This document shows, in pieces, positions 1 through 31,361 of a stretch of 31,361 nucleotides of DNA. The position numbers were made by a program, and so were the translations under genes. Numbering within the stretch: the first letter of the stretch is position 1; each line of letters starts with the position of its first letter. Below the pieces are notes generated by a model. The model was not told the origin of the DNA and did not search any database. It saw only the letters and a program-made list of their open reading frames with translations. Source of the DNA: a virus; IMG/VR virus record IMGVR_UViG_3300017714_000082, positions 1 through 31,361 of that record; one strand, given 5' to 3'.

Positions 1-38
1 CCTTGAGTGGCAACGAAGTCAGTGAATGAAGCAGTCAT
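1..38 (-). CDS. Unknown protein, N-terminal fragment
   Basis: Only the first 12 codons lie in the window (MTASFTDFVATQ), and the gene continues past the left edge. The ATG is chosen because a sigma70-like promoter (TATACT at 60-65) sits 22 bases upstream and no other gene occupies the space. Function cannot be judged from so short a piece. Confidence 0.55.
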   Translation of the reverse strand, partial: MTASFTDFVATQ

Positions 39-59
39 GTCGTTTGTGTTGATGTTGTT

Positions 60-88
60 AGTATAATGCTTAGTGGGGATCATTGCAA
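60..88 (-). promoter_or_regulatory. Candidate sigma70-type promoter
   Basis: On the minus strand TTGCAA (83-88) is followed by a 17-base spacer and TATACT (60-65). The -10 matches TATAAT at five of six positions and the -35 matches TTGACA at four of six. It would drive the gene starting at 38, with a leader of roughly 15 bases. The -35 overlaps the end of the preceding gene. Confidence 0.5.
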
Positions 89-316
89 CCCACATGCAGA
101 CACTTGATCAGGTGTCATAGTCTCAACTGTTAAGCGTCTCCATCCTTTAACATCACGGATGCCTTCCACTACCATGTTCACAACACGCTCCAGTTGCTGC
201 TGACGACCCTTAATAGTGGTGCATTGACCTTGCTTAGAGTAAAGTGTGCTCACTGTGCTGTCCTCATTAGTGATGAAGATGCGATAGTGTGCAAACTTGA
301 CTGCCGTGACTGCCAT
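80..316 (-). CDS. Hypothetical protein, 78 aa
   Basis: This is a small soluble protein with no signal peptide or membrane segment. The N-terminus (MAVTAVKFAHYRIFITNEDS) looks like beta strands, the middle is basic (KGRQQQLERVV) and the tail is polar. I recognise no family. The ATG at 316 is supported by GGGA about ten bases upstream and a clean gap back to the previous gene, whose stop is at 387-389. A TATACT box at 344-349 precedes it without a good -35. It is most likely one of the small early or host-takeover proteins typical of cyanophages, but that rests on its neighbourhood only. Confidence 0.6.
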   Translation of the reverse strand: MAVTAVKFAHYRIFITNEDSTVSTLYSKQGQCTTIKGRQQQLERVVNMVVEGIRDVKGWRRLTVETMTPDQVSACGLQ

Positions 317-343
317 GTGGGTCGTTCCCTTTGGTATGAATAT

Positions 344-349
344 AGTATA
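344..349 (-). promoter_or_regulatory. Candidate -10 box without -35
   Basis: TATACT lies 28 bases upstream of the ATG at 316 in the only gap in this stretch. At spacers of 16-18 bases there is nothing like TTGACA. If functional it probably needs an activator; the direct repeats at 377-402 are positioned for one. Confidence 0.35.
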
Positions 350-376
350 GCGTGTTGAGGTGCCCTGTGGTGGTTC

Positions 377-402
377 AGTGGTCAGTTCACGAAGTGGTCA
401 GT
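377..402. repeat. Two 10-bp direct repeats, 16-bp period
   Basis: AGTGGTCAGT occurs at 377-386 and again at 393-402, separated by six bases. The pair straddles the end of the small membrane-protein gene and lies upstream of the TATACT box at 344-349. It could be an activator site or chance; only two copies are seen. Confidence 0.5.
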
Positions 403-602
403 CGTGACATACTAATCATGAATAGAAACACTACCATGATCACCACATCCCAAGACTTTGTTCTGATGAAGTATGGTATGCTAATCAAATCAGCAACACA
501 ATTAATCATCACACCAACAATCACATTTACATGTAGAATCACAAAATAGGCAGTGATAACACCAATACTGCCTAATACTCTTGCTTTACTGTCGAGTTTC
601 AT
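387..602 (-). CDS. Small membrane protein, 71 aa
   Basis: Two hydrophobic segments are visible: about residues 11-37 (SIGVITAYFVILHVNVIVGV and following) and about 53-66 (VVIMVVFLFMISMS), with a short polar stretch (RTKSWD) between. The protein therefore probably sits in the host inner membrane. The start MKLDSKAR at 602 is preferred over an in-frame ATG at 638 because GGGGA lies about nine bases before it and it shortens the overlap with the upstream gene to 17 bases. I recall similar small membrane proteins in marine cyanomyoviruses; no function is known to me. Confidence 0.7.
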   Translation of the reverse strand: MKLDSKARVLGSIGVITAYFVILHVNVIVGVMINCVADLISIPYFIRTKSWDVVIMVVFLFMISMSRLTTS

Positions 603-771
603 GCCATGTGATCCCCAATCTATCCCATAACTCATCAATTGTAATCTCTAACTCTGCCGCAACTTCTTCATCCCATTCACGATTGTTCTTCTCACATTGT
701 GCAACAAATGCTGGATCATCACACATCTCTTCAATTAGATCTTCAAATGAAGTTGTATCTGGAATAGTCAT
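586..771 (-). CDS. Acidic hypothetical protein, 61 aa
   Basis: The protein is strongly acidic (EDLIEEMCDDP near residue 10, EWDEEVAAELEITIDELWDR near 32-51) and probably helical, with two cysteines. No family is recognised. Its ATG overlaps the stop of the preceding gene by four bases (768-771) and its 3' end overlaps the next gene by 17 bases, so it belongs to a tightly coupled run. The overlap pattern and acidic bias argue it is real. Confidence 0.65.
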   Translation of the reverse strand: MTIPDTTSFEDLIEEMCDDPAFVAQCEKNNREWDEEVAAELEITIDELWDRLGITWHETRQ

Positions 772-1058
772 TGTTCTACGTATGATTTAAGTAGTGGCAT
801 AGAAGAATATGCCGTGGTGGTGCTTACGTCTACTGGTTTGCCAGGACGTTTGTGGTTAATTGGGGCAATGTAACATTGTTTTTTTGTGTTGTAGAATCCC
901 CAAATTGAGACGATAGGGTCATTACTGTAACTAAACCTAGCATGATTCCTAATCCAAATGCCAATGACGTTGGTCTTATGTTCTTTAACATAGTATGTGA
1001 AACCTTGTGGTGGTTGATGTGGGAAATCAGTTGGCAGTTCGTTCAATGGTTGAGTCAT
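768..1058 (-). CDS. Conserved-looking hypothetical protein, 96 aa
   Basis: A proline-rich N-terminus (TDFPHQPPQGFTYYV) is followed by aromatic-rich strands (GIWIRNHARFSYS, SIWGFYNTKKQCYIAPINHK). The segment WGFYN-KK-YIAPIN is a pattern I recall from small cyanophage proteins, but no biochemical role is known to me. The start overlaps the preceding small membrane gene by 32 bases and the stop overlaps the next gene as ATGA, indicating translational coupling. It looks soluble. Confidence 0.7.
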   Translation of the reverse strand: MTQPLNELPTDFPHQPPQGFTYYVKEHKTNVIGIWIRNHARFSYSNDPIVSIWGFYNTKKQCYIAPINHKRPGKPVDVSTTTAYSSMPLLKSYVEQ

Positions 1059-1161
1059 AATAGTTCATCATCTTACTATCACGCTCTGCTAAGAATAGCA
1101 GATAGCAAGTGAGAGCAACAATAGCAAAGATGCCGCTTAGGAGATACTGTGTGATTCTCAT
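1027..1161 (-). CDS. Very small membrane protein, 44 aa
   Basis: Reading from the ATG at 1161 gives MRITQYLLSGIFAIVALTCY, then LLFLAERDSKMM and a polar tail ending RTAN. There is one clear transmembrane helix at about residues 6-24, then a charged tail. It fills a gap that is otherwise unexplained and overlaps the next gene by 32 bases. The ribosome-binding site is weak (AAATAAAG). Reality is likely but not certain; function is unknown, and a membrane-associated host-interaction peptide is one possibility. Confidence 0.5.
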   Translation of the reverse strand: MRITQYLLSGIFAIVALTCYLLFLAERDSKMMNYYDSTIERTAN

Positions 1162-1187
1162 GCTTTATTTGAGTGAAATTGAGAATT

Positions 1188-1226
1188 GATTAGGATGAAG
1201 CGATTAACTCATCCTAATCGCTTCAT
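1188..1226 (-). terminator. Two mutually exclusive hairpins (terminator or attenuator)
   Basis: ATGAAGCGATTA (1195-1206) pairs perfectly with TAATCGCTTCAT (1215-1226), giving a 12-bp stem with an 8-base loop. GATTAGGATGA (1188-1198) also pairs perfectly with TCATCCTAATC (1209-1219), giving an 11-bp stem with a 10-base loop. The stems share bases, so only one can form at a time. The element begins just after the stop at 1230 and precedes the gene at 1161. There is no clear U-run, so a classical terminator is doubtful. Confidence 0.55.
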
Positions 1227-1229
1227 TGA

Positions 1230-1484
1230 TCAACCAACTGCCATTGGAGAATACTCGGAGCGTGGCATTTGATCTACGTTGTAACCAGTCACCTCAGCAC
1301 CATTAGCAATGCGCTCAGACCACTCGTTACGTGCTGTGAGTGCTGTGACTGTGCTGTAAGACTTCTGACCATTAGAGTTGAAAGTGACGCGCTTCTGGAA
1401 ACGCTTGACAATTGTGCCAGACTCTTCAGCAATGAATGCTTCAGGAAAGAAATCAACTGTGGTGACGAGTGTGGTGAGTTGCAT
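1230..1484 (-). CDS. Hypothetical protein, 84 aa
   Basis: A mixed alpha/beta soluble protein with a basic centre (TIVKRFQKRVTFNSNGQKSYS) and a Thr/Ala-rich stretch (TVTALTARNEWSERI). No domain is recognised. The ATG at 1484 is preceded by AAGGAA about ten bases upstream, a good ribosome-binding site. It stands alone between a possible promoter (1511-1516) and the double hairpin (1188-1226), so it may be its own short transcription unit. Confidence 0.65.
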   Translation of the reverse strand: MQLTTLVTTVDFFPEAFIAEESGTIVKRFQKRVTFNSNGQKSYSTVTALTARNEWSERIANGAEVTGYNVDQMPRSEYSPMAVG

Positions 1485-1510
1485 GTGAGGTGTGTTCCTT
1501 TGACTCTCTT

Positions 1511-1548
1511 AATATACAGGGTTTTGGGGTGCTGTGCCACAATTGTGG
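1511..1548 (-). promoter_or_regulatory. Weak promoter candidate with 12-bp palindrome
   Basis: TATATT (1511-1516) has a GTGGCA (1535-1540) at an 18-base spacing, matching TTGACA at four of six. The -35 region overlaps a perfect 12-bp palindrome, CCACAATTGTGG (1537-1548), which could be a repressor or activator site. The gap lies just upstream of the gene starting at 1484. Confidence 0.35.
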
Positions 1549-1551
1549 ACA

Positions 1552-1752
1552 CTACTCATACTGGCACATGTCCATGACTGAAACGACAGCACCCGTGGTA
1601 TTCATAGTTTGAAACCAGAAAGCACGTAACATCTCATAATCAGGAAACTGATATGATCTACCATCAGGAAATGATACCTGATAGAAATGTCTATCGTATG
1701 GTTCATCACTGGTTTGCTCAAACCATGTGACCTTCTTGGATTTCTTAGACAT
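1552..1752 (-). CDS. Hypothetical protein, 66 aa
   Basis: Starts MSKKSKKVTWFEQTSDEPYD with a lysine-rich head, then aromatic-rich strands (RHFYQVSFPDGRSYQFPDYE) and a Met-rich end. The ATG at 1752 is chosen over an in-frame ATG at 1797 because the upstream 48-aa gene ends inside it: the TAA at 1745-1747 lies within ATGTCTAAG, an 8-base overlap typical of coupled phage genes. No family is recognised. The basic head could contact nucleic acid, but nothing proves it. Confidence 0.65.
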   Translation of the reverse strand: MSKKSKKVTWFEQTSDEPYDRHFYQVSFPDGRSYQFPDYEMLRAFWFQTMNTTGAVVSVMDMCQYE

Positions 1753-1891
1753 CTTTCTTTTGTTTGTGTGGATTTTTGATTGGGAATGGTTTCTCAAATC
1801 CCCATTTCTTATTCTTTATCTTGTTTTCATGTCTAATGGCATTGATCATCTCCTCTCTGCTATTCCAAGGAGAGTTCTTATTAGTGTCCAT
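1745..1891 (-). CDS. Small hypothetical protein, 48 aa
   Basis: Reads MDTNKNSPWNSREEMINAIR then a basic, aromatic-containing tail (KIKNKKWGFEKPFPIKNPHK) ending QKKDV. It fits exactly between its neighbours: the upstream stop at 1902 leaves a ten-base gap, and its own stop overlaps the next start by eight bases. AGGAGA-type sequence is not prominent before the ATG. It is basic and probably soluble; no function can be assigned. Confidence 0.6.
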   Translation of the reverse strand: MDTNKNSPWNSREEMINAIRHENKIKNKKWGFEKPFPIKNPHKQKKDV

Positions 1892-1901
1892 GGTATCGAG
1901 T

Positions 1902-2093
1902 TTACTTCCAACGTTTTGTTTTTAAGTACTCCAGAACATCACTACGTACATCCATTAACTCATGATAGCACATCTGATTGTGAGCACATTGACGTAGTGC
2001 AGGATCAGGTTTCAGTACAGATTCAATGAACAAATCAAGTCCACGATTCCATTTGTCTTCTTTACTCTCTTGATCGATGTTGTCAGGGTTCAT
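1902..2093 (-). CDS. Hypothetical protein, 63 aa
   Basis: Sequence MNPDNIDQESKEDKWNRGLD then LFIESVLKPDPALRQCAHNQ, predicted mostly helical, with two cysteines and a basic C-terminus (EYLKTKRWK). The start is well supported: AGGAAG lies about eight bases upstream and the ATG overlaps the preceding stop as ATGA (2090-2093). I recognise no domain. It belongs to the coupled run from 2519 to 1552. Confidence 0.65.
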   Translation of the reverse strand: MNPDNIDQESKEDKWNRGLDLFIESVLKPDPALRQCAHNQMCYHELMDVRSDVLEYLKTKRWK

Positions 2094-2296
2094 GAGACTG
2101 CTTCCTGTAGTTTGTATTGGAGTTTAGTCAGATTATATCGATTAATATATTTCTCTGCATGATCATAACACTGAAACCAACATACTTTCTTTTCTTTTCG
2201 ATCTTCCAATCGCCAAGGAAATGTACCAAGATGTGGGAATAGTTTCAGATCTTTTGATCTGGTGTATTTAATGGAATCCGAAACCTTCGTCTTCAC
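2090..2296 (-). CDS. Hypothetical protein with CWFQC motif, about 68 aa
   Basis: The credible part reads SIKYTRSKDLKLFPHLGTFP then a basic segment and CWFQCYDHAEKYINRYNLTK. The CxxxC plus His arrangement (CWFQCYDH) could be structural or metal-binding, though no second cysteine pair is present. The frame stays open to 2533, but the upstream Ser/Lys/Thr-rich portion is the shifted frame of the acidic AbrB-like gene and looks like a shadow. I therefore place the start at the GTG at 2296, with GGAA roughly a dozen bases upstream; this is uncertain. It ends in an ATGA overlap with the next gene. Confidence 0.5.
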   Translation of the reverse strand: MKTKVSDSIKYTRSKDLKLFPHLGTFPWRLEDRKEKKVCWFQCYDHAEKYINRYNLTKLQYKLQEAVS

Positions 2297-2519
2297 ACCA
2301 GAACTTATTCCAATCTTCTTCTGTTGCTTGACTGATGTTAACTTCTCTAGATTGCTCTCTAGAGTTTTCTGTACTGATTTTGATCGAGTTGTCTTCGTTG
2401 ACTTCCCAGTTGACGATTGTACCTTCACCCCAGTTGAGTTTTTCGATGATCTCTTCGGGGATCTCGATGTAGAGTTCTTTTGTTGTGGCATCTTCTTGGA
2501 TTTCAATTGATATATCCAT
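2268..2519 (-). CDS. AbrB/MazE-like small protein, 83 aa
   Basis: Residues about 14-48 (KELYIEIPEEIIEKLNWGEG followed by TIVNWEVNEDNSIKIS) match the swapped-hairpin AbrB/MazE pattern: strand, 'iPeeiiekLgw.eGd', strand, then 'dgsi.i'. Family members bind DNA as dimers or act as antitoxins. The remainder is a polar, acidic tail (about 49-83), so this may be a stand-alone regulator or a decayed antitoxin; no partner toxin is seen nearby. GAGAG precedes the ATG by four bases, and the start overlaps the exported protein's end by 17 bases. Confidence 0.6.
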   Translation of the reverse strand: MDISIEIQEDATTKELYIEIPEEIIEKLNWGEGTIVNWEVNEDNSIKISTENSREQSREVNISQATEEDWNKFWCEDEGFGFH

Positions 2520-3183
2520 TTTCTCTCAACCACTCGCCTGTTTTTGGTGTGGGATCATATACTTCCCACATATTGCCACCAGCACACGCTGCAAGGGCAT
2601 CCATCGTCATGTTCTCAGTTCTGCCTGCCCATTGTGCCTCTGCCTCCCATGGGACTGCTGAAGCAGGGTATGTGCGCTCTACAAGCACTCTCCAGATCAT
2701 AGGAACTTGATCTTCAGGTTTAATAATCGCAATCAAACTATTGTCAATACTACCTGCCATACAATCTTGAGCAGCATGCCACCCTTCATGTCTCATCACC
2801 ATCATTAGAACAGCAGGATCACCCATGAAATCCTTATTCAGAAAGAAGTTATTGCTAACTGTATGGTAGACACCACGATGCATCGCGGGGAAATACTTCT
2901 CATCAGCAAGAAATACATTCACACCAATTTGATTGAGTGAGTGTAAGATGTTGTGAAACTCACCAGTGACACTAGTGAATGCTCCTGTATTGTCATAGTT
3001 AGATGATATGTCAAGCATAGAGTATACTTTCTCTACACCATCAGTGCATTCACCCATTAGCATACAACCAAGAGAATCCATGGTTCTATATCCTTGAGTG
3101 ATCTTACTATCATCAGCAAGAACATGTGGCGAAGCACCTAAACTGAGTGTAGTTAAGAGTGCAAGTAGTGTTGAACGTAACAT
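2503..3183 (-). CDS. Exported HExxH (gluzincin-like) putative metallopeptidase, 226 aa
   Basis: Residues 1-23 form a signal peptide (basic start, LLALLTTLSLG core, cleavage near VLA-DD), so the protein should reach the periplasm. HEGWH at 132-136 is an HExxH zinc motif, and Glu180 or Glu182 in PWEAEAQWAG, about 45 residues later, is well placed as the third ligand of a gluzincin. Cysteines at 40, 46, 141 and 200 could form disulfides. Zinc peptidase activity is inference; substrate unknown, with cell-wall or envelope targets possible. The ATG at 3183 follows an 11-base gap. Similar exported proteins occur, as I recall, in cyanomyoviruses. Confidence 0.6.
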   Translation of the reverse strand: MLRSTLLALLTTLSLGASPHVLADDSKITQGYRTMDSLGCMLMGECTDGVEKVYSMLDISSNYDNTGAFTSVTGEFHNILHSLNQIGVNVFLADEKYFPAMHRGVYHTVSNNFFLNKDFMGDPAVLMMVMRHEGWHAAQDCMAGSIDNSLIAIIKPEDQVPMIWRVLVERTYPASAVPWEAEAQWAGRTENMTMDALAACAGGNMWEVYDPTPKTGEWLRENGYIN

Positions 3184-3194
3184 AAAGGTGATTA

Positions 3195-3362
3195 TTAAGT
3201 GTTGGTGCTGTCTGCTGCATTGTCTGCTACAAGGTGAGACAGACGTTTTTCTAGATCAACATCATTGATGCCGTACTTAAATGCCATTGCTTGTGAATCA
3301 TGGCGCGTATGCCCCCACATACAATCAATGAGAAATTGAATCTCATTGATAGATAAGGTCAT
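3195..3362 (-). CDS. Small hypothetical protein, 55 aa
   Basis: Reads MTLSINEIQFLIDCMWGHTR then HDSQAMAFKYG and an acidic/helical tail, resembling small helical proteins I recall from cyanophages ('LSI.EIq.LIDCM..HTR'). The ATG at 3362 is chosen rather than 3419 because the upstream 47-aa gene ends at 3373, so the longer version would be its shadow. No clear ribosome-binding site is present, which suggests coupling to the upstream gene ten bases away. Function unknown. Confidence 0.6.
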   Translation of the reverse strand: MTLSINEIQFLIDCMWGHTRHDSQAMAFKYGINDVDLEKRLSHLVADNAADSTNT

Positions 3363-3372
3363 GGTGATTTGA

Positions 3373-3516
3373 TCAGTATTCACTGAGGAGGTCTTCGGGG
3401 AGGAGTTCATAGATTTCATTACTTGGCAGGAAATATTCTGCCATATGTAGTGCTTTCATACGCTCATCATACTCCAGTACTTCAGCGTAGTCAATGTCAA
3501 GGACAGAATTGTTCAT
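3373..3516 (-). CDS. Small acidic protein, 47 aa
   Basis: Reads MNNSVLDIDYAEVLEYDERM then KALHMAEYFLPSNEIYELLP and ends EDLLSEY. It is strongly acidic and probably two helices. The start is fixed by an ATGA overlap with the stop of the methyltransferase (3513-3516), the same junction type as between the methyltransferase and the gene before it, so all three are likely co-translated. No family is recognised. A link to methyltransferase function is possible only by position. Confidence 0.6.
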   Translation of the reverse strand: MNNSVLDIDYAEVLEYDERMKALHMAEYFLPSNEIYELLPEDLLSEY

Positions 3517-4400
3517 CGTTTGATAATAAGGATTTCGTGTGATTCTTTGGTGTGGTCAGATTTGTTGGCGATACGATTGTCACCAATACGTGTCTCACCT
3601 AGTTGGTAAGAGTAGTGCCACTCAGGATAGTGTAACTCGAAGTCACCATACCACTCGCGAATGGTCTCACAATTATTGTATGAGAGAATGAATGGACCTT
3701 TGTGCGAGTGGAGCAGGTCTCTCAGTATAGCATGATCGAACCCAGTGTGGTGGACATCAATGTTACAATTTGGATACATGCCCTTGAGCATCTTGTTATC
3801 CTTATCTTTCTTGAGATAATATGGTGGGTCAAGATACAAGAAGTCAGTATCATATGAAGTTATGACATCTTCAAATGATGACTGGTACACACTGAGATTC
3901 GGATTCTTATAGTTACGAATCTTCTTGATCATCGTGTCCCACTTCTTCTGATCTTGGTAGATCTTACTCATCCACCCCAGATACATCGGACCATAGGATA
4001 GATTGTGGTTGTAATAGTAATATGCTGCGGCAGTGATGTTGTCAAGACGGATTGGATCACGCTTGTAATACTCTGTCTTCCAGTCTTTGAGCATTTCCTG
4101 AGTGTAATCCCAGCAAATTAGTTGCTCTTTGATCTCAGCATACTTCTCTTTGGTTGGTTCAATGAGTTGTAGAGCGTCTGCTAGTTCATCTGGTTGGTTC
4201 AATAGAACTACCCAGAAGTTTACTAGCGCGGGAAATACATCCCAACCAATGACATTCTTACCTAATTCAGTTGACCAGCGTGATTCTAATGAACCACCAC
4301 CGATGAATGGAGACACAATACGATCTGTCTCAGGTAATTGTTGCGTAATGATGTTGTATGCTTTACTTTTACCGCCTGCATAGCGAATAGGTGTCTTCAT
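3513..4400 (-). CDS. dam: D12-class DNA adenine-N6 methyltransferase, 295 aa
   Basis: Transfers a methyl group from SAM to the N6 of adenine in DNA. The N-terminal RYAGGKSK (6-13) and PFIGGGSLES (31-40) match the SAM-binding motifs of the Dam/D12 family, and DPPYY at 191-195 is the catalytic motif IV. Length matches the family (about 260-300 aa). The start overlaps the upstream stop as ATGA (4397-4400). Target sequence cannot be read from the protein. The gene directly upstream encodes a GIY-YIG-like protein, so it may be the protective half of a restriction-modification-like pair; protection from host restriction or marking of phage DNA are alternatives. Confidence 0.9.
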   Translation of the reverse strand: MKTPIRYAGGKSKAYNIITQQLPETDRIVSPFIGGGSLESRWSTELGKNVIGWDVFPALVNFWVVLLNQPDELADALQLIEPTKEKYAEIKEQLICWDYTQEMLKDWKTEYYKRDPIRLDNITAAAYYYYNHNLSYGPMYLGWMSKIYQDQKKWDTMIKKIRNYKNPNLSVYQSSFEDVITSYDTDFLYLDPPYYLKKDKDNKMLKGMYPNCNIDVHHTGFDHAILRDLLHSHKGPFILSYNNCETIREWYGDFELHYPEWHYSYQLGETRIGDNRIANKSDHTKESHEILIIKR

Positions 4401-4963
4401 TTAGTCTTACGATCGATTTTGTACTGCCCGAACGCTTCATGAATGGAATCAGGAAGAGAAACGCCAGTCTCTTGGTAGTTCCACTTAGGATAGCATCCTT
4501 CAATGGTATTATACTCCATCAAGCAGTTTTCTTCAATACCTTTGGCACTGACAGGAACACTCACTTGCTGAGACTTGAACAAACCAGGAACTTCAATTAC
4601 AATGGGTTCCATGTAAATCATGTAAACCTCAACTTTGTTGCCCTTGTTCAGTTCTTCACGCATGAACCAGTTAATGGCAAAGCGATTGATGCCAGGGTCA
4701 TCTTGACCAGCATTGAGATAGAAACCCATACAACCTTGAATGCCACTCTTGGTAGAAGATTGACCAATCTTGTAGATCTCTCCATCTACACACAGAATGT
4801 ACACAAGAGACACATGCTTGCTCTTCAGTTTCTTAGGAAAACTGGTATCATAGTTCATCACAAGTTTGGTCTTGTAAAGAACATGCTTGGGACCAGAGTA
4901 AGCAGCAGTGCCGTGAGAAATCTCACCAACACGAATGGCGTTAGGAACGTCAGTGATGTGCAT
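4397..4963 (-). CDS. GIY-YIG nuclease-like protein, 188 aa
   Basis: Residues 53-68 (LVYILCVDGEIYKIGQ) fit the GIY-YIG signature, with VYI and YKIG as the two strands. Arg94 in a following helix is a candidate catalytic Arg, Glu144/145 in GIEENCL a candidate metal-binding Glu, and PKWN with Asn162 the closing Pro-x-x-Asn. GIY-YIG enzymes cut DNA and include homing and type II restriction nucleases; nuclease activity here is inference. The ATG at 4963 is chosen because the longer frame runs through a terminator; a promoter (4985-5013) lies just upstream. Its stop is coupled by ATGA to the adenine methyltransferase. Confidence 0.6.
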   Translation of the reverse strand: MHITDVPNAIRVGEISHGTAAYSGPKHVLYKTKLVMNYDTSFPKKLKSKHVSLVYILCVDGEIYKIGQSSTKSGIQGCMGFYLNAGQDDPGINRFAINWFMREELNKGNKVEVYMIYMEPIVIEVPGLFKSQQVSVPVSAKGIEENCLMEYNTIEGCYPKWNYQETGVSLPDSIHEAFGQYKIDRKTK

Positions 4964-4984
4964 GGTGTGTGTCTCAATACAAGT

Positions 4985-5013
4985 AGTATGGCATAAAAAA
5001 AGGAGGGTGTCAA
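4985..5013 (-). promoter_or_regulatory. Sigma70-type promoter for nuclease-methyltransferase operon
   Basis: TTGACA (5008-5013, perfect -35) is followed by a 17-base spacer and CATACT (4985-4990; five of six match TATACT). Transcription would start about 15 bases before the ATG at 4963. The -35 lies in the loop and downstream arm of the terminator hairpin at 5002-5019, so termination and initiation signals are fused. Confidence 0.6.
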
Positions 5014-5019
5014 CCCTCC
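4995..5019 (-). terminator. Rho-independent terminator
   Basis: On the minus strand GGAGGGT (5013-5019) and ACCCTCC (5002-5008) form a 7-bp GC-rich stem with a 4-base loop, followed directly by seven Ts (4995-5001). It lies 13 bases past the stop of the 57-aa gene ending at 5032 and fits the classical intrinsic terminator. Confidence 0.8.
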
Positions 5020-5031
5020 CCAACCAGTTCA

Positions 5032-5205
5032 TCAAGTGTCACCGAAGATAGGGACGATGTTAGTCTTTACATGTATTGTCATGTTGATATGTTGTTCCCA
5101 CTTAGTTGCGTCGTCTAGGTTGTAGAAGACTGCTTCTTGGCGCGATACTGCACGTCCCGTCGCTTTCTTGTCCTTGTTCTTGTTGTAAACAACTGCGTAT
5201 TTCAT
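5032..5205 (-). CDS. Small hypothetical protein, 57 aa
   Basis: Reads MKYAVVYNKNKDKKATGRAV then SRQEAVFYNLDDATKWEQHI and ends with TNIVPIFGDT. Strand-helix-strand character and the ending before a clear terminator argue that it is real; I recall close relatives in cyanophages. It overlaps the upstream gene by 104 bases in another frame, which is unusually long. Basic N-terminal half; function unknown. It is the last gene before the terminator at 4995-5019, closing the unit that probably starts at the promoter at 6171-6199. Confidence 0.65.
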   Translation of the reverse strand: MKYAVVYNKNKDKKATGRAVSRQEAVFYNLDDATKWEQHINMTIHVKTNIVPIFGDT

Positions 5206-5368
5206 GCCAATATTCAGAATAAACGATCAGGTTAACTTGATAACGACCCCAACGACAACTAGCGTCGGGTCGATCAATAAAACAAATACAAACGTATCTG
5301 TCACAAATAAACGAAATGTAGCCCGAGTTGTGTCGGTATGCTACTGGTTGGAGCAATTCAAACGTCAT
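5102..5368 (-). CDS. Hypothetical protein, 88 aa (C-terminal end uncertain)
   Basis: The N-terminal two thirds (MTFELLQPVAYRHNSGYISF, ICDRYVCICFIDRPDA, VNLIVYSEYWHEIRS) look like a genuine beta-rich domain rich in aromatics and cysteine. The last 34 residues overlap the 57-aa gene in another frame and read like noise, so the original protein may have ended earlier and been extended by a mutation or frame change. The ATG at 5368 is fixed by overlap with the previous gene's stop (ATGACGTTTGA). No family is recognised. Confidence 0.5.
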   Translation of the reverse strand: MTFELLQPVAYRHNSGYISFICDRYVCICFIDRPDASCRWGRYQVNLIVYSEYWHEIRSCLQQEQGQESDGTCSIAPRSSLLQPRRRN

Positions 5369-5531
5369 ACTCTCTGTTTTGCATGTCACTCATTTGGGTC
5401 TGTAGTTCAATAACGTAGCAATCTAGAGATTTTAGTTTGCTTTCTAATTGCTTGTTACGATCTTGGAGATCTTTAACCAAGTCTTTTACTTCATCGGTTA
5501 ATGCATCTGCCGCGTCTTGATTGTGTGCCAT
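5358..5531 (-). CDS. Small coiled-coil protein, 57 aa
   Basis: MAHNQDAADALTDEVKDLVK then DLQDRNKQLESKLKSL shows heptad spacing of hydrophobics from about residue 11 to 50, with one cysteine, so a dimeric coiled coil is likely. The ATG at 5531 follows a 12-base gap from the upstream stop, and the end overlaps the next start by 11 bases. It may act as a small scaffold or adaptor, but that is inference from shape alone. Confidence 0.65.
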   Translation of the reverse strand: MAHNQDAADALTDEVKDLVKDLQDRNKQLESKLKSLDCYVIELQTQMSDMQNREYDV

Positions 5532-5543
5532 GTAAATTCTGAC

Positions 5544-5795
5544 TTAGAATGATGTCTTATTTAATTGCTTTAGAGTTTCAGTTGCTTCATCTGCGGTAGA
5601 TTGAAGTCCTGATTGTGTGAGATCAATAACAGGAGCACCCCCATTACCGAACCCATTACCTCTAGTCATGTCTCTCTTGATGGCACGAAGATCACGGAGA
5701 CGGCGTTTTAAACGTCGTAGTTCATCATCATCGTACAGGTGAGGACTTTCGAGAGCAGTCTTCACGTATTTAATCTCTTTTTGTGGTGTCCACAT
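5544..5795 (-). CDS. Basic helical protein, 83 aa
   Basis: Reads MWTPQKEIKYVKTALESPHL, then an Arg/Lys-dense helix (DDDELRRLKRRLRDLRAIKR), a glycine/asparagine linker (GNGFGNGG) and an acidic-polar helix. The basic helix at about 22-43 could bind nucleic acid or pair with an acidic partner. The ATG at 5795 sits one base after the upstream stop (TAATATG), which rules out the longer ATG at 5834. No domain is recognised. Confidence 0.65.
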   Translation of the reverse strand: MWTPQKEIKYVKTALESPHLYDDDELRRLKRRLRDLRAIKRDMTRGNGFGNGGAPVIDLTQSGLQSTADEATETLKQLNKTSF

Positions 5796-5796
5796 A

Positions 5797-6126
5797 TTAA
5801 TAACGTTCGGGTGTGTCGGTATACTTAATTTCACAATCTTTCTTTGCTTTCAAGAACTCATGGCGTCCAAGATCAGAACTAATGTTGTCAATACACTCAG
5901 CAAGATTGTCGATGTTGTCAATTTCTCTGTAACCACACATCAGCATTTTGAGTTGACGTGCTTTCTCAAGATGTTTTTCATGGTACTGCATCCAGTCATC
6001 GATGACGCATAGCATTTCTTCATATGCACGTCTTGCATCTACATCATCATCATTTAGATAATCAGCAATTGCATCATCGAGTCGTAATTTACGACTGCGT
6101 TCAAAGGAGGGTGTGGTCTCGGTCAT
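5797..6126 (-). CDS. Hypothetical helical protein, 109 aa
   Basis: A charged N-terminus (TPSFERSRKLRLDDAIADYL) leads into long helices (ARRAYEEMLCVIDDWMQYHE, KHLEKARQLKMLM). The pattern 'TPSFERSRKLRLDDAI.DYL' is one I recall from conserved cyanophage hypothetical proteins, usually near helicase or early genes; no role is known to me. It is the first gene after a strong promoter (6171-6199), with a leader of about 40 bases, so it probably heads an early unit reaching the terminator near 5000. Confidence 0.7.
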   Translation of the reverse strand: MTETTPSFERSRKLRLDDAIADYLNDDDVDARRAYEEMLCVIDDWMQYHEKHLEKARQLKMLMCGYREIDNIDNLAECIDNISSDLGRHEFLKAKKDCEIKYTDTPERY

Positions 6127-6170
6127 TAGATTGCGTGAGAGGGGTCTATAAGGCGTTGTGAGGCGTCTCC

Positions 6171-6199
6171 AGTATATATCAGGTGGTTTGGTTTGTCAA
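6171..6199 (-). promoter_or_regulatory. Strong sigma70-type promoter
   Basis: TTGACA (6194-6199) is perfect and is followed by a 17-base spacer and TATACT (6171-6176, five of six). It is the best promoter in the window. The helicase's TGA stop (6196-6198) lies inside the -35 hexamer. Host sigma70-type promoters of this kind drive early genes in T4-like cyanophages. Confidence 0.75.
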
Positions 6200-7437
6200 G
6201 CAACTACAGACGTGGCAGGGAGACCTTCTACAAAAATGGTGTTGACGATGTGCTGAAGGCGTTTGATTGTCTTGGCACCATAGTTCTTGAATACAGGCAC
6301 TGTCACATAACCAGTGGATTTACGATAGAGTCCAACAGCACCAGCAGGGATCTTGCCGTTAGCAATATCAGCAGCATCATCCTTGTTCATACGGATAACA
6401 CGACCGATAGTCTGTGCCATCTCAATGATGTCAAGATTGCGAAGCATGATAGTATTGGTAAGACCATGCACATTGATGCCTTCAGACAGAATGCTGTAGT
6501 GAAAGATGACAAACTTCTTGCTTGGATCTTTGCCCCAAGCATCAAATGTGTTGAAGAACTCTTGACGATTGACTTTAGTCTTGTTTACATAAGCACCATA
6601 CTTGCTGGTGATGTGGAGGACATTGTAACCACGTTCCTTGAGATCGTGGAGAATGCTGGTCTTGAATAGTAGAGCACCCATGATCTTGCTGGCAGGTGCT
6701 GCTACAAGGATCTTGCTTGCCTTGTCAGCAGGCAGAGAGTCCACGATGTCTAGAAGCATGGTACGATCGCCTACAGAGGCATCAGCACCCTTCTCACGAA
6801 TGATGTCCATTTCATAAGGTACTACAGTTGGAGCAAGGATGCTACCACTTGCGATCAGTTCGGGAGCTGGCACATTGCACAACACATATCCAAAGACTTC
6901 GGTATTATTCATACCACGTTCAGTCTTACGAGTATGCTTGGGTGTTGCAGTAAAGAAGTATGATGCTTTGCTACTCAGACTAGCAGCAGCAACACCAACA
7001 AAATGGTTGCGCTGAACTGCATTGTGTGCTTCATCAAAGTAGCAGCAATCGATGTTGATACCAGAATCAATGATACGTCCGAGTGAGTGATATGTGGTGA
7101 AGATGATTACATGCTCACCAACATGGTGACACATGCGAGTGAATAGGTTGATACGATCAGACTTAGTAGTACTGAAGTGTTTTGTCTCTCCACTATGAAC
7201 ATGAAGAACATTAGCATTGGTGATGCATTCAAGATATTCCGCACTCAGTTGCGTTGCCAGCATGATACGAGGAGCAACAACAACAATAGTTTGCGGAGTC
7301 TTTGCGGAACTAAGACGCTTTACAGCATCCATGATAGCAATGAGAGTCTTGCCACCACCAGTAGGCACAATGATTTGACCTTTGTCTTCCATGTCCATCG
7401 CGTCGAGAGCACGTTGCTGATGGGGACGGAGTTGCAT
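6196..7437 (-). CDS. Superfamily 2 DEAH-box helicase, 413 aa
   Basis: An ATP-driven nucleic-acid helicase or translocase. Visible motifs in order: Q-like start (LRPHQQRAL, 3-11), Walker A VPTGGGKT (24-31), motif Ia (VVVAPRIMLA), Walker B DEAH (135-138), motif III TAT (163-165) and motif VI QTIGRVIR (342-349). Length and order match phage UvsW-like or type III restriction-like helicases, but I cannot separate these by eye, so no symbol is given. UvsW acts in recombination-dependent replication and fork repair. It starts at 7437 behind a promoter with TATAAT; the gap to the upstream gene is about 80 bases. Confidence 0.85.
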   Translation of the reverse strand: MQLRPHQQRALDAMDMEDKGQIIVPTGGGKTLIAIMDAVKRLSSAKTPQTIVVVAPRIMLATQLSAEYLECITNANVLHVHSGETKHFSTTKSDRINLFTRMCHHVGEHVIIFTTYHSLGRIIDSGINIDCCYFDEAHNAVQRNHFVGVAAASLSSKASYFFTATPKHTRKTERGMNNTEVFGYVLCNVPAPELIASGSILAPTVVPYEMDIIREKGADASVGDRTMLLDIVDSLPADKASKILVAAPASKIMGALLFKTSILHDLKERGYNVLHITSKYGAYVNKTKVNRQEFFNTFDAWGKDPSKKFVIFHYSILSEGINVHGLTNTIMLRNLDIIEMAQTIGRVIRMNKDDAADIANGKIPAGAVGLYRKSTGYVTVPVFKNYGAKTIKRLQHIVNTIFVEGLPATSVVA

Positions 7438-7448
7438 CGGGTCTGTCT

Positions 7449-7482
7449 TGCGTTGATGTCATTATTATAGCAGATCAACGCA
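7449..7482. promoter_or_regulatory. 9-bp inverted repeat centred on the -10 box
   Basis: TGCGTTGAT (7449-7457) is the exact reverse complement of ATCAACGCA (7474-7482), separated by 16 bases. The dyad centre is at about 7465.5, over the TATAAT at 7464-7469. Arm spacing suits a dimeric regulator on one DNA face; a hairpin in read-through RNA is the other reading. Confidence 0.5.
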
Positions 7483-7492
7483 CCCTTGTCTA
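7464..7492 (-). promoter_or_regulatory. Sigma70-type promoter for the helicase
   Basis: TATAAT (7464-7469, perfect -10) lies 17 bases from TAGACA (7487-7492, five of six for TTGACA). It precedes the helicase ATG at 7437 with a leader of about 20 bases. It separates the helicase and left-hand genes from the virion block upstream. Confidence 0.7.
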
Positions 7493-7516
7493 GTCAGTGG
7501 ACACTACAGCAACTGG

Positions 7517-8392
7517 TCATGGTCTCCATGAGACAAAATCTTTTGCTTCTCTCTTAGATACTAGTATATCAATGAGGTTGTAATCGCCATCAAATTCAAA
7601 TGAGAAGTCAATTTCTTGCTCATCATGATCAAATAGAGATTTACACCACGCAGCATCTTCATCGCTCATCATAGCATAACGTGACACCATAAGATCGATC
7701 CATAGATCTCTGCTTTGAATCTTAGTCCACTTCTTCTTACTATGCTTAAACTCTAGGATTCTATCACCAGTTGTATCTTTGGGTAGTGTATATGGTCTTG
7801 TAGTGTATCCACGATGAGTATGAACAATCAATCCACTATCACCTTTAGTGTGCTCAAATGTGACCTTACATGATGTTCTATCCGCCAAACTCTTCATGAA
7901 TACACCGAGTTGTGTATCCTTATGTGCTGGATCTAAGACTCTTGGTGATGTGTTCAACCCAGTAATATTACCATCTACATCCATATGCATTTCACTGATA
8001 CCAACATTTATAGGACCAGGAATATCAAATAGAGCAACAATTTTCTCTCTAATATCACGATTCAGGTCTAATACAGCAACTGCATTCTCCCACTCGCTGG
8101 GATCAACAATGGATGATATCAATACACCACATGTAGCAGAGATCTTCTCAATAGTATCGTTATAACATATATCAATGTACTTTGTCATACTATTTGATAC
8201 TTCTAATCCTTTAGAAATATAGTCAAAGTTCAATACATCAATAAGTTGACTCTTAGCAGAATCAGTAAATATTTCATCATAAGAATCTGAAGCAATTGAT
8301 GTACATACTGCCCACATTGATGCAGTTGTATATTGAATTTCTTTAGTACTAAGTCTATAAACCTTAGATACGTCTAGTTCTTCTGAAAACAT
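7517..8392 (-). CDS. Hypothetical protein, 291 aa
   Basis: No family recognised. The first 135 residues look helical and acidic (YRLSTKEIQYTTASMWAVCT; NRDIREKIVALFDIPGPI), the next part is beta-rich with polar loops (MHMDVDGNITGLNTSPRVLD; TCKVTF-type strands; GLIVHTHRGYTTRPYTLP), and the C-terminus is acidic (DHDEQEIDFSFEFDGD). No membrane segment or signal peptide. The start overlaps the upstream stop by one base (TAATG at 8390-8394), so it is coupled to the 117-aa gene. It is the last gene of the block that contains oxygenases and a chaperone, before the helicase promoter. Confidence 0.75.
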   Translation of the reverse strand: MFSEELDVSKVYRLSTKEIQYTTASMWAVCTSIASDSYDEIFTDSAKSQLIDVLNFDYISKGLEVSNSMTKYIDICYNDTIEKISATCGVLISSIVDPSEWENAVAVLDLNRDIREKIVALFDIPGPINVGISEMHMDVDGNITGLNTSPRVLDPAHKDTQLGVFMKSLADRTSCKVTFEHTKGDSGLIVHTHRGYTTRPYTLPKDTTGDRILEFKHSKKKWTKIQSRDLWIDLMVSRYAMMSDEDAAWCKSLFDHDEQEIDFSFEFDGDYNLIDILVSKREAKDFVSWRP

Positions 8393-8745
8393 TATTCGTT
8401 ATCCGCCAGCAACTGACCTTGAGGATTATACACCGCATAGAAAATGTAATCTTCTGGTCTAGAACATGCTTCCTGACTTGATGGGAAGAGATCTTCACAA
8501 TATTCTAATGCTTCTTCTGTATTATCACATACAATGAACACATATTCAGACTGATCTAAACCTGTCCACACATCAAGTTCCATTCTTGTTTTGTACAAGT
8601 TTCTCGATGCATTGATTGCATCTACATCACTACTACTATTCCACCCAGTAGAACGCAGAAAGATAATAGTCTTCTCTTGCATCTTTGCAGACGCACCGAT
8701 GAAGTCTTGTAGATAATCAATAGTATAGTTTGCGTGTAGCTCCAT
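8392..8745 (-). CDS. Hypothetical protein, 117 aa
   Basis: A compact acidic alpha/beta protein: a helical start (YTIDYLQDFIGASAKMQEKT), IIFLRSTGW, a central strand (YVFIVCDNTEEALEYCEDLF) and a C-terminal strand (DYIFYAVYNPQGQLLADNE). Three cysteines. I recognise no domain. The start overlaps the end of the oxygenase gene by 29 bases, and its stop is coupled to the next gene by TAATG. Possibly works with the 291-aa protein since they are translationally linked. Confidence 0.7.
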   Translation of the reverse strand: MELHANYTIDYLQDFIGASAKMQEKTIIFLRSTGWNSSSDVDAINASRNLYKTRMELDVWTGLDQSEYVFIVCDNTEEALEYCEDLFPSSQEACSRPEDYIFYAVYNPQGQLLADNE

Positions 8746-9232
8746 TTAACTTCCAGGCGATAGTGACTCTCAATGAATTGAATACCCTAGAGACTTCTTC
8801 GGCATGATGTTTTCTCATACCAGGGAAGAATATTCCTCTATTAGGTGCTGGTTCAACGTATGACCATGTGTTGTCTTCGTTTAGAAAAGCAGTTTTGCCT
8901 CCCCAGAGATGATCCCAATTACTATTTGCATAGAGTAGGAATGTTCTGCAGTCTTCATAATCTCCATCTGTATGAGGCATTGCCTTGTCACCATATACGT
9001 GTCCATTTGCATAAACACGTTCTAGTTCTAGATGAGGTTCGTCTACAGTTTCTCTAATGATATTTAGTAAATAATCTGAAAAGAACTCATCATCAGTCAA
9101 TTCCATCTGCCAAAAGGGCAATCCAGATGATCCTCTTAAAGAACCATGACCATATGCCCATTTTGGTTGAGTTACCTTCTCTAGTACTTCTGCAAAATCA
9201 AGATTGGTTAACGTTTGGTCGTAGATCTCCAT
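8717..9232 (-). CDS. 2-oxoglutarate/Fe(II)-dependent oxygenase, 171 aa
   Basis: Predicted to use Fe(II), O2 and 2-oxoglutarate to hydroxylate a substrate. The facial triad is visible: His87-x-Asp89 (MPHTDGD) and a distal His142 or 143 (PGMRKHHAEEVSR), with Arg155 in LRVTIAWK placed to bind 2-oxoglutarate. The fold strands GGKTAF and RGIFFPG lie between. The only longer start is a TTG at 9265, so the ATG at 9232 is preferred; it overlaps the upstream gene by 35 bases. Substrate unknown; similar genes are common near cyanophage structural genes. Confidence 0.8.
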   Translation of the reverse strand: MEIYDQTLTNLDFAEVLEKVTQPKWAYGHGSLRGSSGLPFWQMELTDDEFFSDYLLNIIRETVDEPHLELERVYANGHVYGDKAMPHTDGDYEDCRTFLLYANSNWDHLWGGKTAFLNEDNTWSYVEPAPNRGIFFPGMRKHHAEEVSRVFNSLRVTIAWKLNGATRKLYY

Positions 9233-9893
9233 ATTCTCTAATAAAGTTAGCTCTAATTTGTTCAAATGGCAAGAATGTGTCTACTGGTGCATCAGGACAT
9301 GCTTTCATTGCTGCTAAAGTTGCTGTAGATTGTGCGATTAATTGATAACGCAAGAAAGTTTCATCAATAATACTAGTTGCCCACAAAATAACAACACGAC
9401 GTTTGCCACTTGTAATAGGATTAACATGATGTATCAACCCAGTTGGGTATACTAATGCATTACCTGCTTTTGGTTTAAAGGGTACAGATTGATCTCCTAC
9501 TGATAGCATAAGTTCCCCGCCTTCATATTCGTCAGGTTCGGTAAGAAATATGCTAATACTATGATGTGTCTTGATACCAGAAATAGTGACATCATCAATA
9601 TGCTTATTGTAAAACCCACCAGTTCTATACTCTGCAAAAATAGGAACAGTGAGTTCTTTGAAGATATACACTGATGTGAATTCTTCATTATTTCTCATTG
9701 CTGTTTGAACAACATCCAAACACTTTCTGAACTGAGGGGAAGTTTGTTGTATGATGTGGTTGTCCTTTACATCAGGATTAACCTGATGTTTGCCATCTCT
9801 CTTTACTAATCCTGGTTTGGTTGGTGCATCATCAAAATAACTATTGATTCTTGATAGTTCTTTACTATCAAGAAGTTCACTTTCATAAATCAT
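9198..9893 (-). CDS. PKHD/PiuC-like 2OG-Fe(II) oxygenase, 231 aa
   Basis: Shows the PKHD-type hydroxylase pattern: YNKHIDDV with His98-x-Asp100, GGEL (125-128), and LIHHVNPITSGKRRVV giving His155 and Arg165. This aligns by eye with PiuC/YbiX ('LH.VTPVT.G.R'), which is about 225 aa, so length fits. It likely hydroxylates a peptide or small-molecule substrate in the infected cell; substrate unknown. It starts one base after the stop of the chaperone-like gene, and its end overlaps the next oxygenase. Confidence 0.85.
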   Translation of the reverse strand: MIYESELLDSKELSRINSYFDDAPTKPGLVKRDGKHQVNPDVKDNHIIQQTSPQFRKCLDVVQTAMRNNEEFTSVYIFKELTVPIFAEYRTGGFYNKHIDDVTISGIKTHHSISIFLTEPDEYEGGELMLSVGDQSVPFKPKAGNALVYPTGLIHHVNPITSGKRRVVILWATSIIDETFLRYQLIAQSTATLAAMKACPDAPVDTFLPFEQIRANFIREYGDLRPNVNQS

Positions 9894-9894
9894 A

Positions 9895-10839
9895 TCAATC
9901 CTCTTCTTCCTCTTCTTTGAATAGTTCGTAGTCGAAATCAGGATAGATTTCTGTTACCTTCATTTCTTTAATAATATCAAGAATTTCTTTCTTGATAAGT
10001 TTTGTTGATGTAACTCTAGATCTAGCATAGATCAGTTGACTTAGCATTCTGCTGTCAAGGAAATCGGATGATGCATCATCATCGTAATTTGTCCACTGAG
10101 AAGCATCATCAGCATCCATGAATGCAGGTGCATCAGTTACACCATCTTCCAATTTACCATCTGGATATAGTTTGAGATAGTTCTTAGGATCAATAGGGAA
10201 CACCTGTTGATACAATGATTTAGCAAAATCTAATGGTGATGGGAAATCTTTTGGATTGGGGATACCAATAGCTCTAACTTTTGCTCTCCAGTCCATCCAA
10301 CGTTGCTTTTCACCCTCATAACTATCCTCAACGTCAGGCAATACATGCCAATCAGACGCACTAAGCATCATTCTTTTTTCTCTAAGTCTCTTCAACCATT
10401 TTGCATCAAAGAATGAATATTCTTTTTCAACACCATCAAGTTTCTTTAATGTAGCAGCAGTTTTAACACCAGCAGCAGCAATAAACAATGCCAAAGCAGT
10501 ATTGTAAACTGCTTTCGCTTGTTCTACTGTGCCACCTTTAAACTGATATTCATTCCAATAACTAGATTCAGAAGCAAAATCATACTTCTGTCTGTTTCTC
10601 TGTGCATAAAAGGTGTCATCACTATTGTAAGCAAAGAATAGCAATAGATCTTCATCAGTATGCCAAAAAGAATCAATTTGTTCGTAGAACTTTGCCTTCA
10701 ATTCGTCACTGAATTTAGTGCGAGTCATCGCAGCATCTACATTGATATCTACTTGATCAATCGGTGCAGTTAGAATGGTATTATTAACCAAATCTACTTG
10801 AAGGATTGGTCTTTTGATTTTTGGTGTTGTTGAGGTCAT
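9895..10839 (-). CDS. Tail-fibre assembly chaperone-like protein, 314 aa
   Basis: Residues about 150-193 (KRLREKRMMLSASDWHVLPD and later KQRWMDWRAKVRAI) fit the phage tail-fibre assembly chaperone signature 'R...LLaasDWtqlpD.....k..W..yR..lR.i', normally found in proteins that help fold or attach fibres. The rest is atypical: 150 N-terminal residues of mixed helix and an acidic tail ending in E/D repeats, making it about twice the usual size. It lies between two oxygenases and just after the collar/adhesin genes, matching such a role. ATGA overlap with the upstream gene. Confidence 0.6.
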   Translation of the reverse strand: MTSTTPKIKRPILQVDLVNNTILTAPIDQVDINVDAAMTRTKFSDELKAKFYEQIDSFWHTDEDLLLFFAYNSDDTFYAQRNRQKYDFASESSYWNEYQFKGGTVEQAKAVYNTALALFIAAAGVKTAATLKKLDGVEKEYSFFDAKWLKRLREKRMMLSASDWHVLPDVEDSYEGEKQRWMDWRAKVRAIGIPNPKDFPSPLDFAKSLYQQVFPIDPKNYLKLYPDGKLEDGVTDAPAFMDADDASQWTNYDDDASSDFLDSRMLSQLIYARSRVTSTKLIKKEILDIIKEMKVTEIYPDFDYELFKEEEEED

Positions 10840-11555
10840 GCTAGGTGCGTTTTAATATACCATCCTGTCAAAATATATTTATCATCTTTAAGAAGGGTAT
10901 TTCCTTTATGTACATGTGTCATGCCAGCAGGGAAGAATACAACTGTGCCTTTTGTTGGTTTAATTCTTCTACCTTGATACAAAAACTCAGTCTCACCACC
11001 TGCCTCTGGATCTACATCATTAAGATAAATCATCCACACAACTTCTCTTTGTGCATGTGATGCAGCAGAGTTTTCATAATGCCATTGATGATATCCACCT
11101 TGAGGTAGTGTCTTCTGCATTTTAATATCACTTGAAAGCATAGGAACATTTTTTAATTGTCCGTACTCACTGATATAATGCTTGAGACAAGACTTCAGAA
11201 ACTGATTAACTTGGTAACTTAGTCCATCATTGCAATAATTTGCTAGAAGTGAAAGATCTTTTCTATACAAATTACTACCATATTGGATGTGACCATCCAT
11301 TTTAAATTCATCTACATATTCGGTATCAGTTTTTGATCCAAAATCTCTTTCTAGTTCCTCAAAATCAACACTTGAACTATTGCCATTCATCACATGCTCA
11401 AACCATGCAATACATTTATCGCAAAATGGTTCAGGTACAAAGTTGTCCCAAACTCCAATAAAGTCATCAAAGGATGCTTTTGTAATCTGCTCATTCATCA
11501 TTAATTCTAAAGGTCTCCATTCTTGGACCTTCTTGGATAATGTATTCGATACCAT
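10836..11555 (-). CDS. 2OG-Fe(II) oxygenase with HxE motif, 239 aa
   Basis: The double-stranded beta-helix region is clear: GGYHQWHYEN (153-162), GGETEF (186-191), GTVVFFPAGMTHVHKGN (203-219) and KYILTGWY (226-233). His159-x-Glu161 with His214 would bind iron, using Glu in place of the usual Asp, and Lys226 may bind 2-oxoglutarate. Some active 2OG enzymes do use HxE, so activity is possible. The ATG at 11555 is taken because the gap to the upstream stop is ten bases. Substrate unknown; fibre proteins encoded just upstream are candidates by position. Confidence 0.8.
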   Translation of the reverse strand: MVSNTLSKKVQEWRPLELMMNEQITKASFDDFIGVWDNFVPEPFCDKCIAWFEHVMNGNSSSVDFEELERDFGSKTDTEYVDEFKMDGHIQYGSNLYRKDLSLLANYCNDGLSYQVNQFLKSCLKHYISEYGQLKNVPMLSSDIKMQKTLPQGGYHQWHYENSAASHAQREVVWMIYLNDVDPEAGGETEFLYQGRRIKPTKGTVVFFPAGMTHVHKGNTLLKDDKYILTGWYIKTHLA

Positions 11556-11565
11556 TATTTAAAAC

Positions 11566-14500
11566 TCAGTATGCCTTTATTATATATTTGATTTTGTGGA
11601 AGGGTGCTAGGATAGGAACCTTCCTTTGTGGATTCATTTTTGCTTGAGGAATTGGTTTGGTTGAGTTATTCCAACTAAACGTTGCTGGATTAAGTTCAAT
11701 TTGAACGTCGCTTTGACTAAATTGTAAGTCAAATGTGGAATTAAACGTAGCAAGACCAGATCTATATGCAACTGCATCGCCATTTACATTACCATAAGTA
11801 TAATCATTTTGTGGATCTAATACAGGATCAGTACCTAACAAGTGTGCGTGAGTCAATGTTCCTGTGTAGATGGATAGATAGTTTTTAATTCTTGCTCTTC
11901 CTTCAGTTGTATCAATGACACCAGCATCTTGAGTGAATGCACCAATAGCAGAAAATCTATCAGGTGAGAATGAACCACCCTTACCATCACTATTTGCTTC
12001 AGACTGCAGATCACCAGCAGGAGTTCCCCAATAGTTACCGAAAGCAACTGTTGTACTACCAGATCCAGGCAATACATCTTCTAAAGAACCACGACCTGCT
12101 CTACTAAATTCTCTGTCTGCATCAGCATAGTTCCAGAAATTTGCATCTTCCCAGTAACCATCATCAACTGCGTCATCCTTACTATCATTTTGACCATTCC
12201 AACTTTGTGATCCGCTTGCAGCAGTACGTAGATATGCGTAAATATTCCATGGAATAACAGGATCACCATCAGGATCTTCTGGTTGACCAGTAATAAATTG
12301 GTGTTCATGTTGTGGTGGACGAACAGAAACACTAGTCACAGGACCAACATTAGCATTAACATTACCTGTAACAGTAAAGTCAACTTCAGTAGTTACTAAT
12401 TCTGTACCAAATGTTCTTGGTGTTCCTAATGTATAGAACGAAGATTCTGTTCCACTAGTCTGTCCAGCTGGTGCAATAACCTGTTCTAAGGGATCAGGGG
12501 CAGCAGAAACATCTACATCATCAAAATACCACCAACCACCAGTAGAACCAGGGAGTTCTGCACTACCACCAGCAGAAGTAACAGGAACAGATGGAGATGA
12601 TCCTTTATTAAAGTCTACTCTACCAGGTCCTACCATTCTAACATTACGATAGTCGGGTAAGTTGAAATTACCAGAGTATGTTTTTGATGCACTAATATAG
12701 GTTGCATTTCCACCATAGGTGTTACCAATTGATTCCCATAACCAAGGATACTCTGCTGCTGCTACTGAAGTTCCATCACATTCAAGGAATCCAGGGAATC
12801 TAATGTCGATATCACCATAACCAAAGTTACCATCATCTGCAATAGTTTCTCTAGGTACAGGTAATACAGTACCAATAGCATAACCATCATGCTTAGGTTG
12901 TCTATAAAAACTCTTGGCATTTGCAGGATCTGAATTAGATACTGCTTCCCATGCTTCTTCAGCAAAGAATGCATTCTTCTCGGAATACCAAACACCAAGA
13001 TATGATGGAGGAACTGGTTTTACTGCATAGTTTACAGATCTAAGTGTAAATGGCGCTGCAGTTCCAAAACTAATATCTGCTACACCATAATGAGATAGTC
13101 CTACAACTGGATCTAAATTAGCATTACCTGGTTGTTGGTAAATAATCGTTACAAATACTGGGTTATTACCAGGATCAGGACTCAATGTACGAGGTCCAGG
13201 TGCTGGTGTGTCTCCATTAAGAGAGAACAATACGTTACCGATGTTTTCGCCTGTAGCAAAATTAAACTCATTATAGGCAACTAGACTGGATGCTGATATT
13301 GTAATCGGTAAGTTGAAATTTGTCAAGCCTATGGGTCCAATCACACTCGCTCCACCAGGAGTCCTATTTAAAACTTGATTGATTGGAGTAAAAGATGGAC
13401 TAGTATCAGGACCAGTCCAATTAGTAATAGACCATGTTGGGACAAATCTATCACCAACATTAATACCCATTTTTGTTGATCCTTGACCAGGAAGCAAGGG
13501 ATTACTAATATCATTACTACCATCAAGAACTAATTCAATAATATCACCATTTTGAACTTGAATGTTACTAATAATACCAGATGATCCACCATTAACACTA
13601 ATTCTTGGATTTGCTGTAGATGTAGTGTCACCACTCCTCAAAGAAACAGGAACAAATATACCAGGAGTTAGACCAGCAACTAATGCTTTGCCACTAGATG
13701 CCGATCCAGATTGAACAGTTGATCTATAATTAACATTACCAGGAATCTGTTCGACGAGATTTTGGAAGACAAAACTATTAGGATTTTCATCAAGACCAGC
13801 ACCTGTCGTCACTATCCATCCAGAAATACCATTTCCATCACCAATAGTTACACTAAAATTCTTTGGCGAGAACTCACTTCCAGAACTAGTTCCTCTTAAT
13901 TGAACATATTGACCATTCTGAACTGTTTTATTATTGCCCCATGTACCAATAATATTAGATAAAACTTCAAAACCATCAGCATTTGTAAATGTTGTATTGA
14001 AATTAGAGACAGCAATTTCAGCACTATTATCAACAGTCATAAGTGCTTGAGTTGTCAACCCTAAAATCTGAGGTCTGTCGCTATAGACAAGAGCATTCAA
14101 CTCTTGGTTATTTAAACTACCGAAATTAGGTGCAGGATTTGGAGTGTTGATAGGAATAGCACCTGTGGTGATTTCCCATTCAGCAGAACCAGTACCAACA
14201 ACAACGTTAACATTTTTGGTATCAGATGGTGCCGAAGAAGCTCTTAGTCTAACTTGAATTCTGTCAAGGTTAGAAATAGTCTGGTTAATTGCTCTTGTCC
14301 ATGGACCCCAAGCACCATATGAACTAGTTGCTGTGAGGTATTGATTAACACGATAAGCGTAGTCATTAGGATCTAATACGTTAGATGTGACTGATAATGG
14401 TGCTTCAGTTCCAGGATCTAAACCAGTAATAGTAATAACTTCTTCACCACTACGAAGAGGATCTGGTTCTCCAGGAGTTAATCCAGTATATGCAACGCCA

Positions 14501-14748
14501 TCATCAGGAAACGCAGTTTGTGCATATGTATACATGACATCACTTTCTGCTTCATCTATATTCTGTAGAAAGAATGGATCTGGAGCAAAATCTTCTAACT
14601 TGGTTTCAATAACCCAAGTAATAGTGAGCTCACCAATATCAATAGTTACATTAGTAACTTCCGAGTAACTAGGAGGTGCCTCATACCTAAACTGGATGGA
14701 CTGACCTTCCTCAACATATAGTGGGGTAGCACTAAACTGATACGCCAT
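11566..14748 (-). CDS. Tail-collar fibre protein with N-terminal repeats, 1060 aa
   Basis: A virion adhesin or short-tail-fibre-like protein. The N-terminal half shows about four diverged beta repeats of 100-140 residues, each with a central W (W45, W191, W311, W439) and a following GL motif (110, 230, 360, 474). A tail-collar domain follows at about 647-705 (PGFLECDGTSVAAAEYPWLW to FNLPDYRNVRMVGPG). Then come HEHQF (about 814-818) and THAHLLG, resembling metal-binding HxH motifs of fibre tips. It ends in KIKYIIKAY, similar to the ends of the two other collar proteins here. It closes the adhesin block, 29 bases after the 493-aa gene. Confidence 0.85.
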   Translation of the reverse strand: MAYQFSATPLYVEEGQSIQFRYEAPPSYSEVTNVTIDIGELTITWVIETKLEDFAPDPFFLQNIDEAESDVMYTYAQTAFPDDGVAYTGLTPGEPDPLRSGEEVITITGLDPGTEAPLSVTSNVLDPNDYAYRVNQYLTATSSYGAWGPWTRAINQTISNLDRIQVRLRASSAPSDTKNVNVVVGTGSAEWEITTGAIPINTPNPAPNFGSLNNQELNALVYSDRPQILGLTTQALMTVDNSAEIAVSNFNTTFTNADGFEVLSNIIGTWGNNKTVQNGQYVQLRGTSSGSEFSPKNFSVTIGDGNGISGWIVTTGAGLDENPNSFVFQNLVEQIPGNVNYRSTVQSGSASSGKALVAGLTPGIFVPVSLRSGDTTSTANPRISVNGGSSGIISNIQVQNGDIIELVLDGSNDISNPLLPGQGSTKMGINVGDRFVPTWSITNWTGPDTSPSFTPINQVLNRTPGGASVIGPIGLTNFNLPITISASSLVAYNEFNFATGENIGNVLFSLNGDTPAPGPRTLSPDPGNNPVFVTIIYQQPGNANLDPVVGLSHYGVADISFGTAAPFTLRSVNYAVKPVPPSYLGVWYSEKNAFFAEEAWEAVSNSDPANAKSFYRQPKHDGYAIGTVLPVPRETIADDGNFGYGDIDIRFPGFLECDGTSVAAAEYPWLWESIGNTYGGNATYISASKTYSGNFNLPDYRNVRMVGPGRVDFNKGSSPSVPVTSAGGSAELPGSTGGWWYFDDVDVSAAPDPLEQVIAPAGQTSGTESSFYTLGTPRTFGTELVTTEVDFTVTGNVNANVGPVTSVSVRPPQHEHQFITGQPEDPDGDPVIPWNIYAYLRTAASGSQSWNGQNDSKDDAVDDGYWEDANFWNYADADREFSRAGRGSLEDVLPGSGSTTVAFGNYWGTPAGDLQSEANSDGKGGSFSPDRFSAIGAFTQDAGVIDTTEGRARIKNYLSIYTGTLTHAHLLGTDPVLDPQNDYTYGNVNGDAVAYRSGLATFNSTFDLQFSQSDVQIELNPATFSWNNSTKPIPQAKMNPQRKVPILAPFHKIKYIIKAY

Positions 14749-14777
14749 GCGAACTTATACTTTATCCCGTATTGTAT

Positions 14778-16259
14778 TTAGGGTGATTGTCTGACATCAT
14801 TCCAATTTGCTTCAATTAGAGGATCAGCATCGTCAAATTTAACTTTAATTGGTTTGTCCGATCTAATTTCTACAGCAACATCAATATCACCAACAATAAT
14901 AGGGTCACTCAGTACTGACTCTTGATCAGGTGCCAATACATTATCTGTTGGAACTTGATTTAGACTAGGGTCAATAGTAATAGAGTCAGGTAGTTCATCA
15001 ATATTGACATCTATAGAGTTCGATACGTTGGTAGTACCACCACCACCAGAAGCAGCTAAAGAAATTTCTACACCAAATACACCTTGTACTGTCCAAGGAA
15101 TACTTAAATTAACGTTACCTGTAATGGCACCACCACTTTGATCAGATGTTGTTCCAGGTAAACTAATATTTTGTGAAACAGTAATAAAACTTCCAGTAGT
15201 AGGATTTCTAACACTATAAACTGCTGTACCATTGACTCCACCTGTTGCATACCTATATGTCACTACAAACCCTACGCTTGCTCCATAATCTATATTAGTT
15301 GGAACATTATAACTAATTTGTGGTAATTGATTTACTACAATAGTCACAGAATCACTATCACTACCACCAGGTCCGCTGGCAGATAAAGTATATGTGGTTG
15401 TACTAGATGGAGATACAGATTTATTGCTACTAAACAATACAGCACCAATACCTTGATTAATAGTAGCAGGAGTATTAGCAGAACCTGATACTACCCAAGT
15501 TAGAGTTGTTGATTGTCCAACAATAATAGGGTTTGAAGATACACCTGTAAATTGAGCAACTACTGGTTGATATACAGTTATAGTTACAGCAGTAGTTCTG
15601 CTGGTGATACCATAATAACTCGAAACTAACGTATAAGTTGTACTATTAGTAGGAGATTTTGTTAAAGACCCACTAGACGCAACACTACCAGAACCTGTCA
15701 AAGTTTGTGATGTAGAACCACTGACAGACCATGCTAGAGTAGCATTCGCACCCGCAATTATAACATTAGGAGTTATAGTAAGAGTATTAGATGGTGTAGG
15801 ATATGAACAGGTTCCATTATCAACATCTGCGTTTGGATTATAGTTTGTAGCACGGGAATCTGTACATCCATAAACAAGTGGTGGTGGAACAAATCCAACC
15901 CAATCTATAGCAATACCCCAAGGTCCACCACCACTATTATTAGCATTAGCACTAAGAGTATATGTGCCTGGTCCATAATAATTTGTGGTAGTGACTAAAC
16001 TTTGCGTTCCAAATCCACCCATTCCCATTTCATAATTGCCATTAATATAAATTGCCCCATTATCATCCACATTAGCATAGAATTGTTGTCTGCCATAATT
16101 ATTAAAAGTGATAGTCCATGAATATGTCCTATTAGGACCAGGAGTACCAGAAGTATCTCTACCACCTACATTGTAGGTGTTCATGAAATTAGACCAATTC
16201 GGCTCATAGAATTGAGGACCGCCGTTAGCTCTACTAGTAAAATTAAAATCTTGTGTCAT
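14778..16259 (-). CDS. Modular adhesin: PA14-like head, Ig repeats, shared C-terminus, 493 aa
   Basis: Third of three tandem paralogues. Residues about 1-125 form a beta-rich head (YSWTITFNNYGRQQFYANVD, DNGAIYINGN, GTYTLSANANNSGGGPWGIA) resembling PA14 or lectin-like folds, which often bind sugars. YGCTDSRATNYNPNADVDNG then TCSYP (130-154) is a calcium-loop-type motif common in surface proteins of marine bacteria. Two Ig-like repeats follow (about 155-308), then the common C-terminal domain (309-493, from LPQISYNVPTNIDYG). The start overlaps the previous paralogue by one base (TAATG). Likely a tail-tip receptor-binding component; host ligand unknown. Confidence 0.75.
   Translation of the reverse strand: MTQDFNFTSRANGGPQFYEPNWSNFMNTYNVGGRDTSGTPGPNRTYSWTITFNNYGRQQFYANVDDNGAIYINGNYEMGMGGFGTQSLVTTTNYYGPGTYTLSANANNSGGGPWGIAIDWVGFVPPPLVYGCTDSRATNYNPNADVDNGTCSYPTPSNTLTITPNVIIAGANATLAWSVSGSTSQTLTGSGSVASSGSLTKSPTNSTTYTLVSSYYGITSRTTAVTITVYQPVVAQFTGVSSNPIIVGQSTTLTWVVSGSANTPATINQGIGAVLFSSNKSVSPSSTTTYTLSASGPGGSDSDSVTIVVNQLPQISYNVPTNIDYGASVGFVVTYRYATGGVNGTAVYSVRNPTTGSFITVSQNISLPGTTSDQSGGAITGNVNLSIPWTVQGVFGVEISLAASGGGGTTNVSNSIDVNIDELPDSITIDPSLNQVPTDNVLAPDQESVLSDPIIVGDIDVAVEIRSDKPIKVKFDDADPLIEANWNDVRQSP
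14800..14837. repeat. 38-bp exact repeat, copy 1
   Basis: Identical to 18041-18078. Both encode the same part of the C-terminal domain (DADPLIEANW) of two paralogues 3.2 kb apart, indicating recent duplication or exchange. Confidence 0.85.
15439..15463. repeat. Ig-repeat DNA element, copy 1
   Basis: Contains ACCAATACCTTGATTAAT, shared with 16917-16948 and 18668-18699 and, with one change, near 17160. It encodes the INQGIGAV core of the Ig-like repeats on the minus strand. Confidence 0.75.
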
Positions 16260-18016
16260 TAGTTAGGACGCACGTCGTACCAATTGGAGTTTATTAATGG
16301 ATCATCGTCATCAAACCTAACTTGTATTGGTTTGTTTGATTTAATTTCAACAGCAACATCAATATCACTTACAACAATGGGGTCACTGAGAACAATATCA
16401 AAATCAGGTGCTTCTACATCATCTGATGGTATTTGTTCTAAACTATTTGGTATAGTAATATTATCGGGTAATTCATCAACATTAACATTTATAGTTTCTA
16501 CTTGATTTGTAACTCCTCCCGCACCATTGGAAGACAAAGAAATATCTATAGCAAATACACCATGTAAACCATATGGAATATTAGCAACAACATTACCTGT
16601 TTTCTCTGCACCTGATTCATCCGAACTAGTTCCAGATAAAAATACATTTTGTACTTGAGTTTGGTTCGCACCAGTAGTGGAGTTTCTCATAGTATATGTA
16701 ATAGTTCCATTGACACCACCACTAGCGTATCTATATGTTACTGGAAATTGTAAAGTATCTCCATAATCTATATTAGTTGGAACATTATAACTAATTTCTG
16801 GTAGTTGATATACTGAAATTGTTACACTATCACTATCAGTACCACCAAGACCACTAGCATTAATTGTGTACGTAGTGCTGGTTGATGGCGAAACTGAAGT
16901 ATTTGATGTTAAAACAACAGCACCAATACCTTGATTAATAGATGCTGTGGTGCCACCAGCACCAGAAACAACCCAACTCAATGTAGAATTTTGTCCAACA
17001 ATTATTGAGTTAGGAGATGCGGAAATGGTAGCAATTGTTGGTGGATAAACTGTAATGCTAGCATCTGCTGTATCATTACCTGCTAATCCAATTGCAGTCA
17101 TTGTATAAGTTCTAGAACTACCAGGACTAATTGTAGTTGAACCAGAAACACCAACAGAACCAATACCTTGATTGATACTTCTTGATGTAGAGTCAGCAGT
17201 ATTCCACGACAATGTAGCAGATTGTCCAGCAATTATAGTATTAGGTGATATAGTAAATGAAGTGATCTCGGCAATTGTGACTGTGAATGATAGCGTCATG
17301 CTACCATTACCACTATTGGTTGACTGATTAACAAAACTAACTTTACTGCTGTTGTATCTGGAAGTTCCACCGCCTCCTCCACCGCCGCCATAGTTACAAT
17401 CAACACCTTGACCGCCGCCACCGCCGCCTGAAGAACCGCCGCCTCCACCGCCGCCGCCTCCGCCGTCTCCACCACCAGGAGAACCGCCACCGCCACCATT
17501 AGATAAACCAACACCACCAGATGAAAACCCACCACCAGTGCCGCCAGTGCCACCAGGACGTTGAGCACCACCACATGAGTAGGATCCACCTCCACCTCCA
17601 CCACCGCCTCCAGCGGTAACTACAATATTTCCACCCAAATAAAATACAGATGCTGCTCCCCCACCTGCTCCACAACCAGACCATCCACTAGTTCCATCAT
17701 CACCACCTTTGCCACCTTTGCCACTTCCACCAGCAATATTTCCGCCAGGACCACCAACAGCAGCACCAGTTCCACCAGGACCATTACTACCTCTAGCACC
17801 CCATCTACCAGTAAAAGATCTATTGCTATTTGATGTTGGAATAGTAAAATTACCAGATCTACCATTACCTCCACCGCCACCAGGACCACCAGAGTCAAAA
17901 CCTCCAGAACCTCCTGATCCTGCTGCAATACTTAAAGAAATATTTTGAGCACCACCAGGAATTGTTCCTGATTGGCCCCCAAATGATATGTTGTAACTAA
18001 CAGGTGATGAACTCAT
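16259..18016 (-). CDS. Modular adhesin: glycine-rich head, Ig repeats, shared C-terminus, 585 aa
   Basis: Second of three tandem paralogues. The head, about residues 12-230, is dominated by glycine runs (GGSGGFDSGGPGGGGGNGRS, then many GGGG blocks with interspersed N, S, Y), reminiscent of glycine-rich adhesins such as T-even gp38, whose variable loops set host range. Two Ig-like repeats follow (about 250-405), then the common C-terminal domain (406-585). The C-terminus DELPDNITIP and SDPIVVSDIDVAVEIKS is nearly the same as in its neighbours. It starts one base inside the previous stop (TAATG). Host-recognition role is inferred from the architecture. Confidence 0.8.
   Translation of the reverse strand: MSSSPVSYNISFGGQSGTIPGGAQNISLSIAAGSGGSGGFDSGGPGGGGGNGRSGNFTIPTSNSNRSFTGRWGARGSNGPGGTGAAVGGPGGNIAGGSGKGGKGGDDGTSGWSGCGAGGGAASVFYLGGNIVVTAGGGGGGGGGSYSCGGAQRPGGTGGTGGGFSSGGVGLSNGGGGGSPGGGDGGGGGGGGGGSSGGGGGGQGVDCNYGGGGGGGGTSRYNSSKVSFVNQSTNSGNGSMTLSFTVTIAEITSFTISPNTIIAGQSATLSWNTADSTSRSINQGIGSVGVSGSTTISPGSSRTYTMTAIGLAGNDTADASITVYPPTIATISASPNSIIVGQNSTLSWVVSGAGGTTASINQGIGAVVLTSNTSVSPSTSTTYTINASGLGGTDSDSVTISVYQLPEISYNVPTNIDYGDTLQFPVTYRYASGGVNGTITYTMRNSTTGANQTQVQNVFLSGTSSDESGAEKTGNVVANIPYGLHGVFAIDISLSSNGAGGVTNQVETINVNVDELPDNITIPNSLEQIPSDDVEAPDFDIVLSDPIVVSDIDVAVEIKSNKPIQVRFDDDDPLINSNWYDVRPN
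16917..16948. repeat. Ig-repeat DNA element, copy 2
   Basis: Identical over 32 bases to 18668-18699 in the neighbouring paralogue; the first 25 bases are also shared with 15439-15463. Confidence 0.8.
17370..17950. repeat. CCN/CCA-rich low-complexity tract encoding glycine
   Basis: The plus strand is a dense run of CCG/CCA/CCT triplets (for example CCGCCTCCACCGCCGCCG around 17441-17460), being the complement of glycine codons in the head of the 585-aa adhesin. The triplets make it prone to slippage and recombination and create long false ORFs in other frames. Confidence 0.8.
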
Positions 18017-19845
18017 TAAACGTCCCTACTTCTTACATCTTTCCAATTTGCTTCAATTAGAGGATCAGCATCGTCAAACCTAACTTGAATTGGTTTGTCT
18101 GATCTAATTTCAACAGGAATATCAATATCCGTGACAACAATGGGGTCACTGAGAACAATATCAATTTCTGGTGCTTCTACGTCATCAGATGGTGTTTGTT
18201 CTAAACTATCTGGTATAGTAATATTATCAGGTAACTCATCAATTTCAATAGTTAATGTTGGAGTAACATTTACATTAGTTGTTCCACCACATCCCTGTGC
18301 TGATAAACTATATGAAATAAACTCAGGTCCAAAATCAGTATATACAATGGATGAATTAAATGTTTCAGTTTTTTGTGTAATATTTTTGTCACTATCATTG
18401 CCTGCCAAGTCAAATACAACATTAGCAACACTACCATCAGTATAAGTCATCAATGCTGTTACTTGAACAGTTGGTGCTGCAGCATATGTAATATCTACAT
18501 TAAATTGTTCCCCATAATCTATATTAGCTGGGAAATTGGCACTAATTTGAGGTATTTGACAAACATTAGCTGTTACACTAGCAGTATCAGTACCTCCAGG
18601 ACCACTAGCAATAATAGTATATGTAGTTGATGTAGATGGACTAACAGGAGTATTTGATGTCAGTAGTACAGCACCAATACCTTGATTAATAGATGCTGTA
18701 TCAGCATCACCACTAACAACCCAAGACAAAGTTGGAGTTTGACCGACTGTAATTGGGTTAGGATTAATAAAAATAGTAGCAACTGTCGGTTCATAAACAG
18801 TTAGATCTACACTTTTTGTAGTTGTAGATCCTAATGCACCACCGAAATTTTTTGCAGTTATAGTGTAAGTACGTGATACACTCGGATTAACTACTACACT
18901 ACCATTTAATCCAAGTGGTAAAACATTACCAATTCCATTATTAATTGATAGAAAATCAACATTAACACCAGTAACATCCCAACTTAACGTGGCGGAACCA
19001 GGGTCAATATAGTTATTAGGAGTAATTGTAAACGTAACTGTTGGTGGAGGTGGAGGTAATACAGTAACAGTGACTTGTCGTGTCGTAGTACCAGCAGGAC
19101 CAACAACAGTTAAAGTATAATTTGTTGATGATGTTGGATTAACAGCAATAGTACCTGATGGATCAGAAACTACTCCTACATCTGGTAATATATTTGCTGA
19201 TGTAGTGTCTCCAAATACAATCCACGATAATACTGCAGTTCCATTATATGGAATAGTAACACCACTTTGCTCATTAAAGTTAGTCTGATGATTGGGATCT
19301 GTAGAGAATGATGCCGATGGAGGAAAATCAACTGCCTGATCTGCAGACCATCTTTCACCTTGATCACTCTCTTCATAAACAACATTAATACCTTCTGCTG
19401 CACATCGTTCAATAAAATAGTTGTACGACGCTATTACAGTAGATTTTGTCATCGAACCCGAAACGTCTAGCCACACGGATACATAAGAACCTGGTGGTTG
19501 ACTTCCTAGATTACAAATAGCAAACCAATCTGATCTTGAAGCAACGTTGCCGTTATCTCTAGCAACTGTAACAGTATGAGTTAATGAGTCATTAATATAA
19601 CTGGTTGGTCTATTAAGTTGATTCTGCGATCGTCCTGGTTGTAGTAACCAAAACTCTCTACCAGTACCACTATTGTTGGGATATAAATCTCTAAATCTGG
19701 TCCAATCGTTAGCAATCGCCTGTGCGCTGCTACTTACACTTTGTGGATAAGGTGCTGGTGGTGGAAAACTATTATAATTATTTCTTGCCTGACTACCAAC
19801 CGATTCGTCAATAATTGATATACATTGTGTCCTTGGAATTACCAT
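18016..19845 (-). CDS. Modular adhesin: vWA-like head, Ig repeats, shared C-terminus, 609 aa
   Basis: First of three tandem paralogues. Near residues 122-158, VSVWLDVSGSMTKS followed by a helix and GINVVYEES gives the beta-alpha-beta start of a von Willebrand A domain, with MIDAS residues Asp127, Ser129 and Ser131 that would hold a metal ion for ligand contact. The rest of a normal vWA fold is not evident, so it may be reduced. Three Ig-like repeats span about 176-425, then the common C-terminal domain (426-609). A perfect AGGAGG lies seven bases before the ATG, suggesting high expression. Likely part of the tail adhesion apparatus. Confidence 0.75.
   Translation of the reverse strand: MVIPRTQCISIIDESVGSQARNNYNSFPPPAPYPQSVSSSAQAIANDWTRFRDLYPNNSGTGREFWLLQPGRSQNQLNRPTSYINDSLTHTVTVARDNGNVASRSDWFAICNLGSQPPGSYVSVWLDVSGSMTKSTVIASYNYFIERCAAEGINVVYEESDQGERWSADQAVDFPPSASFSTDPNHQTNFNEQSGVTIPYNGTAVLSWIVFGDTTSANILPDVGVVSDPSGTIAVNPTSSTNYTLTVVGPAGTTTRQVTVTVLPPPPPTVTFTITPNNYIDPGSATLSWDVTGVNVDFLSINNGIGNVLPLGLNGSVVVNPSVSRTYTITAKNFGGALGSTTTKSVDLTVYEPTVATIFINPNPITVGQTPTLSWVVSGDADTASINQGIGAVLLTSNTPVSPSTSTTYTIIASGPGGTDTASVTANVCQIPQISANFPANIDYGEQFNVDITYAAAPTVQVTALMTYTDGSVANVVFDLAGNDSDKNITQKTETFNSSIVYTDFGPEFISYSLSAQGCGGTTNVNVTPTLTIEIDELPDNITIPDSLEQTPSDDVEAPEIDIVLSDPIVVTDIDIPVEIRSDKPIQVRFDDADPLIEANWKDVRSRDV
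18041..18078. repeat. 38-bp exact repeat, copy 2
   Basis: Identical to 14800-14837; lies in the C-terminal domain of the 609-aa adhesin. Confidence 0.85.
18668..18699. repeat. Ig-repeat DNA element, copy 3
   Basis: Identical over 32 bases to 16917-16948; encodes the conserved ASINQGIGAV of the last Ig-like repeat in the 609-aa adhesin. Confidence 0.8.
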
Positions 19846-19852
19846 ATCTCAA

Positions 19853-19858
19853 CCTCCT
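19853..19858 (-). promoter_or_regulatory. Perfect Shine-Dalgarno (AGGAGG) for the 609-aa adhesin
   Basis: AGGAGG is spaced seven bases from the ATG at 19845 and overlaps the upstream gene's TGA (19858-19860). It is much stronger than most sites in the window, so the first adhesin of the trio should be well translated while the other two rely on TAATG coupling. Confidence 0.8.
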
Positions 19859-20748
19859 CAAATTTTAATAATGTAACTAACAATAATGAATGGAGTAACC
19901 ACATCATCCAACTTAGTGATTCTTTCTGTGGAAATATTTAATACAGTATTCACATTATCAGCAGGGATTGAAAATACAGTATGCTGATATTGAAAATTTT
20001 GAGTGTAAAGTGTTGGTTTGGCAATTTTATGTGTGTGCGATGATAATGCCGACGTATTTGGATTTGAAACGTCTAGAACATTACCAGAACCTGAGTTACC
20101 AATATCTTGTCCATCATCTTTACCATCACCACCAACAATATGAGATGTAGTATAGTTTAGATATCCTACATCAGCATCATGAGCATGTCCTTGAAAGTTT
20201 TCGATATCAAGGAATTGTTCTGTTGATGTAGTTTCAAATTGATATTTGGGACTAGATTTAAAATCATAATTAGTTGAAACAGGAACTCCTTCAAAACTAC
20301 CAATAAAGTCACATGTTAGTTGAGTTCCTTCATTACAAATAACTTCTGCTGCTGGTCCTACTCTATATTCATCTGTATCACCAACAGTTGTTGAAAGATA
20401 ATCACCAACACTTCTGCTAGGAATAATAACTTTTGATCCTAAGTCAGGTAATTGAAATTGTCCTAGATCTCCAGTTTCTTCATCTGGTTCTCTAAGAGTA
20501 ACATTTAGTTTTTTAAATTTAGATTCACTACCTACACCTAATACCTTACTTAAGGCAAGATATTTTTGAGCATTTTGAATTGACCCATCACACTTCAAAA
20601 ATCCTGCGGGAATAATTTCCTGAAACGATGTAAAATTTGGATCATTTACACTACCAAGTGACGATGTTGCATGAGTTTGGATAGATCCAATAAATCCACC
20701 AAAATGTGCTTTAATTTGAGAGTAGTTATTATTGGTATTAAATGCCAT
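19858..20748 (-). CDS. Tail-collar domain protein, 296 aa
   Basis: A fibre or collar protein of the virion. The collar domain is split: PAGFLKCDGSIQNAQKYLAL (47-66) then FQLPDLGSKVIIPSRSVGDY (98-117). HAHD and later SSHTHKI are HxH-type motifs like those that bind metal along fibre tips. It ends VTPFIIVSYIIKI, matching the ending of the 1060-aa protein. The segment IPAGFLKCDG is diagnostic for the family. It starts one base after the 564-aa gene's stop, so the two are co-translated. Related to T4 gp12-like short tail fibres by domain only; the exact counterpart is unclear. Confidence 0.8.
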   Translation of the reverse strand: MAFNTNNNYSQIKAHFGGFIGSIQTHATSSLGSVNDPNFTSFQEIIPAGFLKCDGSIQNAQKYLALSKVLGVGSESKFKKLNVTLREPDEETGDLGQFQLPDLGSKVIIPSRSVGDYLSTTVGDTDEYRVGPAAEVICNEGTQLTCDFIGSFEGVPVSTNYDFKSSPKYQFETTSTEQFLDIENFQGHAHDADVGYLNYTTSHIVGGDGKDDGQDIGNSGSGNVLDVSNPNTSALSSHTHKIAKPTLYTQNFQYQHTVFSIPADNVNTVLNISTERITKLDDVVTPFIIVSYIIKI

Positions 20749-20749
20749 T

Positions 20750-22444
20750 TTAATATGCTCGGATTACGTAGACACATGTCATGCCTGGTTGTGTCGTGTT
20801 GAGGTTTATTTGGAAAACACCAACATTTCTAGAATTATCTAGGTTTAAATTATCATTAGGAGCAGTAACATACACATTGATACTATTTTCTGGTCTCATT
20901 CCTGCTCTATCAAAGTTAACATCAAATTCATCATGGGTATGAGCAAGAATTTGATCCTGTGTTGCTGTTGATGGAGTTTTTACTCCAAAATCCCAACCAG
21001 GATTACTATTAAATGTATCATAAGTATCGAATGCAGAAGGCGCAGATAGTCCAGAATCTGACGTTCCAGCATATTCTAGAAGATCAGGATACCAGTTTGT
21101 AAGACCTGACCCTATATTTGCAATAGGAATTCCACCGATACCATAATCAACATTTCTTTTTTCTCCAGGACCTTTATTAAAACCAAAGATACCACCAGAC
21201 AGAGCACCCTTCTTCAAACCAACACCTTCATTAAATGTTCTGTGGTTTAGTGGTTGATTAAGATCTGCTTGAATGGGAGTATAAGTAACCTGCTTTGGTG
21301 TCCAGTTAACTGGTGGACTTTCTGCATTAATGATAGCAAGCGTTCTGCCTGGTTGTCCACCACCAAGACCAGATCTGCCTCTATCGTAGTCTCCCATAGT
21401 ATACTCTAGATCAAATTCATTATCATTTGTAATAAAAATACTACCATCACTAGTTTGAACTTCTGCAGTAAAGTTAAAGTTCAAAGATGACCATGGAATA
21501 ACACCTTCTCCAGGTTGTGTAGTAGGATTAACTTTAATAGTATCATATCTACCACCATGCCCATGTCCCTTGATATGTCCTCTACCTAATTTTCTAGGTC
21601 CAAAGAACATAACTTTACTACCTTCACCTGATCCAGGAATGACTATATTACCCTGTAACTTACCACCATAGTAATAATCTACTCCACCACCAGATCCAGG
21701 TGTTGTATTTCTTTCGTTTAATTCAAATACAACATCGGTTGCAACATCATTAAAAGATGTAGGCACACCAGTGTCGCTATTTGCTCCAATATATGGTGTA
21801 ATTTGTGTAAATGCATCCGACTCTTGGTCAAATGCTCTGCCTGTAGGAGTACCAGGACCAAAATAATCTTCTTGAACATCAACCAATGGTCTGTTTAAAA
21901 GATTTGGAAGAACAATTTCGCCAGCATAATTCGGAAACTCTCCACCAAAAGTAGAAACAGATCCCTGCTTAATTGACTGAACAGCAACAGACATATCAGA
22001 ACCATTACCAGAGTTACCTCCAGGAATACTTAATACATCACCAACAACATAATTAACACCTGGTGCTAAAAGTTGGAATGTAACTGTACCACCTACACCA
22101 TTAGGAGCATTGCCTGATTGGGTGCCAGCATCGCCTACAATGATAGCAAAGTTAGCTCCACCCCCACTACCATCTAAAGGTGAATAGATGTATGTTCCAG
22201 GTATTCTTCCTGCTTGTACTGCTGCAGTTCCAGCAAAATTTTCAATTAGACCTTCAGTTACTGCTGTTGATAGATTATATGTATCTCCAATTGCTCTAGA
22301 CAGCAAAGGAAAATCACCTGCACTAATCTGTGATCCATCACAAGGAATCCACCCATTGGGGATACTTGAGATACCCCCTGTCCATGGCATGATTGTACCA
22401 ATAGCAGCTGCTTTGGCAGTTCTTATTTCCTGATAGAATGACAT
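20750..22444 (-). CDS. Tail-collar protein with inserted beta module, 564 aa
   Basis: The collar domain begins at about residue 14 (AIGTIMPWTGGISSIPNGWI then PCDGSQISAGDFPLLSRAIG) and resumes at about 170 (PNYAGEIVLPNLLNRPLVDV). Between them, at about 91-160, lies an inserted Gly-rich module (GSGGGANFAIIVGDAG to PGVNYVVGDVLSIPGG) that also occurs twice in the giant protein upstream. Later come GHIKGHGHGGRYD and AHTHDEF (HxH-type metal motifs), and the C-terminus is CVYVIRAY. It is probably a trimeric tail-tip fibre. It starts three bases after the giant gene's stop. Confidence 0.8.
   Translation of the reverse strand: MSFYQEIRTAKAAAIGTIMPWTGGISSIPNGWIPCDGSQISAGDFPLLSRAIGDTYNLSTAVTEGLIENFAGTAAVQAGRIPGTYIYSPLDGSGGGANFAIIVGDAGTQSGNAPNGVGGTVTFQLLAPGVNYVVGDVLSIPGGNSGNGSDMSVAVQSIKQGSVSTFGGEFPNYAGEIVLPNLLNRPLVDVQEDYFGPGTPTGRAFDQESDAFTQITPYIGANSDTGVPTSFNDVATDVVFELNERNTTPGSGGGVDYYYGGKLQGNIVIPGSGEGSKVMFFGPRKLGRGHIKGHGHGGRYDTIKVNPTTQPGEGVIPWSSLNFNFTAEVQTSDGSIFITNDNEFDLEYTMGDYDRGRSGLGGGQPGRTLAIINAESPPVNWTPKQVTYTPIQADLNQPLNHRTFNEGVGLKKGALSGGIFGFNKGPGEKRNVDYGIGGIPIANIGSGLTNWYPDLLEYAGTSDSGLSAPSAFDTYDTFNSNPGWDFGVKTPSTATQDQILAHTHDEFDVNFDRAGMRPENSINVYVTAPNDNLNLDNSRNVGVFQINLNTTQPGMTCVYVIRAY
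21965..22172 (-). repeat. Beta module copy A (inside collar protein)
   Basis: Encodes the GxGxxF...GxxYxxGDxLxI...GG pattern inserted in the 564-aa collar protein. Protein-level similarity to the segments near 24005-24185 and 28818-29010; boundaries approximate. Confidence 0.5.
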
Positions 22445-22447
22445 TCC

Positions 22448-25400
22448 TTATACGTCCATTAGATACCAACCTGCTTTATTGGGGTTAGCGCCTCCGTTAC
22501 CATCGGCATCAACCTCACCACAGAACACAAGACCAAATGCAGCATTTGGAGTTTGAACAACCAATTCACCGCCGTTATGTGTTAGTGAGAAGTTTTCGCC
22601 AAGAGTGTTTCCTGTTACGGTAGTGCCTGTATTACTTTGAGATCCTTGAACATTGACTAGAGATTGTGCTCTAACAACCAAAGACTTATCGTAAGATAGG
22701 ATACCACTAATATCTATAATGCGAACCATGTCGCCCATTTGAGCATTAACAGGTAACTTGAATAGTGTTGTACCAGAGATATCAACAAAGTAATTGACAT
22801 TTGCAACAGCAGTGATAATGCTAGTGTTAGCAACAACCCACTTCATACCACCAGTAGGTGAGATGTAGTTAGAAATTCCAGCAATATTGAGGGATCCGTC
22901 ATCGTCAACTGCAAAGACTTCATTACCATTTTGATTAACAACGAAGTCTCCACCATTGACTGTTAGGTCACCAGCAATTTGAACAGGACCACCGAATTCA
23001 GATAGTCCATCACCTTCAGCAGATAGAGAACCATAAACTGTAAGATCGCCTGCACCTGTAAGGGTTAAACGTTCAGTTGTACCATCAACAGCATAGATGT
23101 TAAGGTTACCCCCGTTCATCGTTACATTGCCATTAGCAGTATCGATTTCAAATGTAGTTCTTAGCGGAGTAGCAACTGTAACACCATCGTTCTGGAAAGA
23201 AGGACCGCCATTGGTGATGGTAAAGAATTGCTGGTTAACAATCGTAGATCCATTTAGTGTCAGTGTATTTTCAATAGTCGTAGTGCCATTGATATTAGTG
23301 TTACCATTCTGTCCATTAATAGTAAACTGATTGAATCCAAGTCCAATACCAACATTACCTGCAATAGTAGTGTCACCAGTAGTAGAGTTAACTCTAAAGT
23401 TTTCTACAGCAGGTGATCCACCATCGTTAACAATCAATGCTTGAATATCGGTGCTAATAACATCAGCAATACCAACAATTTCAGCACCATCTAGTCTCAA
23501 GAGGTCAAGAGTAGTTAGAACACCACCGAACTCAGCAACACCAATTCTTACATTAGCAGTAGAGCTGTCGATGCCTGATCTTGGTTCATCAAGAATACCA
23601 TCGGGTACTGTTGGTTGTCCAGGTGATCCAACATCCTTACCAGTAATGAAGGATGCAGCAGGTTGCTTATCAAGTTTAGCAATTACTGTGCCATCAGGGT
23701 GATCGATCCAACCAGAACGACCCAGAGAAGTTTGTGTTGTAGGATCACCAGTACCTTCTTCTGCTCTTGTAACAGAGATTCTGAATCCTTGACCATCACT
23801 AGGATTAGTTACGTTATCTAATCCAACAACACGCATGATCTCAGACTTTGCTTGATCACGCAGACCTGTAACAGAACCGCCATTAGTAACAACAATGTTG
23901 TTAGGAGATGCAGAGTTACCACGATCAAGAAGAATTAGATCACCGATATCAAAGTCGCCAGCTCCAGGTGTACTGATTGGTAGGATGTATACATCACTAG
24001 AATCAGTAACTCCATTAATATCCAGAGTAATATCTGGAGCACCACCGCCACCAATTAAGGAGTCGGCAATCGTTAGTTGCTGATTATCAGCATATCCAGT
24101 ACCAGTTGAAACAACCTCTACTGTTACTGTTCCATCAAATGCAACCGAAATATCGAATGCAGCACCACTACCACTACCACCAGTAGCGAATCTAAACGCA
24201 TATTGTCCAGAAACACGCAAGTTAGAAGGATCAGGTGCCTGTAAGTTATCGAATCCAGAGATTCTACCACCACCAGCAATGTCCTGACTACCACCCCAAA
24301 GTCTTACACCAGCCGTATCAATTACTCTACCAGTACTCTTATACTTGTAGAAGTCAATGTTAGGAGTATCGAGGGATCCTAGGTTGTGAAGACTAATAGG
24401 AGTAGAGAATCTTTCTCTTACAATTTCAATGATACCTGCAGTTGTACCACCATCAAGAATAATGCTGGAATCAATTGTTGCAGATGCTTGAACTTTCAGG
24501 GAGTTTCTAATGGTAGTTGTACCACCAAGAGATGCAATTGTAATCTTATTTGCTTTAGTAAACGCTTCAACTTGTTGCGTTCTATCATCATCAAATAGTC
24601 TTGCTTTACCAGTTTGAGTGAAGATTCTTGCTTCACCAGTACCAGCAGCAACTTTACTGCCAATCTCTAATGTACCACCAGTGATAGTTTGTGCAGATCC
24701 TAGAACAACCTTGGAGTTTGCATTTCCCCATGCACCACCGATGAAGACTTGAGAATCCTTATCAGCATCATCAGCAACTGTTGCAATGTCTACAAATGCA
24801 TTTTCTGATAGAGCATGAACACTGAAGATTGATCTAGGTACGTTCGTACCAATTCTTACTGTTTGGAAGTCAGCATTAGCACCAATAGTGATCGTTTGAT
24901 CATTACTGGTATTACTGAACATATCAATCAGTTGTGCATCACCAGCAAAGTTCAGGATTGTAGCATTGTTATTAATTAGATTAAATGCTTGTGATGTAGT
25001 GTTAATATCACCACCATCGACACTGATGTCATCGGAGATCAAGAAATTACCAGTGATTCTACCATCACCAACAACAACCAAGTTACGATCTAGTTCTCTT
25101 TCAGCAGTAACACCAAGAGCAGTATTAATACCAACTCTACCACCAGCAGTGTAAGTAGTGCCAGGAGTTAAATCATCACTGGTTGCAACACGTAGAGTTG
25201 CAGGTTGATCAAGGTTATTACTATCACCACCGACTAGCAGTGCATTATCCTGAGGAATGAATCCCTTCTGGGTAAGTAGAGCACCTGTTAGACCTTCACG
25301 CTGATCACTATTAAGATTACCAAGATTGTTAATGTTGAGTATGGTGTTTCCAGCACCATCTTGACCAACGTTATCGTAGCGGTTCTCTTGTACAACGCCA

Positions 25401-28400
25401 TTGACATCGTATGTGACTAGAGTTCTACCAGAGATGAATGCAGTACCTACAACATCAAGGTTTGCGCGAGGAGTGGTGAACTCGTTAACATTGTTAGAGA
25501 GAACTGCATCGAAAGCAGTTCTTGCGATTGTGTTAATACCGAGTCTGTAATCTCCACGCTCATCTGTGTAAGTTCTGATTGTTTCAGCACCAAGAACACC
25601 TTGTTCTTTCCATTGCTTGGAGGAAACTTGAATGTCTCCACCAGCCCAATCTGCAGAAGAGTAGATAATACCAGCACCAATGTCAGTTGAGATCTGGAAT
25701 TGGAATGTAACACCTGTTTCAGTCCAAGTACCATCAACAACTTCCCAGTCACCATTTAAAGCATTATTAGAGAAGTTGATGATTCTAATTTGAGAATCTA
25801 TCAAAATCTTGGTATTCTTATTAGTAAAGGTTGCATTAAACTCAACTGTTAGATTCTTTGTTCCATCTGCAGTAATTCTAAAGATTTTAGCAGCAAAACT
25901 AGTGAATTTATTAGCAAGAATCCAACCAAGTGAACCAGACTCTCCAACATAGCTACCTTTGTATAGAAGATCGCCTGCGGCAGGATCTTTCAGTAGGTTG
26001 GCACCATATTCAACAAGCTGTGTTGAATAGAATGCAGTATCTAGATCCTGCCAAGGTGTAAGGTTAGATGGTTCAGCACCAAGATAGTTAGTTCTCCAAG
26101 TGTAGGACTGACCATACTGAGCAGTTGGTTTTGGACGAGCATTTAGAACAAATACAGCGGATCTAATCTTGTTACCAGAGATTAAGATATCACCATCTTT
26201 CTGATCTCTCCAAGAACCAGCAAACAATGTTTGATCTTCATCAGCAGAAATATTAGAGAGAACTCTAAGTGCATCGCCTTCAGATGCTTCAACATTGATC
26301 TCAACAGGTCCGTTCAATGAGGACTTGCCAGCAACTACAATTGTAGAATTAAACGTTACTGGAGAATCGAATGTCGTAACAAGCGTTCCGATGTTCTCAT
26401 CATCATCCTCAGAATCAATCAATGAGGCAGATTCAAGGAATGTCTCTTCACCAGTGATAGCGTTGACTTTCTTGTTACCAATATAGAGGTCGCCGTTAGA
26501 GTTTAGACCTGTGTAGAAGACGATACCACCATCTTCACGTTTTGCCTGAGCGTAGAAGTCTTGCTTATCAGTAAGAACAACTTCTTGGCGAAGTGGGAAA
26601 CCAGTTGAATAGTTACCAGGACCGAATCCAAGATACTCAAATGTGTGGTTACCAGATCTAGCAATAGATGGTCTACGAAGTTCAACGTAAAGTTTACGTT
26701 CTGTTGGGAACTGAGAGTCACCAGAGATAGGAATCAATCTATCTTCAGAACCAGAAGTTGCATTACCTTCTTGTCCTTGAATTCTGTTATCAATAATGTT
26801 TCCATTACTATCTGTTGTAGTGTTGGTGTAGAAAAATTGATTTAGGAAAGAATTAGAGATTGCATCGGTAATCATCTCTTTCGTTTCACTACCCTTAGCA
26901 TCGTTAACTGTTACCAAACCATGTACATAGTTGTCAGCAGCAGAAATTGTAGCAGGAACATCAACAATAGAAGTATCTCTAACACCTGTACTACCATCAA
27001 CTTGGAACCACAATGGGTCGTTCTTGTAGTTGATAGGATACAACTGAGAAATAGGTTGAGAGAACTTAAAGTTTCTGAAGTTCTCACCAACACCAGATCC
27101 TTGTGGGAACGGAGAGATATTACCACGCAAGCAGGTTAGGTAGTAGATACCATCCTGTTGGTTTGCAATACGCTCTTGCAACGTATTAATATCAAAGATG
27201 TAGAAGGAATCATCAAAGTTTCCTTGGTCTTCAATTGTTGCGACAAAATATGCATTCTGACCAGTATCATCAGTAACAATATCACCAGGAGCAATAGTAT
27301 AAACGTTTGCTCCTTCTACTCTATAGAGGTAGTTGTCACGTTTTGCTTTGTCCAGTCTTGCAATATCACCGAACGAGTTAGGAGTCTCGACGAGTTGAAT
27401 TTGAACTGCACCTTGCTTGAACAGAACTACATTACCTGCAATGAAATCTAGTTCGCCAACAACACCTTTCAGGACTAAAACTGCTTGAGAAGTTTCAATA
27501 TCATTAATGTATGATTGTAGATATGCTTCACCTTGTACTGTGCCGCCACCTACTGTCTCCCACGTAATCTTGTTAGCATCATTACTTTGAGTTGCATTAG
27601 CAGTGAAGAATCCACCTTGCAGGAAGTTACAACGAACAACTGTGAAGATCTCGTTCTTAACAGACTGATTAACGATCGTGTGATCGAAGAGTGTTACCTC
27701 TAGGAACTCATCATTGGATCCTAGAATAGGTTGAACTTTACGTGCAGATTGAATCGTAGCAGAAATTTTAGAATCAAATTCAATTACCTTCGGTTCTTGA
27801 TATGGATCGTAAAGATTTTGCTGTTCTGGTAGTAGATCAACAACAGATGGATCAATTGTTCTTACTTGATCAGCAATCAATTCTGATTTGTTTAGACCAA
27901 TTTGCTCACCAGCATTGGCGGGGTTAAAGAACGATGCGACATTATTTGGGTTACCAGGAATAGGCTTCAGCAATACTCTTTGTGGAACTAAGCGACGTTT
28001 GTCATCAGTTCTACATTTGATAACGAAACCATTGAGGGGATCACGTACTGTCTCCAAGTAGGAAGGAACAACATAACGCATTCTATAAACACGATCTTCC
28101 TTACCTCTTTCATCTTCAATACGAAGATAACGAGTATCAAGTGTGGGATCAGTCTTAGTTTGGAAATCATTGACTAGTTCTACACCACCATGGAATCTTG
28201 AAAGAATACTATAGCGATTATATGTGCCACTATTACCAGAATTTGACTCATCTTCAACATTAAGATACCACAAACCACTAGTGTTGCCCGTTGCTGTAAA
28301 CTCAGGGTCAAAGACTAGAGGTGATGGACGCTTATTAGCATAGAGATAGAAATTATTACCTGTTCCAGAAACAAACGTCAGTGCTCTATCACCAGACTCA

Positions 28401-31361
28401 GCATCAGCTGCTGTTTCATGAAGAGTAACACGTTTGTTGGAAACGTAACGTACAAAGTATAAAGTGTTAATGTTAATTGCAGAAGAAGAACCACTCAGTT
28501 GAGGTAGAGTAGATCCTGCAATGTCACTAGCAATTCTAACAAATACTTCCTGTGAAGTTGTATTAGAAGCAGGAACGTCAAAGATATGAGCAACGTTTGT
28601 CTCAATCTCAGATGCACCAACAACATTGGACTTGTACTTATGAAGATCATAGTTGCCATCTAGTACATACTGCTCAATGTAGATCTCAACATCAGGATCA
28701 ACTGAGTCAGTCTCAGGAGAATACATGTAGATACCTGCTGCTGCATTCTCAGGAGATGTAGCAAGCATCATCTTGTTAGTCTCAGTTCCATCAAATACAC
28801 CAGGATATTCTGCTGTGGATACTGCAGTGATTTCAATCTCGATGTCAGGAGCACCAGTTCCACCTAGTTGACCATCACTAATAACAACAATGTCTCCATT
28901 TTGATATCTAGAACCACCATTAGCAATTCCATCAAGATTTACGCCATCGCCAAGTTGTAGAGAACCATCAGCATTAACCTGAATGTTAAAGCGTAGTCCA
29001 GTACCAGATGCTAATGCAGTACCATCTACAGCAACTTTAGGTTGTGCAACTAATGAACGATAGAGACCTGTTGCTGTTGCTCTTGTAGAATTAGGAGCAG
29101 TGAATGATGTACCAGCGGCTTCAGTAACAGAAACTGCGATGGCAGATAGAGAGAAATTCTCTGGATAAAGATTTCTACCAGGAGCAATAACGTAATACTT
29201 TGTATTCGTCTTAAATCCATCAGGTAGTCTAACAACACGCTTATCAGGATTTTGACCTGCTTTTGCGCGAGGAATCAATCTAACAGCAGTACCAGTTTCA
29301 AGGTCATGTGGGTTAGGATTGCCTGCAAATGTGCCTGTAGCAAGCGTGAATAGCGTTGCGCGAGCAGATAGACCAGATAGGTTAGTATTTGGTTCAACAC
29401 GTGTTACAGAGGCAAATGTAGGCATTGTAATGCTACCTGCCAATGTACCTTGAATAGCAGAGGTAATTAGTGCTGTCAAAGTAGTAATGTTGTTTGCAAT
29501 ACCAGCACATGGAGGTGTTACAAGGTTGCCATTTGCATCATAGTCAGGAATAATGGTGTTATCAATTACTTGAGTAAGACCATGTGTACCTTGAACTGTG
29601 ATTGTTTCTTGACGCATCGCATTGATGGCAAGATCTCTCGCCATATTAAATGCTGCAATAGATTCTGTTTGCTCACCAATAACTGATGCGCTAGTGATAT
29701 AGAGTTCAGCAGCTGCATATACTTTATTATTACCACCGAATCTAACGTTGTATGCAATCTCGTTAAGTATAGTTTCAACGTCATCAATACATGCATCTTC
29801 GATTGTTTCGCCAGTAGATGCTAGTAGACCTTGACCCAATTTTGTTCCAGCATATGTAGGATCATTAGCAATTCTGTAAACTGCTTCTGAAGCAATGAAA
29901 CGTGCATTATCAGTGATTGCATTAGAAGCATCAACTTCAGTACCACCCAGTACACTATAACCAGAGTTAAGTACCAAGAAGATCTGCTCAAAGTAACCAT
30001 CAATTGTGGTTGCAATGTTAGAGCACTCAGGCAGTGGATCACCAGAAATTGGATCAACTCTGCTATCTTGAGTGATTGTTGGATCAGTCGTAGGAGTGAT
30101 CGCAGACCATGAACCTTGAGGAAGAGTGAAGTATAGGAAAGAACTTGTAGTTCCAGCACTTGTAGATTGTACAGGTCTTGTAGATCCAAAACTCAATCTA
30201 GCACCAGGAACACCCAATTCAATTTGAGTATCACTAATAATTTGCTTAATGAAACTATTACCATCTAGGTTAGTTGTAATTTCAGTTGGTGAAGCATTAA
30301 GTTTACCATTAGTAAAGGAAGAAGGTGTGTACTCATTAACCTTCATTCCAATGATAAGACCAGATGTGTCTCCAACATTGACGATTGCCGAACCAGGAGT
30401 TAAAGAACAATCTCTAATTAGGTAATCAAAATTACGCATTGCTGCGATCATCATGCTCTTAACATAATCAAGAGCATCCAAAGTTTCGTTCAACTCATTA
30501 AAGATGTAAGAGAGTTGACCTTGAATGTAGTAACCTTCTGCTGCTTGAATAGAGTTGATGTTACCACCAAGTCTCAAGTCATTGACAACAGCATCAACAA
30601 AATATCCGATGTCTCTTTCACATTTACCAATAACAATGTTTGGATTATTAAGAAGGTCTGGGTACTTAGTAATAATGTACTGATAAGCTTCGTTCTGAAT
30701 CAGTTCTTTGTTATCTTCAATTCTGTTAGCAGCATCTTGTGCATAATTGTCAACTGCTGCGCTTGCAGGAGTTAGAGTTTCAATGCCAACTGTCCAAGAC
30801 TTAAATCCACTTGGAGAAATTTTTGATGTAAACTCAAGTGGACCAGCAGGTTCTGTAGGATAACGAGAAAGATCAACTGCTAGTGTTTCACCTGTTTTAG
30901 CACCAATTCTATATCCATTAATAGAAGATGCTGGACGGGATTCTGGATCAGTAACGTCATCACCAGCAAGGTATAGTTTAGTGTGGTTGTTTCTAGACTT
31001 AGATGCAGGAACATCTAAAGTATACCACTGGTTAATGATTGTCTTACTCTCATTAATTGTACCAGGTGGAATAATATCAGTAATGTATCCACCCTTATCT
31101 TGGTTGAAGGAGAATCCTTTGAAACCAACAGAGTGAAGTGATGTGTTACCAAAGTTGGAGTTCGAGTTCGTGATGGACATATCGCCACCACTTTCCATTA
31201 GGAAGTGATCGAAGAAACCAACAGCAAAGACCGAGACACACTGAACGAAAGAGTCATCCGAAGCACGGATGTGGAAGTTTCTCCAGTCATCTTTCCAGTA
31301 TGCATCACCCTTAGTATGGTAAGGAATGGTAGCAAATGCGTCAGTAAGTGATGCTTGGTTC
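22448..31361 (-). CDS. Giant virion/fibre protein, N-terminus outside window
   Basis: The reading frame is open to the right edge and codes at least 2,970 residues. A Met at 31198 is internal, because upstream codons (NQASLTDAFATIPYHTKGDA, WKDDWRNFHI, FFDHFL) continue in frame with sensible protein. The visible N-terminal part has SITNSNSNFGN, which I recall from large cyanophage structural proteins. Two related helical modules (near 30407-30751 and 29598-29936) are followed by a long beta-rich body with repeated short strands, typical of a trimeric fibre. It ends GWYLMDV. It is probably a tail or baseplate-attached fibre; the T4 equivalent is uncertain. Confidence 0.8.
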   Translation of the reverse strand, partial: NQASLTDAFATIPYHTKGDAYWKDDWRNFHIRASDDSFVQCVSVFAVGFFDHFLMESGGDMSITNSNSNFGNTSLHSVGFKGFSFNQDKGGYITDIIPPGTINESKTIINQWYTLDVPASKSRNNHTKLYLAGDDVTDPESRPASSINGYRIGAKTGETLAVDLSRYPTEPAGPLEFTSKISPSGFKSWTVGIETLTPASAAVDNYAQDAANRIEDNKELIQNEAYQYIITKYPDLLNNPNIVIGKCERDIGYFVDAVVNDLRLGGNINSIQAAEGYYIQGQLSYIFNELNETLDALDYVKSMMIAAMRNFDYLIRDCSLTPGSAIVNVGDTSGLIIGMKVNEYTPSSFTNGKLNASPTEITTNLDGNSFIKQIISDTQIELGVPGARLSFGSTRPVQSTSAGTTSSFLYFTLPQGSWSAITPTTDPTITQDSRVDPISGDPLPECSNIATTIDGYFEQIFLVLNSGYSVLGGTEVDASNAITDNARFIASEAVYRIANDPTYAGTKLGQGLLASTGETIEDACIDDVETILNEIAYNVRFGGNNKVYAAAELYITSASVIGEQTESIAAFNMARDLAINAMRQETITVQGTHGLTQVIDNTIIPDYDANGNLVTPPCAGIANNITTLTALITSAIQGTLAGSITMPTFASVTRVEPNTNLSGLSARATLFTLATGTFAGNPNPHDLETGTAVRLIPRAKAGQNPDKRVVRLPDGFKTNTKYYVIAPGRNLYPENFSLSAIAVSVTEAAGTSFTAPNSTRATATGLYRSLVAQPKVAVDGTALASGTGLRFNIQVNADGSLQLGDGVNLDGIANGGSRYQNGDIVVISDGQLGGTGAPDIEIEITAVSTAEYPGVFDGTETNKMMLATSPENAAAGIYMYSPETDSVDPDVEIYIEQYVLDGNYDLHKYKSNVVGASEIETNVAHIFDVPASNTTSQEVFVRIASDIAGSTLPQLSGSSSAININTLYFVRYVSNKRVTLHETAADAESGDRALTFVSGTGNNFYLYANKRPSPLVFDPEFTATGNTSGLWYLNVEDESNSGNSGTYNRYSILSRFHGGVELVNDFQTKTDPTLDTRYLRIEDERGKEDRVYRMRYVVPSYLETVRDPLNGFVIKCRTDDKRRLVPQRVLLKPIPGNPNNVASFFNPANAGEQIGLNKSELIADQVRTIDPSVVDLLPEQQNLYDPYQEPKVIEFDSKISATIQSARKVQPILGSNDEFLEVTLFDHTIVNQSVKNEIFTVVRCNFLQGGFFTANATQSNDANKITWETVGGGTVQGEAYLQSYINDIETSQAVLVLKGVVGELDFIAGNVVLFKQGAVQIQLVETPNSFGDIARLDKAKRDNYLYRVEGANVYTIAPGDIVTDDTGQNAYFVATIEDQGNFDDSFYIFDINTLQERIANQQDGIYYLTCLRGNISPFPQGSGVGENFRNFKFSQPISQLYPINYKNDPLWFQVDGSTGVRDTSIVDVPATISAADNYVHGLVTVNDAKGSETKEMITDAISNSFLNQFFYTNTTTDSNGNIIDNRIQGQEGNATSGSEDRLIPISGDSQFPTERKLYVELRRPSIARSGNHTFEYLGFGPGNYSTGFPLRQEVVLTDKQDFYAQAKREDGGIVFYTGLNSNGDLYIGNKKVNAITGEETFLESASLIDSEDDDENIGTLVTTFDSPVTFNSTIVVAGKSSLNGPVEINVEASEGDALRVLSNISADEDQTLFAGSWRDQKDGDILISGNKIRSAVFVLNARPKPTAQYGQSYTWRTNYLGAEPSNLTPWQDLDTAFYSTQLVEYGANLLKDPAAGDLLYKGSYVGESGSLGWILANKFTSFAAKIFRITADGTKNLTVEFNATFTNKNTKILIDSQIRIINFSNNALNGDWEVVDGTWTETGVTFQFQISTDIGAGIIYSSADWAGGDIQVSSKQWKEQGVLGAETIRTYTDERGDYRLGINTIARTAFDAVLSNNVNEFTTPRANLDVVGTAFISGRTLVTYDVNGVVQENRYDNVGQDGAGNTILNINNLGNLNSDQREGLTGALLTQKGFIPQDNALLVGGDSNNLDQPATLRVATSDDLTPGTTYTAGGRVGINTALGVTAERELDRNLVVVGDGRITGNFLISDDISVDGGDINTTSQAFNLINNNATILNFAGDAQLIDMFSNTSNDQTITIGANADFQTVRIGTNVPRSIFSVHALSENAFVDIATVADDADKDSQVFIGGAWGNANSKVVLGSAQTITGGTLEIGSKVAAGTGEARIFTQTGKARLFDDDRTQQVEAFTKANKITIASLGGTTTIRNSLKVQASATIDSSIILDGGTTAGIIEIVRERFSTPISLHNLGSLDTPNIDFYKYKSTGRVIDTAGVRLWGGSQDIAGGGRISGFDNLQAPDPSNLRVSGQYAFRFATGGSGSGAAFDISVAFDGTVTVEVVSTGTGYADNQQLTIADSLIGGGGAPDITLDINGVTDSSDVYILPISTPGAGDFDIGDLILLDRGNSASPNNIVVTNGGSVTGLRDQAKSEIMRVVGLDNVTNPSDGQGFRISVTRAEEGTGDPTTQTSLGRSGWIDHPDGTVIAKLDKQPAASFITGKDVGSPGQPTVPDGILDEPRSGIDSSTANVRIGVAEFGGVLTTLDLLRLDGAEIVGIADVISTDIQALIVNDGGSPAVENFRVNSTTGDTTIAGNVGIGLGFNQFTINGQNGNTNINGTTTIENTLTLNGSTIVNQQFFTITNGGPSFQNDGVTVATPLRTTFEIDTANGNVTMNGGNLNIYAVDGTTERLTLTGAGDLTVYGSLSAEGDGLSEFGGPVQIAGDLTVNGGDFVVNQNGNEVFAVDDDGSLNIAGISNYISPTGGMKWVVANTSIITAVANVNYFVDISGTTLFKLPVNAQMGDMVRIIDISGILSYDKSLVVRAQSLVNVQGSQSNTGTTVTGNTLGENFSLTHNGGELVVQTPNAAFGLVFCGEVDADGNGGANPNKAGWYLMDV
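24005..24185 (-). repeat. Beta module copy B (inside giant protein)
   Basis: Encodes GGSGSGAAFDISVAFDGTVT followed by TGTGYADNQQLTIADSL and GGGGAPDITLDI. Same pattern as near 28818-29010 and 21965-22172. Confidence 0.55.
28818..29010 (-). repeat. Beta module copy C (inside giant protein)
   Basis: Encodes GTGLRFNIQVNADGSLQLGD then GGSRYQNGDIVVISDGQL and GGTGAPDIEIEI. The GGxGAPDIxxxI ending matches copy B almost exactly. Confidence 0.55.
29598..29936 (-). repeat. Helical module, second copy
   Basis: Encodes NARFIASEAVYRIA, then ACIDDVETILNEIAYNVRFG and GNNKVYAAAELYI. Aligns by eye with the first copy: Cys-x-x-Asp, then a D/N-rich helix and (L/F)GGN. Confidence 0.55.
30407..30751 (-). repeat. 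Helical module, first copy
   Basis: Encodes NRIEDNKELIQNEAYQYI, then KCERDIGYFVDAVVNDLRLG and GNINSIQAAEGYYI. Shared landmarks with the second copy are the Cys-x-x-Asp and the GGN preceding an Ala-rich helix with a Tyr. Confidence 0.55.

Follow-up and report, generated by a model that had tools for sequence, protein, structure and literature searches.

Candidate adhesins of a marine cyanophage that may attach to a common tail fibre by completing a split Ig-like domain

Why would a virus of marine cyanobacteria carry, side by side, three probable host-binding proteins that differ at one end and share the other? We analyzed a stretch of 31,361 nucleotides (IMG/VR virus record IMGVR_UViG_3300017714_000082, positions 1 to 31,361; hereafter the window) in which three consecutive genes encode such proteins. 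A preliminary description, made from the sequence alone, had noted three genes joined by 1-base TAATG overlaps, unrelated heads, two or three Ig-like repeats, and a shared C-terminal domain of roughly 180 residues. It proposed that the common C terminus docks each protein on the same virion site while the heads make different receptor contacts, forming a modular host-range cassette presented in parallel rather than by switching. What it observed in the sequence proved to be real. Its explanation is only partly supported, and the refinement offered here concerns which residues may attach and what they may attach to. The features are listed in Table 1.

Table 1. Coordinates of features at the adhesin slot and its borders (window numbering; aa, amino acids)
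Position	Strand	Feature	Supporting observation
18016..19845	-	adhesin gene 1, 609 aa, head family H1 (vWA-like, D-x-SGS)	H1 has 49 members in 49 of 97 dock loci
19321..19845	-	head of gene 1 (aa 1-175)	
18019..18252	-	dock of gene 1 (aa 532-609), aligned to the first half of an Ig-like repeat	repeat HMM 2-46 hits this dock weakly, domain E 0.31
16259..18016	-	adhesin gene 2, 585 aa, glycine-rich head family H2	
17267..18016	-	glycine-rich head of gene 2 (aa 1-250)	
16262..16492	-	dock of gene 2 (aa 509-585)	
14778..16259	-	adhesin gene 3, 493 aa, PA14-like head plus GCTD...DVDNGTC loop, head family H0	AlphaFold2 model
15795..16259	-	head of gene 3 (aa 1-155)	83% aa identical to the head of the first slot gene of ACG-2014j, whose dock is only 36% identical
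14781..15014	-	dock of gene 3 (aa 416-493)	AlphaFold2 pLDDT 45-68 from residue 421, while blocks from residue 11 to 420 score 80-98
11566..14748	-	short-tail-fibre protein (stf, T4-like GC 740), 1060 aa, probable docking partner	PF07484 (Phage Tail Collar domain) 32.3 bits against cut-off 24; phrog_4924 E 0
14599..14739	-	orphan second half of an Ig-like repeat at the stf N terminus (aa 4-50 = repeat 49-95)	hmmsearch domain E 7.7e-8
13024..14748	-	stf Ig-like array (aa 1-575)	
19858..20748	-	tail collar protein (GC 736), other border of the slot	

Both internal junctions read TAATG, and the Ig-like repeats before the shared tail number 3, 2, and 2 in genes 1, 2, and 3. When the three C termini were aligned, the 180-residue tail resolved into two parts, an Ig-like part of about 110 residues that is 43-59% identical between the three proteins and a C-terminal part of about 75 residues, which we call the dock, that is 68-75% identical. 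The heads are only 27-29% identical and belong to different families. This arrangement is not a chance one, as PHROGs 2155, 29022, and 9770 match all three proteins (for PHROG 2155, over most of each protein, E 4.3e-197, 4e-194, and 1.7e-142), and an HMM of the tail matched 13 of 13 complete dock-phage genomes, with every match lying in this slot. An IMG/VR contig of 101.9 kb (L022) has the same three ORF lengths, and its 585-aa gene is 100% identical.

The names given to the heads are softer. Pfam returned no family for the first two proteins and only one below cut-off for the third, and Pfam, NCBIfam, and PDB sequence searches gave nothing above cut-off or convincing for the adhesin heads. 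The vWA-like label rests on a D-x-S-G-S motif, consistent with a MIDAS, that is invariant in the 27 aligned heads; by sequence alone, the best match to a solved structure (E 0.52) was not named vWA. PA14 appeared only below cut-off and in an Sf-FR1 relative rather than in gene 3 (E 0.038, 14.2 bits against 24). Structure searches with the adhesin model and the stf array gave generic Ig-like matches in the 50 rows shown of each (titin, complement C3, GhpA, and central-apparatus proteins), with no PA14 or vWA entry named in those rows, while the viral library returned the same fibre family in ACG-2014e and S-CAM1 first. Head cluster H0 joins two unlike head types linked by the GCTD...GTC loop, so that H0 counts are an upper bound.

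If heads are interchangeable on a common end, their order and content should vary among relatives; relatives in which head content never varies had been named in advance as a refutation of the idea. They do vary. The shared tail occurs in 49 phage records, all cyanophage-like, and in 16 of 16 regions examined it fills one slot between a collar protein and the stf. Of 39 non-redundant complete slots, 28 hold three docks, and heads come in 28 patterns. Dock counts therefore differ from three in 11 of these 39 slots, and they do so in 8 of 18 further distinct slots. Near-identical phages, the strain pairs of S-RIM44 and ACG-2014j, provide two natural allele swaps, in which the dock of one adhesin is kept and most of the rest of it differs. 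Docks, in contrast, track the phage: the nearest dock lay in the same phage in 33 of 34 cases (11 lineages; shuffled maximum, 10) and in 62 of 90 with less thinning. The corresponding count for heads, 0 of 34, is weak evidence, since heads within a phage mostly belong to different families.

What might the dock attach to? A repeat HMM built only from Sf-CH1b- and Sf-FR1-type loci describes an Ig-like repeat of about 96 residues, to which the dock aligned at positions 1-50 (hhalign P 1.6e-5) and the stf N terminus at positions 49-95 (P 3e-11). The dock scored 30.7 against a maximum of 14.5 in 200 column shuffles, and the stf N terminus scored 55.2 against 17.4, although one control, the Ig-spacer profile, also reached 18.2 (P 0.0042) against the repeat. 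Of 227 docks, 202 hit the repeat HMM with domain E below 1 (144 below 0.1), nearly always within its first half. The dock did not significantly match the dock phages' own stf repeats (score 11.3, P 0.16), and the link instead runs through Sf-CH1b-type repeats and a free-standing 58-aa ORF described below. On the fibre side, 33 of 33 complete stfs of non-redundant dock phages begin at repeat 49-56. In a second scan, 75 of 79 stf-like ORFs with a complete 5' end begin at 40-59, 51 of the 75 not having been seen earlier, and the other four match only the C-terminal part of the stf model. The stfs of two phages with an empty slot show no clear half repeat, although the N terminus of one of them, the ACG-2014h stf, has a weak hit (38-63, E 0.021).

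Two other lineages appear to divide the repeat between neighbors as well. In the Sf-CH1b type the cut lies elsewhere: 34 of 34 C-terminally complete adhesins (near-copies not removed) stop at repeat position 83-84, and 13 of 13 stfs there begin M(A/S)Y..xWxVxTYxSADN, which by eye reads as the missing strand, repeat 85-95. In a third lineage, a 58-aa ORF was hit by both the repeat HMM (5-50, E 9e-4) and the dock HMM (E 1.9e-7, in a search of seven sequences), with P 0.0018 for the ORF against the repeat and P 2.5e-5 against the dock. It lies just upstream of an stf that starts with repeat 54-93 (E 3.4e-10), and the layout was the same in the four loci examined. By tblastn the stf array occurs in the 49 dock records plus Sf-CH1b, where it sits in an adhesin; Sf-FR1 is outside the 49 records, yet its stf has the repeats by HMM. 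In S-SCSM1, protein 146 has the repeats and Ig domains in another order. AlphaFold2 left the dock of the third adhesin without a confident fold in an otherwise confident model, whereas in the model of the stf the lowest stretch is residues 77-101 and not the N terminus.

We therefore favor a model in which the locus is an adhesin slot, with a probability of roughly 0.7. In this view each gene makes a head, two or three Ig-like spacers, one more Ig-like domain, and a dock that is the first half of an Ig-like repeat, and the adhesin attaches by completing the split domain on the N terminus of the stf, which starts with the second half and continues with further repeats. Because the dock would be self-contained, any head could be swapped onto it by recombination at the dock's edge, and docks would be kept alike within a phage because all must fit the same fibre half. 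A fibre of this class is expected to be a trimer, so three N termini could carry three adhesins in parallel, which would fit the modal count of three docks. The gene layout, the shuffling of heads, the conservation of the dock, the complementary split points, and the lack of a clear half repeat in the two empty-slot phages are evident from sequence, whereas the physical complex, occupancy of a trimer, presence of the three proteins in virions and together on one particle, receptor binding, and any role in host range are inferences. Relative to the preliminary description, the idea of interchangeable heads on a common attachment end is supported, but the attachment part would be the last 75 or so residues rather than all 180. 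Of the three collar proteins it had named as possible partners, the 1060-aa stf is the probable one, and the 296- and 564-aa proteins gave no match to the repeat at E up to 1, so nothing here points to them as the site.

Some observations sit less easily with this model. No ORF with dock and stf naturally fused was found, either among the 76 newly numbered loci of the second scan or in the earlier listing of slot regions, and internal docks in fused genes must also work or be idle. A link between dock length class and an stf N-terminal residue was seen, but it breaks in one locus (L057) and largely follows phylogeny, and we gave it no weight. In a chemostat study of S-PM2d, mutations are named in the flanking genes 218, 219, 220, and 224, but the trio genes 221 to 223 do not occur in the text (PMC9910659). 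The S-PM2d record labels only the middle gene of the trio a virion structural protein. A bolder version, in which three different adhesins fill three sites of a trimeric fibre to give mixed fibre tips and the split point has moved along the repeat in different lineages while staying complementary, is not excluded but remains tentative, at slightly less than even odds.

Other explanations must be weighed against this one. It remains possible, though unlikely, that the shared tail docks onto another virion part, such as baseplate or collar proteins, and that the half repeat on the stf is a functionless leftover of gene fission; the collar gene borders the slot, the match of the dock to the phages' own repeats is weak, and the proposed complex rests on sequence alone. 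However, three lineages have complementary ends at two different split points, and a useless half repeat would hardly be kept in 33 of 33 and 75 of 79 stfs. About equally unlikely is that the heads are not used in parallel and that the set is a reservoir from which recombination moves heads, with one dominant adhesin expressed or assembled. Natural head exchange with the dock retained and the clustering of tails by phage would fit such a reservoir, but a 1-base overlap is the commonest junction (27 of 64 gaps), suggesting coupled translation, and natural fusions carry 2, 3, or 4 docks in one polypeptide, which puts several heads in one product.

Least likely is that these are Hoc-like capsid decorations, Ig-like fibres held on the head by a C-terminal capsid-binding domain. 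PHROG files the family under head and packaging, T4 Hoc has the same polarity (PMC10385173), and RB49 Hoc is among the generic Ig matches in the structure searches. Pfam, in searches that included no Hoc C-domain profile run by name, listed no Hoc family for the adhesins. Against this reading, the slot lies between fibre and collar genes in the 16 dock-phage regions examined, the dock is complementary to a fibre protein, and adhesin and fibre array are in one protein in Sf-CH1b.

The receptor-binding proteins of these marine cyanomyoviruses are not known to have been established. A 2010 review lists several T4 fibre genes as not found in all of them and suggests that structural proteins of unknown function take their place (PMC2984593). 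This locus names candidates, their probable attachment end and partner, and the exact residues that may be involved. If the model is right, it gives a simple rule for recognizing adhesins in cyanophage genomes, a half repeat in front of a fibre that starts with the other half, and a phage counterpart of donor-strand assembly; in a partial check of full-text literature searches, by titles and abstract openings and without most subscription papers, no phage fibre case was named.

The closest parallel is the donor-strand complementation of chaperone-usher pili, in which an incomplete Ig-like domain in one subunit is completed by the N terminus of the next (PMC6615685). By profile, Sf-CH1b-type adhesins lack about the last strand, and the fibre protein starts with what reads as it, but in the window the missing piece is about half a domain, the proposed partner is a phage fibre, and no sequence kinship is shown. 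No chaperone or usher was named among the 8 window proteins scanned against Pfam and the 10 scanned against PHROGs, although most of the genome lies outside the window. The branched tailspike complexes of Ackermannviridae likewise give a phage several receptor-binding proteins, with tsp genes that can be acquired from relatives (PMC11414711), but their conserved domains are N-terminal, and here the conserved part is C-terminal and Ig-derived. T4 Hoc shares an N-terminal Ig-like chain with a C-terminal attachment domain (PMC10385173), but Hoc binds capsid hexamers, and these genes sit with tail fibre genes and complement a fibre protein. The three proteins themselves are, by profile, members of PHROGs 2155, 29022, and 9770, annotated as virion structural protein; those families carry no mechanism, and the division into head and dock and the proposed partner are new here.

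The 31,361-base virus record can be classed, through its PHROG matches and relatives, as the tail-fibre region of a T4-like cyanophage. Reading down the minus strand, a giant fibre gene is followed by a 564-aa short-tail-fibre-like protein, a 296-aa collar protein, the three adhesin genes, a 1060-aa short-tail-fibre protein (stf), and then two 2OG-Fe(II) oxygenases around a tail assembly chaperone, the last arrangement being one that is seen in several annotated relatives. The preliminary description of the trio, as genes of 609, 585 and 493 aa joined at TAATG junctions and sharing one tail, was correct. However, that tail splits into two parts, an Ig-like part that is 43-59% identical and a C-terminal dock of about 75 residues that is 68-75% identical, while the heads are only 27-29% identical.

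A tblastn search with the tail of gene 2 found 49 of 50,697 phage records, all of them cyanophages by name apart from one marine virus filed in Kyanoviridae. In the 16 dock-phage regions retrieved (loci L001-L015 and L017), HMMs placed the genes between the collar protein (GC 736) and stf (GC 740) in 16 of 16. An HMM of the tail matched 13 of 13 complete dock-phage genomes, with two to six copies each and every match in this slot, whereas Sf-CH1b gave only weak matches. A scan of IMG/VR found 286 relatives, of which 78 loci were kept.

Across 227 adhesin units from 97 loci (207 with a complete start), heads of 60 residues or more fell into 15 clusters, six of them found in more than three loci. 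Among 57 complete slots, 39 remained after near-copies were removed, and these held 1 dock (2 slots), 2 (6), 3 (28), 4 (2) or 6 (1), in 28 head patterns. The window has the order vWA-like, glycine-rich, PA14-like, while S-RIM44 ES_42 has the last two reversed and S-H9-2 has the vWA-like head last. The window's third head is 83% identical to the first head of ACG-2014j, although the docks are 36% and the collar proteins 47% identical. Two S-RIM44 strains are 98.6% identical from 261 bases before the end of gene 2 onward, while their gene 2 upstream of that point did not align and gene 1 is 85% identical. Two ACG-2014j strains agree at 93-94% up to the first six bases and over the last 206 bases of gene 2, with only weaker matches (67% and less extended ones) remaining inside it. 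In both cases, the stretch that was kept is the dock.

In contrast to heads, docks stay with the phage. Dock identity averaged 64% within a phage (117 pairs), 50% between phages for the same head family (1064 pairs), and 47% otherwise (5035 pairs). In 11 lineages thinned by collar identity below 0.6, the nearest dock was in the same phage in 33 of 34 cases, compared to a mean of 2.6 and a maximum of 10 in 2000 label shuffles; with thinning at 0.9 the count was 62 of 90, and without thinning, on 39 slots, it was 54 of 112. On a tail tree of 71 rows from 23 chosen phages, phage labels required 41 changes against a shuffled mean of 60.1 (0 of 200 shuffles as low), although several phages, such as S-RIM44 and Syn1, are nevertheless scattered on this tree.

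Some phages encode several units in one ORF, with 2 docks (loci L008, L012, L081, L087 and L097), 3 docks (L089, L092 and L094) or 4 docks (L082). In a second scan, 36 complete slots held 1 dock (1 slot), 2 (10), 3 (24) or 4 (1), and the ORF structures, written as docks per ORF, were (1,1,1) in 12, (1,2) in 9, (1,1) in 6, (2) in 4, (3) in 3, (1) in 1 and (1,1,1,1) in 1. Removing slots whose stf start had already been seen left 18, with 1 dock in 1, 2 in 6, 3 in 10 and 4 in 1.

The candidate partner for the dock is stf. Sf-CH1b lacks a clear dock. Its two adhesins end in an array homologous to the N-terminal part of the dock phages' stf, and its own stf lacks that array. By tblastn, the array occurs in 50 records, the same 49 plus Sf-CH1b, where the match is in an adhesin (accession lists were compared by eye). 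The C-terminal half of stf is present in 57 records, eight of which are not dock records. Of those, ACG-2014h (L106) and S-H9-1 (L126) have an empty slot, in which stf follows the collar gene directly, and a stf that starts near the collar domain without a clear half repeat, although a weak hit (E 0.021) remains in ACG-2014h. S-RSM4, and S-WAM2, which was found through its collar protein, also lack it. In the case of Sf-FR1, the stf has the repeats by HMM only.

To ask how the two proteins might fit together, we built a 96-position repeat model (157 rows) from Sf-CH1b- and Sf-FR1-type loci. Against this model, the dock aligned at positions 1-50 (P 1.6e-5) and the stf N-terminus at 49-95 (P 3e-11). 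Column shuffles reached at most 14.5 and 17.4, compared to scores of 30.7 and 55.2 for the dock and N-terminus, and the reversed dock and N-terminus scored 9.5 and 13.4. Other profiles scored 9.2-18.2 against the repeat, the highest being the Ig spacers (P 0.0042), and the dock is not significantly like the dock phages' own stf repeats (P 0.16), which counts against the split-repeat reading. All 33 complete stfs of the nonredundant set start in the middle of a repeat, at 49-56, and 75 of 79 stf-like ORFs in the second scan also start in the middle of a repeat, at 40-59. In the window, only two codons separate the stf ATG from the in-frame stop upstream, so the first half is not hidden there. 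Two other lineages have different gene boundaries. Sf-CH1b-type adhesins end at repeat position 83-84 in 34 of 34 cases, and 13 of 13 stfs there begin with a short W-x-V-x-T strand, as judged by eye, with near-copies not removed from either count. In Sf-FR1-type phages, a 58-aa headless ORF matches both dock and first-half models and lies just upstream of a stf that starts with the second half in the four loci examined; it is perhaps a cap for the fibre end.

Predicted structures were compatible with this view. The AF2 model of gene 3 (61 rows) had a mean pLDDT of 87, with ten-residue blocks from 11 to 420 scoring 80-98. From residue 421 on, in the dock, which holds many of the nearly invariant columns, blocks scored 45-68, with no strand of three residues or more. 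The stf array (19 rows) scored 47-76 over its first 60 residues, with two strands; its lowest stretch is 77-101 (below 50), and from 111 on, blocks scored 74-95. This is what half domains would give, but low confidence has other causes too.

Coordinates of further features in the window and in related loci
Locus	Position	Feature
Window	22448-31198	Giant fibre ORF of at least 2916 aa, frame open at the window's end, matching phrog_4527
Window	9198-9893	2OG-Fe(II) oxygenase
Window	10836-11555	2OG-Fe(II) oxygenase
L082	4462-11250	One 2263-aa ORF carrying four heads and four docks
L104 (Sf-FR1 type)	15075-15251	58-aa headless half repeat
L204 (Sf-FR1 type)	1338-1514	58-aa headless half repeat
L205 (Sf-FR1 type)	275-451	58-aa headless half repeat
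L206 (Sf-FR1 type)	7001-7177	58-aa headless half repeat
L105 (S-RSM4)	13208-17428	Glycine-rich stretches like the adhesin heads, inside the stf protein itself
L125 (S-SCSM1)	8497-12534	1345-aa protein named outer capsid / short tail fibre, with the same repeats and Ig domains in another order
L079	12420-15378	stf gene split over two ORFs, possibly a frameshift or assembly error
L098	9958-12842	stf gene split over two ORFs, possibly a frameshift or assembly error

In the parts consulted of PMC3037559, PMC2984593, PMC9910659, PMC6224464, PMC10385173 and PMC11414711, we found no description of this arrangement. In a chemostat study (PMC9910659), mutations in coexisting S-PM2d are named in genes 218, 219, 220 and 224, which by the annotated record (L103) surround the trio, but the trio genes themselves do not occur in the main text.

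These data support a model in which adhesins attach to the stf N-terminus by completing a split Ig-like domain. The slot is real, widespread and modular, as seen in gene order, in heads that move and in docks that stay, and the proposed docking mechanism, which is specific and testable, is supported by three gene-boundary arrangements. Attachment itself, however, is inferred from sequence, as is host recognition, which rests on head types and variability. Since only the third gene adjoins stf, readthrough could not join the first two to it, and attachment would be between separate chains. By analogy with T4 gp12, which is a trimer, the fibre may also be trimeric, and the modal count of three docks fits such an arrangement.
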